From Bacillota bacterium (GTDB taxonomy: Bacteria > Bacillota > Limnochordia > Darwinibacteriales > DTU012), in NCBI GenBank assembly GCA_012837335.1, contig DURM01000015.1, positions 1 to 55,900 on the forward strand: a stretch of 55,900 nucleotides of DNA, read 5' to 3'. A program made the position numbers and the translations under genes. Below the pieces are notes generated by a model that saw nothing but the letters and a program-made list of their open reading frames with translations, was not told the DNA's origin and searched no databases. Of the stretch, positions 1-55,900 are shown one piece after another (position 1 is the stretch's first letter; every line of letters starts with the position of its first letter).

Positions 1-21
1 GTCATCGAATAGATATTGCAT

Positions 22-79
22 AGAAGATCTCACCTCTGAGTACTTTGTACTCGTCCGGATCGGGACGGTGGGATCTTCT
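22..79. other. Three-armed inverted-repeat element
   Basis: A 13-base arm at 22-34 (AGAAGATCTCACC) pairs with 67-79 with one mismatch. Between them sit two smaller hairpins: 38-52 (GAGTAC, TTT loop, GTACTC) and 53-66 (GTCC / GGAC). Together they would fold as a compact three-way junction. The sequence after it on the plus strand is pyrimidine-rich, but there is no clean T run on either strand, so it is not an ordinary terminator. No gene is visible in 1-158 apart from this element. Its role is unknown; a structured RNA, a regulatory leader fragment or an interspersed repeat are all possible. Confidence 0.55.
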
Positions 80-158
80 TCTATTTCTAATCGACTATTT
101 CCTGTCCTACTGTAACTTTACACTAACGATCAACAGCGGAAGAAAAGGTTCCCCGCTG

Positions 159-1274
159 CTAACTCCACAGCTTTTGACTGGTATAAGGTTTGGCTGGACC
201 TGACCAGAACGGGTCAGACTCCGGCAGACCTAACGGAAGCAGAACGGCCGCGCTTAAATAGCAGCTGGCATTGGAAATATATGGTTCACCGATCTGCGGC
301 TGATGACCGCACAGTCCTATGGTCAGCCATCCCTGTTCATCAAAGACGTATTCCGCATCCATTGTTCGTCGAATTACCGCTGTCAGCGCGGTTCTAACCT
401 GCGCAGGTTCCAGTTCCTGCGGCAGTTTGCCCAGCAAGGCCATCTGTGCCAGCAGCTGAAACGCACCGCACCGATACGCAAGCGACCTCCCCAGTGGTGG
501 GAAACTGCCATCCGGAGCAATCATCCGCTCTTGAACCCCCGCATAAATCTGGGCTCTCTCTAAAACACTCGGAGCCATATCTCTGGCTGCAGTTATTTCG
601 GAAGCCAAAATGCGAGTGATATCTAACAGCATCGGTTGAATGACAAAGCTGTTGTAGTAATTATTGAAATGCTGAGGACCATCACCATAGACTCCATCGC
701 CTAGGTACCACTGTTCATGCTGGCGCAGTGCATAATCCACCCGCACAGCGTCATATTCTGCTCCCATAACGAACAAAGCTGTTTCAACCACTGCACTGAA
801 AAGAAGCCAATTGCAGTAGTACGGTACAATTGAGCGGCTCCGCTTCAAACCCTGAACAAGATGGGTTTGTGTTTCTCGATCCAATTTTCTCCACAGCTGA
901 ATCGGAGCCCTGATTACAGCGTGAGCTAAAAATCCGGCATCTACCAGCGGTTGATCACCATCATCAAAGTTAAAAGCATTACTGCTTTTCGGGTTCACTC
1001 CAACCGCCAGCGCTCTGCGGCTCAGCTCTGCAATTCTTACACCCAGCTCCTTCTCCGCCGGATCAAACGCTCCGTCAGAGCCGACTAATTCTAACCAGGG
1101 TGCAATCCCAGTCAACAGCCGAGCAGCAGCTTCCAGAACCGCATACTTTCTTCTTCCAGGTGGTCCTTCAAAATTAAAACGAGCATGAAAATCATCCTCT
1201 GCCAAAGCTGTCAGCACCGGTAGTGCCAACCGCTCCAGCACACTCAACCAATACCTGCGTTCCCTACTATCCAT
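159..1274 (-). CDS. DUF2264 family protein, probable glycan hydrolase
   Basis: About 371 residues, a usual length for the DUF2264 alpha/alpha-barrel domain. Visible family features are an N-terminal R-YW...L..PVL helix, the LEAAARLLTGIAPWLEL segment, an NW-LFSAVVE helix, the GDGVYGDGPQHFNNYYNSFV segment and the terminal PYTSQKLWS. There is no signal peptide, so it should act in the cytoplasm on imported oligosaccharides. As I recall, some DUF2264 proteins are classed as GH154 beta-glucuronidases acting on arabinogalactan fragments; the activity here is inference. The ATG at 1274 is preferred because the one at 1283 abuts its AAAGGA. It lies beyond a terminator at the end of the sugar locus and is probably expressed by read-through or a weak own promoter. 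Confidence 0.8.
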   Translation of the reverse strand: MDSRERRYWLSVLERLALPVLTALAEDDFHARFNFEGPPGRRKYAVLEAAARLLTGIAPWLELVGSDGAFDPAEKELGVRIAELSRRALAVGVNPKSSNAFNFDDGDQPLVDAGFLAHAVIRAPIQLWRKLDRETQTHLVQGLKRSRSIVPYYCNWLLFSAVVETALFVMGAEYDAVRVDYALRQHEQWYLGDGVYGDGPQHFNNYYNSFVIQPMLLDITRILASEITAARDMAPSVLERAQIYAGVQERMIAPDGSFPPLGRSLAYRCGAFQLLAQMALLGKLPQELEPAQVRTALTAVIRRTMDAEYVFDEQGWLTIGLCGHQPQIGEPYISNASCYLSAAVLLPLGLPESDPFWSGPAKPYTSQKLWS

Positions 1275-1316
1275 CAGCTTCATTCCTTTAACGATAGTTG
1301 TCAGTATCTATTTTAT

Positions 1317-1363
1317 CAAAAAGATGCCGCTAAAACACCACCTCAAGGTGGTGTTTCAGCGGC
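1317..1363 (-). terminator. Rho-independent terminator after the LamG gene
   Basis: The arms 1326-1343 and 1346-1363 form an 18-bp stem (GCCGCT...ACCACCT / AGGTGGT...AGCGGC, one mismatch) with a 2-base loop. On the minus strand it is followed by CTTTTTG. It closes the long sugar-uptake operon and separates it from the DUF2264 gene. Confidence 0.85.
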
Positions 1364-1376
1364 CTGTCCGCTTCGA

Positions 1377-2708
1377 TTATTGAATCCGCACCCGCTCAAA
1401 AGGCCAGTAGCCGATCAGTCCAGGTTCATCACCTGTCAGCGGCTGTAAATAATCTGCCGCAATTTCTTCCTGAGTTCTTACCCGGTCCCAAACCCGCAGC
1501 TCATCAATGTCAATATTGCGCTGGCCGAACTCAATGTATTCACCTGGTGTCATGCCTGTACCCGTCCAAACAGTGATAACTTCCTTTGCATCTACATATA
1601 AAGTATAATTTTCTCCGTCTTTAACCAGTGCGATATGATACCACTGCTCAGGATCAAACTCACTGCCCTCTCCTTCAGGACCGATATGATTAAATCCGGT
1701 CCAATTTGGCAGCGTGCTTAAGTGCAGTGTTTGATAATTACCATCTCCCTGGTGCCATAATCCCGGTGAGCGATCCGTATTAGCACCACGGCAGGCAATA
1801 ATTGTCTGCCAGCTGGAACCAACTGCTTCAGGCATCTTCAGCCAAAACTCAATTGAACTCGTTTCCGACACGAAAATATCGTTGATCCGCACCAGATCAT
1901 TAACACCGTCAAAGGAGAGACCTAATCCAAGGGGTCCTTCTATCCACTTTGGACCACCGGTAATAATACCGACACGTCCTCGTCCTGAATCATCGGGAAT
2001 AACAACAGTTACAGCAGAATTGATCATTTCGTCAGCTAGACGATTGAGGTTTGCAACTGCAGCCGTTACTTGAGCCCGATCGCTTGAGCCAAGTAACTCT
2101 TCTGCTTCAGCAATTGCTTCCCGCAGACGATCCGCCGCTTCCTGCGGATAAAACGCGCCAAGAGCATCGCCTAATGCTAAACCGCCTATCGGTTTGTCAA
2201 AAGCAGCTCGAGCCGACTCAATTGCCTTATCCAGTGTGGGGATATATTGAAAACCGTTAACTGCAACAAAATTCATAGATGCAGCTTCGCCTCTTGCTTC
2301 TTCCGGTACAATCCTAAGTACATGCTTGCCTTCAGCTAATCCGTCTAACTCAAAAATTACCTGCTGATTAAGGGCTTCCGGGCTGTATCCGTCAACCTGG
2401 GTCGCAACTAACTCTCCATCAAGATAAACCGATGCATAACCCATTGCTGCCGACTTAGTGCCAATCCATCTCACACCGGTACCGGAAAAGGTAAACTCTA
2501 CATAAGAGTTGAGAGAGCGGCTTCCCATCAGCTCACTGCCGCCGAGAGCGTCCGGATTCTCAACCACCCGCCAAAAACCTGTGTAAACTACCTCTGGATC
2601 AGTATAAACTACATCCAACCATTCATCCCCTGCCACAACGGATCCGCCGGTGCAGATCAGTGTCAGCACCATCATTAAAACAGCTAATAAAGCCAGGCGC
2701 TTACCCAT
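1377..2708 (-). CDS. Secreted LamG-domain protein with jelly-roll module
   Basis: 443 residues. An N-terminal signal peptide (MGKRLALLAVLMM...) is followed by a beta-sandwich module at about 30-150 resembling carbohydrate-binding jelly rolls (SYVEFTFSGTGVRWIG, then YLDGE). A helical FIVAR-like spacer spans about 165-235. A C-terminal LamG/concanavalin-like domain runs from about 255 to the end (LSFDGVNDLVRI, SIEFWLK, WYHIALVKDG, IDELRVWDR). Start choice: the ATG at 2708 has GGAGGGG 5 bases upstream; a longer frame to 2768 would add 20 residues before the signal peptide. It is the last gene of the transport operon and probably binds the target glycan outside the inner membrane. No catalytic motif was recognised. 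Confidence 0.82.
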   Translation of the reverse strand: MGKRLALLAVLMMVLTLICTGGSVVAGDEWLDVVYTDPEVVYTGFWRVVENPDALGGSELMGSRSLNSYVEFTFSGTGVRWIGTKSAAMGYASVYLDGELVATQVDGYSPEALNQQVIFELDGLAEGKHVLRIVPEEARGEAASMNFVAVNGFQYIPTLDKAIESARAAFDKPIGGLALGDALGAFYPQEAADRLREAIAEAEELLGSSDRAQVTAAVANLNRLADEMINSAVTVVIPDDSGRGRVGIITGGPKWIEGPLGLGLSFDGVNDLVRINDIFVSETSSIEFWLKMPEAVGSSWQTIIACRGANTDRSPGLWHQGDGNYQTLHLSTLPNWTGFNHIGPEGEGSEFDPEQWYHIALVKDGENYTLYVDAKEVITVWTGTGMTPGEYIEFGQRNIDIDELRVWDRVRTQEEIAADYLQPLTGDEPGLIGYWPFERVRIQ

Positions 2709-2774
2709 CTCTTCCCCTCCCTGCTGAAAATTAAATTGTGTAGGTGTGTTTGCCGGATTAACCGGCAAACATCA

Positions 2775-4130
2775 CTACAGATCAAAATTAAGCATTTCAT
2801 CCAATTGAGCTTGAGCAGCATCTTTGAACGAAGCAACTACACTGGCCGGGCTTTCGCCATTAAGAATACGGCTGTTGTATTCATTCCAAGTGTTAAAGAA
2901 GTTGGTGCTCAAGAACACTGAGCTGTCGTACTTAATGAACTCTGTGTTAAATACGCCTTGGATTAAGTACTCCAGCGACTCATAATCCCTGACTACCATG
3001 CTCCAGGAGTCCTCATACAAGAAATCTAAGCCGTAGAAGTCGAGATAATCAGGTGTATCAAACATTGCAGCATGTGCCAGAGCTACTAATGCTTCCGGAT
3101 CTTCCTTGGTGGTTGCCGGAATTGCCATCGCATACAATCCGCCGGACACGGCAGGATAGACATAGTCATCCCGTCTTGGACCTTTTGGAAGGGGCACATA
3201 ACCGAGATCGTCCTCAAAATCGTTGATAATAAAGAGAGTCCAAGGACGGATAATCGCCATCATTACCAAATCATTGGTAATGGCCTGGTAGCCCGGCTGG
3301 CCGGTATAAACCACACCAAGCTGATGCAGTTCTTGATAGAAGTTGAGGGCTTCTAATGCTGCCGGAGAATCAAGGGCAAATACAGTTCTGCCGGTTTCAT
3401 CAACGGTGGTTACATCAGCTCCGTTAGTAATCAGCCAGTTATGAACCTCCGGGAATCCCCAAGGGGTAGCATAAGGTGAATAGCCCCAAACATCGATGGC
3501 ACCGTCTCCATCAAGATCTCTAGTACATTCGATGGCAATCTCCCGGAACTTATCCCAAGTCCACTCGCCTGCTTCCACAAGTTCGTAGAGATTAGGCAGT
3601 CCCCACTGCTCAAACTTGGTCTTATTCCAGACTAAACCTTCAAAATCAGGCTGCTGAGCCATCTGCCGGGTTGCCAGCTGAGTTACAGTTCCGGTAAATG
3701 GAATAAAGAAGTATCTATCACCGCGGAAAGTCAAAAGCTCAGGATCGACAACCTGATCAAAGATACTCTCGGGGATATCGAGATCGGTCAATGGGTAGAA
3801 AAAGCCTTCGTTAGCGTACTGATAAGCCTCTCCAACCTTGACCCAGTAAATGCCATCAGCAGTGCCGGCAAGAAGCCCCTGCTGCAGGTCATTAATAATT
3901 GAACCGTCGTCATAGTGCATGGCTACAATGTCCAACTTAACATTGAACTCCCGCTCAACATTCTCAAGATGAGCCTGGGCCAGTGGATCTCCCCACAAGC
4001 CATCTCGCGTCATATCATGGGTTACCATGCGCACAGTTCTACCGCCGAAATCATAGGCCGCAAGGACAAAACCGCTGCCCAAAAGCACTAAGCACATTAC
4101 TAATAAGCTGACTGTGAGAGTTCTTTTCAT
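2775..4130 (-). CDS. Extracellular sugar-binding protein, ABC family 1
   Basis: 451 residues, typical for family 1 solute-binding proteins. It shows a signal peptide (MKRTLTVSLLVMCLVLL) and the mixed alpha/beta body of this group, including an N-terminal strand (GRTVRMVTH) and a VWGYSPYATPWGFPEVHNW segment. The signal peptide has no cysteine at its end, so the mature protein should be free in a periplasm rather than lipid-anchored. The ATG at 4130 is chosen because AAGGGAGG lies just upstream. It is the binding subunit for the two permeases that precede it in the operon. The sugar is not known from sequence alone. Confidence 0.88.
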   Translation of the reverse strand: MKRTLTVSLLVMCLVLLGSGFVLAAYDFGGRTVRMVTHDMTRDGLWGDPLAQAHLENVEREFNVKLDIVAMHYDDGSIINDLQQGLLAGTADGIYWVKVGEAYQYANEGFFYPLTDLDIPESIFDQVVDPELLTFRGDRYFFIPFTGTVTQLATRQMAQQPDFEGLVWNKTKFEQWGLPNLYELVEAGEWTWDKFREIAIECTRDLDGDGAIDVWGYSPYATPWGFPEVHNWLITNGADVTTVDETGRTVFALDSPAALEALNFYQELHQLGVVYTGQPGYQAITNDLVMMAIIRPWTLFIINDFEDDLGYVPLPKGPRRDDYVYPAVSGGLYAMAIPATTKEDPEALVALAHAAMFDTPDYLDFYGLDFLYEDSWSMVVRDYESLEYLIQGVFNTEFIKYDSSVFLSTNFFNTWNEYNSRILNGESPASVVASFKDAAQAQLDEMLNFDL

Positions 4131-4219
4131 ATGTTTTCCTCCCTTGAATTTATTTAAGAATGGACAAACATAGGCTCGAACAGAGAATTTCAATTACATT
4201 TTGATTCACCTCCTACAAC

Positions 4220-5191
4220 CTAACCAACCAGACCGGTTCTTTCAATACTTTCAACAAAGTGCCGCTGCATAAACAGGTAAAGGATCAATAAAGGAGCCAT
4301 AAACAGCATCATGCCTGCATTGTTCAGCAGAGAACGGTAATGCCAAGGAAACTGGTTCGAGATCGGGCTGTTACTCACAAAGCGAAGGGCAAAATTCTGC
4401 AGTGCAAAAGCTAGGTAACCATCACCGCTGCGGATAAACAGATTAAGATAGAATAGATCGTTCCACTGCCAGACAAAAGCAAAGAGAAACACGATCACCA
4501 AAGCTGGCTTCGCTCCCGGCAGCATTATTCTAAGAAATGTAACGAAGGAACCAGCTCCATCTATTTCCGCAGCTTCCTCCAGGCTGTCGGGCATGTTGTG
4601 AAAAAAGTGCGACATAATATAGATAAAAAGTCCATTTTTCAAACCCATTGTCGTGCTGGATGTAAGAATATACGGCCAGTAGGATCCAAGTAAGTTAATG
4701 CCCGGTTCTGGAATTAAACCAAAGAAAGTAAAGAATCTAAAATTCAAGAATAGAGGAATCATCACCATTTCCGGTGGTACGACTAAAGTCAGCAGCACCA
4801 ATGCAAACGCGATGCTCCGCCCCCTGAAATTGAAGCGGCCAAACCCATAGCCCACCAGTGTACACGAGATCAACTGCAGAGCACTCACTATAATTGTTAA
4901 CGCCAGCGTATTTGCTAATGTTCTGGGATAGTTCATCCATTCCCAAGCTATTTGAAACTGCTGTAAGGTCAGGGTGCGGGGCACAAACCGTACTGTTGCG
5001 TCATACATATCATCCACGTGCATAAACGCTGAGGTCAGCTTTACGATCAAAGGATAGAGGATCATAAAGCAGAGCCCACCAACCAGCACAGTTCGTAAAA
5101 TAATCCATCCTAGGCGCCCGAGTTTTGTAGCGATTACTGCCCGCCTGATACTGGTTATCTCTTTCGTGCGGTGCTTATAAGCAACAGCCAT
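4220..5191 (-). CDS. Sugar ABC transporter permease, MalG type
   Basis: About 323 residues with six predicted membrane helices. The first is near residues 30-50 (VLVGGLCFMILYPLIV). The cytoplasmic coupling loop has a good EAA motif (LEEAAEIDGAGSFVTFLRIM, followed by LPGAKP). The ATG at 5191 follows GGAGGAGGG; a longer frame from a TTG at 5209 is less likely. It sits 19 bases after the MalF-type permease with which it should form the membrane pore. The ATPase that would power it is not in this window. Confidence 0.9.
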   Translation of the reverse strand: MAVAYKHRTKEITSIRRAVIATKLGRLGWIILRTVLVGGLCFMILYPLIVKLTSAFMHVDDMYDATVRFVPRTLTLQQFQIAWEWMNYPRTLANTLALTIIVSALQLISCTLVGYGFGRFNFRGRSIAFALVLLTLVVPPEMVMIPLFLNFRFFTFFGLIPEPGINLLGSYWPYILTSSTTMGLKNGLFIYIMSHFFHNMPDSLEEAAEIDGAGSFVTFLRIMLPGAKPALVIVFLFAFVWQWNDLFYLNLFIRSGDGYLAFALQNFALRFVSNSPISNQFPWHYRSLLNNAGMMLFMAPLLILYLFMQRHFVESIERTGLVG

Positions 5192-5210
5192 TTCTCTTCC
5201 CTCCTCCAAA

Positions 5211-6098
5211 TTATTTCATGTAGATGACTCGCCTTGAAACAATCACCACAATTATTCCTAAGAGCAGGGCAATCGCTGCAAAATAGACAATAGCCATAGC
5301 TGCGCTAACCCCATATCCACCTTGGCTCCAGGTGTTATCGCCAATAAACTTCACCATTTCATTGCGCGGCGATGTAAATGAGTTAATTACGATAAATACA
5401 GCGTTAGTCAGAATCATAGGACTGATCAGCGGGAATGTAATCATCCAGAATTTTTCCCAACCTGTAATGCCTTCCACATCTGCCACTTCATAGAGATCGT
5501 TCGGGATTGACTGGAGTCCCGCCAAGAAAATCAAAATAGGAATGGCACTAGCCTCAATTACAAGCGGTATTCGATCAACAATCCTGACAATATACTGGAT
5601 CAGCCCAACCGGCAGTTTTAACTGAAGCAGAAAGGAGACAAAATGCTCACCGCCAAACATAAACTCAGCGTCCTGCACCAAAGCTTGATTCATCACGTCA
5701 TTCAGCTCCATCTGCACCACAACTCCCGATGTCAAAATCACCGGTAAAAAGAAGATCAAACGGGCTAAGGCCCTTCCGGGAAACCTTTGATTTAACACCA
5801 CTGCAATAAAGAAGCTGAAGATTAAGACGGCCGGAATATCTATTGCTGTGTTGATAATGGTGTTTGTTAATGTCGGTACAAAATCTGGATTGACGAAGAA
5901 AACACGGTGATAATTGTCCAAACCTACATATGTTGTGGTATAACCTGTGGTTACTATTTTTAACTCGCTGAGACTGAACATGACTGTTTGATATAGTGGT
6001 ATGAGGAAAAATGCTAAGAATCCAATTATAAATGGTGCAATATAAAGATATCCTCTGGCATTTTTCTTTTGAGTAAGGCTGAGGCGAAAACGCTTCAT
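5211..6098 (-). CDS. Sugar ABC transporter permease, MalF type
   Basis: About 295 residues with six hydrophobic segments (first YLYIAPFIIGFLAFFLIPLY) and an EAA coupling motif (DLYEVADVEGITGWEKFW, then MITFPLISP). It pairs with the MalG-type subunit downstream. GGGGG lies directly against the ATG at 6104 but 7 bases before the ATG at 6098, so 6098 is preferred. The site overlaps the end of the DUF5696 gene, which suggests translational coupling. Confidence 0.89.
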   Translation of the reverse strand: MKRFRLSLTQKKNARGYLYIAPFIIGFLAFFLIPLYQTVMFSLSELKIVTTGYTTTYVGLDNYHRVFFVNPDFVPTLTNTIINTAIDIPAVLIFSFFIAVVLNQRFPGRALARLIFFLPVILTSGVVVQMELNDVMNQALVQDAEFMFGGEHFVSFLLQLKLPVGLIQYIVRIVDRIPLVIEASAIPILIFLAGLQSIPNDLYEVADVEGITGWEKFWMITFPLISPMILTNAVFIVINSFTSPRNEMVKFIGDNTWSQGGYGVSAAMAIVYFAAIALLLGIIVVIVSRRVIYMK

Positions 6099-6110
6099 AT
6101 TCATCCCCCT

Positions 6111-8909
6111 TTAAAAGCGATAGCTCACCGGTTCGCTGTCGGGCTGCTGCACCGTAACCGTATATTGATTAAGGTCTACCAAAATCTGATAGCCATTGTC
6201 ATACTCTGTTAAGTAACGGCCTTGTTCCAGCTCCAAAAACCTGATAATCCTGGCACTGATTACCGGGGTCAGGATCTCATCGGCAGTTTTGTAGTCCTCC
6301 ACAGCGTGAGAAACCCAGTCATGATAGTTTACAGAGTAAAAATGGTTATACTCCGTATTAGCTACCAGCTCAGTGTCTTGATATGCCCACTGAAAATGGA
6401 AACCGCCGCCAAACGCTATGCTCTTCAGAAGCGACTCGCGATAATCTGCCGCTAAGTTTAATGGCTCTCCGGCGTAGTTGATGTAGCCATGCAGAGCAAT
6501 TTGATAAAATGGCACGGACGCATCAAAAATATCATGCCGTGAACTGGTAAAGGGAACTCCAATAATGTTCTTTACATAGGGATAGGTTAGAGCATTGCCC
6601 CCGGTCACCAAAATGTCATAGCCTGAGTCTTTTATCCAAGCCAGCTGTGCCTTCATAATATCCGCAGCCTGCTGCCGATCAACCACTGTCTCCGGCCGGT
6701 TGCGAAAATCTGAACTCACTCTCTGTCCCATATGCTCTAAAGCGATAGTCTGCAGCGGAAGTCTCTCATAATCAGCAAAGAATGCTTGGACAACCCGCTC
6801 CAAACTGCGAGCAGACAGAATGTAGTAATCGGTAGTTTCCGGTATGCCGAAAGCAATGTCAAAGGTTCTGAGCAGCCGCGGCCGGTTATCAAAATACTGA
6901 CTAGCATCCCGTCTGACCCGAAAACCGTCGAAGAGCTGATCGCGGTAGACGATTAGAAAACTTACCTCTGGATAAAATTCCACACCTTGATCCCGCAATA
7001 GGGCTACCATCTGAATAAACTCAGCCTCATTTCCAACCGAACTGTCAAACCTTACCCGGTCGGCAAAAATATGTTTAGGTCCTCCCTTTAACCAGCCATT
7101 GTACTTAACTTTAATATTCTCAAGTCCCGCAGATCGTAAATAATCTACAATCCTGACAGTCTGATCGTAGGTGGTCAGTGGTCTAACCACTTCGCGGGGA
7201 ACACCCAATATCGGTTCATTCCTCACAATGCTTCCAATGATGTTTAAGTAGAACGGCAGTCTCTGCTCCGATTTTAGCGGCTCAAGCTGGTAAGTATCTA
7301 CTAAGTAGTCCTGATAGGCGCGGGCCATCCCCACATAATCAGCGCTGTCATCTGTGAGAAACAGATAACGAATCTGGATATCTCCTTGGTAAATCCGCTT
7401 TTGATAGACCCCTACCGAGCCAATTGGTCCTAATGACAAGTCTGAATAGGGCATTACCTTAAACTGGGGACTAACATAGTTGAATGAGTTAACAAAACCC
7501 GCTTTGGCAGCATTGAGTGATGCCAAGGCTTCTCCCTTTTCAATAACTGCTAAAAATGCTGTATTGCCTGTCTTCATACCGTAAACCGGCATATAATTCT
7601 GCTCAGTAATTACAAGCTGCTGAGAGCGGCTGTCTTCAGTTAGATCCCGACCGTAAATCGGCGTGCTGACATAGCTTAAAGTATACTTAGGACTGTTAAA
7701 ATCTATAATTGCACCCGAACCATCCGGCATAAATATGTAGCCTTCCGCACCGCGATAAGCAGCTCCAAAATAAGGCAGCAGAGCTATGGTATGCAGCGGA
7801 AGAGTATGCTCCTGCCCTTGGTTATCAATAACATTGAGGGGATAAATTACCTCATCCATGGGCAGCCTAGCGATTAAAGACTTGCCATCCAGCCGGTATT
7901 CTATTGGTAAAAAGAATGTCTCAATATTTGGCTGCAGCGGATCGAGATTATTTAAGACCCGTTCTTCACTGTTCTGCTCCGGCGTATAACCACAAGCCTT
8001 AACTGCATCAATTAAAGCTGTTCTGGCAAACACCGGTACTCGACCCAGAAAATAGGTTGGAGTATCGATCATCTGTGCCAGATCATCAAACTTGATATCA
8101 AGGGGGCTGGATAAATCTGCTCGGTTCCCGGTAATTTGGTCTAATAGATCCCGCAGAACTTGGCCGCGATAGCTGTTGAGCTGCGTTTCCACCCTTGCTA
8201 GGCTGCTTTCAAGATCTGCTCTTTCGTCCTCAGAAGCGGCTGCCAGTGAGTCTCTTAACTCCGCAATCTGGGATTCAAACCCAGCTGCCCGATCATCAAC
8301 TACCACAAATTCATATCCATTAAGGAGTTTTTCCATATCAAAGCCCTGAAGCTGCAGAGGCGCTATTTCGCTGTGCTCCTGCAGATAAACAAGGTGATAG
8401 CGATTGTTGAAATTGCGCAGATCGCTGGCGGATAAATGGACATATATTTCTGTTTCCATCTTTGTCTGTTCAATTATCACCGGCAGATAATCATCATCAG
8501 ACCATTTCTTGCCCAATGAATACTCCACTCTCACGCCATCAGGAATCGAGATAATCTCAAAAAGACCATGGCTGATACTCTGCGTATAGTTATTAGCCTG
8601 GCGGTTGCGCCGGTCCGACCGGTCATACGTGATCAGAAATTGGGCACCGAGCTGCTCTTTTGCCTCACCGCGGGCTTGAGTCTCTAAAGTATTCCAGTTA
8701 GGCGGATTGGAGTACCAGACCGCTCCGCTTGCTTTCTCAAAAACCGCAATCTCTGTTGTTTCCGGATGGATATACAGCCTCAGGAATTGATTTTCAGCAG
8801 CTAACTGCATGTCAGCTAACTCCTGGGGTTCACCGGCAGCAGTATGCACCACAAAAACTAGCAAGCCTAACAGCAGCAATCCACTTTTAATCAGCCTCTG
8901 CCATTTCAT
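6111..8909 (-). CDS. DUF5696 protein, secreted, operon partner of ABC transporter
   Basis: 932 residues with a signal peptide (LIKSGLLLLGLLVFVVHTAAG). The core carries the DUF5696 hallmark PEGYIFMPDGSGAIIDFN-like stretch (here GYIFMPDGSGAIIDFNS) and PIYGRD. The following half looks like a TIM-barrel-type glycosidase fold (GLENIKVKYNGWLKGG, FYPEVSFLIVY). A short coiled coil (about 210-245) interrupts the N-terminal beta region. From general knowledge, DUF5696 genes recur beside sugar ABC transporters and YIP1 proteins in Paenibacillus-like operons, but no function is established. It probably acts outside the inner membrane on, or as a sensor of, the glycan. The start has AAAGGGGG well placed. 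Confidence 0.82.
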   Translation of the reverse strand: MKWQRLIKSGLLLLGLLVFVVHTAAGEPQELADMQLAAENQFLRLYIHPETTEIAVFEKASGAVWYSNPPNWNTLETQARGEAKEQLGAQFLITYDRSDRRNRQANNYTQSISHGLFEIISIPDGVRVEYSLGKKWSDDDYLPVIIEQTKMETEIYVHLSASDLRNFNNRYHLVYLQEHSEIAPLQLQGFDMEKLLNGYEFVVVDDRAAGFESQIAELRDSLAAASEDERADLESSLARVETQLNSYRGQVLRDLLDQITGNRADLSSPLDIKFDDLAQMIDTPTYFLGRVPVFARTALIDAVKACGYTPEQNSEERVLNNLDPLQPNIETFFLPIEYRLDGKSLIARLPMDEVIYPLNVIDNQGQEHTLPLHTIALLPYFGAAYRGAEGYIFMPDGSGAIIDFNSPKYTLSYVSTPIYGRDLTEDSRSQQLVITEQNYMPVYGMKTGNTAFLAVIEKGEALASLNAAKAGFVNSFNYVSPQFKVMPYSDLSLGPIGSVGVYQKRIYQGDIQIRYLFLTDDSADYVGMARAYQDYLVDTYQLEPLKSEQRLPFYLNIIGSIVRNEPILGVPREVVRPLTTYDQTVRIVDYLRSAGLENIKVKYNGWLKGGPKHIFADRVRFDSSVGNEAEFIQMVALLRDQGVEFYPEVSFLIVYRDQLFDGFRVRRDASQYFDNRPRLLRTFDIAFGIPETTDYYILSARSLERVVQAFFADYERLPLQTIALEHMGQRVSSDFRNRPETVVDRQQAADIMKAQLAWIKDSGYDILVTGGNALTYPYVKNIIGVPFTSSRHDIFDASVPFYQIALHGYINYAGEPLNLAADYRESLLKSIAFGGGFHFQWAYQDTELVANTEYNHFYSVNYHDWVSHAVEDYKTADEILTPVISARIIRFLELEQGRYLTEYDNGYQILVDLNQYTVTVQQPDSEPVSYRF

Positions 8910-8925
8910 GTGAACTCCCCCTTTA

Positions 8926-11025
8926 CTAGAGCCGATATACGATTTCTCGATATACAGTCGTAAAGTACTCAGTCAACATGCTGACCATATTCAAGAACAG
9001 CAGGCCTAAGAACACTACGATTCCCATCCCCACAATGTTCAGCACGCAGGTACCTACCGTCTTAGTAGGTGTATAATGATGCGTTACCATTGTGGCACAG
9101 AAAATCAGGATTCCGGTCCAGATGATCCCCAGATTATAAAAGAAATGGTAGTAAGAACCCTCATCTAAGGTAAGATAGTTGCTGAGAATCGTGATCGGAA
9201 TGTTAATCAAAATTAACGGCGTTAAGGCATAAGCTGTAGCCATAACAATATCCGAGAAATTGCCTTTGCCCTCCATCAGCGTGGTTAAAGCCCAGTTAAT
9301 TGTACACCACAAGAAAAATGTTGCTGCTGAAGTACCTATATCTCCAAAGATATTAATCTGACTTACATCCCGAAAATTGAATAAGAACGCCGTGTACTGT
9401 TTTAAAAACACTAAGCTGATTGAAGCTAGCAGCAGAATAATCATTGCTGCCGACATACTGCCTCTTCCCTCATAGCGCAGGTCCCAAAAACCTTCGATGG
9501 GATTAACACATACATGTAAAGCATAGCGCAGCGCATCCACCAAGCGGCGCCAACCCTTCACTTTGCTGGCATCATAGATGGTTTTCTCCCTACCGCTGCG
9601 GATCCGAGCTATGATGACAATACCAATTACCGCAGCAATAACTCCAACCATTATCTTCAGGAAATTTTCCTCAATAACATCTTTGCGATGGTAAGCAAAG
9701 GCTTTGGAATAATAATTGCGGTTATTGCCGAGTCGGAAATACCGTCCAGCCTCCTGGTATTGACCCTGCCTTAAAGCAGACATGCCCAAACCGCTGTAGG
9801 CTAATGGGTAGAGGTTATTGTATTTAAGCACATGCTGCCAAGCCTCGGTCGATTCCTCAAATTTCCCCAGCATATACAATTGATTAGCATGATGAATGCT
9901 CTTAGCATAATCCGTTGGTTTAAATATTGTAATTTGACCGCGCTGCTCATCAAGGACAAATAAACGCTCACCGTCAGTATCAATTGCTCTGGGACGGCTG
10001 AAAGCCCCTTGATACAGGCCAATTGCACCAAATACATACAGCAGCTCGCCGCGATCATCATAGGCGAAGATTCTACCCCGCTCTGAGTCCAACACGTGAT
10101 AAATACCATAATCATTAACAGTAATATCAGTCAAAAACGAAGAATTAGTATCTGGAGGCAGATTTACATCACCCACAACCGGCCACTGACCTTCTCGATT
10201 TAACACATCCAATCCGGTTGGATTTAAGCGCCGAACTTCATCTTTAGCAACTGCGTAGATAAATCCTGAGCGGTCTAAGGTCACATTGGTGTACTCAATT
10301 GGTAGAAAGATAGCCCTCCGCTCCCGCTGCTCTTTGGTTGCAAAGCGGTACCAGAATAAATCATATAAACTAGGCCGGACTGTAGGTGCCCCGACAAAGC
10401 CAACAAAGGTGCCATCTGCATTAAATTCCATCAGTCCATCAAAGATATTGCGTGCAGCCGCAAAGATCCGTCCTACCGGATCAACAACCACTTTAGCCGG
10501 CAGAAATTCCACGATCTCGATTTCCAAGCCCTCAGGTTTAACATAGGTGATGATCTGTTCCAGATTGCCCATTTGGTCCAGCTGCACAATCCGGTGGTTA
10601 TCCGTATCAGCGATAAATAATGTCCCATTGGCAGCAGCAAAGATACCGTAGGGATTGTTAAATGTTTCCCATCCAGTTTCCGATTCAAAGCCATCAATAA
10701 TCCTAACTAAAGACAATTCCTGATCGAGGTGAATAATCCGGTTATTGCGGGAGTCCACTACATAAAGGGTTCCATCATCACAAATAAACAAGTCCTGGGG
10801 ATTGTTAAGCCTCCCAATGCCAAGTCCATCCCCGCTGATAACCTGTTCGACTACATATGGTGTTGGTGTCGGAACTGGATTGCCCCACTGATCATAGATG
10901 TAGCTTTGATACGGCGCTTCTGCGGCAGACACTGGTAAAACCATAAATGCCATAATTAGGACAAGAGAAACTGTTCCAAACCAGATTCGACTGTTAGGTG
11001 ATAAACAAACTCTGCTTGTCTTCAT
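8926..11025 (-). CDS. NHL propeller, TPR and YIP1 membrane protein
   Basis: 699 residues in three parts. A signal-like N-terminus is followed by an NHL-type beta-propeller at about 45-375 with repeats of the form LNNPQDLFICDDGTLYVVDS, NPYGIFAAANGTLFIADTDN and FSRPRAIDTDGERLFVLDE. A TPR-like helical part follows at about 380-440. A membrane helix near 465-485 leads to a YIP1 domain at about 505-699 with five helices (CVNPIEGFWDLRYEGRGS marks its start). The propeller should face the periplasm. The gene lies between two permease pairs and 16 bases from DUF5696. A role in assembling or regulating the transporter is inference. Confidence 0.85.
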   Translation of the reverse strand: MKTSRVCLSPNSRIWFGTVSLVLIMAFMVLPVSAAEAPYQSYIYDQWGNPVPTPTPYVVEQVISGDGLGIGRLNNPQDLFICDDGTLYVVDSRNNRIIHLDQELSLVRIIDGFESETGWETFNNPYGIFAAANGTLFIADTDNHRIVQLDQMGNLEQIITYVKPEGLEIEIVEFLPAKVVVDPVGRIFAAARNIFDGLMEFNADGTFVGFVGAPTVRPSLYDLFWYRFATKEQRERRAIFLPIEYTNVTLDRSGFIYAVAKDEVRRLNPTGLDVLNREGQWPVVGDVNLPPDTNSSFLTDITVNDYGIYHVLDSERGRIFAYDDRGELLYVFGAIGLYQGAFSRPRAIDTDGERLFVLDEQRGQITIFKPTDYAKSIHHANQLYMLGKFEESTEAWQHVLKYNNLYPLAYSGLGMSALRQGQYQEAGRYFRLGNNRNYYSKAFAYHRKDVIEENFLKIMVGVIAAVIGIVIIARIRSGREKTIYDASKVKGWRRLVDALRYALHVCVNPIEGFWDLRYEGRGSMSAAMIILLLASISLVFLKQYTAFLFNFRDVSQINIFGDIGTSAATFFLWCTINWALTTLMEGKGNFSDIVMATAYALTPLILINIPITILSNYLTLDEGSYYHFFYNLGIIWTGILIFCATMVTHHYTPTKTVGTCVLNIVGMGIVVFLGLLFLNMVSMLTEYFTTVYREIVYRL

Positions 11026-11040
11026 CGGTCAAGTCTCCTT

Positions 11041-11901
11041 CTACTTAATTCCTGAATGACCCATGGTCTCAACAATCTGACTCTGGTTAATAATAAACAC
11101 AGTAATCGGCACAAGCATCATCAGCAGGGCTGCAGCCGATCCAACTCCCTGCCGCGCCACACCACCCTGTACAAGCTGATTTAGAGCATAGGGTAAAGGT
11201 TTAAGTGCTTCTGAATAAATATACTCACTGCCTGTTAATCCCCACAGCTGTTGGAAGGTGAGGATAATCAAGGTAAGCCACGCAGGTTTAACAATGGGCA
11301 TCACAATCCGCCAATAGATGTTAAACTCACTGGCACCATCAAGTCGTGCCGATTCTAACAACGACTCTGGAACCATAGCATCAATAAAATTGCGCAGTAA
11401 ATACAATCCTAGAGTTGAAGCCCAAGCAGGAACGATCACTGCCCAATATGTATCGATCCAACCTAAGAATGCAATAGTTAAATAATTTGGAATCCGAACA
11501 ACTGCAGGAGCAAACATCAAAGAAAAAACAATCATTCTATTAATCACATGCTTGCCAAAAAAGTTATGCTTCGAAAGGGCAAAGGCGGCCAAAGAGCCAA
11601 AGAACAAGTTGCCCACCATCCCCAAGATGACAATCAACAGCGAATTTGAGATATAGCGGGTTAAAGGAATCCAAGATTGATTCATAAGTATAAACAGATC
11701 GGAAAAATTCTGCAGCGTCGGGTTGCGCACAAAGAATTGGGGCGGGAACAAGAACAGCTCATTTAAAGGCTTAAATGCATTGCTGATGGCAAACACAAGG
11801 GGCAGCGCGGTAAAAATCCCTGCGGCAGATAGAAACACAAAGATTATGATATCTCCACCTATTCCCCGATTAAGGCGTTTTCGGTAAATTTTAAATTTCA
11901 T
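11041..11901 (-). CDS. Sugar ABC transporter permease, MalG type (second set)
   Basis: 286 residues with six membrane helices and an EAA loop (LLESARLDGASEFNIYW, then RIVMPIVKP). The start has AAGGAGG at the correct distance. It forms the second permease pair with the gene 24 bases upstream. Differences across the whole length from the 4220-5191 permease show this is an old paralogue and not a fresh duplication. Confidence 0.9.
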   Translation of the reverse strand: MKFKIYRKRLNRGIGGDIIIFVFLSAAGIFTALPLVFAISNAFKPLNELFLFPPQFFVRNPTLQNFSDLFILMNQSWIPLTRYISNSLLIVILGMVGNLFFGSLAAFALSKHNFFGKHVINRMIVFSLMFAPAVVRIPNYLTIAFLGWIDTYWAVIVPAWASTLGLYLLRNFIDAMVPESLLESARLDGASEFNIYWRIVMPIVKPAWLTLIILTFQQLWGLTGSEYIYSEALKPLPYALNQLVQGGVARQGVGSAAALLMMLVPITVFIINQSQIVETMGHSGIK

Positions 11902-11925
11902 TCTGCCATCCTCCTTGATCTAAGC

Positions 11926-12873
11926 CTATTTACCTACTTTAGCCAGCAGCCTTTGAACAATTTGCTGCGCACCAACCATGGCAAAAAACAACACAACTGC
12001 AATCGTAGAAGCATACCCCATCTCATAGCGGATATTGCCGTAGTCCTGCAGATGCTGCATTACTGTATGAACCGCATAATCGGTACTAGGATAGCCCACT
12101 AAAGCTGTAATTTGACCGGCTGCTTGGAACGAATTAGTAATAGTCAGGATTGCTCCAAACATCAGATAGCCCTTCATTTCCGGCAGAGTAATATACCAGA
12201 GCTCCTGCCAGCGATTGCGGACCCCATCTATGGCACCGGCCTCGTACAATTCCGGATCGATTCCCTGCAGTCCGGCAATAAACACCAAGAAGCTGGTGCC
12301 TAGACTCATCCAGAGTGTCACCAAGATTACAATCGGCATCATCCACCGAGTATCAATCAACCACTGCTCCGGCTGGTCGATGATACCCCAATTCAAAAGC
12401 AGCCCATTGAGAACGCCATACATATCACCGCTGAAAATATACAGCCAAACTACATAAGCGTTTCCTGAAATTGACGGCGCATAAAACAGCAGTGTTAAAA
12501 GAGCTCGAACCTTTGGCTGCAGCTCATTAATCAGCCATGCAATAGCGAAACAGAGAAAATAACTTAAAGGCCCTGTTACTGCTGAAAAAATAAAGGTATT
12601 CTTTACTGCAATCAGAAAGACATCATCTTCAAGAAAAAGCCTGATATAATTGTCAACACCGATCCATTGAGGCGGCTGCAGTGTATTAAAGTACGTAAAG
12701 CTTAATACCACCGACAATAAGACAGGAACAACTGTAAATACCGTAAACAAAATCATAAATGGAGCAATAAACAAGTATGAAGTTTTCGAGCGGTTCCACT
12801 CATACTTAACCCGCTTCACAAACCGCTGCCCCAATCCTTCCGAAACAACCGCTGGTTTGACAGCCGCTTTCAT
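11926..12873 (-). CDS. Sugar ABC transporter permease, MalF type (second set)
   Basis: 315 residues. A basic N-terminal tail is followed by six helices (first SYLFIAPFMILFTVFTVVPV) and an EAA motif (ELYEAGAIDGVRNRWQ, then TLPEMKG). An AGGAGG lies before the ATG. It belongs with the large binding protein encoded 22 bases upstream. Confidence 0.9.
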   Translation of the reverse strand: MKAAVKPAVVSEGLGQRFVKRVKYEWNRSKTSYLFIAPFMILFTVFTVVPVLLSVVLSFTYFNTLQPPQWIGVDNYIRLFLEDDVFLIAVKNTFIFSAVTGPLSYFLCFAIAWLINELQPKVRALLTLLFYAPSISGNAYVVWLYIFSGDMYGVLNGLLLNWGIIDQPEQWLIDTRWMMPIVILVTLWMSLGTSFLVFIAGLQGIDPELYEAGAIDGVRNRWQELWYITLPEMKGYLMFGAILTITNSFQAAGQITALVGYPSTDYAVHTVMQHLQDYGNIRYEMGYASTIAVVLFFAMVGAQQIVQRLLAKVGK

Positions 12874-12895
12874 GATTATACCTCCTCGCTCTGCA

Positions 12896-15847
12896 TCAGG
12901 GGATTAAACCATAAGCACTTAACTCTTCATCGCTCAAATCCAAGCGGTAAACATGGCTGTACTGCTCCCAATATAATTCTTTCCAGCGCTCATCTAATTC
13001 GTTAATATCTGTTTCATATCCGAACTCCCGGCGCTTGCGTTCAATCTCCTTATTTGCAGCTTCATCATAATGCTGAATTGACTCCCACAGCGACTCATGA
13101 TCTAATACTACCGCTCGGAACAGCCAATCGAACTGCCTTGTAACGTAATAGCCGCCAAGTACTGGTGGAATTCCTTCGGTCCATTCCCACTGTTTCAGCA
13201 GAACTTCAATCTCATACGGACGCCACGGCAGTTCCATAACTGCTTCAATATTGGCACTTGCATAGCGAGCTGCGCTGCCCATTAAGCTTTCAAGCTCGCG
13301 CCCAAAAGCGACCTGAACATCTTTGCTGGTCCACCATTTTAGAAACTCCCAAGCCTGATCCTTTTTATCAGAACCGTTTAAGATTACTGCTCCGGTAGAA
13401 CCTACCGGCACTGCCCGGTTGATTGATCCATCAGGCTGAACGGTACCTGGAACTAAGGTAAAACCCCATTTTCCCCGCAGCTCAGGCGCATACACCTGCA
13501 GGGTGTTGTATAACCCATAATCAGTTACTACCAGAGGCATTTCTCCCAGCCGGAAACGAGTAGCAATATCATACTGCAGAGGGATATTGTAGAGCGTAAA
13601 GAAGTCAGTCAGCTGCTTAAAAGTAAAGGCCACTGCCCGAGAATCTAGATTAGTAGCTATACAGTCTTCCTTATACAAGGCGACACCTTTTTGATATAAA
13701 AACATCATAAAGGTATTAATACTCGGCATCGATCCTCCGCCTAAACCGGTTATTCCAAATTCCATGTTGTGCCGCCGGAGGACCGGAATTAAACTAAGCA
13801 CATCATCCCAAGTTTGCGGCAGTGTTAAATCTAAATCTTCGAGAACATCCCTCCGGTAAAACATCACCGAAAAGCTCTGGGATTCCGGCAATCCATAGAT
13901 CGAATCACGAAAACGGTAAGGGACAAATGCACTTTTATTAAAGCGCTTGGCCACCTCTTCAAAATCCGGAAATTGCGTTAAATCCATGAGGGCACCCCGA
14001 AAAGCCAGATCCATGTTGGCTGCTCCCAAGGCAGCATCAGGCGCTGTACCGGCAATAATGGCAGGAATCAGCAGACCCTGCATATCGTTAACCAGCTGCA
14101 GTTTGACAGCAATACCGGTAGCGGGTGTAAATGTTTCTTGGATCAGCTGCTTGAGGATCTGGGCCTGATCCCTTCCTAATCCAATCCAGACCTGCAGCAC
14201 ATCACTGCTCTCGTAATCCGGACTGTCCGGCCCGGTAATGTCGCCAATCTCAGAATAGTCATGAGTATACGAACCAATGTAGGCCAACACTTCATGTTTA
14301 ACACGCTGAGAAAACGTAGCTTCAGCCCGCGGCAGTTTGTAATCGGGCGATGCGACCAGAATATAATCTATCTGCAGTGGTTGAGATTCGGTATCGGTGA
14401 TCCACTGACCCAATGAACCGATATTATCCCTGAATTCCCCCAGCAAACTGGGAATTCGGTCTGGGCGATCAATCATGCGATCCAGCATAAAGATGATTGT
14501 AGTGAGAATCACCCCATGTCCCCCGGCCTCACCGGTATACTCCTCAAAGTGAGTTTGGATGTCGATAAAACTATCCCGCAGAATCTCCATATTTTCGATT
14601 AAATCCGGTATTTTGTTCTCCAGCTGATAAGCCCGCAGCGGATCCGGATTTGGTGAGGTAATCATCATAATCTGACGATATAAAGAGGTTAGTTCATACA
14701 GGTTATCCTTAGCCTGTTGGATGTAATCCACTAAATTTCCAATCACAACTTCCAATTTTAGTTCATGTTCACCGGCTTCTAAATAAAACAGATACTCGCT
14801 GCCAGTCTCGTCAACTCCAAGCGTTTTCATGTAATAGCTGGTAGAATGGGGAAAAGCAACCGCATTCAGTTCTTGAAAAGGGACCTCACCGTCAATATAA
14901 ATACGGCGGTTGGCATAAAAACCCCGAAGTTGATTCTGCTTGCCTTTAATTGCAATCTTATACAAACCTGATTCAGGTACTTCAAATTTCCAGGTAATCC
15001 ACTGATTAGCCAATGCCCAGCGGTGTCCTCCGATGGAATTGATGCGGATCTGCACCGGGTGATACGGCTTCATCGTGGGATCACCCTGATCAAAGACACC
15101 AAACAAAGTAGGATCAGACTTGTAAACTGCTTCTTCTCCTTGAATTTCGATCACAATATTCTTGGTTGGGAGATAACCTAGTTCTTGATAGCTTTGATAG
15201 ACTTCCGCATAAGGTTTCAACTGTGGCACCTGATAAATCCTGATTTCACCAATCACCAGCGGTTCTGCTTGTGAATTAAAACGAATTGTATTTATACCTG
15301 AGTCGAAATAAAACTTGAACGGTTCAGGTGTATAACCTAATGAGTCCCGCAGCGGAATCCGCTGCCACATTGGGGCTTCCACCTGTCTAGGCCGAATTTC
15401 ATTGCCGTTCTTATCAACAATTATCGGCCCACCATCAGTCCAAACTCGAGGAAATGATAAAAACTCTGCATCGACAAATGGCCGCCTGCCGTTTAAAACT
15501 AACTCACGCTCAGCGGCTATACTTTTTCCGGGATACGGATGATATAAAACTTCAATATTGTAAAGACCTGGCTCTGCAATGTCAACCTCCCATTCCACAA
15601 AGCCAGTCTCGCCAGTGAGAACAAAATCTCCCTGAACACCGCCATACTCGCTAATTCTCTGGGCATTCTCTCCTACCGTATAACTGCCCCCGGGAATGAT
15701 GTACTCAAACTCAGGCTGCTCCGTGTCCTGAAACTGGGAAATATAGTGATTGTAAGCGGGGATTTGGGCTTGAACGCCTAACAAAGCAAACTGACTGCCC
15801 ATAAGAGTTAGCATTAGAATCAAGATCAGTTTTTGCAGCCTATTCAT
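12896..15847 (-). CDS. Large sugar-binding protein with fused jelly-roll domains
   Basis: 983 residues, more than twice the usual size of a family 1 binding protein. A signal peptide (to about residue 28, no lipobox cysteine) is followed by two beta-sandwich modules at about 50-210 and 230-370. These resemble galactose-binding or CBM-like folds (GFVEWEVDIAEPGLYNIEVL, WKFEVPESGLYKIAIKGK). A helical linker runs to about 480. The C-terminal 450 residues are a classical solute-binding protein (WIGLGRDQAQILKQLIQETF, LVNDMQGLLIPAIIAGTAPD, GLPESQSFSVMFYRRDVL). The start has GAGGGTG 8 bases upstream. It probably holds a polymeric or branched glycan while presenting it to the permeases. Confidence 0.88.
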   Translation of the reverse strand: MNRLQKLILILMLTLMGSQFALLGVQAQIPAYNHYISQFQDTEQPEFEYIIPGGSYTVGENAQRISEYGGVQGDFVLTGETGFVEWEVDIAEPGLYNIEVLYHPYPGKSIAAERELVLNGRRPFVDAEFLSFPRVWTDGGPIIVDKNGNEIRPRQVEAPMWQRIPLRDSLGYTPEPFKFYFDSGINTIRFNSQAEPLVIGEIRIYQVPQLKPYAEVYQSYQELGYLPTKNIVIEIQGEEAVYKSDPTLFGVFDQGDPTMKPYHPVQIRINSIGGHRWALANQWITWKFEVPESGLYKIAIKGKQNQLRGFYANRRIYIDGEVPFQELNAVAFPHSTSYYMKTLGVDETGSEYLFYLEAGEHELKLEVVIGNLVDYIQQAKDNLYELTSLYRQIMMITSPNPDPLRAYQLENKIPDLIENMEILRDSFIDIQTHFEEYTGEAGGHGVILTTIIFMLDRMIDRPDRIPSLLGEFRDNIGSLGQWITDTESQPLQIDYILVASPDYKLPRAEATFSQRVKHEVLAYIGSYTHDYSEIGDITGPDSPDYESSDVLQVWIGLGRDQAQILKQLIQETFTPATGIAVKLQLVNDMQGLLIPAIIAGTAPDAALGAANMDLAFRGALMDLTQFPDFEEVAKRFNKSAFVPYRFRDSIYGLPESQSFSVMFYRRDVLEDLDLTLPQTWDDVLSLIPVLRRHNMEFGITGLGGGSMPSINTFMMFLYQKGVALYKEDCIATNLDSRAVAFTFKQLTDFFTLYNIPLQYDIATRFRLGEMPLVVTDYGLYNTLQVYAPELRGKWGFTLVPGTVQPDGSINRAVPVGSTGAVILNGSDKKDQAWEFLKWWTSKDVQVAFGRELESLMGSAARYASANIEAVMELPWRPYEIEVLLKQWEWTEGIPPVLGGYYVTRQFDWLFRAVVLDHESLWESIQHYDEAANKEIERKRREFGYETDINELDERWKELYWEQYSHVYRLDLSDEELSAYGLIP

Positions 15848-15876
15848 ATCATCACCCTCTTCGCTATCTACTCGAC

Positions 15877-17226
15877 CTAGGCATACACTTCAGCCAACAA
15901 AAAGGATTGAGGATTCCACTGCCCGCCTCCGCGCGGATTTAGATCTGCTTGAATCAAAACGTGTTCTCTGCCGTTTTGATGTAAGGCCAACACCAGACCG
16001 CTGTGTCTGTTCTGGAGCTTAACAAAGCCCTTTCCTTCGTCAAGTTTAATCCATTCCTGCTTAAGATGGTCTTCTCTATCTGCTAAAACCACCGCTGCTC
16101 CCGCGTCCAGACTGCCGTTTTCTGGTTCTAAATATCTACCGCTCACATAGTGTTGCAGTCTGATAATGTCCCCGTCTATATTTTCAACCAACCAAAGTTG
16201 GTTCTCATCCTTGTAAGAAAGATTCCTGCCGGTCACTTTTGATTTCAGTGATTGAGACTCGCCGCTGGTCAAGTAGCGCACAGCTGAACAAATTCGATAC
16301 CGCGGCGGATCAAGCTTGTTTACTATCGCTGCATATTCTCCGGTTTTAACATCGATCTCTAACTCACTTGCCCACTTTAGCTCCACAGTTGTTGCATCTC
16401 TAAATTCCAAAGGCAGAAACACATAAGTGGAATTATGGTAATCAACCGGGTCCCAGCGGTCACTGATGTATAAATACACCGTTTCCTTACTGCCGCGGAT
16501 GGGCAGAATGTAAGTCGGCTGGGTATCAAATGTAGTAGGAGATCCAAGATCGAACAGGGGTGACCATTGGCCGGTTATGCTTTCAGCATAGGCATATTTA
16601 CTCTGATTAGGATGCCATCCGGTGCATCCCGATGTGATCAAGAAATAGTAATCTCCTCTTTTGAACACACAGGGTGCTTCCCGCTTTTGACCCGGCCACA
16701 AAATCTGTTCTAAGCAGGCTATATCCAAATAATCATCAGTCAAGCGATATACATGCAGATCGGCATTCTCGTTAGCGGCGGAAATAAAGTAGGCTGTGCC
16801 GTCATCATCTTGAAACAAAGTACAATCCCGCGACATATGGCCTTCCGGGCGAAAACTGCGAAGATAAGAATAGGCTCCGTCTACAGTATCTGAAACCAGC
16901 ACTGCACAGCGGGCTTCACCATAATGATAGCCATTTTCCCAGTGCAGCCACATCACGTATTTTCCGGTTTGCTCATTATAGATAACTTTTGGCCGCTCAC
17001 AGTTTGAGGGATTTAATTCCGGATGAGTGTGTTGTGTAACAACATCACTGCAGAATTCCCAGTTAACTAAGTCTACAGAGCGATAGCAGGAAATAAGCTT
17101 ATCACCGTGACGGTTTTCTCCAAACCAGTAGAAATACTCACCCTTCTGCAGAAACCCACCGCCATGGGCACTAATTGTATTGCCTGCAGTGTCGTACCAA
17201 TGCAGACCATTCTTAATGCTAGCCAT
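15877..17226 (-). CDS. GH43 glycosidase, exo-1,3-galactanase-like, with beta-trefoil
   Basis: 449 residues with no signal peptide, so intracellular. Residues about 1-300 form a GH43 five-bladed propeller resembling the exo-beta-1,3-galactanase subfamily: ISAHGGGFLQKGEYFYWFGE, ISCYRSVDLVNWEF, NCERPKVIYN, SRDCTLFQDDDGTAYFISAA, REAPCVFKRGDYYFLITSGC and FDTQPTYILP. The Glu of REAPC fits the catalytic acid. The Gln in TQPTY sits where related galactanases lack the usual Asp base. The C-terminal 140 residues look like a ricin-type beta-trefoil (QLWLVEN, LQHYVSGRYLEPENGS). The ATG at 17226 follows GAGGTG; a longer GTG frame starts at 17241. Other GH43 activities cannot be excluded. Confidence 0.83.
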   Translation of the reverse strand: MASIKNGLHWYDTAGNTISAHGGGFLQKGEYFYWFGENRHGDKLISCYRSVDLVNWEFCSDVVTQHTHPELNPSNCERPKVIYNEQTGKYVMWLHWENGYHYGEARCAVLVSDTVDGAYSYLRSFRPEGHMSRDCTLFQDDDGTAYFISAANENADLHVYRLTDDYLDIACLEQILWPGQKREAPCVFKRGDYYFLITSGCTGWHPNQSKYAYAESITGQWSPLFDLGSPTTFDTQPTYILPIRGSKETVYLYISDRWDPVDYHNSTYVFLPLEFRDATTVELKWASELEIDVKTGEYAAIVNKLDPPRYRICSAVRYLTSGESQSLKSKVTGRNLSYKDENQLWLVENIDGDIIRLQHYVSGRYLEPENGSLDAGAAVVLADREDHLKQEWIKLDEGKGFVKLQNRHSGLVLALHQNGREHVLIQADLNPRGGGQWNPQSFLLAEVYA

Positions 17227-17286
17227 ATGTATACACCTCACGCTTCAGTCGGATTTGTACCCCACACTACTATTAACCTTTCCCGT

Positions 17287-18345
17287 TTAACTCCAGATCT
17301 TTTTTCCCTTATTTACACCGGTGCTCTGCCGGACAACCAGCTCCGCTGGTATCCGTCTCTGCATTGGCGGACGCTTATTTTTGATCTGTGCCAGCAGATC
17401 GTTAGTCATAAACACACCCTGCTCACTTATTAAAACGTCCACTGTTGTTAACTCCGGGTAGCAGTACTGGCTGGCTTCAACATTATCAAATCCCATTACT
17501 GAGATATCCTGCGGAACCCTAAAACCCTCCTCACGCAGAATTGCTAAAGCGCCGATTGCCAGGAGATCATTGTAAGCAATTACTGCTGAAAAAGGCTTTT
17601 TGCGTGACAAGAGCTCCAGCATCCCACGGGCACCGGCAGTTTGATTAAAGCCAAGGTTTTTTACAACTAAGTCTGGATCTAAACTTAAATTGTAAGCTTG
17701 TAAAACCTCTCTTATCCCTTTAATGCGGGGATCCTCGCTAAACTCTTCTTCGGGCAGCCCGCATAAAAGGGCGATCTGCTCATGACCGAGGGAAATCAAA
17801 TATTCAGCGGCCAGCCTGGCTCCCGAATAATAATCCAGATCGATAAAACTGATCTTGCCATTAAATGGTTCAAGGAGGTGGTTGCAGCTCCAGTGCCTTT
17901 CCCGACTGATTACAATGGGAATATTGCGCTCAATCAATCTTTCTAAACAGCGGACATCGCTCTCTTCTAGTTGGCCGGTAGCAATTGCAACACAATCAAC
18001 CTGGCGCTGAATGAAAGTCTGCAGATAGGTGGTGGTATTTCTGCCCTTAGAGGAATTGCAGAGAATAACGGAATAACCACTTTGATATGCAACATTTTCT
18101 ACTGCCCCCGCTATTTCCGCATAATACGCATTAGACACATCGTAGATTAATAGACCAATCTGTCTTGTGTCTTTTCCGCTAACCAGAGCTTTGGCCAATA
18201 AATTTGGCTGGTAGTTTAGTTCATGGATGGCCTGATTAACCCTCCGCCGCACTTCATCTGATACATGTTCATATCCATTAACCACCCGGGAAACGGTTGA
18301 TACGGATACTCCCGCCTTCCGTGCAACCTCTTTTAATGTTGTCAA
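17287..18345 (-). CDS. LacI-family transcriptional regulator
   Basis: About 352 residues. The N-terminal helix-turn-helix and hinge are classical (TLKEVARKAGVSVSTVSRVV, then LLAKALVSGK). The periplasmic-binding-protein-like effector domain shows GLLIYDVSNAYYAEI, DYYSGARLAAEYLISLGHEQ and AVIAYNDLLAIGAL. Start choice: TTG at 18345 gives the usual MTTLKEV start and has GGGGTG at a good distance. GTG codons at 18354 and 18369 are alternatives with poorer sites. It is the first gene of the sugar locus, and an operator lies immediately upstream. It should repress the locus until a sugar ligand is bound. Confidence 0.92.
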   Translation of the reverse strand: MTTLKEVARKAGVSVSTVSRVVNGYEHVSDEVRRRVNQAIHELNYQPNLLAKALVSGKDTRQIGLLIYDVSNAYYAEIAGAVENVAYQSGYSVILCNSSKGRNTTTYLQTFIQRQVDCVAIATGQLEESDVRCLERLIERNIPIVISRERHWSCNHLLEPFNGKISFIDLDYYSGARLAAEYLISLGHEQIALLCGLPEEEFSEDPRIKGIREVLQAYNLSLDPDLVVKNLGFNQTAGARGMLELLSRKKPFSAVIAYNDLLAIGALAILREEGFRVPQDISVMGFDNVEASQYCYPELTTVDVLISEQGVFMTNDLLAQIKNKRPPMQRRIPAELVVRQSTGVNKGKKIWS

Positions 18346-18372
18346 TGTTTTCACCCCAAAGCTGTCCACTGG

Positions 18373-18390
18373 ATTGGTAACGTTATCAAT
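18373..18390. promoter_or_regulatory. LacI-type operator in front of the regulator gene
   Basis: The 18-base dyad ATTGGTAACGTTATCAAT is palindromic at 16 of 18 positions around a central CG, the pattern bound by LacI/CcpA-family proteins. It lies 28 bases upstream of the LacI-type start codon and would let the protein repress itself and the downstream operon. A TAAAAT at 18398-18403 (read on the minus strand) could be the -10 box, but no convincing -35 is paired with it. Confidence 0.75.
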
Positions 18391-18493
18391 AACCTTTATT
18401 TTACCTTTTCAATACAAAAGTCGTTTTTCCTTCATTAATTTATTTTTTCATAACAAACAAATGCGTTCTTTTACATTTATATTGTCTCTGTAT

Positions 18494-18526
18494 GAAAAAA
18501 CACTACCTCTAGCTGGGAGGTAGTGT
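18494..18526 (-). terminator. Terminator of the aroA-aroB operon
   Basis: The arms ACACTACCTC (18500-18509) and GAGGTAGTGT (18517-18526) form a perfect 10-bp stem with a 7-base loop. On the minus strand it is followed by a run of six T. It insulates aroB from the LacI-regulated locus. Confidence 0.9.
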
Positions 18527-18556
18527 CTTAACTTGCTTGACAGGAACCAATTTTTC

Positions 18557-19684
18557 TTATTCGATCAAAGTAAGGGCTTTTCTAACAGCAGTTGTGCCGT
18601 ATTTCTCGAAAACGTTTACAACAGCTGCTTCCCCAATAGACCGAGACAGGACAAAAAAGATTTGATCCCTGACTGCTTTTTTATCATATTTCACTGCTTC
18701 TAGAATACTGTCATGAGAAATTCTAGGCAGCCGCGTCGGCAGCTGATACTGGGCAATTAAGTCAATAATCCGGCTGCTCTCTGTCTGACTGATCATGCCA
18801 ATTAGTTCACTGATCTTCGCCGCTGCCGCCATTCCAATCGCAACCGCTTCTCCATGGCGGTATTCTGAGTACTTGGTAATCCGCTCCAGGGCATGGCCGA
18901 TAGTGTGACCATAGTTGAGAATCGCTCTCAGGCTTTGCTCCCGCTCATCCTGCCCAACAATCTCTGCTTTGATCTCACAGCAGCGGTTGATTACCGGTGC
19001 AAGGCAAGCTGGATTGCAGGCTAGAATCTGCTCCCGTTCAGCTGCTAATGTTTCGAATAGGTCAGCATCCCAGATAATCCCATACTTGATCACTTCCGCC
19101 AACCCGGCCAAAAACTCTCGGCGCGGCAGTGTATTTAAGGTGCTCAGATCAATTAATACCAGCTCCGGATGGTAAAACGCGCCGATTAAGTTCTTTCCTA
19201 ACGGATGATTCACCGCTGTTTTACCGCCAATACTGCTGTCAACTTGGGCCAGCAGGGTAGTAGGAATCTGTACCAGCGGTACTCCCCGTAAATAGATTGA
19301 TGCAGCAAAGCCTGCCAGATCCCCCACCACTCCACCGCCAAGAGCTATTATCAAGGTTTTTCTGGAAAGCTGGTGCTTAAGGGCAAAGCTTAGGATCTTC
19401 TCTGCCGTATCCCAGGTTTTGTAAACTTCACCATCGGGAATTATGTATTCATATACATTTCTGCCGCTGTTTACCAGCTGAGCTTTTAAAGCCTCTCCAT
19501 AAAGAGGATATACTGTATCATTGCTGATGATCAGCACATCAGCAAGGTTCCTGATCTTAGGCGTTTGCTCCAGATATTTGTCGGCATGGGTCAGCAATCC
19601 GGTTCCAATAATGATTGGATAGGCTGCGGTGGGAGTTGTTACTTCCAACCTATATACTTCAGCATTCTGCCTGTAATCACCCAT
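18557..19684 (-). CDS. aroB: 3-dehydroquinate synthase
   Basis: 375 residues, normal length. It makes 3-dehydroquinate from DAHP in the shikimate pathway in the cytoplasm, using NAD and a divalent metal. Family motifs are present: ALGGGVVGDLAGFAASIYLR, PTTLLAQVDSSIGGKTAVNH, GKNLIGAFYHP, EFLAGLAEVIKYG, NYGHTIGHALE and HGEAVAIGM. These contain the metal-binding Glu and His residues. The start ATG overlaps the end of aroA by 8 bases with GGAGGGAAG upstream, so the two are translationally coupled. Confidence 0.97.
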   Translation of the reverse strand: MGDYRQNAEVYRLEVTTPTAAYPIIIGTGLLTHADKYLEQTPKIRNLADVLIISNDTVYPLYGEALKAQLVNSGRNVYEYIIPDGEVYKTWDTAEKILSFALKHQLSRKTLIIALGGGVVGDLAGFAASIYLRGVPLVQIPTTLLAQVDSSIGGKTAVNHPLGKNLIGAFYHPELVLIDLSTLNTLPRREFLAGLAEVIKYGIIWDADLFETLAAEREQILACNPACLAPVINRCCEIKAEIVGQDEREQSLRAILNYGHTIGHALERITKYSEYRHGEAVAIGMAAAAKISELIGMISQTESSRIIDLIAQYQLPTRLPRISHDSILEAVKYDKKAVRDQIFFVLSRSIGEAAVVNVFEKYGTTAVRKALTLIE

Positions 19685-20984
19685 TGATTATCTTCCCTCC
19701 GATCTTCGCCAGTACTTCAGGAAAATGAGGATAAGACACTGCCATGCATTCCGCACCGGCAATGTAAGTTTCGCCTTCAGCTGCTAAAGCTGCCACAGCT
19801 AGGGCTAAAGCAATCCGGTGATCATGATGGCTGCTGACAGGTGCACCGATTAAGCGCTTGCCGCCCTTTATCCGCAGCCCATCGGGCAGCTCGCTAATTT
19901 CAGCGCCTAATTTAGACAGCTCAGCCGCCACCGCGGCAAGTCGATTGCTCTCCTTGACTTTAAGCTCTGCAGCATCGCGAATCTCCGTTACTCCTTCGGC
20001 GCTGGCTGCAGCTACTGCCAGCACAGGGATTTCGTCAATTGCCCGCACAACCAGTTCCCCACCAATGGTGATCCCCTTCAACCTGCTGGTTTCCACAATC
20101 AAATCACCGACAGCTTCTCCCATGCTCTTTCTTTCGTTGATAATCGTAATTTCTGCGCCCATCATTTTCAAGATATCGATAATCCCGGTGCGGCTGGGAT
20201 TCAGCCCTACATTGGATATACGCAGCTGAGCATTGGGCACAATGCAGGCTGCGGTAATGAAAAATGCGGCTGAAGAAAGGTCGCCCGGAACCGCAATCTC
20301 ACAGCCTGTTAACGGCTGTCTGCCCTTCACCCTGACACTTAAACCATCAACCTCCACCGGGACACCAAAAGCCTCGAGCATAATCTCGGTATGATCTCGA
20401 GATTTTGCTGGCTCAATCACCTCAACCCAGCCATCGCAGAAAAGCCCCGCCAATAAAACTGCTGACTTTACCTGAGCGCTGGCGGTTTCGGTGCGGTACG
20501 TAATCGGCTGCAGATTTCCACCGCGGATAGCCAGGGGAGCCCGCTGGTCCCCACTGCGGCCGATGATCTCTGCGCCCATCAGCTTTAATGGTTTGACAAT
20601 CCGATCCATGGGGCGCCTTCTGATAGAAGCATCTCCGGTAATAAACGAAGTGAAGTTCTGGCCTGCTAAAATTCCGCTCAACAGGCGAATTGTGGTACCG
20701 GAATTGCCAACATCAAGCAGATTATCTGGCTCAGTCAGTCCATCTAATCCCTGCCCAGAGATAATCAGCTCATCGCCATGCATTTCTATGTCAATGCCGA
20801 GCTGCCGCATGCAGGCAGCAGTCCCAAGGCAATCATCACTTGCTAAAAAATTGGTGACTGTGGTTTTCCCATCAGCAAGTGCTCCCAGCATCACTGCTCG
20901 GTGCGAAATCGATTTATCGCCCGGAACTTTTACGTCTCCCTGCAGACAGTCAGTCGAACCGATTCTTAATACTTCCACTCCCAT
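19677..20984 (-). CDS. aroA: 3-phosphoshikimate 1-carboxyvinyltransferase (EPSP synthase)
   Basis: About 435 residues. It joins shikimate-3-phosphate and PEP. Key motifs are PGDKSISHRAVMLGALADG near the N-terminus, LLDVGNSGTTIRLLSGILAG, GDASIRRRPM, SAQVKSAVLLAGL, SRDHTEIML, VKESNRLAAVAAELSKLGA and HHDHRIALALAVAAL. The ATG at 20984 lies only 2 bases after AGAGG. A GTG at 20978 has better spacing and gives MEVLRIG, so the true start may be there. It is the first gene of a two-gene aro operon. Confidence 0.97.
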   Translation of the reverse strand: MGVEVLRIGSTDCLQGDVKVPGDKSISHRAVMLGALADGKTTVTNFLASDDCLGTAACMRQLGIDIEMHGDELIISGQGLDGLTEPDNLLDVGNSGTTIRLLSGILAGQNFTSFITGDASIRRRPMDRIVKPLKLMGAEIIGRSGDQRAPLAIRGGNLQPITYRTETASAQVKSAVLLAGLFCDGWVEVIEPAKSRDHTEIMLEAFGVPVEVDGLSVRVKGRQPLTGCEIAVPGDLSSAAFFITAACIVPNAQLRISNVGLNPSRTGIIDILKMMGAEITIINERKSMGEAVGDLIVETSRLKGITIGGELVVRAIDEIPVLAVAAASAEGVTEIRDAAELKVKESNRLAAVAAELSKLGAEISELPDGLRIKGGKRLIGAPVSSHHDHRIALALAVAALAAEGETYIAGAECMAVSYPHFPEVLAKIGGKIING

Positions 20985-21006
20985 CACCTCTGCGTGCTTT
21001 GTCCTG

Positions 21007-21036
21007 ATTATATACTACATTAAGCTTAATAAACAA
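21007..21036 (-). promoter_or_regulatory. Promoter for aroA-aroB
   Basis: Read on the minus strand, TTGTTT (21031-21036) and TATAAT (21007-21012) are spaced by 18 bases, a good housekeeping sigma match. It points to aroA, whose start lies about 20 bases downstream. Confidence 0.7.
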
Positions 21037-21126
21037 CATATTTTCATCATCAACCGCTGATTAAAAGGAATGCTGCCAATTAATGGCTAATGTAGAAGTA
21101 TCGTTACGACATGAGGAGGGTCAGAT

Positions 21127-22506
21127 TTGCACTTACTTGACTTGAAGCAGTACAGTTCTTTGTTCTCAGGCTATACAGAATTAAGAGCACAGGAGAACCG
21201 CAGTCTATCAATTGGATTTTTAAAGGGCAGCAATACGCGGAATGTGAAATCGGCATCTAGCGGTATTTCCGCCCGAGTATATCAGCATGGTTCCTGGGGC
21301 TTCGCTTCCAGTCCGGACTTAAATGATGATAACATCCGCCAAGTACTGAAAGCAGCCTCTGATAACGCAGCTTTCTTAGACAGTAAACAAAACAAGCAGA
21401 AGCCACCTCTGCCGACAGCTCCGGTAACCGCTGAGCACGATTTTTCCACTAACAAACAGCGCTTATCGCAAAAGCAGCTGATTGATTTTGTTAAACAGAT
21501 CGACGATTATATTGCTGCGAAATATCCCGATCTTGTCAGCAGATATGTAGGATTAAACTGTCTGGACATGGAAAAACAGCTGATTACTGCCGATGGATCT
21601 TACTCCTATTCTCTCAATCCCCGCACACTGATTTCAGTGAGCCTGACTTCAGAGAAAGACGGCAGACCAATCGAACTGTATGATGTGTTTGGTTCCCGCG
21701 GACAGTTTGAAGACGTGTTTGAGGACCCGGCTGATTTGTTTCCGCAAATCGATGCGCTTTATGAGCATCTCCGCCACAAACTTGAGGGAGTTTATGCGGA
21801 ACCGGGCTTGAAAGAATGCATCCTTGACGCAGAATTAGGCGGCATTTTGGCCCATGAAGCCATTGGCCATACAACTGAGGCCGATTTGGTTCTGGGCGGT
21901 TCTGTTGCAGCCAAGGCTATGAACCAGCAGGTTGCCAGTCCACTGGTCACCTTAGTTGATTTTGCCCATCATGCACTCGGTGAAATCTGTCCTATGCCGA
22001 TATTTGTTGACGATGAGGGTACAAACGCTCGCGATGCAGTAATTATTGAAGAAGGAATCCTCAAATCATATTTACACAGCAAAGAAAGCGCGCAGCATTT
22101 TAATGTGGCGCCGACCGGAAATGCTCGGGCCTGGTCATTTTCTGATGAGCCTCTGATTCGGATGCGGAACACTGCGATTATGCCAGGAAAAGACAGCTTA
22201 GATGATATGATCAGCTCTATTGAAGATGGATATTACTTAATTCGCCCCAGCAACGGGCAGGCTGATACAACCAGTGAGTTTATGTTTGGAGTTGTTTTAG
22301 GCTATGAGATTAAAAACGGCAAGCTGGGTCGGGCTATCTTTGATACAACCATATCCGGAGTTGCCTTTGAGATGCTTAAAACGGTAACCATGGTTTCTGA
22401 TGAAATGAAATGGCTGGTATCAGGTATGTGCGGCAAGAAGCAGCCGATGCCGGTAGGAATGGGCGGCCCGGCTATCAAATGTCGAGTAAATATAGGAGGG
22501 CGGTAA
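21127..22506 (+). CDS. tldD: TldD-type metallopeptidase subunit
   Basis: 459 residues. The TldD subunit of the TldD/TldE heterodimer is a zinc protease that degrades unfolded peptides and matures some modified peptides. The active-site motif HEAIGH is at about residues 247-252 (GILAHEAIGHTTEADLV), and the third zinc ligand is likely the Cys of SGMCGKK near the C-terminus. It starts with TTG behind GAGGAGGG and runs divergently from aroA. It is followed by tldE after 2 bases. Confidence 0.93.
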   Translation: MHLLDLKQYSSLFSGYTELRAQENRSLSIGFLKGSNTRNVKSASSGISARVYQHGSWGFASSPDLNDDNIRQVLKAASDNAAFLDSKQNKQKPPLPTAPVTAEHDFSTNKQRLSQKQLIDFVKQIDDYIAAKYPDLVSRYVGLNCLDMEKQLITADGSYSYSLNPRTLISVSLTSEKDGRPIELYDVFGSRGQFEDVFEDPADLFPQIDALYEHLRHKLEGVYAEPGLKECILDAELGGILAHEAIGHTTEADLVLGGSVAAKAMNQQVASPLVTLVDFAHHALGEICPMPIFVDDEGTNARDAVIIEEGILKSYLHSKESAQHFNVAPTGNARAWSFSDEPLIRMRNTAIMPGKDSLDDMISSIEDGYYLIRPSNGQADTTSEFMFGVVLGYEIKNGKLGRAIFDTTISGVAFEMLKTVTMVSDEMKWLVSGMCGKKQPMPVGMGGPAIKCRVNIGGR

Positions 22507-22508
22507 AA

Positions 22509-23804
22509 ATGACCGAGCGAGATATTCTAAATTATACCCTTGAGAAGCTGAAAGCAAGAGGAATCGATCATGCTGACTGCCAGCTTTCTAAGAGCACTAA
22601 GTACGAGATGAATGTTGAAGCCGGAAATATCTCGTTAATTCGCACTGTCTTCAACAACGGACTCGGCATCAATGTAATCAAGAATAATCAAAATGGAGCC
22701 TACAGTGTTAATAAACTCGATCGAGAAACTATTGATAAAGCGATCGAGACGGTAATAGAAATAGCGGAATCAAGTGAACCGGATCCGGCTCATGCTATCG
22801 CAGAATTTCAACCGGCCCAAGAGTTTACAACCGGTCCAAGTGAACCGGACCAAGAATTAATGTATCGGCGGTTGGAGCAGTTCATTAGCGAAGTCAAAGC
22901 GCAGTACCCCAATATTATGCTGGAAAATGTCTATCTAGACTTCACCCACAGCAGCAGTCTTTTTACAAATACTAATGGCGTTGATTTCAGCACAAACAAA
23001 GGGATTTATCGCTTTGCAACCATGTTCTCAGGCAATGATGGCGAGAAAAGCTCATCTTTTAACTATACCGGCTTCTCTGCCCACAATCTTAATCTGGAAC
23101 TGCTGGAGTGCGGAAGTCTAGCTGCTCTTCTTGCCCAGTCCTGCGAGCAGCTTGAAACCAAGCCTTTATCCGGTAAATTTGTGGGTGATGTGATCATCAC
23201 GCCGGACTGCCTGGCAGATTTCCTCAGCTATCTGTTTGGAATCACGATTTTCGATGGTGCCTTGATTTCTGGAACAAGTGTATACAAAGACAAACTGGGA
23301 GAAAAAGTAGCTGATCCGCGCCTAACTATCCATTCCCGTCCAACATCCGATGAAATTGCCGATGGGTACTTTGTTACCGGCGACGGATACCTGGCTGAAA
23401 ACTGCACCATTATTGACCAGGGAGTTCTGCAGACTTTCCTGCTCAGCCTTTATGGAGCCAACAAAACCGGCTTGAAGCGGGGTCCCAACAGCGGCGGCTG
23501 CTACATTATTGAACCAGGCGATAAGACCCTGGACGAAATGGTCAGTCAAATTGACCGGGGAATCCTGCTGGCCCGCTTCTCCGGGGGCAATCCCAGCCAA
23601 AACGGAGATTTCTCCGGCGTAGCTAAAAACAGCTATTATATCGAGGGCGGCAAGATTCAATATCCAATCAGCGAAACCATGATTTCCGGCAACCTGATCG
23701 ACATGATGCAGAATATCATTGATATCTCCCGAGAGCGAGTAGATTATGGCGCCGGAATTTATCCGTGGATCGGATTTTCCGGTATTACCATTTCAGGAAG
23801 ATAG
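22509..23804 (+). CDS. tldE: TldE/PmbA-type subunit, non-catalytic partner
   Basis: 431 residues of the PmbA/TldE family, lacking an HExxxH motif as expected. Recognisable segments are GLGINVIKNNQNGAYSVNK near the N-terminus, TPDCLADFLSYLFG, GYLAENCTIIDQGVLQTFLL and ENLIDMMQ-like NLIDMMQNI near the end. The ATG at 22509 has GGAGGGCGG upstream; the frame stays open further back inside tldD, but that is only overlap. It should form the channel-forming dimer with TldD. Confidence 0.92.
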   Translation: MTERDILNYTLEKLKARGIDHADCQLSKSTKYEMNVEAGNISLIRTVFNNGLGINVIKNNQNGAYSVNKLDRETIDKAIETVIEIAESSEPDPAHAIAEFQPAQEFTTGPSEPDQELMYRRLEQFISEVKAQYPNIMLENVYLDFTHSSSLFTNTNGVDFSTNKGIYRFATMFSGNDGEKSSSFNYTGFSAHNLNLELLECGSLAALLAQSCEQLETKPLSGKFVGDVIITPDCLADFLSYLFGITIFDGALISGTSVYKDKLGEKVADPRLTIHSRPTSDEIADGYFVTGDGYLAENCTIIDQGVLQTFLLSLYGANKTGLKRGPNSGGCYIIEPGDKTLDEMVSQIDRGILLARFSGGNPSQNGDFSGVAKNSYYIEGGKIQYPISETMISGNLIDMMQNIIDISRERVDYGAGIYPWIGFSGITISGR

Positions 23805-23819
23805 GAAGTATATAGTTAT

Positions 23820-23851
23820 GGGGATCCGAGCCGCAGTTCGGTCCCCTTTTT
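23820..23851 (+). terminator. Terminator after tldD-tldE
   Basis: GGGGATCCGA (23820-23829) pairs with TCGGTCCCC (23838-23846) with one bulged T, followed by TTTTT. It ends the tld operon and lies before the stop of the convergent GNAT gene. Confidence 0.8.
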
Positions 23852-23855
23852 CAAC

Positions 23856-24428
23856 CTATAAATCATAATACCAAATCAGCTGTTTGATTCTGGGATGCTG
23901 AGGATATGCGTAACAGTCAACTGCTCCCAGCACTGCGCCTAACCCAGCATAAAACCTACAAGCGCCAATATTGTAGGTCTGCGTTTCTATCTTCAGCTGT
24001 TTTAATCCCTGTTTGCGCGACCAATCAGCGCAAGCATTAAAAACAGCCGTTCCAATTCCCCGCTGCCGGAACTCGTCTGCCACCCGCAGATCCCAGAGCA
24101 GGCCTAAATCACGGCGCCCTTCCGGAATCCCGATCCCAGATGTGTCTCGGGCAACGATCCCACCGCCAACAAGCTCGCCGTTCCAAAACGCCGAGATAAC
24201 TCCCCATTTACTCATATCCCATGTACTCCACCAAACTTCAGGTGATTCACCTGCGTCATGATCTACCCAGTAAGGAAGATCCGGCTGGATCTCTTGCAGC
24301 AGCAGACCACCCAAGCCGTTTTCCACGGGAACAACTTCATATTCCCTTTCAACATAAAAAGCAATCGAAATCTTTCCGTACTCAATCAATAAATTTAGAT
24401 CTGCAAACTCAGCTTTAACTTCCAGCAT
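23856..24428 (-). CDS. GNAT-family N-acetyltransferase
   Basis: 190 residues. The GNAT core is visible: a beta-bulge strand (LGLLWDLRVADEFRQRGIGT) holding the acetyl-CoA loop R-x-x-G-I-G, the following helix (AVFNACADWSRKQGLKQLKI), and the ETQTYNIGACRFYAGLGAVL motif. The substrate is unknown. The ATG at 24428 is preferred because AGAGGTGG lies just upstream; a frame from 24449 adds seven residues. It is a single gene with its own promoter. Confidence 0.88.
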   Translation of the reverse strand: MLEVKAEFADLNLLIEYGKISIAFYVEREYEVVPVENGLGGLLLQEIQPDLPYWVDHDAGESPEVWWSTWDMSKWGVISAFWNGELVGGGIVARDTSGIGIPEGRRDLGLLWDLRVADEFRQRGIGTAVFNACADWSRKQGLKQLKIETQTYNIGACRFYAGLGAVLGAVDCYAYPQHPRIKQLIWYYDL

Positions 24429-24454
24429 TATATCCACCTCTGTTTCCATCTTTC

Positions 24455-24483
24455 ATTATAGCTGAACGATATTTTCCAGCCAA
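24455..24483 (-). promoter_or_regulatory. Promoter for the GNAT gene
   Basis: On the minus strand TTGGCT (24478-24483) and TATAAT (24455-24460) are separated by exactly 17 bases. Transcription would begin about 20 bases before the start codon. Confidence 0.72.
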
Positions 24484-24559
24484 GACATACCACAAGATCA
24501 CATAGGTCAAGCAAATACTGGCAACAATAATGGTATCTAACCATTAAGGAGGGATAGCA

Positions 24560-25033
24560 GTGACCGCTGTTGAGCTTGCTTATCCAATCTTCGTATTTTC
24601 CACGCTGATTCTTGCGCTGATTATGATCCCCCGGGAACTGTTTAGGGAATACTTGATGTACGGTTTTTTAATAGGTGGTCTCGGCGATGTTTTTAATGTA
24701 ACCTTACTGCAAAACATTTTGGGAATTATAAGCTTTAAAAACCAAGGCATCTTTTATGTCTTGGGGCATCATGCTCTTTCACCACTGGGCTGGACTCTGG
24801 CAGTTATGCTGTTTTTATATTTCATTCCCCGGCGGCGGTTATTTCTTTTCCTCTATGTGATCAGCTGGGGCTTAATGGCTCTCGGTTTTGCCTACATAGT
24901 TAACAACATTGGGCTCTTTGATTTTCAAAGTTGGTTTTATCCTCTTCCAGCGTGGATTATCTTTACAGCCTGGTTTGCGGCTGCAGCTTGGCTGTTTTGT
25001 AAAACCAGCTCTCATGCCCCGGATTTTGAATAA
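24560..25033 (+). CDS. Small multi-spanning membrane protein, unknown
   Basis: 157 residues and very hydrophobic, with five likely membrane helices (AYPIFVFSTLILALIMI, a GFLIGGLGDVFNVTLL region, WTLAVMLFLYFI, LFLFLYVISWGLMALGFAYI, PAWIIFTAWFAAAAWLFC). It resembles small conserved membrane proteins of Firmicutes (CBO0543-like), but I cannot name a function. The GTG start has AAGGAGGG upstream and a good terminator follows, so it is a real single-gene unit. Confidence 0.75.
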   Translation: MTAVELAYPIFVFSTLILALIMIPRELFREYLMYGFLIGGLGDVFNVTLLQNILGIISFKNQGIFYVLGHHALSPLGWTLAVMLFLYFIPRRRLFLFLYVISWGLMALGFAYIVNNIGLFDFQSWFYPLPAWIIFTAWFAAAAWLFCKTSSHAPDFE

Positions 25034-25045
25034 AGCTGGCTCAAA

Positions 25046-25082
25046 GAGTCTGACACAGCGCGGATGTCAGACTCCTTTTTAT
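25046..25082 (+). terminator. Terminator after the small membrane protein gene
   Basis: GAGTCTGACA (25046-25055) and TGTCAGACTC (25065-25074) form a perfect 10-bp stem followed by CTTTTTATT. Confidence 0.9.
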
Positions 25083-25146
25083 TGAAGGATTCGACCTATT
25101 TAATGGCGAAGAAATGCGAGAATATCTTAAGAAATAAGAGGGGATT

Positions 25147-26307
25147 TTGTTGCAAGTCTATCTCGATAACAGCGCTACCACACCGGTAGACCCCCGAGTT
25201 ATTGCTGCCATGGAACCTTACTGGCAGCATCAATTCGGCAATCCATCGTCACCTCACCGCCTGGGAATCGAAGCGGAATCTGTACTGGAGCAGTGCCGCA
25301 AATATATAGCGCAGGCGTTTAAGGTAAACCCTGATGAACTCTACTTTACCAGCGGTGGAACTGAGGCAAACAACCTAGCAATTCTAGGCTATACTTACGC
25401 CCAGTACCAACCCGGACATATAATAACATCTAGTATCGAACATCCTTCGGTATTGAATCCAATTTTACATTTACAAGCTAATCACGGCTGGCAGGTCAGC
25501 GAGCTCCCTGTCAACGCGAACGGAAAAGTTGAACCTGAACTTGCTGCTGAGGCGATTCGTCCCGATACCGCGCTGGTCAGCATCATGCTGGTCAATAATG
25601 AAATTGGATCAATTCAAGCGGTTAAGCAAATCGGAGCAATCATTGCCGCTGCCAATCAAAATCGGCGCCGCAAGATTGTTTTCCACGTCGATGCCTGCCA
25701 GGCTTTAGGATCAGTGCCAATCGATATTAGAGACTGCGGAATTGATCTTCTCACCATCAGCGGACACAAAATTTTCGGACCAAAAGGAACCGGATTAGTA
25801 TACATTAAAAACGGTCTGCACCTGCGGCCGCTTCTGTTTGGCGGCGGCCAGGAAGGAGGCCTGCGCTCCGGTACAGAAAACCTTCCCGGAATCGTAGGTT
25901 TTGCTAAAGCTTGCGAACTCGCTTTCACGGAGTTCGCAACGAATAGAGCAGCTTTATCCAGCCTAAATACTCGGCTGGTTTCCAAATTAATGGAAATTCC
26001 TGAAAGCCATCTTAACAGTCCCGAAGATGGCGCTGATCATATTGTCAGCGTGCGATTTACGGGGATTAAGGGTGAAGTGCTGGTCCACTTTTTAGAGCAG
26101 CGTGGAGTTTACGTCTCCATGGGAGCTGCCTGCAGTTCTCGCCACAGCAGCGTATCTCATGTGCTTCAAGCCATCGGCTTAACTCCAGATGAAGCGGCTG
26201 CTACAATTCGGATCGGACTTTCACCTAAACTAAGTCTGGACCAGATTGATTACGCTGCGGAAATGATCGCTGAATCAGTTGCAGAAGTCCGCAGCATTTA
26301 TGGATAG
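25147..26307 (+). CDS. Cysteine desulfurase, NifS/IscS type
   Basis: 386 residues. It is a PLP enzyme that transfers sulfur from cysteine, here probably to ThiI encoded next door. Motifs: VYLDNSATTPVDP at the start, TSGGTEANNLAILG, EHPSVLNPI, HVDACQALG, the PLP lysine in TISGHKIFGPKGTG, RSGTENLPGIVGFAKA, and the persulfide cysteine in GAACSSRHSSVSHVL. The start is one of two adjacent TTG codons (25147 or 25150) behind AGAGGGG. It is the first gene of a two-gene unit, as in the nifZ-thiI pair of Bacillus. Confidence 0.94.
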   Translation: MLQVYLDNSATTPVDPRVIAAMEPYWQHQFGNPSSPHRLGIEAESVLEQCRKYIAQAFKVNPDELYFTSGGTEANNLAILGYTYAQYQPGHIITSSIEHPSVLNPILHLQANHGWQVSELPVNANGKVEPELAAEAIRPDTALVSIMLVNNEIGSIQAVKQIGAIIAAANQNRRRKIVFHVDACQALGSVPIDIRDCGIDLLTISGHKIFGPKGTGLVYIKNGLHLRPLLFGGGQEGGLRSGTENLPGIVGFAKACELAFTEFATNRAALSSLNTRLVSKLMEIPESHLNSPEDGADHIVSVRFTGIKGEVLVHFLEQRGVYVSMGAACSSRHSSVSHVLQAIGLTPDEAAATIRIGLSPKLSLDQIDYAAEMIAESVAEVRSIYG

Positions 26308-26314
26308 GAGGAAC

Positions 26315-27496
26315 ATGATGTATCATACAATTCTACTCAAATACGGAGAGATCAGCCTCAAAGGCAAAAATAGATCCAAATTTGAAGACATCTTGATTAG
26401 AAATATCAAATATGCATTAAAGGATCTGGATTATGGGGGCATTAGAAAGGCATACGGCCGAGTCTACATCGACTGCGGCGAAAATTGGCAGGCAGTTGTT
26501 GACTCCTTAAAAACAGTGTTTGGCATTGTTTCTTTTTCGCCTGTGCTCAAGACTGAGCTGGACTTAGATGCTATTAAACAGGCAGCTAATAAGCTGATGG
26601 CAGAAGCGCAGGGCAGTACCTTCAAAATAAATGCCCGCAGACCGAATAAACATTTCCCCCTGACCAGCATGGAAGTGAATCGGGAACTTGGCGGATATGT
26701 TTTACAGAACTTCCCTGAGTTCAAGGTCGACGTGCATCAGCCAGATGTTCTGCTGAATATCGAACTCCGCAATGAAGGAGCTTATCTTTATCACAAGGAA
26801 ATCCCGGGTCTTGGGGGTATGCCAGTGGGCAGCGCCAGCAAGGGAATGCTTCTGCTCTCAGGTGGAATCGACAGCCCAGCTGCCGGCTATCTGACCTTGA
26901 AGCGGGGTGTAACGCTGGAGGCAGTCCACTTTCATTCCTACCCCTTTACCAGCGAAAGATCTAAGCAAAAGGTGCTTGACTTAGCTCAAATCTTAGCAAA
27001 GTACGCCGGTAACGGTGAGATTAAGTTGTGGATAGTTTACTTTACAGAAATTCAAAAAGTACTCCAGAAGAGCCGCTATCCTGATTTGAACATAACCCTG
27101 ATGCGCAGATTTATGCTCAGGATTGCAGAAAGACTGGCTAAAAGAGAGAAAGCACTGGCGTTAATCACTGGAGACAGTTTGGGACAAGTGGCGAGCCAAA
27201 CTATGGAAAGCATTCATACCATCAATGCTGTAACCAATATGCCGATATTCAGGCCATTGATCGGCCTTGACAAACAGGAGATAGTTGATTTAGCCAAGAA
27301 AATCGGCACATACGAGACCTCAATCCTTCCCTATGAAGACTGCTGCACTGTTTTTGTGCCCAAAAATCCTGCTACCAAACCTCGCATCGATCAGGTTCTG
27401 GAGGCAGAAAGTCAATTTGACATTGACGCGCTCATCGATGAAGCAGTAGAAAAAACGGAGTGTCTGACAATCACCAAAGCAGTTACCTTATTTTAA
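26315..27496 (+). CDS. thiI: tRNA 4-thiouridine synthetase ThiI
   Basis: 393 residues. It adenylates and thiolates U8 of tRNA and may also serve thiamine synthesis. The layout is an N-terminal ferredoxin-like domain (KYGEISLKGKNRSKFE), a THUMP domain at about 60-165, and a PP-loop ATPase domain with LLLSGGIDSPAAGYLTLKRG and FHSYPFTSERSKQKV. There is no rhodanese domain, as in the short Bacillus-type enzymes. The ATG at 26315 has GGAGGA, just after the stop of the desulfurase, indicating coupling. Confidence 0.95.
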   Translation: MMYHTILLKYGEISLKGKNRSKFEDILIRNIKYALKDLDYGGIRKAYGRVYIDCGENWQAVVDSLKTVFGIVSFSPVLKTELDLDAIKQAANKLMAEAQGSTFKINARRPNKHFPLTSMEVNRELGGYVLQNFPEFKVDVHQPDVLLNIELRNEGAYLYHKEIPGLGGMPVGSASKGMLLLSGGIDSPAAGYLTLKRGVTLEAVHFHSYPFTSERSKQKVLDLAQILAKYAGNGEIKLWIVYFTEIQKVLQKSRYPDLNITLMRRFMLRIAERLAKREKALALITGDSLGQVASQTMESIHTINAVTNMPIFRPLIGLDKQEIVDLAKKIGTYETSILPYEDCCTVFVPKNPATKPRIDQVLEAESQFDIDALIDEAVEKTECLTITKAVTLF

Positions 27497-27537
27497 TATT
27501 TTGTGTAAAAAAGCAGGATTCTGACAGATAACAGCGA

Positions 27538-27555
27538 AGCATTTTTTAAAATGCT
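27538..27555 (+). terminator. Weak AT-rich hairpin after thiI
   Basis: AGCATTTT and AAAATGCT flank a TT loop. The following AGTTTTC is a poor T tract, so it could be a weak terminator or a processing stem ahead of the 61-residue gene. Confidence 0.4.
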
Positions 27556-27575
27556 AGTTTTCGGGAGGTACCGCG

Positions 27576-27761
27576 ATGTCATCCGTATCTAAAAGTGAAA
27601 TAATATCGCTGAAAGATCAGATTGCCCGGCTTAAAGAAGAAAACGCTCAGCTTCGAAAAGAGTTAAATAAACAGCAAAACTACATCAGACAGCTTGAAGA
27701 TGTATCACTCACACTGCCCGAGCGGAGTGTGCTGTTATCAAAAAAGCTTCCAGCGCATTAA
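27576..27761 (+). CDS. Small coiled-coil protein, 61 residues, unknown
   Basis: The translation is dominated by one charged heptad helix (about residues 7-42, leucine and isoleucine at regular spacing: SLKDQIARLKEENAQLRKEL). It should form a leucine-zipper-like dimer. A strong GGGAGGTACC lies before the ATG, the frame ends inside a good terminator, and no overlapping gene exists, so it is probably real. It has no recognised family. It may be an adaptor or a small regulator. Confidence 0.7.
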   Translation: MSSVSKSEIISLKDQIARLKEENAQLRKELNKQQNYIRQLEDVSLTLPERSVLLSKKLPAH

Positions 27762-27780
27762 CTGCTGGAAGCTTTTTTTG
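27741..27780. terminator. Bidirectional terminator between convergent genes
   Basis: AAAAAGCTTCCAGC (27741-27754) pairs perfectly with GCTGGAAGCTTTTT (27764-27777), giving T runs in both directions. The stop codons of the small coiled-coil gene (27759-27761) and of the VanZ-like gene (27758-27760) both lie in the 9-base loop. Confidence 0.92.
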
Positions 27781-28195
27781 GTCTGCCTTTGAAGTTCTGG
27801 TAGACCTTGACACTGATAATTCCCAAGCTAATTCCGACTAAGTCAATAAAAATGTCACTGACAGTGCCCGAGCGGTGAGTGAGCCTGGTCTGGTAGCTCT
27901 CATCGCAGACAGCGAGCAGCACTGCCAAAATGAAAGCTGTGTGTGCCGGAAATCTTTCCAAGCGAGGCGATACTTTTGCAGCTGCATAGAATAAAACTGC
28001 AGCAAGAAAATATCCGCCGATGTGAATCAGTTTGCGCAGATAGAGCACAACCATACCAAGATCGTAGTTATCAAGAAAAGGAAACATATTAAGCAGCCAA
28101 TCAGCCATCGATCCGGCACTGGAAGCAGGACTTTGCGAAAAGATGAAGATAAAGGCGACATAAGCTGTTACTAACAACCATCTAATTACAACCAA
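27758..28195 (-). CDS. VanZ-like membrane protein
   Basis: 145 residues with four predicted helices. The family pattern is clear: an N-terminal RWLLVTAYVAFIFIFSQSP, KLIHIGGYFLAAVLFYAA, and ESYQTRLTHRSGTVSDIFIDLVGISLG with the typical DE-QxxxxxRxxxxxDxxxDxxG core. The function of most VanZ-like proteins is unknown; some affect cell-wall antibiotic tolerance. The start is TTG at 28195, with a GGGG about 10 bases upstream. Confidence 0.85.
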   Translation of the reverse strand: MVVIRWLLVTAYVAFIFIFSQSPASSAGSMADWLLNMFPFLDNYDLGMVVLYLRKLIHIGGYFLAAVLFYAAAKVSPRLERFPAHTAFILAVLLAVCDESYQTRLTHRSGTVSDIFIDLVGISLGIISVKVYQNFKGRPKKASSS

Positions 28196-28215
28196 ACCAT
28201 TTCCCCATTCCCATC

Positions 28216-28240
28216 AAACCGGCTCCTCTTAAGCCGGTTT
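28216..28240 (-). terminator. Hairpin between the ParB-like gene and the VanZ-like gene
   Basis: AAACCGGCT (28216-28224) and AGCCGGTTT (28232-28240) form a perfect 9-bp stem. The T tract on the minus strand is short (only the stem TTT, then GATGGG). It may end the polysaccharide operon incompletely and allow read-through to the VanZ-like gene. Confidence 0.5.
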
Positions 28241-28254
28241 GCCTTTTCTCAGTA

Positions 28255-29157
28255 TTATATCAGGATTGAGCGCTTTATATGTGTATCTTCCTCTACTGCC
28301 TCTAAAACCTCGTCCAGCAGTCTCTGCAGTGCCCTAGCCCTCCGGGCTAATTCCTTCCGCTGCTCATCGTCCAACTGCCTAAGATCATCCGGTTTTGTCT
28401 TGACTAAATAATCACCGGACTTAGATAGAGAGTCAACCAGTTTTTCCACACTCCAACTGGGAGGCTCCTCATTCGAATCGCGTTTCCGCGGAATCAATCG
28501 GACCATCCGCACTGCTTGATCTATACTGAGATCCTTAGCACTTTCTACTAATTTGAGTACTCGCCTTGTTTCAGCGCGGTTTAAACCATAATACAGAATG
28601 GCATCCAAAACCACGTTAAGCATGTTTTCGCTGCCCACTTTGTTGGCAAAACGCTTTGCCAAACTTACATGAGAAAGCGTTAATGGTGAACTCCCGCCAT
28701 AATAGTTGTTGATTACTGCATTTTGATACTTCTCGTCCAAATCAAGTACAGCCAACCAATCATTGATTGTTGTCCGCGGCACTCCCAATTTCTGGCTGGC
28801 TTTCAGAACTGAAAGCTTATTCTCCTGAATAAACAGCTGAACTGCTACAGCTCGATCCACAGGATTCAGATCTTCCCTCTGGATATTTTCGATAATCTGA
28901 ACCTGACGTACAGATGCATCCTCACTCAACACCAGCGCAGGAATAGTCTCATAACCCAAGCGAATGCAGGAAGCTAATCTGCGAGCACCGGCAACTAGTC
29001 GGTAGTGCTCACCATCTTCAATCACAATGATGGGTTGAAGCAGACCTACCTCTGCGATTGAGTTTTTCAAATCTTCAAGTTTAACTTGATCCAGATTTGA
29101 GCGCACATGATCAGCTGGTACAGTAATCTGCTCCAGTGGCAGTTCCACCATATTCAA
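28255..29157 (-). CDS. ParB/Noc-like protein
   Basis: 300 residues. The N-terminal ParB domain carries the CTP-binding motifs in the form LVAGARRLASCIRLG (family GERRxxA) and QIIENIQREDLNPVDRA (family ENIQRxxLNP). The central helix-turn-helix is ASQKLGVPRTTINDWLAVLD, and a C-terminal dimer helix follows (RRARALQRLLDEVLEAVEED). The start is TTG with GGGGGG 7 bases upstream. There is no parA beside it; instead it lies 12 bases after the CpsB phosphatase gene in the polysaccharide operon. Whether it is the main chromosome partition protein or a specialised relative cannot be told from sequence alone. Confidence 0.88.
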   Translation of the reverse strand: MNMVELPLEQITVPADHVRSNLDQVKLEDLKNSIAEVGLLQPIIVIEDGEHYRLVAGARRLASCIRLGYETIPALVLSEDASVRQVQIIENIQREDLNPVDRAVAVQLFIQENKLSVLKASQKLGVPRTTINDWLAVLDLDEKYQNAVINNYYGGSSPLTLSHVSLAKRFANKVGSENMLNVVLDAILYYGLNRAETRRVLKLVESAKDLSIDQAVRMVRLIPRKRDSNEEPPSWSVEKLVDSLSKSGDYLVKTKPDDLRQLDDEQRKELARRARALQRLLDEVLEAVEEDTHIKRSILI

Positions 29158-29169
29158 TTTTAGACCCCC

Positions 29170-29931
29170 CTATTTCCTAAAAAACCAAAATCGCTTGCGC
29201 GGCTGGTAATATCTTACCTCCGGTATATCTATTGGTTCCCCTGCAATAACGAGGGCTGGATTTGAAGATACTAGTTTTTCCACATCGTCTGGTGCAATTA
29301 TCTTGGCTGCCGCTTCAGCAGCGCTGTCTAAACAAAAACCACGGCGCCCGGTTGAGTGGGCGTCGCTAGCTATAAAGTGTACCATGTTGTGCTCCAGCAT
29401 GATCCTGCTTGTCTTAATAACCTTTTCACCAAATAACCCCAGCACGCTGTTGGCATTCATTTGGATTAAAGAACCCGCTTCAATCCATTCAGCAACCAAA
29501 TTTGGCTCACGAATTACCCGCTGGTAGCGCTCCGGATGCGCAATAATCGGAGTAATACCTTTAACCTGGAGTGAGAACAGAACCTGATCAATATACGCCG
29601 GAAATTCCATCATGGGAAACTCAACTAAACAGTAGCGTCCAGTATCGTTATAAGTAGGTATTTCGCCCGCCGGAAGGTCAATAAACATTGGATCTATATA
29701 TAATTCCGCTCCGGCTATTACTTCAAGCTCAATTCCATGATCCGTAAGTAGGAGCCGCAGTTCGTTCGTTTTGTTCTTTACCTCTGACCAGGTTACCTTA
29801 AGATAGTGGGGCGTAGCGGCAACAGCTTTAATGCCCCGCGCAACTGCCTGTTGGGCCATTTCTAAAGCCATCTCAAGATCTTTTGCTCCATCATCAATGC
29901 CCGGTAAGATATGCGAATGCAGATCGATCAT
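29170..29931 (-). CDS. Tyrosine-protein phosphatase, CpsB/YwqE (PHP) family
   Basis: 253 residues. It is a manganese-dependent PHP-domain phosphatase that removes phosphate from the bacterial tyrosine kinase and so controls polysaccharide assembly. Metal-binding motifs are DLHSHILPGIDDGAKD at the N-terminus, ATPHYL, EVIAGAELYID, IAHPERYQRV and FIASDAHSTGRRG. The family normally sits beside CpsC and CpsD, as here. The start has AGGTG 8 bases upstream. Confidence 0.94.
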   Translation of the reverse strand: MIDLHSHILPGIDDGAKDLEMALEMAQQAVARGIKAVAATPHYLKVTWSEVKNKTNELRLLLTDHGIELEVIAGAELYIDPMFIDLPAGEIPTYNDTGRYCLVEFPMMEFPAYIDQVLFSLQVKGITPIIAHPERYQRVIREPNLVAEWIEAGSLIQMNANSVLGLFGEKVIKTSRIMLEHNMVHFIASDAHSTGRRGFCLDSAAEAAAKIIAPDDVEKLVSSNPALVIAGEPIDIPEVRYYQPRKRFWFFRK

Positions 29932-29940
29932 TTAGTACAC

Positions 29941-30633
29941 CTATTTACTTTCTGATGTATAGTAGTTATAGTAATACTGCTCGCCATCCCGCGAGTATTT
30001 CACCTGATTCAGAACGACGCCCAGGAGTCTGGCATTGGTGTTCTCCAGCAGTTCTTTAGCTCGCACAGCCATTTCACGGGGCACATGATTAGCTGGAATC
30101 ACCATGATAACTCCATCAACATAGGCAGACAGAATCATGGCATCGGCAACCGGGAGCACCGGCGGTGCGTCAAACAGTACTCGCTCATGCTCCTGTTTTA
30201 ACCTCTCAACAATGCCTCTCATCGACTTGGATTGAAGCAGTTCCGCCGGATTAGGCGGGATCGGTCCAGAGGTTAACACAGATAAACCATCTATTTTGGT
30301 TTTCTGTACAGCGTCTTCTAGTTTAATCTGACCTGTTAAAACGCTGGTTAAACCAACAGAATTATTCAGACCAAATATTTTATGGACTGTCGGTTTGCGC
30401 AGGTCGCTGTCGACCAAGACAATCTCAGTACCTGTCTGGGCAACAGAAACAGCTAAATTTGAGCTCACCGTTGATTTGCCTTCTGCTGGCCCGGGGCTGG
30501 TGAATAATACTGCTCTCAACTCAACATCAGGCGAAGCAAACTGCAGATTAGTTCTCAGAGTTCGAAACGCCTCGGAACTAACAGCTTTCGGGTCTTCCTG
30601 CACAACTAATCTGCGCTCATCGGGTCTAGGCAT
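29941..30633 (-). CDS. Bacterial tyrosine kinase, CpsD/CapB type
   Basis: 230 residues. It is the cytoplasmic BY-kinase that is activated by the membrane protein encoded upstream. Walker A is TSPGPAEGKSTVSSNLAVS, Walker A' is VLVDSDLRKPT, and Walker B is RVLFDAPPVLPVADA. The C-terminal tyrosine cluster EQYYYNYYTSESK is the autophosphorylation site. It regulates polymer length and export with the CpsB-type phosphatase as antagonist. Confidence 0.95.
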   Translation of the reverse strand: MPRPDERRLVVQEDPKAVSSEAFRTLRTNLQFASPDVELRAVLFTSPGPAEGKSTVSSNLAVSVAQTGTEIVLVDSDLRKPTVHKIFGLNNSVGLTSVLTGQIKLEDAVQKTKIDGLSVLTSGPIPPNPAELLQSKSMRGIVERLKQEHERVLFDAPPVLPVADAMILSAYVDGVIMVIPANHVPREMAVRAKELLENTNARLLGVVLNQVKYSRDGEQYYYNYYTSESK

Positions 30634-30639
30634 AACATA

Positions 30640-32085
30640 TCACATCCTTACACTCTGCTTGAATCTGATCTTACTCTTACCATTGGACTCGAATTCCGGT
30701 ATCTGACCGATCACCGGAAGACCTAAAACTCTTTCTACGTCTTCTTTGGTCTTAATAGTGTTGTCTACAAATTCCAGTAAGAATGCGAGACCCACTCCGA
30801 CAAACAGGCCAAGCACGCCGCCAATGGCAATGTTCAACTTCACCCGCGGTTTAATTGGATTGTGAGGTACAACAGCGGGATCCACTATCTGCAGATTTCC
30901 GGAATGCATCTGCTCGTTAATCCTGATCTCCTCATAACGAGTCATGAGCATTAGATAGATATCTTCATGAACGCTCACTTCGCGCATCAACCGCACCAGC
31001 TCCAGCTCTTTTTCTGGAATATTGGTGTACTGGCCTTCAAGCGCATTTCTCTGCTCCAAAATCGCCTGTTCTCTAGCATTGATCGCCACTAATTCTACCT
31101 GAGTAGAAATCAGCTGGCTGTACAGCTGACTGTGAATCGGGTTAATTGTCTGGGTTTCAGTGGCAATCACCCGCTCCACTTCATTAGCCAGCTTAGTGCG
31201 GACCTCTTGGATCTCTGCCTGCAGACTTAAAACCTCCGGATGGCGCTCCGTATACAGTTCACGGGCACCGGACAGAGCAATTTCCAGATCAGCCAACCGC
31301 TGCTGATAGCTCTGGACCAGTGGGTTGTTTTGGATGGTTGTTGAAGAAATAATGATCTCATCCTGCGCCAGCAGTTTCTCCTGAATCTGAGTTAAGCGCT
31401 GCTCAACTTCTATGCGAGCGATTTGGGTTTGAGTAAGCTCGGTATCCCACTGCACGTACTGCTGCACCAGCAGGGACGAATCCTGCATCGGCTGAATAAC
31501 CCGTTCGGTCTCCCGGAAGGACCGCAGCTTTTCCTCTGCCTCTTTCAGCTGAGCAGCCACGATTTCAATCTGCTCAGCCAAGTATTCCCTGGCAGTCCTT
31601 AAATCTGAGCGGTTGTCATCGCGTGTTGTATCGATAAACTTTTGGCTCAGTGTGTTTACGAAATCAGCGGCAAACTCCCGATCGGGTGATTCAAGCTTAA
31701 TTTCGAGAATTTCGGTTCCGGTAACCTGCTGAACAGTCAGAGCATTGTTGACCGCTCGCAAATCATCACCTGTAACCGGGTTTATGCCCATGGTTTCAAG
31801 AACATCAGTGAGCATTGTGCGGCTGGTCAGCATATAGATATAGTTCTGCAGCATTACATTTGCCTGTGAAGAACCAGTTAATGCTCCCAATGGATCCAAA
31901 GCCGCTAATGTGCTGGCCTTCTCATTTTTCAGCATTAGGGTTGCAGTTGCTTGATATATCGGCTCCATATACATGCTGATCACCCCAGCGGCCACAACTG
32001 CAACGATGAAACAGAGGATAATTTGGAGCTTGCGCTTCATCAATATGTTCCACAGCTCTAGTAAATCCATTTCTTCCATTTCCAT
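30640..32085 (-). CDS. Wzz/CpsC-type polysaccharide chain-length protein
   Basis: 481 residues. The N-terminal Wzz domain has a first membrane helix (LQIILCFIVAVVAAGVISMY). A long periplasmic coiled coil follows (about 160-400, with EEKLRSFRETERVIQPMQDS and a tyrosine-kinase-type ELELVRLMREVSVHEDIYLM segment). The second helix is LNIAIGGVLGLFVGVGLAFLL. The short cytoplasmic tail would touch CpsD. The ATG at 32085 is preferred because GGAGGTGG is 7 bases upstream; the frame is open to 32103. Confidence 0.93.
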   Translation of the reverse strand: MEMEEMDLLELWNILMKRKLQIILCFIVAVVAAGVISMYMEPIYQATATLMLKNEKASTLAALDPLGALTGSSQANVMLQNYIYMLTSRTMLTDVLETMGINPVTGDDLRAVNNALTVQQVTGTEILEIKLESPDREFAADFVNTLSQKFIDTTRDDNRSDLRTAREYLAEQIEIVAAQLKEAEEKLRSFRETERVIQPMQDSSLLVQQYVQWDTELTQTQIARIEVEQRLTQIQEKLLAQDEIIISSTTIQNNPLVQSYQQRLADLEIALSGARELYTERHPEVLSLQAEIQEVRTKLANEVERVIATETQTINPIHSQLYSQLISTQVELVAINAREQAILEQRNALEGQYTNIPEKELELVRLMREVSVHEDIYLMLMTRYEEIRINEQMHSGNLQIVDPAVVPHNPIKPRVKLNIAIGGVLGLFVGVGLAFLLEFVDNTIKTKEDVERVLGLPVIGQIPEFESNGKSKIRFKQSVRM

Positions 32086-32106
32086 TTGCAACCCACCTCC
32101 CACTGG

Positions 32107-35100
32107 CTAACGACCTGGTTTAAACCAATCTATTATAATTTGCTGGAATGTCCTTACCCCGCTCATTAACCCAAGAATCTTATTCCAATCAGGTTTTGCA
32201 GTTTCAGGAACATAAATGATATCTCCACCCATAATTTCCGGGTTTTCCCTGGCATCACCCTGGAACAGAACCCGTTCTTGTCCCACTGCCAGGGTTGACG
32301 GCACAGTCAAATCCTCTCCACGATAAATGCCAACCGCACCGAGATTGGCCCGCTCTGTCGGTCCATCAGCCATCGCAATCGCATCTAGCACACGAGCTCC
32401 CTCATAAATTGTATATACTCCTGGTCTGGTCACTTCTCCGAGAACCAGGACCTGTCTGCTTAACTCCGGAACAAATACTACATCTCCGCCAGCAAGGAGA
32501 AGGTTGTGTTCGCTCTGATTGCTCATCAACGCTTGATAGGTGGTAATCCACACCTGCTCACCTTCGGTTTCCTGGCGAGTTATGACGATTTCCTGCTGAC
32601 TGATATTTGTTTTTAGGCCTCCTGCCAATGCCAGCAGATCGAGAATACGGCTTCCCTCCGGCAGAGTGAACGCTCCTGGCCGAGCCACTTCTCCCATCAC
32701 CAGCACCTGGCGCGCCTGCGGAATGTGCACTACCTCTCCTCCGGATAATAACGGGTTCGGCTGCTGATTCGCAATCACCGCTCCTAAATCTAAATAATTC
32801 ACTTCTGTTCCTCCAGCGGCTGCTGCGATCATCACCTCATCAAGCTTAGCCCGCTCAGTGGGCCCTCCTGCTAATCCAACTAGGTCCAGCAGAGTTGTGT
32901 ACTCATCAATAGTATAAGCACCTGGTCGGGCTACTTCCCCAAAAATCAGTACCCTGCGGTTTAAGCGGGGAACATGAATGATATCGCCACCCAACACAGC
33001 CATATTCAGCTCCGCTCCATCGGACCGCACCAGCTGTTGATAATCAACGGTATAGATTGTCTGCTCGCTGCCTCTGCTGCGGGTAATTGTCAGCACTGGA
33101 TCGGCATCATCTGTCAATCCGCCCGCTTTAGCCAAAACATCGAGGAGCCGCTCGCCGCTGCGAATAGTGTAACGACCTGGTGTCCTAACTTCACCTAAGA
33201 TAGATACTTCTAGATCCAGCTCCGGAACCAAAATCATCTCGCCACCGGTTAAGGGAACATTTCCCTGTCCGGTTTCCATCACCGGCTCCAAATCTATTAC
33301 TTCGATCGAAGCTGCTCCATCAACTATCCGAGTTAGACTCACGGCAGCAACTGCAGCTCGATCAGTCAGTCCGCCTGCCTTAGCCAGAACATCCAGGAGT
33401 TTTTCCCCGCGCCGAATAGTATATCGACCCGGAGCTCTGACCTCTCCTAAGATTGACACTTCTAAATCCAGCTCTGGCACTAAAATCATCTCGCCACCGG
33501 ACAGTGGAATATTGCCATGCCCGGATTCCATAATTGACTGCAGATCGATCGTTTCGATCATGGTTGTCCCATCGACAATTCGAGTCAGGCTCACCTGATC
33601 TGCTGCTGCTCGATCTGTCAGACCACCTGCCCTGGCAATCGCATCCAAGAGATTGGTAGTGGCAGTTACAGGATAATAACCCGGTGAAGCAACTTCGCCA
33701 AATACCAGCACAGAGGTTTTGCGCTCGGGCACATAGACAACATCTCCTGCTTGCACCAGCGGATTATCGCTGCTTAAACCCTTCATTACTGCGTCAAGAT
33801 CATATACCGCTGCGCTGGAATTATCATCGGCATCAACTCTACTGACCTGGACACTGTCAGCTGCAGCGCTGCTGGTCACACCTCCAGCGAGCGCAATGAC
33901 ATCCAGCAGGCGCTGATCCGGTCCAAAAGTATAGTAGCCCGGTTTGGCCACTTCTCCTAAGACCATTACATAGCGTCTTGCCTCAGGAACTATAATCACA
34001 TCGCCGCCTTCAAGCATAAAATTAGTGTCCAAGAAGCGGTTGCGCATTAAGTCTTCTAAATTAACGGTATAAACTTCTGCTTGCTCTTCTACCTGCCGAG
34101 TAACACTAACCTGATCAGCGGCAGCAGTATCAAGCAGACCGCCAGCTTTGGCAATGCCGTCAAGCACCCGATCACCGAAATCCAGGCGGTGGTAGCCGGG
34201 GTTAGCCACTTCTCCAAGAACCAGAACTTGATGCTTGCCCTCAGTAATATAAACAACGTCACCCGGGAGTATGGTCTGGTTGCCGATTCCCAATCTAGTA
34301 AGGGCACCTAAATCTATTTCTACAGTTGATTCATTGCGAGTTAAGAGAATGCGGTCTCCCGCGCTGTCCAGCGGACCTCCAGCTGCAGCCAAAAGATCCA
34401 GCAGTTTTGTCCGATCGGTAAGGCGGTAGCTCCCTGGTCTTGCAACTCGTCCAAGGACAAGAGCCTGAGGAGCTCCCTCCGGTACAAAAATAACATCGCC
34501 TGGCAGCAGTTCAATCTCTCTGCCGGTTCCGGTACCCTGCAGCTTAGTAAGATCAATTTCCTGAACTAATACTTCAGCTTCAGACTGGCGTGTAATTGTT
34601 ATCCGCTCTAAAGCGGCGGAATCATTGGTACCACCTGCTAGGGCAAGCACGTCAAAAATACCCATCTGTTCTTTTAAAACAAATGCCCCAGGCTGACGCA
34701 CTTCGCCAAGCACTAAAACTGTATTCAATATTTCTGGAACATAAATAATATCACCGGGATACAGGCGGGGATTGGCTCCCGGTTTTCCAGACAAAGTATC
34801 ACTGATATCAACGGTTAAAGATTCCTCTTGTTCACCGATGATGCGCACTATGCTGACCCGAGCTGCATCACCCATGGCAGTTACCCCGCCAGCCTCGCTA
34901 ATCAGCTGAACCAGCGTAGTACCTGTTTCAATTGAGTAGCTGCCCGGAGTTCTAACCTCCCCGAAAAGGATGACTTCCTTCTTTTCCGGAATAAACAGCA
35001 CGTCATCAGCCTGAACCGACCATGTCCCTTTGCCTGACTGCATGACACTGGTCAGATCAACAGTATAATCCACATGAGCGCCATCTTTCTTACGGGTGAG

Positions 35101-35805
35101 CACAGCTTGGGAAAGATCGGCTCCGGTTAAAGCGCCGCCACTGACGGCAATCAAATCAAGCAAATCCATGTCTGTTTGAATCGGATAACTGCCGGGCTTC
35201 GCTACCGCACCTAACACCAGCGCGTGACCGGACTTCGGAATATAAATCACATCTCCATCCTTTAAAGCTGGGTTGTGGTCAGCTGCGCCGTCATTTATGT
35301 ACTTACTTACATCATAGGTCTCCTTCGAAGCAGCCTCACCTGTCATCCGCGTAACAGTTACTTCAGAAAGCAGGGCGTCCTGATTAGGCCCTCCGGCTTG
35401 TCCAATCGCATCAATCAGCCGGTCATCTGCTTTCAATCGATAGTACCCAGGGGTACGGACTTCTCCAAGCACCTGAACCCGAATTGTTCTAAATTCGGTA
35501 ATAATAACAGTCACGCTTGGCTCGACCACATAAGTCTGCAGTTTTGATTGAATCTCCTGCGCAACTTGGGTCGTTGTCTTACCCGTGGCTAGATGATCAC
35601 CCACTAGTGGGAATGTAATATAGCCATCAGGTCTAACCTGAACAACTGTTCGTAATTCTGGGTGTCCCCAAACTGTAATTTCCAGCACATCTCCTGTGTC
35701 CAGCTGGTAGTTAACTGCAGCAGCTGTTGCGATTGAGCATGTCAAGAACATCAACAAGGCGATAATTAGTGATAGTCGTAACTTTGCTGTTTCTAAACCG
35801 TTCAT
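32107..35805 (-). CDS. Wza-like polysaccharide export protein with 13 SLBB domains
   Basis: 1232 residues. A signal peptide is followed by a poly-export (Wza-type) domain at about 32-105 (LDTGDVLEITVWGHPELRTV, VRPDGYITFPLVGD). Then come 13 SLBB repeats from about 107 to 1203, each near 84 residues, built as V-x-GEV-xxPG-Y...LLD-xxAxAGG...TR...GGD-xxVPE. A C-terminal amphipathic stretch (WNKILGLMSGVRTFQQIIID) may be the outer-membrane pore helix, as in Wza. Ordinary Wza-type proteins have one to three SLBB domains. It should form a long periplasm-spanning conduit for the polysaccharide controlled by the CpsB/C/D-like proteins. GGGGG lies before the ATG. Confidence 0.93.
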   Translation of the reverse strand: MNGLETAKLRLSLIIALLMFLTCSIATAAAVNYQLDTGDVLEITVWGHPELRTVVQVRPDGYITFPLVGDHLATGKTTTQVAQEIQSKLQTYVVEPSVTVIITEFRTIRVQVLGEVRTPGYYRLKADDRLIDAIGQAGGPNQDALLSEVTVTRMTGEAASKETYDVSKYINDGAADHNPALKDGDVIYIPKSGHALVLGAVAKPGSYPIQTDMDLLDLIAVSGGALTGADLSQAVLTRKKDGAHVDYTVDLTSVMQSGKGTWSVQADDVLFIPEKKEVILFGEVRTPGSYSIETGTTLVQLISEAGGVTAMGDAARVSIVRIIGEQEESLTVDISDTLSGKPGANPRLYPGDIIYVPEILNTVLVLGEVRQPGAFVLKEQMGIFDVLALAGGTNDSAALERITITRQSEAEVLVQEIDLTKLQGTGTGREIELLPGDVIFVPEGAPQALVLGRVARPGSYRLTDRTKLLDLLAAAGGPLDSAGDRILLTRNESTVEIDLGALTRLGIGNQTILPGDVVYITEGKHQVLVLGEVANPGYHRLDFGDRVLDGIAKAGGLLDTAAADQVSVTRQVEEQAEVYTVNLEDLMRNRFLDTNFMLEGGDVIIVPEARRYVMVLGEVAKPGYYTFGPDQRLLDVIALAGGVTSSAAADSVQVSRVDADDNSSAAVYDLDAVMKGLSSDNPLVQAGDVVYVPERKTSVLVFGEVASPGYYPVTATTNLLDAIARAGGLTDRAAADQVSLTRIVDGTTMIETIDLQSIMESGHGNIPLSGGEMILVPELDLEVSILGEVRAPGRYTIRRGEKLLDVLAKAGGLTDRAAVAAVSLTRIVDGAASIEVIDLEPVMETGQGNVPLTGGEMILVPELDLEVSILGEVRTPGRYTIRSGERLLDVLAKAGGLTDDADPVLTITRSRGSEQTIYTVDYQQLVRSDGAELNMAVLGGDIIHVPRLNRRVLIFGEVARPGAYTIDEYTTLLDLVGLAGGPTERAKLDEVMIAAAAGGTEVNYLDLGAVIANQQPNPLLSGGEVVHIPQARQVLVMGEVARPGAFTLPEGSRILDLLALAGGLKTNISQQEIVITRQETEGEQVWITTYQALMSNQSEHNLLLAGGDVVFVPELSRQVLVLGEVTRPGVYTIYEGARVLDAIAMADGPTERANLGAVGIYRGEDLTVPSTLAVGQERVLFQGDARENPEIMGGDIIYVPETAKPDWNKILGLMSGVRTFQQIIIDWFKPGR
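32197..35487 (-). repeat. Tandem SLBB-coding repeats, 13 units
   Basis: Thirteen direct repeats of about 250 bases encode the SLBB domains. The units around 33174-33425 and 33426-33680 are the most similar to each other, both carrying LEVSILGEVR-PGRYTIR and KAGGLTD, with an exact period of 252 bases. This points to recent local duplication while the outer units have diverged. Confidence 0.88.
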
Positions 35806-35839
35806 TGGACAACCCCCACAAACTAATAATTCGTACCAA

Positions 35840-35845
35840 ATTATA
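35840..35845 (-). promoter_or_regulatory. Possible -10 box for the SLBB operon
   Basis: TATAAT lies on the minus strand about 35 bases before the start of the SLBB gene, after a terminator on the upstream side. A matching -35 at 17-18 bases is not obvious, so this may need an activator or be only part of the promoter. Confidence 0.4.
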
Positions 35846-35907
35846 GCTTTTCTTCAGCTTTTCTTCGTCCTCAACGATCCATTATCCTGCATGAATCGCA
35901 TTTCCAA

Positions 35908-35936
35908 AATGAAAAACCGCTTTGCCAGCGGTTTTT
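35908..35936 (-). terminator. Terminator after the envelope protein gene
   Basis: AAAAACCGCT (35912-35921) and AGCGGTTTTT (35927-35936) pair perfectly around a 5-base loop. A T-rich tail follows on the minus strand. It separates the SLBB operon from the two envelope genes upstream. Confidence 0.88.
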
Positions 35937-35962
35937 CGTAATTTTAGGCAAATTAAATGTTT

Positions 35963-36886
35963 TTACCGCGCTGGAACTAATCTAAATCCCAATGCCTGAT
36001 AATCAAGTTCAGTTTCAACAAAGAACTTCGAACCTGCTTGAATTTTGACATCTTGGCCTTTAACGAAGTAGCCGCCTACTAATCCAATTGGACCAAGCAG
36101 CAGAACTCCTGCCATGCTCGCACCGGCAGCCAGTTCTAAGCGAGTATTCTGCTCCAGTGCTTTTTCAGAAATTGCCAATCTAATATTGCGCCCATCAAAG
36201 GATTGGATTGATCCAAAATCAATGACAATTCTTCCATTCTTACCGAGATTCCCGGCACTTACAACTTCTGTTACCCGACCGATTCCCTGGGCACCTTTAG
36301 GAATAACAATCCGGCCGTCGATAATCACATCAGATGCAACCTTATATTTTACCTGGTCTCCTACCTTGTTTACCGCTGAATCGACTGTAGTCAGCAGCTG
36401 AATTTCAACCAAAGTAGAAGCGGGAATCTTTACTGGCTCCATATCCAGCTTAGTTGTCCCCCAGATAAACAGCATCAGCTGCTCAAGACGTTCTACAATA
36501 GGACCCGGCTGTGGTTCACCAATAAATTCTAACTCAATTCTCTCCAGCCGTCTCATCAGTGGTTCATTGGCAGTTAGCTGTTCTAAAAAACCCCATTCAA
36601 CCAAGTTTAACTGCAGTTTAAGGCCTGTTCCTTGAATATCACCGGATAAATACTCATCAATGCGGTCGATGCGGGTCATCACTGGACCGGACTGAACTGA
36701 ACCAAAAATTTCCAGCTCGATCTCTTCGACCCGACTGAGAAGGGCTCCGCTCTGGGCTTCACCATACAGCACTCTTTCTAAGTCATTGAGAATTGCTAGA
36801 GGAGAGGTGGTGGACTGAGCCGCAACTGTAAAAGGTGCAGCCAGAATGCCTACAATTACTAGACAGCTAATCAATTTAAACTTCAT
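35963..36886 (-). CDS. Secreted protein with LE-R-E-G repeats, unknown
   Basis: 307 residues with a signal peptide (to about AAQS). Residues about 30-150 hold five degenerate repeats of the form R-xx-xE-x-xxxG-xxxxGpxxxR (RVEEIELEIFGSVQSGPVMT, RLERIELEFIGEPQPGPIVE). The C-terminal half is a beta-rich domain (VEIQLLTTVDSAVNKVGDQV, IPKGAQGIGRVTEVV), which looks like a surface or envelope assembly domain. A glycine-rich hydrophobic segment (GVLLLGPIGLVGGYFV) follows. I do not recognise a named function. It forms a probable two-gene unit with the beta-barrel gene upstream. Confidence 0.72.
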   Translation of the reverse strand: MKFKLISCLVIVGILAAPFTVAAQSTTSPLAILNDLERVLYGEAQSGALLSRVEEIELEIFGSVQSGPVMTRIDRIDEYLSGDIQGTGLKLQLNLVEWGFLEQLTANEPLMRRLERIELEFIGEPQPGPIVERLEQLMLFIWGTTKLDMEPVKIPASTLVEIQLLTTVDSAVNKVGDQVKYKVASDVIIDGRIVIPKGAQGIGRVTEVVSAGNLGKNGRIVIDFGSIQSFDGRNIRLAISEKALEQNTRLELAAGASMAGVLLLGPIGLVGGYFVKGQDVKIQAGSKFFVETELDYQALGFRLVPAR

Positions 36887-36900
36887 AATGTTCCTCCTTG

Positions 36901-38115
36901 TTAGAATCTGATGGAAAAACCAGCAAACGCCCGATCAACATCGCTGAAATCAATCAAGCGGTAATCTAACTTAAATGACATTTCCTGCGAAAAATCATAA
37001 TTAAACCCAATCGAGGCCTTAGTCTGATCAGACCCCTTAACTGAGTCATCCTCACTCGGATCGCGTTCTTGATTCCATTCCTGCGAGACACCAAGTGTAA
37101 GGCGGCCTTGAGAGATCGGGATGTCAACATCGATACTGGTACTGAGCTGAGAAATTGTCTTTAAGTTAGCATTATATCCCGCTCTAATTGAGAGAGTATT
37201 GGGACCACCATAGGTTAAATCTAAACTAGCCTTTGTTCCTTCTTCAACATTGTCCTCGGTCTGCACTAATCCCCTAAGCTCCATATTGCCAAACCGGCCT
37301 CGAGCACCTAATTGGAAAATTCCCGGTTCCAGTGGCTGGGACAGATTATGGAGGTATTGACCCTCAAGCACAATGTCTTTAAATATCGAGTATTCGCCGA
37401 TAATCCCGGCATAACCGGTAGTCTCATCTTCCGCATCTCCCTCTGACAAAGAGTATCCGGCACCGAAGTACCAATCTGACGACCAGAGTGGTACCAAACT
37501 ATTAATCAAGATCTGGGTGTCTTCCTCTTCATCACCGAAGTATTTGCTTAAAACACGCTCGCGGTTAAAAGCTGCGCCTTGACTGTGATTAGACTGCACG
37601 GCAAGATTCTGTGCTGACACGCTTCCGCTGAAATTGATCAGCGAATCAGTCTCCTTAGCTGCGGTTTCTTCCGAAGCGATAACTAAGGATTCAATCGGAT
37701 GCAGATCTTCGATCCAATAGCCGAGCACATTCAGCTCACTGCGGTACTCATAAGCCAATGCTGCTAAAACCAAGATCTGCTGATCTGATAACCGCATATT
37801 TCCCGCAGCCCTTTGATTGTAATCAGCAATGATTTCCTGAAGGTTGATTTTCCGGCTGACTCCAAAGCGCTGGATGCGCGAGCTGTTGCTCAGATCAATA
37901 CTCTGAATTGTGTTTGCTACAGCTAAAGACACCTGATAGCGGTTTTCAGGATTTATATCTCTATATAAATCACCAAACGGCTGATCTACCAAATAGTTGA
38001 CAGCATCATAAATCCACTGCTCAGTGTTCTGGGCCTGGGCATAACAGGTTGTTGCCGGCAGCAAAAGCATTATCACCATTGCCAACATAAAAATGATGAC
38101 AATTCGTTTGTTCAC
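36901..38115 (-). CDS. Probable outer-membrane beta-barrel protein, unknown
   Basis: 404 residues. A signal peptide (ending near CYAQ) is followed by a helical N-terminal part (about 30-145). Then come alternating hydrophobic strands to the end, closing with DRAFAGFSIRF; a terminal phenylalanine after a strand is the usual barrel signature. A GTG start has GGGGGGG upstream. It probably works with the envelope protein encoded 14 bases downstream, perhaps in export or anchoring of the polysaccharide. Confidence 0.7.
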   Translation of the reverse strand: MNKRIVIIFMLAMVIMLLLPATTCYAQAQNTEQWIYDAVNYLVDQPFGDLYRDINPENRYQVSLAVANTIQSIDLSNSSRIQRFGVSRKINLQEIIADYNQRAAGNMRLSDQQILVLAALAYEYRSELNVLGYWIEDLHPIESLVIASEETAAKETDSLINFSGSVSAQNLAVQSNHSQGAAFNRERVLSKYFGDEEEDTQILINSLVPLWSSDWYFGAGYSLSEGDAEDETTGYAGIIGEYSIFKDIVLEGQYLHNLSQPLEPGIFQLGARGRFGNMELRGLVQTEDNVEEGTKASLDLTYGGPNTLSIRAGYNANLKTISQLSTSIDVDIPISQGRLTLGVSQEWNQERDPSEDDSVKGSDQTKASIGFNYDFSQEMSFKLDYRLIDFSDVDRAFAGFSIRF

Positions 38116-38207
38116 AACAACCCCCCCATTCTGATATTTATCCTGATTTAAATTTCGCCAAAGGTGTCCAGAAACCTCCCCAATTCAAGATTTTTGTCTA
38201 AATTCCT

Positions 38208-38612
38208 TTATTTACCAGATAGGTAACGGTGAGCCAAAATCACTGCGACATAGTCGTCGATGGGTACCGGTGGTGTCTGAAGCGAAACAGGCAGAAGTCT
38301 CCGCCACCGCCGCGGTGGATTATACTTCCAATAAAGGGAACGGGCTTCAACGCTTGATAGGTGCTCATCAATTGTCACAATTCGTTCAGCTGCTTCCGGA
38401 ATTTTATCTACTAGTTCTTGGATAAATGCTCTGCTGCCGGTTCTATCCCCAATAACAATGGGACCGGCTTCTGTCATGAGAGTTTTTATCCTCTCGACAA
38501 GATGCTTTCGAGGCACTATCTCCTTGACCAGGATTTCTTCCCCCCGCACCATCGCCAAGCCGCACTTTTCACTACCGGGATCAACAGCCATAATTGTTTC
38601 TCTGGAGTCCAT
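38208..38612 (-). CDS. YqgF/RuvC-like nuclease-fold protein
   Basis: 134 residues. The RNase H-like fold of the YqgF/RuvC group is suggested by the first strand IMAVDPGSEKCGLAMVRGEE (with the metal Asp), the middle strand GPIVIGDRTGS, VTIDEHLSSVEARSLYW and the final acidic helix IDDYVAVILAHRYL. It is a divergent relative and not necessarily the housekeeping pre-16S rRNA nuclease. The ATG at 38612 has AAGGGG 8 bases upstream; a frame to 38642 is less likely. Confidence 0.72.
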   Translation of the reverse strand: MDSRETIMAVDPGSEKCGLAMVRGEEILVKEIVPRKHLVERIKTLMTEAGPIVIGDRTGSRAFIQELVDKIPEAAERIVTIDEHLSSVEARSLYWKYNPPRRWRRLLPVSLQTPPVPIDDYVAVILAHRYLSGK

Positions 38613-38665
38613 AATTATCCCCTTAATGTATCCTATTCGCAAAGCATTAATTGTTTCTGATCGTA

Positions 38666-38699
38666 AAAAATACCCACACGAAGCCGTGTGGGTATTTTT
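38666..38699. terminator. Bidirectional terminator after ompM
   Basis: AAAAATACCCACACG (38666-38680) pairs perfectly with CGTGTGGGTATTTTT (38685-38699) around AAGC. T runs exist both ways; it ends the ompM transcript before the YqgF-like gene. Confidence 0.93.
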
Positions 38700-38718
38700 A
38701 TTGCATTTTAACTTCAGC

Positions 38719-41289
38719 CTAGAAGGAGAATCCTAAGCCAGCTTTGATTTCATCAACGTTTTCTGCTGTTTCGTCAGCGAGGTTGATGTTAACTCTCTTA
38801 GCTGACATGTTCAGCTTCATACCTTCAGCAAATCCATAACCGGCTGTTACGTGATGAGTCATTTGGTTAGCAAACTCATCAGCGGTTTCATCATCCCTTG
38901 GCAGAATTAACTCGAAGTTATAGCCTAAATCTAAGGCTGCGCCACCAAGGTCTTTACCGTAACCGACACTAGCATTTACAAAGCTCAGGTCTTTACCAGT
39001 CCACTTGCCTGGATTACGCCAATCGCCATCGATGTAGTTGTTAGCATATGTGAAGCTACCATCAACATCGAGACCGAACAGCTCTAGGCCTGTGCCCACT
39101 TTAAATTGAGTGTGGACATCGTTTTCTTCAACTGCAGGATCGTCGTTGAGCTTCCAGCCATATGCAGCAGAGAGATTGATTGGCAGGAAGATATTCAATT
39201 CGTATCCAGCGTTCAGCATTGTGGAGTTGATGAGGTTGTCACCAGCTGCGTTCTTTTCATTGTATGTGCTTGCAGCCAGGTCAATGCCGAACAGGTTTGC
39301 GCCAGCGTCAAGCGCCAGTCTGGTTTGAGCATCGCTGTCGGTGAAGCCTCTGCTGGTCAGGTTGCCTTCACCAAATCTTGCACCAGCTTTGGTCCATCTT
39401 GCATCAAGGCTCAATACGCCGATTTCAGCGCCGAGATTAACGTCAAACAGCATAGCATCTGTGAGACTGATCTCGTCTTCGGTATCAAAACGGTCTAATA
39501 CCGCTTTAACATCATAGTCTAAGCCAAGCACAGTACCAAACAGGCCAGCTGCAACAGCTGTTTCATCAGCATAGGTTAAGCTCTTATCTGTGTAAGCAGC
39601 ACCGGTCAGTTTGAAGCCAAATGCTGGTACCAGTGAATACTTAGCACCTAATGCTAACATACCGTCGCTAGTTCTTTGACCTGCAAGGGCATAAACATCC
39701 ATATCGCCTAAAGCGATGTCAGCAAGAACCGCTCTATTTGGTTTAACACTCAATGCGTTGGTATCGAATCTCTTTGGAACATCTCCGCCAATAGTACCTA
39801 AAGCAAAGCGGTTAATCGGAGTATCGCTTACAACTTCAAGTACATAGTTATCAAAGGTGGCAACATTTGCCGGGAGATCAGTTTTGCCGCCTAATGTTAA
39901 GCTGGCAGTTGTACCTTCGCTGAGGCGAGCAGTTAACTTGGTTTCAAGTTTGGTTTCGGACCACAGATCTTTTTCATACTCTTTAAGAATACCTTGAGCA
40001 CTGTCCAGATCAACTTTGTTGTCGCCTACAACAGTGGAAACCTTGGTTGTTCCAGTTTCATAATTGATGGAGCCGGATAATTTAACTTTAGTAGCTTCGT
40101 CAACTTTAGCATCGAGCTCAGCTACAGCTGCTTCTACGCCTGTTACAGCTGCTTCTACGCCTGTTACAGCAGCTTCAACATCAGCTACGCGGCTGTCAAG
40201 GCCAGCATACAGTTTTTCTAAATCATCAATGCGCACTCCAAGCAGAGCAAGCTCTTCAGCAAATTCATTGTTAACAGCAGTAAATGTGTTGGCTAATGCC
40301 AGTACTTCTGCATCCAAAGCGCTTTGAAGTGCAGTTACATCGCCTTCAAGAGCTGCGATTAAGCCGTTAACAGTGTTGATATCTTCAGCGTGCGCAGCTT
40401 TCAGAACATCAACCTCTCTGGTTACGCGGCCGAGACGGTCGTTAATGCGGCTTGTGACCATCTGAACGTAATCAGCATTGCTTTCAACTACGTATTCCAG
40501 GTCGTAGAATCTTGCATCTACTTCTTCACCAGTTACATAGTCAGCAGAAATCAAGTCAACTTCTCTGGTTACCCGGTCTAAACGGTCAGAAAGTCTGTTG
40601 GTAACCATTTTAGTATACTGAGCATTATTGAAGATATCTTCTTCGATTGCCCATAAGCTGGAAGCTAAAACTTCCTCAGCGATAGCTCTAACAACATCTT
40701 CATCAACGTCTTCTACAACTACTCTTTCAATTACGCCAGTTTCGACGATTGTTTCGGTAGCTAATTCTTTAGCTTCAGCTAAGTATTCTTTAGTTAACTC
40801 GCCAACTAATGCAGCGATAACAGCTTCAGCTTCTTCAGTCATTACAAACGGACGCTCAACCGGTTGAATTTCAACAACATCTTTAGCAGAAACTGCTTCT
40901 TGAACTGCAATGTCCAGCTCAGCCAGTTTAGCCTCGATTAATTCAGCCAGTTCATTTGTAATAGTTTCTAACTCAGCTAAAATATCTGCAGTGATGCGCT
41001 CTTGAACGCCAGCGGTATTCGAGATAACCTGGCTTTCAACTAAAGCTTCCAATCTTGCTAAGGCACGCGCGAATACCATAGCAGCTTCATAACGAGTCAT
41101 TGTTCTGGTCCCACCGAATGTACCATCAGGGTAACCTTCAACCAAACCTACCGCAGCAAGTTTAGTTACTGAATCATAAGCCCAGTGGTGCGCCGGTACA
41201 TCTGAAAACGGATTGCTTGCGAAAACAGATGTAGTCATAGCGAGAACTAATACTGCTGCTAATACTACTGAAACTCTTTTCAAGTTCAT
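38719..41289 (-). CDS. ompM: SLH-domain outer-membrane porin, OmpM type
   Basis: 856 residues. A signal peptide (to about VFAS) is followed by one SLH domain at about 25-85 (FSDVPAHHWAYDSVTKLAAV, YPDGTFGGTRTMTRYEAAMV), which binds modified peptidoglycan. A long coiled-coil stalk spans about 85-400. It contains two copies of an R-L-x-DRL-x-RVTREVD unit and a triple VEAAVTG repeat. A beta-barrel runs from about 405 to the final FSF. It tethers the outer membrane and forms a pore. It is strongly expressed to judge from AGGAGG, its own leader and a strong terminator. Confidence 0.93.
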   Translation of the reverse strand: MNLKRVSVVLAAVLVLAMTTSVFASNPFSDVPAHHWAYDSVTKLAAVGLVEGYPDGTFGGTRTMTRYEAAMVFARALARLEALVESQVISNTAGVQERITADILAELETITNELAELIEAKLAELDIAVQEAVSAKDVVEIQPVERPFVMTEEAEAVIAALVGELTKEYLAEAKELATETIVETGVIERVVVEDVDEDVVRAIAEEVLASSLWAIEEDIFNNAQYTKMVTNRLSDRLDRVTREVDLISADYVTGEEVDARFYDLEYVVESNADYVQMVTSRINDRLGRVTREVDVLKAAHAEDINTVNGLIAALEGDVTALQSALDAEVLALANTFTAVNNEFAEELALLGVRIDDLEKLYAGLDSRVADVEAAVTGVEAAVTGVEAAVAELDAKVDEATKVKLSGSINYETGTTKVSTVVGDNKVDLDSAQGILKEYEKDLWSETKLETKLTARLSEGTTASLTLGGKTDLPANVATFDNYVLEVVSDTPINRFALGTIGGDVPKRFDTNALSVKPNRAVLADIALGDMDVYALAGQRTSDGMLALGAKYSLVPAFGFKLTGAAYTDKSLTYADETAVAAGLFGTVLGLDYDVKAVLDRFDTEDEISLTDAMLFDVNLGAEIGVLSLDARWTKAGARFGEGNLTSRGFTDSDAQTRLALDAGANLFGIDLAASTYNEKNAAGDNLINSTMLNAGYELNIFLPINLSAAYGWKLNDDPAVEENDVHTQFKVGTGLELFGLDVDGSFTYANNYIDGDWRNPGKWTGKDLSFVNASVGYGKDLGGAALDLGYNFELILPRDDETADEFANQMTHHVTAGYGFAEGMKLNMSAKRVNINLADETAENVDEIKAGLGFSF

Positions 41290-41673
41290 CAGCGATAACC
41301 TCCTAAAATTAATATTTTGCCAAACCTCTGCTCGATCAGTTCAGCATAGCCGCACAACGAGTTTCCCTGTTTCCTCGCCATAGCAGCTCCGCCGCTGATT
41401 TCAACTTCCTCTGCGACTTGGCCTTAGTAGATATAATACTTTATGTATGAGACGAACTCCTCCTTTCCAAATCATTATTACATAGTTAGAAAAAAGGAAA
41501 AAGACCTACTTCACAAGACTATCTTTTTCTCTCTTTCTACACTTCTCAAGTATATTCCTTCTATGAAAAATAATTTTTTTGAGGGTAGATATGGTGAAAA
41601 AGTAGTTACAGCACGGTACCATAACTACTTTTTCATTTCATCATTATTATACTAAATATCCGCGCGTCTGTCA
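41290..41673. other. 384-bp intergenic region with the ompM leader
   Basis: No gene is supported here. The part 41290-41420, read on the minus strand, looks like a long ompM 5' leader. Short complementary arms (GCCAA near 41420, TTGGC near 41320) could close a domain holding an AGCGGC-GGA-GCTGCT hairpin and a CGAG...CTCG hairpin. The rest is A/T-rich. A TATTAT near 41430 may be the -10 box. A weak AAAAAGA/TCTTTTT stem lies at 41498-41528. The terminator of the DUF3084 gene occupies 41596-41634. A 70-codon plus-strand frame here has no ribosome site and looks spurious. Confidence 0.55.
41596..41634 (-). terminator. Terminator after the DUF3084 gene
   Basis: GAAAAAGTAGTTA (41596-41608) and TAACTACTTTTTC (41622-41634) pair perfectly with a 13-base loop. 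The A/T-rich outer part of the stem supplies the T tract on the minus strand. Confidence 0.82.
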
Positions 41674-42774
41674 CTAATCCGAAGTAACTTCCAGCTTAAG
41701 TTTAACAGGGCCTTCGGCAGCGTACGTATCTGCTAGGACAACAGCCCGTATTCTCACTCTGCCGGTTTCTTCCTTAGCCTGTGCTATTGCTTTCATGAAT
41801 TCATTGCCGTCAACCTCGACTGCTCCTCCGCCAATCGAAGTGATCATGCCCTCCCGGACCGCCACAGCATTGACCTTGTTTAGAAGCTCCAGAATCACCC
41901 TGTCTAAATCGATCTCAATATCAGGATCGAGTACCGTCTCTTCAAGTACCATGCCTTCTGGAAAAACCAATTCATTTTTGATGATGCCTAGATAAGCTTT
42001 GACCGGCTCTCCCACAACCGTGTTTGTTTCTGACAGCACACGCACCACAAACAAGCCCTGCTCCTGTTGAATGTACAAAGCAGCAAAATCCACAGCATCT
42101 TGAGGAATGATGATCGCAGACTCGGAATCACCGTCAACCCTGGCTCCTAATTGATAAGCAACTCGGTCGGCAGTTTTTAAAACATCATAAAGGCGGGTGT
42201 AGTTCTCCTCAAGATCTGAACTGGCCTCGATTACCTGCGCGTAAATAATCTCATCTGAGCGAAAAGCTACGTTACCTAACCGAATAAAGGACTGCACGAC
42301 TTTTAGTTCATCATATTCCGCTTCCAGCTCATCATATTCCTTCTGCAGTCGAGCACGCATCTGCTCCAGCTCATTGTACTGAGCGCGTGTTTCCTCCAAG
42401 TGCAATTGTGCCAGCGCCAAATCTGCCGCAGCAGCATCTCGCTGCTTAATAAGTGTCTGCAGATCTTGCTCCATCTGCGCCATTGTCTCCACACTCTGCT
42501 CCAACTGCTGCTGGTTGCGGGCGAGAGTTTCCTGAATCTCCTTCATCTCAAAAAGCGCAGTCCGCACATCATCAGATGCGATTGTTAGGATAACAATCGA
42601 AGCCACAGAAATAAAAATACCGGTAAAAATCGTAATAATAATTCCGGTGTATTTTGGACGCAGACCAAACAAAGTGAGCCGCTTCCGACCGACTTTCATG
42701 CCGATTTTATCACCGATGTAAGCGATTACTCCCCCGATGAAGGCAAGGATTAATATTAATGTAAATCCATACAT
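41674..42774 (-). CDS. DUF3084 membrane coiled-coil protein
   Basis: 366 residues. Two N-terminal membrane helices (FTLILILAFIGGVIAYIGD and IIITIFTGIFISVASIVIL) flank the conserved KIGMKVGRKRLTLFGLRPKY loop, which marks DUF3084. A coiled coil follows (about 75-160), and a mixed alpha/beta C-terminal domain reaches the end. The family is known from cyanobacteria and Firmicutes but has no assigned role. It is co-directional with lptB, lpxB-like and fabZ and ahead of ompM, which suggests an envelope function. Confidence 0.88.
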   Translation of the reverse strand: MYGFTLILILAFIGGVIAYIGDKIGMKVGRKRLTLFGLRPKYTGIIITIFTGIFISVASIVILTIASDDVRTALFEMKEIQETLARNQQQLEQSVETMAQMEQDLQTLIKQRDAAAADLALAQLHLEETRAQYNELEQMRARLQKEYDELEAEYDELKVVQSFIRLGNVAFRSDEIIYAQVIEASSDLEENYTRLYDVLKTADRVAYQLGARVDGDSESAIIIPQDAVDFAALYIQQEQGLFVVRVLSETNTVVGEPVKAYLGIIKNELVFPEGMVLEETVLDPDIEIDLDRVILELLNKVNAVAVREGMITSIGGGAVEVDGNEFMKAIAQAKEETGRVRIRAVVLADTYAAEGPVKLKLEVTSD

Positions 42775-42813
42775 CCGCAGCTCACCCCTTTTAGTTACTT
42801 TCCAGCTTCTGCA

Positions 42814-43533
42814 CTACAATCGAAATTCACTGCCCAAGTAGTACTGCCGCGCCAACTGATCTTCTGCCACATCGGCCACCCCGCCTGAAACCAGAATCCT
42901 GCCTTCGTGCATAATGTAAGCCCGATCAGTAATTCTTAGGGTTTCCCGAACATTGTGATCGGTGACCAATATACCCAGATTTCTCGCTCTTAGGGAAGCA
43001 ATAATCTGCTGAATATCACTAACAGCGATGGGATCCACTCCCGCAAAAGGCTCATCCAGAAGCAAAAACGAAGGATTGCCTGCTAAAGCCCTAGCAATCT
43101 CTGTTCTTCTGCGCTCACCCCCGGACAGCTGGTACCCCTTCTGATCCCGCACATGTTCTAAGCGGAATTCCTTGAGCAGACTCTCCAGTCTATCCAGGCG
43201 CTCTTCATGGGTTAATTGGTTCAAAGATAGCACTGCCATTATATTCTCAGCAACCGTTAACTTCCTGAACACTGACGGCTCCTGCGGCAGATAGGCAATT
43301 CCCATCCGTCCGCGTCGGTACATTGGCATGCGGGTAATATTATGGTTATCAAGAATAATTGCACCGGCATCTGCCCGCTCTAAACCGACAATCATCGCAA
43401 AAGTTGTGGTCTTGCCTGCGCCATTAGAACCGAGCAGGCCAACGATTTCACCGCGTTTAACCTGGATGCTTACTTCGTTTACTACTGTCCGCTTCCCATA
43501 GCGCTTAACTAAATCTGTGGCGACAATACTCAC
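42814..43533 (-). CDS. lptB: LptB-type ATPase of the LPS export transporter
   Basis: 239 residues. It powers LptF/G in extraction of lipopolysaccharide-like lipid from the inner membrane. Motifs are [20 protein letters not shown] (Walker A), [20 protein letters not shown] (Q-loop, the typical LptB YLPQE), [15 protein letters not shown] (signature), [20 protein letters not shown] (Walker B) and [10 protein letters not shown] (switch). The GTG start has AAGGAG about 11 bases upstream. Its membrane partner is in the separate cluster at 49-52 kb. Confidence 0.95.
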
Positions 43534-43550
43534 GGGCTCGACCGCTCCTT

Positions 43551-44690
43551 CTAACCGATGTTCAGCATTTTTGCAATGATCTGCGCAGCTCGTGCCACAG
43601 CTCCGCTGGTTCCAAATTCAGCCGGCAGACGCTTCAGTTTTTTAAGATATTCAGCTTTGCCATCCTGGTCTTCCAATAAAGCAACTACTGTCTCAGCAAC
43701 CTTAGCTTCAGTAAAATCATTCTGGACTAATTCCGGAACTACACTGTCCTGCATCAAAAAATTGATCATTGCAAATGGAGATTTGCGCAGCAGCATTTTA
43801 TTTAAAAAGTAAGTTGTAGTAGCTACTTTATGTACTGCTACTGCAGGCACATGGGTTAAAGCTGCTAGTATGCTTGCTGATCCACTGGTAACGACAGCCA
43901 CATCCGCATAGTTAAGAATCCCATATACATCATCAGTGAATGTCACCGCATCTACATCCCATTTTTCAATCAGTTTGTCGCAGCATCCCTGATTGATTGA
44001 CTGGGGAACAGCTACTACGGTCTGCACTGCGCGCTCCTCAACATTGATTCGGTTAACTGCTTTGAATAATGTGGGGAGATAGACTTTTACCTCAGTTTCC
44101 CGCAGTCCCGGTACAAGTGCCACAATTGGCTTATCACTGCTTAAGTTCAGTTCGTCAATCATTTCAGGCCTGGGCTTTACAGCAGCGATATCGACTAATG
44201 GATGGCCCGCAAATTCTACATCGATGCCGTGCTTTTGACACAGCTCAGACTCATAGCGCGAAACCGCAATTACCTTATCCACCACCTCTGCGAGACGGGA
44301 TATCTTAACATCTTCAGTGTCCCAATTTAAAGGGGAATTATAATATACAACCGGAATTTCCTTGGTCTTTGCCAATTCAACTAATTTTAAGCTGAATACC
44401 GGCAGCCCGATTTGAATTACTAAGCCGGGCTGGAATTTATCCATCGCTTCTGAGATTCGCTGAACCAAGCGTTTAACAACATGAGAAGCCCTGAGCGCCT
44501 CGAATCCACCCAGGTTCTCTAATTCCGAAATGTTATAGATGAGTTCCACACCATTTTCATCCATCAGCGCTCCGCCAACTCCCAGCAGCGCCAGATCCGG
44601 TATAACCCCCTTTAATGCTTGTGCTAATTGAGCTCCATAAAGATCACTAGAGTTATCACTGCCAATGATCATGATGCGTTTCTGTGCCAT
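43551..44690 (-). CDS. LpxB-like glycosyltransferase, divergent
   Basis: 379 residues of the LpxB (GT19) family: [52 protein letters not shown] and [20 protein letters not shown] are recognisable. True LpxB joins two acylated glucosamine units in lipid A synthesis. Here the N-terminal GEASGD motif reads GSDNSSD, and the segment [13 protein letters not shown] has Gly and Val where E. coli has the important Asp89 and Asp98 (aligned by eye). The Arg of the PGxR motif is kept. The substrate may therefore differ from the classical one. It lies 2 bases after fabZ and 17 before lptB. Confidence 0.82.
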
Positions 44691-44692
44691 TG

Positions 44693-45142
44693 TTATTGAT
44701 TGGCTCCTCTCTTTGTAAGCACAAAAGTCAGCTCGCTTTCCGCTGCAGTTTCACCGTCAACTTCAGCTTTTGCGGCGACCTTTACAATCCGGCTTCTGGC
44801 CCGCAGCACCTCAATCTCAATCACCAGCTGATCTCCGGGCCGCACCATTTTTCGAAACTTCGCCTGATTGACAGCGGCTAAAAGCGGAACCAAAGTTTCA
44901 TCTGGATCATCTGAATCAGGATCGGCTGCTACCGCCAGCCCTCCTGCTTGAGCCATGGCTTCAATGATCAATACGCCCGGCATGACAGGAAAATGGGGAT
45001 AATGTCCCTGAAAAAAGGGCTCGTTTATAGTTACATTTTTAACTGCGACTAACCTTTTTCCTCTTTCCCATTCCAGCACCCTGTCCACCATCAGAAACGG
45101 ATAGCGGTGAGGGAGCTGATGTAGGATCTGATCAATATTCAC
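44693..45142 (-). CDS. fabZ: 3-hydroxyacyl-ACP dehydratase FabZ
   Basis: 149 residues. It dehydrates 3-hydroxyacyl-ACP in fatty acid synthesis. Motifs are LPHRYPFLMVDRV and FFQGHYPHFPVMPGVLIIEA MAQ, with the catalytic His and Glu. The GTG start has AGAAGGTGG upstream. In diderm bacteria it commonly sits with lipid A genes because it competes for the same hydroxyacyl substrate; here only the LpxB-like gene is next to it. Confidence 0.96.
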   Translation of the reverse strand: MNIDQILHQLPHRYPFLMVDRVLEWERGKRLVAVKNVTINEPFFQGHYPHFPVMPGVLIIEAMAQAGGLAVAADPDSDDPDETLVPLLAAVNQAKFRKMVRPGDQLVIEIEVLRARSRIVKVAAKAEVDGETAAESELTFVLTKRGANQ

Positions 45143-45175
45143 CAGGTATCCACCTTCTTGCTTAACAAATTTAGA

Positions 45176-45200
45176 AAATAAGCCGAGATTCCCTCGGCTT
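45176..45200 (-). terminator. Terminator after the GlnQ-like ATPase gene
   Basis: AGCCGAG (45181-45187) and CTCGGCT (45193-45199) form a perfect stem. On the minus strand ATTTTC follows. It separates the ABC pair from fabZ. Confidence 0.75.
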
Positions 45201-45242
45201 GTTTTAATAGTTCGGCACTAAAAAGTTTTTTCCTGCCAGGGC

Positions 45243-45971
45243 TCAGCCGGCAATCAACCGCTGGTATTTTCGGCCGATTTCAGACTGGGGAGAAGTGAAG
45301 ATATCCTGAGGTGCACCCGTCTCAACTATTTTACCTCGATCCATTAAGACAATGCGATCCGCAACTTTTAAAGCGAAGCTGACTTCATGAGTGACTATGA
45401 TTGATGTTGTATTGGTTGTCCGCACCAACTCCTCCATCACCTCTAATACCTCACCAACTAAAATCGGATCAAGGGAAGCCGTCGGTTCATCCCAGAGCAT
45501 CAGCTGCGGGTTTGAAGCCAAGGCTCTGGCTATACCCACCCGCTGCTGTTCACCACCGCTGAGCGCGGCTGGACGTTTAGCTTCCATCCCGTTCAAGCCT
45601 ACTTTAGCTAGGGCCTGCTGCGCTCTAGCTTCGGCCTGCACCCGGGGAACACCGGCTAAAACCAGGTGAAACATGACGTTTTCCAGCACAGTTAGTCTGG
45701 CAATTAGATTGAACTGCTGAAACACAAAACCAACTGATCTGCGGAAGCTGCGCAGTTCCTCGCCGTCTAAATTCAGTACGGATCTGCTGTCAAACAAAAT
45801 CTCACCCTCATCCGGTTCTGTCAAACGATTGATGCAGCGGATTGTTGTTGATTTACCGCACCCGCTGGGACCCATGATCACGACTGTTTCACCGCGCTGG
45901 ACTTCCAAGTCTACGCCGTCAACAGCAACTTGTTTACCATACTGTTTTTTCAAACCTTTAATCTTCAGCAT
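45243..45971 (-). CDS. ABC ATPase, polar amino acid (GlnQ) type
   Basis: 242 residues. The sequence follows GlnQ/HisP-type ATPases: MGPSGCGKSTTIRCINRLTE (Walker A), VGFVFQQFNLIARLTVLENV (Q-loop), LSGGEQQRVGIARALASNPQ (signature), MLWDEPTASLDP (Walker B) and IVTHEVSFALKVADRI (switch His). The usual neighbours of GlnQ, a short permease and a binding protein, are absent. Its only partner is the 715-residue membrane protein whose gene ends 11 bases upstream. AGGAGG precedes the ATG. Confidence 0.93.
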   Translation of the reverse strand: MLKIKGLKKQYGKQVAVDGVDLEVQRGETVVIMGPSGCGKSTTIRCINRLTEPDEGEILFDSRSVLNLDGEELRSFRRSVGFVFQQFNLIARLTVLENVMFHLVLAGVPRVQAEARAQQALAKVGLNGMEAKRPAALSGGEQQRVGIARALASNPQLMLWDEPTASLDPILVGEVLEVMEELVRTTNTTSIIVTHEVSFALKVADRIVLMDRGKIVETGAPQDIFTSPQSEIGRKYQRLIAG

Positions 45972-45982
45972 TTGGATCCCTC

Positions 45983-48130
45983 CTAAAATCTTTGTTTTGT
46001 GCGGTTCAGCAAGTTCAGCAGCCCCGGTCTACCGGCAGGAATCACAATTTCATGCATGATCTGAACATTGCTTAAGCCTAAGGACAATCCTGCCATGATT
46101 TCATCTTTGTGAACCGGACTGAATTTCTCCGAAAACACGCCAATCAAACCGCCCAGCACTGCCCCAGTAATGACGACTGCACTCCCAGAAACATAAGGAA
46201 TATCCCCGCGGGCCAAAGTGTATGTGGCTGCCAGCATCATCATTCCCACTGCTGCTCCAAGAATTACAATCGGGTTAAAACAGCGGCCCAAGCGGCTCTG
46301 GGAAGCTTTCTTGTTTACTCTGAACCACTTGAGAGTACTGAAAACTGCTGCGTGATCCAGCATCAAAAAGATCCCAACGAACACAATTGACAGCATACCA
46401 GCAATAGTAGCACGCACCTCTTTGAGGATGCGGAATACTTCTGTTCGCGTATCTGGATTTACAGTACCAACCGAGATGGAGTAAGTGTTGAGATATTGAT
46501 TGTCTAGATGATCGCGGATCACAGGCTCAACCTTTTCCTCATCGATTTGAGCATTTTCGACCAGAATCTGAATGCGCTCACCGGGTATTACCTGCCCGCC
46601 GATATAGTTGTCAACTAGGCGCACTGATTTTCCGATCTCCTCATCATCAAGCTCCGGCAGACTATCGCGGATGTCAGCTATTTGATCGATAATCGCCTGC
46701 ACATCGATGTCCTGTACATTGCTGATTTGATCAGCGATACTGCTGAGGCTGGAGCGCATCGAAGCCACATCCAGATTTTCCAGCGTATCCAGACCATATT
46801 CTTCTGCGCTTTCAGAACCGCTTTTAGCAATATTCTTCAGCAGGCCATTTAAAAACAGCGAGATAATCAACTGCTCGCTTGTAGACTGCACACCGTTTTC
46901 GGCTAAACCTTCATTCAACTGCCGCATCTGCACCTGAAGCACTTCAAGCTGCATCAGCGCTTCTTGAAATGTAGTCAAAACAGCATCAGCCCTATCAACT
47001 GCCACTGCTGCCTCTACTGAAAGCTCATCCAGCTCTTCCAACAGCCGCAGACTTTCATCGATAGCATAATTCAACCGATAGCGCTCGTTTTCCAGGCGTA
47101 CCTCACCAATCTGTTCACCAACGATATTATCACTGCGGTATTTGTACCCGTTTTGAGTGAGTGCTTCTCCAGCATCAGCAATAGATCCGGATACAATCAT
47201 TCCCTGGGCTTGACTGCCCTGAACCTCCAGCACTTCAATTAACACATGATCTGGTTCAATCGGTTTACCAACCTCAGGCGCATCTGCACTCATGCCCTGC
47301 ACGATAATCTGCTCACCGACAACCAGATTTGAATTAGGCTTAAGATCAATCCTGACTTTCGAAGCATAGCTCAACAAAAAGTGGCGCATCTCAACCAAAG
47401 TCTTCATCAGGGCATCTAGTTCTTCCCCATATTCTGCTGATGAGACATTAGCTAAATCGGCGGACTGATACTGTTCCTTCAGCACCTTGACTATTTGATC
47501 AGCGGTTTTCTGCACATCGACTTCAAATCCAATCGGAAATCGGACTTCTAATACTTGATACTCTTTGAGTATTTTTTTTATTTCATTCATTACCGCTTTC
47601 GAATGTTCAGCGGACTCTAATACAACTAGCATATTCTTTCCATCTTTAAAGGCAAAATCAACACCATCCAGCTGATTAAAGCGCTGCTGCAGTGTTTGGG
47701 CCACACTAGGATGCACACCGCGAACCAATACACTTGGTTCTACAATAACTGTATAACTGCTTAATCCAGGCACACCGTTGAAAATCGACGGCAGACGGGA
47801 GAAGGTGTCTTCAGTTTTTGCTTCCTGTGGAAATCCGAACAGAAAATTAGCCTGACCTGCAACAGAGATCGTTTGATTGATTACCGCTCCCTTAAACTGC
47901 TGGTCTGCTATCCTTTCCAATTCGCGCAGTGCCGCTTCCTTAGACGCTTCACGGACATGGAGGATCAGATCATATTCTCCATTGTCGCCAATCACATCCT
48001 GGATTGTATCACCAAAATACGAATCCACTGCCCAGGCTGCTCCTGAGGAGACTGCGGCTCCAACAATGATCGTCACCAAAATTAATATTATATAATCGCG
48101 AAAAAAGCCATCACGAAAGAACTTGAACAT
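45983..48130 (-). CDS. Novel ABC permease with huge external domain and C-terminal EAA-like motif
   Basis: 715 residues. It has one N-terminal helix (about 12-35), an extracytoplasmic region of about 540 residues (36-573, partly helical, with two heptad-like stretches), and then three helices (about 574-592, 620-640 and 648-666). This 1+3 layout recalls MacB/FtsX/LolE proteins. The cytoplasmic tail has AGLSLGLSNVQIMHEIVIPA, then GRP, which matches the EAA coupling motif of amino-acid importers (EAA...G...I.LP...P). It ends 13 residues later with no further helix. The ATG at 48130 follows GAGGAGGGG; a longer start at 48160 lies inside a hairpin. I know of no named family; its cargo is unknown. 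Confidence 0.72.
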   Translation of the reverse strand: MFKFFRDGFFRDYIILILVTIIVGAAVSSGAAWAVDSYFGDTIQDVIGDNGEYDLILHVREASKEAALRELERIADQQFKGAVINQTISVAGQANFLFGFPQEAKTEDTFSRLPSIFNGVPGLSSYTVIVEPSVLVRGVHPSVAQTLQQRFNQLDGVDFAFKDGKNMLVVLESAEHSKAVMNEIKKILKEYQVLEVRFPIGFEVDVQKTADQIVKVLKEQYQSADLANVSSAEYGEELDALMKTLVEMRHFLLSYASKVRIDLKPNSNLVVGEQIIVQGMSADAPEVGKPIEPDHVLIEVLEVQGSQAQGMIVSGSIADAGEALTQNGYKYRSDNIVGEQIGEVRLENERYRLNYAIDESLRLLEELDELSVEAAVAVDRADAVLTTFQEALMQLEVLQVQMRQLNEGLAENGVQSTSEQLIISLFLNGLLKNIAKSGSESAEEYGLDTLENLDVASMRSSLSSIADQISNVQDIDVQAIIDQIADIRDSLPELDDEEIGKSVRLVDNYIGGQVIPGERIQILVENAQIDEEKVEPVIRDHLDNQYLNTYSISVGTVNPDTRTEVFRILKEVRATIAGMLSIVFVGIFLMLDHAAVFSTLKWFRVNKKASQSRLGRCFNPIVILGAAVGMMMLAATYTLARGDIPYVSGSAVVITGAVLGGLIGVFSEKFSPVHKDEIMAGLSLGLSNVQIMHEIVIPAGRPGLLNLLNRTKQRF

Positions 48131-48132
48131 AA

Positions 48133-48186
48133 AAAACCCCTCCTCACCTGGTGTTTTCATTATAACACACCAGCTGGAGGGGTTTT
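48133..48186 (-). promoter_or_regulatory. Terminator-like hairpin covering the ribosome site of the ABC permease
   Basis: AAAACCCCTCC (48133-48143) pairs with GGAGGGGTTTT (48176-48186). An inner stem, CTGGTGT (48148-48154) with ACACCAG (48167-48173), extends it. On the minus strand the 3' arm contains the GAGGAGGGG ribosome site, runs into TTTTTT and then directly into the ATG at 48130. It can act as an intrinsic terminator after lptA and as a lid on translation. TATAAT lies in the loop, about 18 bases after TTAAAA, and may be an internal promoter. Confidence 0.72.
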
Positions 48187-48221
48187 AAGCGGTAATAACA
48201 GCTAGCAGAGGTAACTAGTAC

Positions 48222-48803
48222 CTATTCAGCCTGATTTCGCCGAAATTCACCGCGGAATGGTCCGATAAACTCCATCTGTTCTTCAGCTCTCAGCATAACA
48301 AAATGCTCTCCAAACATCTCCGCATCCGTAACTTCCACAATTACATTCTGGAGGAAGTCTACCTTGTCCTCATTCCTCAAGAACACCATCTGATCAGCCC
48401 AAACAACCGCATCCTTAGTTGTTACTTTGAGGTTGCCGGTGCCGATCATCTTCTCCTGCTCCGTATAATATTCAACTTTATCACCAGTTAAAAACAGATC
48501 ATCCTGCTCAACCTGGACATTACCGGTCACAACCAGGTAATTGTCCTTGCGGCGAAATTCAACAATCTGACCAATTACAATAATACCCTCATATTTAATC
48601 TGCACATACGCCCCTTCAATTTGGGATACGTCGGCTGTAAAAATCTCTGTTTTTAAATCAAAGCCACCCGCTCGCACACCTTCGGGTACACCGACTATGC
48701 CGACCTCTATTTCTCCCGAACCTTCTTGGGCTGCCGCGCCTGCACTGACAAGCGCCAGTGCCACCACTGTAAATATCACTATCAGAGCAGTTACCCTATT
48801 CAT
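48222..48803 (-). CDS. lptA: LptA-like periplasmic bridge protein
   Basis: 193 residues with a signal peptide. The OstA/LptA jelly-roll strands are visible (VEFRRKDNYLVVTGNVQVEQ, LFLTGDKVEYYTEQEKMIGT, DAVVWADQMVFLRNEDKVDF). It should shuttle lipid between LptC and LptD across the periplasm. Its start overlaps the end of lptC by 8 bases (translational coupling). It is at the end of the lpt operon, before the hairpin at 48133-48186. Confidence 0.88.
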   Translation of the reverse strand: MNRVTALIVIFTVVALALVSAGAAAQEGSGEIEVGIVGVPEGVRAGGFDLKTEIFTADVSQIEGAYVQIKYEGIIVIGQIVEFRRKDNYLVVTGNVQVEQDDLFLTGDKVEYYTEQEKMIGTGNLKVTTKDAVVWADQMVFLRNEDKVDFLQNVIVEVTDAEMFGEHFVMLRAEEQMEFIGPFRGEFRRNQAE

Positions 48804-49260
48804 CGCCTTTTCCTCCTTGATGTATGGTTACAGACGTATCCCCCATAAATTCAATATACTCACTGGCACCATACCAAACCAGCTGGTTGGTAGCCAGATA
48901 GAATCCTGACTGATCCTCAACGGTGACATTGCTGCTCAAGTGCAGTTCATTCTGTTTCGGGGACCATATCCCCTGATCCGCAGAAAGGTAGTATCGCGGC
49001 TCCTCTGCTGCAAAGATGATCATCTGATCGAGGTGATCTAAATAAACTAAGCTGTTTTCCTGCCGCAGTGATTCGGCAGTCAGTTCCCATTGACGAACGC
49101 CTTTGTCGTTACCCACCAGGGAAACTCTTTCCAAAATCACGCCGGGATCCGCTGTCTCTATCTCATGACCATCACTTTCCGGGCGGACCACAAGAATAAC
49201 TCCGACGATAGTTGTAATAACGATCACTGCAATGACTGCAGTTTTATGTCGTGGGGTCAT
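48796..49260 (-). CDS. lptC: LptC-like protein
   Basis: 154 residues. One N-terminal membrane helix (TAVIAVIVITTIVGVILVV) anchors a periplasmic beta-jellyroll (GVRQWELTAESLRQENSLVY, YYLSADQGIWSPKQNELHLS, FYLATNQLVWYGASEYIEF). It receives lipid from LptF/G and passes it to LptA. GAGGTGAG precedes the ATG. Confidence 0.9.
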   Translation of the reverse strand: MTPRHKTAVIAVIVITTIVGVILVVRPESDGHEIETADPGVILERVSLVGNDKGVRQWELTAESLRQENSLVYLDHLDQMIIFAAEEPRYYLSADQGIWSPKQNELHLSSNVTVEDQSGFYLATNQLVWYGASEYIEFMGDTSVTIHQGGKGDE

Positions 49261-49287
49261 GAACTCACCTCGCCTCTATCCGACAGG

Positions 49288-51447
49288 CTAATTGCTTCCG
49301 AACGTATCTTTCAAATCCTCAAGCTCAAAGAAGCTGATTCCTTCCTTTGAACTGATCTCAATCGGCAGTTTCGGGAAGGCTTTAATAGAATACTGAACTT
49401 TAAATTCCTCCCTCACCTGATCGTAGCTCATCACCAGCTCGCGGCAGTGCAAATCGAGGGTCAACACTAGTTTCCCGGTACTCAATTTCTGCGTTTTTTC
49501 CGGCTCATAAACCACATCATAGCTGAGCTTAAGGGTTTCAGTTAAATCAAAGACAATTTTCCCATTAACCCGCTTCAGCGATTGACTGTGAATATTGTAC
49601 ACCGCTCCAACATTGAAAACCCAGTCAGTCTGAGGCCGATAGTTGATGCTTCCGCTTAACTCACCGAATCGGCGGTTGTTTAGATCGTAGTTGACTGCCA
49701 AACTGGCTGTAACAGGCTGTCCGGAACCGCTGTAATTTAATTGGGTTCGCAGATTGTTGAAACGCTGGTTGAGAAAATTATAGCCACTGCTGACAGTGAG
49801 AGTAATCGGCTGCTTAGAATACCTAAAGGTACCAGTCAACTGGTCCTGTTCATTTAACTTATCAAATTTAAACGGAGTTTCGCCCCATACCAAGCGCTTC
49901 TGATAATTAGCGGTTACTCTGGTGGTATCCGTCAGCTGCTGAGTCAAACCGAAACGGCCATACACAGACTGCTGGCTCTGATTAGTATCATAAAAATAAC
50001 CTGTTAGATTACCACCGTACGTAAGTGTAGTTCCGAAATCAGAGCGCCAGCTCTGGGTGAACAGTTCCACTGCAGGCGCAATCCGCCAAGCGGTTACATC
50101 AGCAGGATATTCGCTGAACCTGCCCTGTGAAACCTGGAACTGACCCGGCCATGCTGCACCGGCTAAAGACGGGTTGTACCACTGCCAGGTAAACTCGGGC
50201 ATGCGGTTGATGCTGCTCCACGCTGGTTTTTTGAGCTCATCCAACAGATCCGGATTGTATTTCTGCTCCACTGCCAGGTTGAAGCGGTGGTTCTGATATC
50301 GATAGCTGGTCTCCACTAGGTGATTCCGGGTTTTCGTATCGTCTTTTGCTGTTATGTTAGAATTGGCATTGATATCCCAGCTGGGATTCAGCTGGTACCG
50401 CCAACTGCCTGAAGCAGTCCAGGTGGAGGATTTTTCCTCTCCTTTTTGATCTAAACGGTAGTTAAAACTGCCGTTTAACCGCATAGCTTCAGTTTGATAC
50501 GAAAAACTGGTGGAGCTGGAGCTGTCCTGCTTCAGTACAGCGTTTTGATACTCCCGCAGATATGCATTACTGGTACTGAGCGTGAAATTATCACCTGAAT
50601 ACTTATGCTGAACCTGCGCCATCAGATACTTGCTGGCAGCAAAAGGCAGAGCATAAAATGCTGCGGTACCATCTCCCAGAAGATCATGGCGGTAATTGTG
50701 GTTAACACCTAAACCCAAGCCTTTGCGGGTGTAGTAATCATAAAGCAGGGAACCGCTGGCGTTTTCACTGATATAGTAATTGTAGCGGTTCTTGATATAA
50801 TATCCATCGCTGCTGTTGTAGCCAATTTCCGGCAGCGTAAAATCGAATTCTTCATCATCAAGAGGAATGACAAGATAAGGCCAATAGAAAAGCGGCAGCT
50901 TTCCTTCATAAAAGCGCACCCCGCGGATAACCATTTTGTCACCGGGATAGATTTCCAGCTCGCTGACTGCCAGATGATAGTGAGGTTCACTCATATCACA
51001 GGTAGACAGCACACCATCATGCATAAAGTAGGTTTCCGAGTCAATGTGAACCCGATCTCCAAAGACAAAAATCGGACCTTTCACTTTTTCTGAAACCAAC
51101 TGTGTCCGTGGGCTGACAAACTCTCCTTTAGCGTCAACAACATTATAAACCAGGCTTTCACCTTCAAGATAGGCTTCGCCCTGCTCCATTAGGACGCTGC
51201 CCTCCAGATACAGCTCTTGGTTGTTTAAATCCCAGACCAGCTGTTCTCCCTTCAGCACCAGACCATCGACGCTAATAACCACACTGCCGGATGCATAAAG
51301 CAGCTGCTGTTTCATATCCCACCGCGCTGTATCAGCGCCCTCGATCGTAATCGGCTGGTTTTCAGCTGCTGCGGCTGTGCTGATCAGCGCAGCAAACAAA
51401 ATCAGCAGTACTGGTACAATTTTTCTGCGCAAATATACCACCTTCAT
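49288..51447 (-). CDS. lptD: LptD-like outer-membrane LPS assembly protein
   Basis: 719 residues. A signal segment leads to an OstA jelly-roll at about 30-130 (WDMKQQLLYASGSVVISVDG, LVWDLNNQELYLEGSVLME) and the LptD barrel (LFYWPYLVIPLDDEEFDFTL, then many strands). Cysteines appear in LSTCDMSEPHYHL (between jelly-roll and barrel) and in DLHCRELVMSY near the end. This is the pattern of the disulfide that joins the two parts in other LptD proteins. The ATG at 51447 adjoins the stop of the permease gene; a TTG at 51432 with AAGGTGG is an alternative start. No LptE partner is recognised. Confidence 0.9.
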   Translation of the reverse strand: MKVVYLRRKIVPVLLILFAALISTAAAAENQPITIEGADTARWDMKQQLLYASGSVVISVDGLVLKGEQLVWDLNNQELYLEGSVLMEQGEAYLEGESLVYNVVDAKGEFVSPRTQLVSEKVKGPIFVFGDRVHIDSETYFMHDGVLSTCDMSEPHYHLAVSELEIYPGDKMVIRGVRFYEGKLPLFYWPYLVIPLDDEEFDFTLPEIGYNSSDGYYIKNRYNYYISENASGSLLYDYYTRKGLGLGVNHNYRHDLLGDGTAAFYALPFAASKYLMAQVQHKYSGDNFTLSTSNAYLREYQNAVLKQDSSSSTSFSYQTEAMRLNGSFNYRLDQKGEEKSSTWTASGSWRYQLNPSWDINANSNITAKDDTKTRNHLVETSYRYQNHRFNLAVEQKYNPDLLDELKKPAWSSINRMPEFTWQWYNPSLAGAAWPGQFQVSQGRFSEYPADVTAWRIAPAVELFTQSWRSDFGTTLTYGGNLTGYFYDTNQSQQSVYGRFGLTQQLTDTTRVTANYQKRLVWGETPFKFDKLNEQDQLTGTFRYSKQPITLTVSSGYNFLNQRFNNLRTQLNYSGSGQPVTASLAVNYDLNNRRFGELSGSINYRPQTDWVFNVGAVYNIHSQSLKRVNGKIVFDLTETLKLSYDVVYEPEKTQKLSTGKLVLTLDLHCRELVMSYDQVREEFKVQYSIKAFPKLPIEISSKEGISFFELEDLKDTFGSN

Positions 51448-51448
51448 C

Positions 51449-52567
51449 TCAATGCAGTCGATCAGCACGAATCAACAAAACAATGCCAGTCAGCGCAAAG
51501 ATGCTGTTGGTCAGCCAAGCAGCCGCTAGAGGCGGAATTACCTCATTAATCGCAAGCGAGCGGCAGACAGGTGTTGCAACGTAATACAGCAGAGTAACAA
51601 CAAGGCTGACTGCAATACCGAATGATTTGCTGCTCTTGCTGAAAAGACTTAACGGGGCAGCGAACAGAACAAAGATGAACGACGCCATCGGCAGCGCCAG
51701 CTTCAAATGATAGTCCACTACAAACGACAGCACTTTTAAGCCGCTCCGCTGGAATCTGTCAATATGCTCTTTCAGCTCTTTGCGGCTCATTTCATCACTG
51801 GTTTTTTGGTTGCCAAAATATAAATCGGATGAATCAGGAGTAACAATCTGCATCGTTTCAAAGCGGGTCTGGTAGCTTACGTATCCATCCTCATCGAGGT
51901 TCTGCACCAGTCCATCCTCGAGATACCAGAAATTATCCCGATAAGTTCCGGAATTTGCTGTAATAAGACGGGGAAAGCCATCGGGTTCAGTTTCGTAAAC
52001 CAAGATATTCCTGAGGATTCGGTGCTGTTTGTTGACCTCATTGATATAAAAATAACGGTTTTCTCCCCCTAAAAAGAAAACATTCTCTTCGATCAACGGT
52101 GAGTCTTCCTGATAAATAAGTTCCCGAAACAGCTTCTGAAACTCATGGTTTGTCCAGGGTACGACTTCCTCATTAAGCAGATAGGTCGCGCCGCTGATAA
52201 GCAAAGCGGCAGCAACCACCGGGATCATAATCCGCCAGTACGGCAGACCGCTGCTGCGCATGACAATCATCTCACTGTCCTGATTGAGGCGGCCTAGACT
52301 TAAAAGCGTTGAGAAAAGCGCGGCTACGGGCAGAGTCATCACAACAATCCCAGGCAGATAATAAATCAGCATTCTGGTTACAGTTCGAATCGGCACTTTC
52401 TTGACTAAGAACAGATCGATCAATTCAAACAGCACTCCGCTTAAGAGGATTACTGTAAAGCCGATTACACAAAATACAAAGGGCCAGAAAAACTCCCTCA
52501 GAGTATACCGATCCAAAATAGCTGAGCCGCGCAGCGTTAAGGCTCGGTACTGCTTTGTTTGAATCAT
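51449..52567 (-). CDS. LptF/LptG-family LPS export permease
   Basis: 372 residues. Six membrane helices and a periplasmic jelly-roll fit the YjgP/YjgQ family: ILDRYTLREFFWPFVFCVIG, a YYLPGIVVMTLPVAALFSTL helix, SEMIVMRSSGLPYWRIM, a central beta domain (GENRYFYINEVNKQ, YRDNFWYLEDGLVQNLDED) and C-terminal helices. Only one member is encoded, so it may form a homodimer or pair with a copy elsewhere. It precedes lptD and needs LptB, encoded 8 kb away. AAGGGG lies 8 bases upstream. Confidence 0.92.
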   Translation of the reverse strand: MIQTKQYRALTLRGSAILDRYTLREFFWPFVFCVIGFTVILLSGVLFELIDLFLVKKVPIRTVTRMLIYYLPGIVVMTLPVAALFSTLLSLGRLNQDSEMIVMRSSGLPYWRIMIPVVAAALLISGATYLLNEEVVPWTNHEFQKLFRELIYQEDSPLIEENVFFLGGENRYFYINEVNKQHRILRNILVYETEPDGFPRLITANSGTYRDNFWYLEDGLVQNLDEDGYVSYQTRFETMQIVTPDSSDLYFGNQKTSDEMSRKELKEHIDRFQRSGLKVLSFVVDYHLKLALPMASFIFVLFAAPLSLFSKSSKSFGIAVSLVVTLLYYVATPVCRSLAINEVIPPLAAAWLTNSIFALTGIVLLIRADRLH

Positions 52568-52606
52568 CCTCTAATCCCCTTTTCTCTCCTGCCTTTTGAT
52601 ACTATT

Positions 52607-53353
52607 TTAGAACTGCCATCCGAAACCCAATTGATGGTCTCCGGCAGACCAATCATAATCAATACGCAGCTGCTGATGCTTGTACCCGATACCCAAACCT
52701 AGATCACCGCTCCAGCGGGCACGCAGAGTCAAGCTGTCAATGGGATAAAACTCGGCTCCCACCTTCAGATTGCGAGCAGAATTAGTATCCCAAGCGTCAT
52801 ACAGATCCGCAGTCACAACTCCCCAGCCGGCAAGATCAACAGCCACTCCTACCGTAATGTTGGTCGGCAGATCAGCTTCAGTTTCTCCCAGCTTGAGATG
52901 GACAAAGTTTTCTGCCAAGAGACCAAAGCGCAGCCAGCTGAGCTCATCAAAATTCAGCTGCAGACCCAGATCGGTGCTGATATACTTATCTTCAACTTCA
53001 GGATAACTGATATAGTGTAAGGCGATGCCTATATCAGCTGATTCTACCAATTCCTTTGCCACTGCATATGTGAACTGCCGCTCAGCATCCTGCCAGATGA
53101 AATGAATCAGTCCAGCGCCGGTTCCGTAATCAGGTTCTGCGTAGCTGAACAAGTACTGCTGAGAGTTCTCTGACATTATTCGCAATTTCATGGCAAATTC
53201 TGGGGTAACCAATCCGGACAAACCAGCCGGATTCTGTACGCTGTAGGTTAAGTCACCACTGACAGCGATTCCTGCCTCAACTACCATGCAGCTGCTTCCC
53301 ACTACTATCAGCATCCCGACCATAAGTGCTAACAAACCGATCTTTGATTTCAC
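52607..53353 (-). CDS. Probable outer-membrane beta-barrel protein, unknown
   Basis: 248 residues. A signal peptide (LLALMVGMLIVVGSSCMVVE) is followed by amphipathic strands ending in YDWSAGDHQLGFGWQF. The closing Phe and the short repeated strands suggest a small outer-membrane barrel or PorV-like protein. It has no named family that I recognise. It lies between a YjbH-like gene and lptF/G on one transcript, so an accessory role in outer-membrane lipid or protein assembly is possible. Confidence 0.68.
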   Translation of the reverse strand: MKSKIGLLALMVGMLIVVGSSCMVVEAGIAVSGDLTYSVQNPAGLSGLVTPEFAMKLRIMSENSQQYLFSYAEPDYGTGAGLIHFIWQDAERQFTYAVAKELVESADIGIALHYISYPEVEDKYISTDLGLQLNFDELSWLRFGLLAENFVHLKLGETEADLPTNITVGVAVDLAGWGVVTADLYDAWDTNSARNLKVGAEFYPIDSLTLRARWSGDLGLGIGYKHQQLRIDYDWSAGDHQLGFGWQF

Positions 53354-53385
53354 TGAAACCCCTCCATAGCTAGTGAAATACCTTC

Positions 53386-54033
53386 TTAGAAGCGGTGAGA
53401 ATAACTGATACCCAGTCCGAGACTATCAAAATTCATCAGCATCAGCCTTGCATCCAATGTTTGATTAAACTTCAAGGAAACACCTGCGTTTAAGCCCGTG
53501 CCATCCAGCTCGACCAGCAGGGACGTAACTGGAACTGTGAACTTACGATCGCTGCTGACAATAGAGACTGGATTTAAGACACTGCTGATTCCGGCAAAAC
53601 CTCGGCTGTAGCGACCAGAACCGAAGCCTAAATGTCCCCTCACTCCCGGAATACCAAGCTGCATGCTTCCCACAAGATAGTAACTGGCTTGGCTGCCATC
53701 CGTGGTTAATCCTACCGCCACAGCAGGATAATCCTGCTCCTGCAGGATCTGCACTTTCACGCTGCCAGAAAAGGTTTGGGAGTGCTGCTTAAAATGTGAA
53801 GCTAAGCCAACTTCAACACCTGGAAAAGCGCCTAGGACAACTGAGAAATGGCCGCCGCCGCGCAGCTGATGAAAAGCAGCACCTACCGAACCACTGGGCA
53901 TGATTGAAGCAGTAGGTATGTTGATTAGGCCGGTCGAACCATAGATATTGTGAGCTGAAGCAGTGATACTGCTGAGCCCGATTATAAGTACACAGATCAA
54001 TACAAGCAGTAATTTGTGTGATTTAGCGTGCAT
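53386..54033 (-). CDS. YjbH-like outer-membrane protein
   Basis: 215 residues with a signal peptide (to about TASA). The sequence HNIYGSTGLINIPTASIMPS matches the opening of YjbH-type beta-barrel proteins (GxTGLINIPTA). It ends with LGLGISYSHRF, a typical last strand. The family is linked in other bacteria to exopolysaccharide or stress, but the role here is unknown. It begins the lpt operon after the terminator at 54124-54157. Confidence 0.7.
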   Translation of the reverse strand: MHAKSHKLLLVLICVLIIGLSSITASAHNIYGSTGLINIPTASIMPSGSVGAAFHQLRGGGHFSVVLGAFPGVEVGLASHFKQHSQTFSGSVKVQILQEQDYPAVAVGLTTDGSQASYYLVGSMQLGIPGVRGHLGFGSGRYSRGFAGISSVLNPVSIVSSDRKFTVPVTSLLVELDGTGLNAGVSLKFNQTLDARLMLMNFDSLGLGISYSHRF

Positions 54034-54052
54034 AAACTCATTCCTTCCCTTT

Positions 54053-54064
54053 TCCTAATTAGGA
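54053..54064. promoter_or_regulatory. 12-bp palindrome before the lpt operon
   Basis: TCCTAATTAGGA is a perfect palindrome located 20 bases before the first start codon of the operon. It could be a regulator site, but a chance palindrome in A/T-rich DNA cannot be excluded. A TATAAA lies a little upstream on the minus strand as a weak -10 candidate. Confidence 0.35.
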
Positions 54065-54123
54065 TAAGTATTCTATTTTATAAAAGTTTTTACCTCCTTT
54101 ACCAGATCGGTATTTGCTGGATC

Positions 54124-54157
54124 AAAAAATAGATGGAACCGGTACTGTCCCATCTAT
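54124..54157 (-). terminator. Terminator of the OmpH-like operon
   Basis: ATAGATGG (54129-54136) and CCATCTAT (54150-54157) pair perfectly. On the minus strand TTTTTTG follows. It ends the three-gene ompH-like unit. Confidence 0.88.
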
Positions 54158-54167
54158 ACTAGTTCTC

Positions 54168-54593
54168 TCAGCGCAGGCGTTTTATGACTTCACTGCTGAT
54201 ATCTTTCCCGCCATACCTCACTAAATCCACATCCAGAACCAGCTGCAGATCTGCTTCTTCAGCAGCTTCCGATATGGCCTTAGCTAAGGCTGCCTGGAAT
54301 TCCGTTTCCAGCTCCTGTCTAAACCGCAGGTACTCGGCATAAACCGCTCGCTCCTGATCAGCCCTTGTTTCCTCATCAATTCCTTCCGTATCACTGCTCT
54401 GCAGCTGAGTAATCAACTGATCGTATTTTTCAGCTAACTGCTCATTTAACCTCTGGGCATATTCACTTTCGCTTAAGATCTTACCCATGTCAATCAGTCC
54501 AATCTGTTCAAGGGAAGCGTTCTGGCCGTACAAAACCCAAATCAGTGCCAATGCGCAGAGAGCAGCCAACAGCCAGGGAATATATCTTCTCAT
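54168..54593 (-). CDS. OmpH/Skp-like protein
   Basis: About 141 residues. An N-terminal hydrophobic segment (IPWLLAALCALALIWVLYG) is followed by the OmpH pattern: IGLIDMGKILSESEYAQRLN, a long charged helix and the closing VLDVDLVRYGGKDISSEVIK. Skp-type proteins are periplasmic chaperones for outer-membrane barrels. The ATG at 54593 is preferred over a GTG at 54602 because GGCGGTGA lies before it. The protein may stay anchored in the inner membrane. Confidence 0.85.
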   Translation of the reverse strand: MRRYIPWLLAALCALALIWVLYGQNASLEQIGLIDMGKILSESEYAQRLNEQLAEKYDQLITQLQSSDTEGIDEETRADQERAVYAEYLRFRQELETEFQAALAKAISEAAEEADLQLVLDVDLVRYGGKDISSEVIKRLR

Positions 54594-54624
54594 CGCAGTC
54601 ACCGCCTTATGTTTTCAGTGACTA

Positions 54625-55302
54625 TTATTCCCTGACCGCAGCTGCTCTACGCATATCCGCTTCTAGCTTCTGCTTTTTGGCTGCCAGTTCGGCATCCAAT
54701 CTCTGTTTGTACTGCTCAAACATCCTGCCCAGCTTTTCTGCATTACTTTCTTCAAAAGCAAGTAGTTTTTCCTTCTGTCGTTTTTCTTCAGACTCCTTAA
54801 AGACTTCCAGCTTTTGATTCAGTTCCTGCTCATATTCAGAACGCATGACCGCGTACTCTGCCCGCATTTCGCTCAGCTGTTCTTCAAGCTGAACGCGCTC
54901 AGACTCACTCAAATTGACAATTGCTAACCGCAGCTGAGCATTGAGAATGGGCAGCTCATATCTTTGGCGCAGTTTATCAGCAAGTTCCGCAGACTCGGAT
55001 TCTAGCTGTGCCAGGTAGGCTTCCACATTAACTGCAAACTCTGCTTCCGAGGCAGCAAGCTGCTCTTCAAAATCACTTTCAGCCTGCTGCCTCAAGATGA
55101 GATGGTACTGCTCCAGCTGCAGCTCATAATCTTCAATCAGCTTCTGCAGTTCCACAGTATAGGCCTCATAAACCTGCTCTGTATAAGCAGTTTGCTCCTT
55201 GGCTCCCTCACCGGACTGTTTTGATAAATTGTAAATCCAAACTACAGCAGAACTTATACTCAACACGCATGCGAGACCAATTAACAGCCATGTTTTTCTC
55301 AC
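54625..55302 (-). CDS. Membrane-anchored coiled-coil protein of the OmpH unit
   Basis: 225 residues. One N-terminal helix (TWLLIGLACVLSISSAVVWI) is followed almost entirely by charged alpha-helix (about 40-220, with glutamate-, glutamine- and lysine-rich heptads such as EEQLSEMRAEYAVMRSEYEQ). It lacks the OmpH C-terminal motif. It sits between two OmpH-like genes with spacings of about 16 and 31 bases and may assemble with them. Function is inferred from context only. Confidence 0.72.
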   Translation of the reverse strand: MRKTWLLIGLACVLSISSAVVWIYNLSKQSGEGAKEQTAYTEQVYEAYTVELQKLIEDYELQLEQYHLILRQQAESDFEEQLAASEAEFAVNVEAYLAQLESESAELADKLRQRYELPILNAQLRLAIVNLSESERVQLEEQLSEMRAEYAVMRSEYEQELNQKLEVFKESEEKRQKEKLLAFEESNAEKLGRMFEQYKQRLDAELAAKKQKLEADMRRAAAVRE

Positions 55303-55318
55303 TGCGCATGCTCCTTAA

Positions 55319-55732
55319 TTATTTTAAAGCTGCTAAAACATCTTCGGTAATGTCAATACCGCCGTGAAGCACCGCTGATGCATCCAAGACCACTTTTAAA
55401 CCCTTGGCCTTTGCAGTTTTCTCAACCGCTTCATCTACTTTGTTGCTGTATTCCAGCTCCAATGTCTCCAGCTTTGCCTGATACTCCATAAACAGCTTAG
55501 CTGCTTCTTCATCAGCTAAATCAGCAGCTTTATCATCATACTCTGCTTGAAGTTGATCGCGAGCTTCGAATAAAGGTCCTGCCAAATACTGAGTGAACAC
55601 CGCTTGAGTATTAACGATACCAATCTGAGTGTCCGCCTGTCCTTTAACAGTGCTTACCCAAACAAAGACAACTAAAAGTGCGATAGCAACAAGGGTGACT
55701 AAGCCACCAAGATAACCTTTTTGCTTCAACAC
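55319..55732 (-). CDS. OmpH/Skp-like protein
   Basis: 137 residues. An N-terminal hydrophobic helix (GGLVTLVAIALLVVFVWVST) precedes IGIVNTQAVFTQYLAG, the long helix and KGLKVVLDASAVLHGGIDIT, all typical of the Skp/OmpH family. The GTG at 55732 has GGGAGGG at the correct distance; the frame further upstream runs through the promoter and is not coding. First gene of its operon. Confidence 0.88.
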   Translation of the reverse strand: MLKQKGYLGGLVTLVAIALLVVFVWVSTVKGQADTQIGIVNTQAVFTQYLAGPLFEARDQLQAEYDDKAADLADEEAAKLFMEYQAKLETLELEYSNKVDEAVEKTAKAKGLKVVLDASAVLHGGIDITEDVLAALK

Positions 55733-55777
55733 TGGTAACCCTCCCAATTTATAATGATTACTATTTATAACAAATAT

Positions 55778-55807
55778 ATTATAACAGCAAGCTCTGTAAT
55801 GGTGCAA
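55778..55807 (-). promoter_or_regulatory. Promoter of the OmpH-like operon
   Basis: On the minus strand TTGCAC (55802-55807) and TATAAT (55778-55783) are spaced by 18 bases. The first start codon follows about 45 bases downstream, and a terminator for the preceding gene lies just upstream. Confidence 0.8.
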
Positions 55808-55810
55808 ATC

Positions 55811-55857
55811 CAAAAAAACCCAGGCAGCTAGCCAAATCAAGTGTCTGCCTGGGTTTT
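55811..55857 (-). terminator. Terminator of a gene beyond the right edge
   Basis: AAAACCCAGGCAG (55815-55827) and CTGCCTGGGTTTT (55845-55857) pair perfectly. On the minus strand seven T follow, so it ends transcription coming from outside the window. Confidence 0.88.
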
Positions 55858-55900
55858 AGATTTTCATTTTATTAATACTACATAATTATATTTATCAAAA

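What the first reader, a model, noticed from the sequence alone, without database searches (positions are those of the whole stretch)
43551..44690. LpxB-like enzyme missing two acidic residues important in E. coli
By eye, the region matching Asp89 and Asp98 of E. coli LpxB reads IGLPVF, and GEASGD reads GSDNSSD. No lpxA, lpxC or lpxD is seen in the window, although these often lie close by in other diderm Firmicutes. Together with a complete Lpt system this suggests a different glycolipid could be made and exported.
Basis: partly seen in the sequence, partly recalled or inferred. Interest (0 to 1): 0.72.

Follow-up and report, generated by a model that had tools for sequence, protein, structure and literature searches.

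The report
Repurposed LpxB in lipid-A-less bacteria
A whole order of two-membraned Firmicutes has deleted the genes that start lipid A (endotoxin) synthesis but kept a rebuilt version of one later enzyme, LpxB, next to an intact outer-membrane lipid exporter, which suggests that it now helps to make a different surface glycolipid.

Summary
The LpxB-like gene is real (43551-44690, minus strand; PF02684, 188 bits). Residue 95 is Gly where E. coli LpxB has Asp98, the predicted catalytic base. Asp98 is present in 87/87 other LpxBs examined from many phyla, and Gly in 39/39 members of this clade. The GEASGD-like loop keeps its acids (E15→D, D19→D). The missing pathway is confirmed well beyond the window. 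The genome (98% complete) and all 37 genomes of its order lack LpxA and LpxC, and none has LpxD above cut-off; 34/37 keep LpxB, 35/37 LptF/G and 36/37 BamA. Sister lineages with lipid A have the same gene order plus lpxC, lpxA and lpxI around fabZ-lpxB and msbA before lptB. The order lost these in place and kept fabZ-lpxB*-lptB. The gene is under purifying selection (ω≈0.07) and keeps most UDP-pocket residues and Arg201, but lost the tryptophan groove proposed for the acylated donor. A second LPS-less lineage kept D98, lost R201, and has a galE-like gene between lpxB and lptB. Best reading: LpxB orphaned and repurposed as a glycosyltransferase for another Lpt-exported lipid. Substrate inferred, not shown. 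New variant of a known kind.

The parts
43551..44690 (-). LpxB* : LpxB-derived GT-B glycosyltransferase-like protein, 379 aa
   Evidence: PF02684 188.3 bits; TIGR00215 175.1 bits, under its 190.25 cut-off; predicted structure pLDDT 87, pTM 0.86, best Foldseek match LpxB 5w8n, E 1.2e-18
44406..44408 (-). codon of Gly95, in the place of the catalytic base Asp98
   Evidence: ungapped alignment to 5w8n; 39/39 Gly in clade, 87/87 Asp outside
44412..44414 (-). codon of Gln93, new invariant residue of the clade two residues before the lost base
   Evidence: 39/39 Gln in clade; mostly hydrophobic and variable elsewhere
44655..44657 (-). codon of Asp12, in place of Glu15
   Evidence: 38/39 Asp in clade, 86/87 Glu elsewhere
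44100..44102 (-). codon of Arg197 = E. coli Arg201, retained
   Evidence: 39/39 Arg; Arg201 contacts UDP phosphates and is critical (PMC5785501)
43866..43868 (-). codon of Leu275 = E. coli Glu281 (ribose-binding Glu), lost in this genus but kept in 34/39 of the clade
44693..45142 (-). fabZ, remnant of the lpxC-fabZ-lpxA cluster; ends 2 bases before LpxB*
   Evidence: TIGR01750 187.8 bits over cut-off 155; synteny; spacing
42814..43533 (-). lptB, ATPase of the Lpt exporter, 17 bases after LpxB*
   Evidence: TIGR04406 359.6 bits over cut-off 240; adjacent in all 20 clade loci measured
41674..42774 (-). DUF3084 protein, conserved downstream neighbour in both lipid A-positive and -negative members
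   Evidence: PF11283 107 bits
45243..45971 (-). ABC ATPase; in relatives with lipid A, lpxC follows directly
45983..48160 (-). 725-aa membrane protein of unknown family, probable permease of that ABC system
   Evidence: no Pfam, NCBIfam or PDB match; conserved in both groups; poor model, pTM 0.43
48222..48803 (-). LptA-like periplasmic protein
   Evidence: PF03968 31 bits over cut-off 20.4; TIGR03002 below its cut-off
48796..49260 (-). LptC-like protein
   Evidence: PF06835; TIGR04409 41 bits over cut-off 38
49288..51468 (-). LptD-like protein (by position, length, OstA-like N-terminus)
   Evidence: weak LptA/LptC-type matches only; conserved in the cluster
51449..52567 (-). LptF/LptG permease; only copy found in this genome
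   Evidence: PF03739 322.9 bits; one copy in own genome, usually two in lipid A-positive relatives
38719..41289 (-). SLH-domain OmpM-type outer membrane tether (supports an outer membrane)
   Evidence: PF00395 SLH 47 bits

Best explanation
This is a former lipid A disaccharide synthase (LpxB) that lost its pathway and was repurposed. In the ancestry of this order of Limnochordia, lpxC, lpxA, lpxI, lpxD and the cluster's msbA were deleted, leaving fabZ-lpxB-lptB (shown by comparison). LpxB then changed at its catalytic and acyl-binding side: the base Asp98 became Gly within a new conserved motif Q-I-G-L-P, Glu15 became Asp, and the tryptophans of the groove proposed to hold the acylated donor were lost. 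The phosphate-contact motif (P-G-x-R), Asn316 and, in most members, Glu281 stayed (shown). I infer that it transfers a sugar from an ordinary, non-acylated UDP-sugar to a membrane lipid other than lipid X, with another residue or the acceptor itself doing the base's job, and that the product is loaded by LptB/F/G onto the LptC-LptA-LptD bridge to fill the outer leaflet in place of LPS (inferred).
For: No LpxC or LpxA C-terminal domain, and no LpxD above cut-off, in 37/37 genomes of the order, while 34/37 keep LpxB; controls ring in E. coli and other LPS genomes. Elsewhere in the class 33 genomes have LpxD (33/33) and LpxC (31/33) with canonical LpxB of 262-337 bits; full-length LPS-less ones score 155-207 bits. 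Same gene order on both sides, with lpxC, lpxA, lpxI and msbA missing in place; no lpxC/A/I remnants in the clade's mapped loci. LPS-less clade monophyletic, 100/100, nested among Limnochordia LpxB. D98 -> G in 39/39 against D in 87/87; R201, P198, G199 39/39, N316 38/39, E281 34/39; W128 lost; new invariant Q93. dN/dS 0.074 and 0.14. lptB directly downstream in 20/20 clade loci, while fabZ is absent in 4. A second LPS-less lineage (f12) has a galE-like epimerase gene between lpxB and lptB, pointing to a simple UDP-sugar. BamA in 36/37 and LptF/G in 35/37 genomes of the order.
Against: No substrate, product or activity shown. This genus also lost the ribose-binding Glu281 (L275) and Thr277 (S271), which weakens UDP binding in exactly this protein. 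LpxB* evolves somewhat faster relative to its neighbours than canonical LpxB does. f12 kept D98 but lost R201 and T277, so the two LPS-less lineages did not converge on one new active site. MsbA left the cluster, so the flippase for a new glycolipid is unknown. The genomes are mostly MAGs; no cultured member was found for lipid chemistry.
Confidence: 0.5

Rival explanations
1. LpxB* is a pseudoenzyme: it has lost transferase activity and is kept as a structural or regulatory partner of LptB or of the membrane lipid balance.
For: Loss of the predicted general base D98 in 39/39, of Glu281 in this genus, and of R201 in lineage f12; directly upstream of lptB in the clade loci measured; chains of Tetrahymena respiratory complexes rank among the structural matches by Z, so this general fold may occur in a non-catalytic role.
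Against: The UDP-phosphate motif P-G-x-R is invariant in the clade and E281 kept in 34/39; new invariants (Q93, G95, P97) lie in the active-site motif itself; galE-like neighbour in f12.
Confidence: 0.25
2. LpxB* is a decaying relic of the LPS pathway with no important function.
For: LPS genes all gone; LpxB* diverges faster than LptB or FabZ; not detected in 3 of 37 genomes.
Against: Open frames in 16 of 18 genera, dN/dS about 0.07-0.14, motif residues strictly conserved over a clade averaging 46% identity; the three genomes without it are drafts in 240-440 contigs.
Confidence: 0.07
3. The organism still makes a lipid A-like disaccharide, with unrelated enzymes replacing LpxA, LpxC, LpxD and LpxI, and LpxB* works as LpxB.
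For: LpxB* remains next to fabZ in most members and is nearest to LpxB in sequence.
Against: Several enzymes would need replacement at once; the base and donor-groove residues invariant or nearly so in other LpxBs are precisely those lost; msbA also left the cluster.
Confidence: 0.05
4. LpxB* uses a UDP-sugar without a lipid acceptor, e.g. as an epimerase or hydrolase, or glycosylates a phosphate or polyprenyl acceptor for surface polysaccharide rather than an outer-membrane lipid.
For: Non-hydrolysing UDP-GlcNAc 2-epimerases give the highest-ranked structural alignments among enzymes (Z 27.9); a phosphate acceptor needs no general base (established chemistry); polysaccharide export genes lie about 8-15 kb away.
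Against: GT-B enzymes of many kinds score alike, so fold rank is not function; only 10-18% identity to the epimerases; position beside lptB favours a lipid role.
Confidence: 0.13

Closest known systems
LpxB, lipid A disaccharide synthase (GT19, PF02684, TIGR00215; E. coli structure 5w8n/5w8x)
   Same: Family, predicted GT-B fold, P-G-x-R phosphate motif, Asn316, place between fabZ and lptB
   Different: Catalytic base D98 is Gly, E15 is Asp, W128 lost, Glu281 lost in this genus; its substrates cannot be made by the known enzymes; score below the TIGR00215 cut-off
TIGR03492, 'lipid-A-disaccharide synthase-related protein'
   Same: An LpxB relative outside the LpxB equivalog family
   Different: Only 23.5 bits against a cut-off of 219; this protein is far closer to true LpxB
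Lpt systems in diderms without LPS (many diderm Terrabacteria, some Spirochaetes; discussed in PMC11784454)
   Same: Lpt retained after loss of LPS; other glycolipids proposed as cargo, not shown
   Different: Here the loss is caught inside one class with the gene order preserved, and a modified LpxB is kept beside lptB
Four-enzyme lipid A pathway (lpxD-lpxC-fabZ-lpxA-lpxB) of Cyanobacteria and Dictyoglomi (PMC3087551)
   Same: Resembles the state of lipid A-positive Limnochordia, nearly all of which lack LpxK and KdtA
   Different: This order has lost even that core except LpxB

Membership tests
LpxB (lipid A disaccharide synthase) | PF02684 domain over cut-off | tested here: met
   188.3 bits, cut-off 22.6
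LpxB (lipid A disaccharide synthase) | TIGR00215 equivalog score | tested here: not met
   175.1 bits, cut-off 190.25; canonical relative L104 scores 293.8
LpxB (lipid A disaccharide synthase) | Asp98 catalytic base | tested here: not met
   Gly95; 39/39 of clade Gly, 87/87 others Asp
LpxB (lipid A disaccharide synthase) | Arg201, Pro198, Gly199 phosphate motif and Asn316 | tested here: met
   Arg/Pro/Gly 39/39; Asn 38/39, the other a gap
LpxB (lipid A disaccharide synthase) | Glu281 ribose contact | tested here: not met
   Leu275 in the window; Glu in 34/39 of the clade
LpxB (lipid A disaccharide synthase) | Trp126/Trp128 groove proposed for the acyl chains of the donor | tested here: not met
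   W123 kept but T125 in the window; in the clade W126 in 6/39, and position 128 is L, F, T, P or D in 36/39
LpxB (lipid A disaccharide synthase) | Genome makes UDP-diacylglucosamine (LpxA, LpxC, LpxD) | tested here: not met
   none in own genome nor, over cut-off, in the order
LpxB (lipid A disaccharide synthase) | Domain-swapped GT-B dimer | tested here: inconclusive
   Monomer model only: pTM 0.86, best Foldseek match 5w8n
LpxB (lipid A disaccharide synthase) | Transfers diacyl-GlcN from UDP to lipid X | not testable with these tools
   needs enzyme assay
TIGR03492 LpxB-related protein | Model score over cut-off | tested here: not met
   23.5 bits vs 219.2
Lpt exporter | LptB, LptF/G, LptC, LptA homologues together | tested here: met
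   LptA by Pfam only
Lpt exporter | LptD beta-barrel | tested here: inconclusive
   726-aa protein in position, no LptD model over cut-off
Non-hydrolysing UDP-GlcNAc 2-epimerase | Family sequence match beyond the shared GT-B fold | tested here: inconclusive
   structural Z 27.9 but 14% identity; no Pfam match to that family at E 0.001

The most novel reading that the evidence does not exclude
An entire order of diderm Firmicutes builds its outer membrane with a glycolipid unrelated to lipid A, made by a neofunctionalised LpxB with a new catalytic arrangement (QIGLP in place of the IDxP motif) and delivered by the ordinary Lpt machine: a natural example of replacing endotoxin while keeping the export route.
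Probability: 0.4. Interest if true: 0.86.

Novelty: new variant of a known kind. Interest (0 to 1): 0.68.

Why it matters
What Lpt carries in diderms without LPS is an open question: a 2024 review calls a role of Lpt in Spirochaete glycolipid transport 'entirely hypothetical' (PMC11784454). Here one class holds both states with the gene order preserved, so loss of lipid A can be followed gene by gene, and the orphaned LpxB beside lptB names a single protein that may reveal the cargo. It also offers a natural test of which LpxB residues serve donor, acceptor and catalysis, and shows that an annotation 'LpxB' or 'lipid-A-disaccharide synthase' does not prove lipid A.

Tried and rejected
Missing genes as an assembly gap: rejected, since 0 of 37 genomes (26 of them at least 90% complete) have LpxC and the cluster is contiguous across the deletion points. 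Remnants of lpxC, lpxA or lpxI in clade loci by tblastn: none (I read the weak hits of the second-glycosyltransferase and MsbA queries as LpxB* itself and the ABC ATPase, by position). Single sub-threshold LpxD hit in G028 (22 bits, cut-off 30.8): not counted. Weak KdtA hit in G016 (19.6 bits, below cut-off): not counted. Relatives outside the class with the same D98G: none among the 57 non-clade named loci kept. The tree places f12 beside the clade with 85/85 support only; both are long branches, so one or two losses of lipid A cannot be decided. The model of the 725-aa neighbour was too poor (pTM 0.43) for a fold search. Literature searches found no report of this; subscription papers such as a 2020 phylogenomic survey of the Firmicutes (known to me, not held) could not be read, so prior mention cannot be excluded. 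Two family scans failed on wrong coordinates and were rerun.

Full report
What is there. The gene at 43551-44690 on the minus strand is an intact 379-codon frame with a strong LpxB match (PF02684, 188.3 bits) that falls just short of the stricter LpxB equivalog model (TIGR00215, 175.1 against 190.25). It begins 2 bases after the stop of fabZ and ends 17 bases before lptB. The predicted structure is confident (pLDDT 87, pTM 0.86) and its best Foldseek match is E. coli LpxB 5w8n (E 1.2e-18).

The residues. Against E. coli LpxB the alignment runs without gaps through the N-terminal domain. Asp98, the predicted catalytic base (PMC5785501), is Gly95. The Glu15-Ser17-Asp19 loop keeps its acids (Asp12, Asp16). 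In an alignment of 39 clade members and 87 other LpxBs from many phyla, Asp98 is present in 87/87 outside and Gly in 39/39 inside; Glu15 is Asp in 38/39; Trp128 is replaced; Gln at E. coli position 96 is a new invariant (39/39). Pro198, Gly199 and Arg201 are invariant, Asn316 is kept in 38/39 with one gap, and Glu281 is kept in 34/39, though not in this genus. The UDP half is thus largely kept and the catalytic/acyl half rebuilt.

The pathway is missing. Searches of the whole genome and its order (37 genomes, 18 genera) found no LpxC and no LpxA C-terminal domain, and no LpxD over cut-off, while 34 of 37 keep LpxB. In the rest of the class, 33 genomes have canonical LpxB (262-337 bits), LpxD in 33/33 and LpxC in 31/33; three genomes of another family (f12) lack LpxC and LpxD like the order, and two of them have a divergent LpxB. 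LptF/G is present in 70 of 73 genomes (35 of 37 in the order) and BamA in 71 of 73 (36 of 37), so the outer membrane and exporter remain. Named relatives in public collections are Limnochordia and related Bacillota MAGs, many from digesters or sediments by their record titles.

How it was lost. Gene maps of 40 loci (domain) show in lipid A-positive relatives: ABC permease - ABC ATPase - lpxC - fabZ - lpxA - lpxI - lpxB - second glycosyltransferase - msbA - lptB - (second lptF/G) - DUF3084, with extra genes in some. In the order: ABC permease - ABC ATPase - fabZ - lpxB* - lptB - DUF3084. No lpxC, lpxA or lpxI remnants are found in the clade's mapped loci. fabZ is absent in four of the mapped clade loci (L088, L092, L094, L206) while lpxB* stays and lptB follows it in all 20 clade loci measured.

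Selection and ancestry. The clade is monophyletic (bootstrap/SH-aLRT 100/100) and nested among Limnochordia LpxB. Between this gene and its closest relative dN/dS is 0.074, and 0.14 for another pair of the genus (dS is high, so approximate). LpxB* diverges somewhat faster relative to its neighbours than canonical LpxB does, consistent with changed but real constraint.

A second lineage. f12 kept Asp98 but lost Arg201 (Thr) and Thr277 (Ala) in both genomes read, and carries a galE-like sugar-nucleotide epimerase gene between lpxB and lptB. Both LPS-less lineages have thus lost hallmark LpxB residues in different ways, as expected if the old reaction is no longer selected. The epimerase is the best hint that the donor is an ordinary UDP-hexose.

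Mechanism. Shown: loss of the lipid A genes, retention and constraint of LpxB*, and the residue changes. Inferred: that it is an active transferase, that it uses a non-acylated UDP-sugar and another lipid acceptor, that a different residue or the acceptor itself replaces the base, and that Lpt exports the product. A pseudoenzyme partner of LptB is the main rival, particularly in this genus, which also lost Glu281.

Known context. Lpt without LPS is known in several diderm groups, and glycolipids have been proposed as cargo (PMC11784454). Isolated lpx genes have been reported in other bacteria (PMC3087551; PMC11448272). Published work in the library treats Negativicutes and Halanaerobiia as LPS diderms and lists Limnochordia among Gram-negative-staining diderms (PMC5007114; PMC11448272). 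No paper found describes an LPS-less Limnochordia order with an orphaned, altered LpxB. I therefore rate it a new variant of a known kind: it is derived from LpxB and works most likely like a GT-B lipid glycosyltransferase, but it is not filed as LpxB because tested defining features (Asp98, equivalog score, substrate pathway) are not met.

Noticed in passing
L103-L105, L189-L202 (lipid A-positive Limnochordia): All but one of the lipid A-positive genomes (G054) lack LpxK and KdtA; a second, weakly LpxB-like glycosyltransferase follows lpxB before an MsbA-like gene (e.g. L104:7429-8682). This suggests a Kdo-less, four-enzyme type lipid A.
   Followed up: partly
window 45243-48160: An ABC ATPase and a 725-aa membrane protein with a C-terminal loop like the EAA loop of importers sit inside the Lpt cluster of both lipid A-positive and -negative members; the large protein has no known family. 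Possible lipid transporter, perhaps replacing MsbA.
   Followed up: partly
window 32107-35805: 1232-aa polysaccharide export protein with 13 SLBB repeats, more than is usual in Wza-type proteins as I know them.
   Followed up: no
window 54168-55840: Three tandem OmpH/Skp-like proteins (144, 225, 173 aa); one passes the OmpH model, the others are assigned by similarity and position.
   Followed up: no
L101:10647-11588 and L203:578-1516: galE-like sugar-nucleotide epimerase gene between lpxB and lptB in the second LPS-less lineage (L101 scanned; L203 has a gene of like size in the same place).
   Followed up: partly
whole class, LptF/G: Lipid A-positive genomes mostly carry two LptF/G genes on either side of the lpx cluster; nearly all LPS-less ones carry one.
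   Followed up: no
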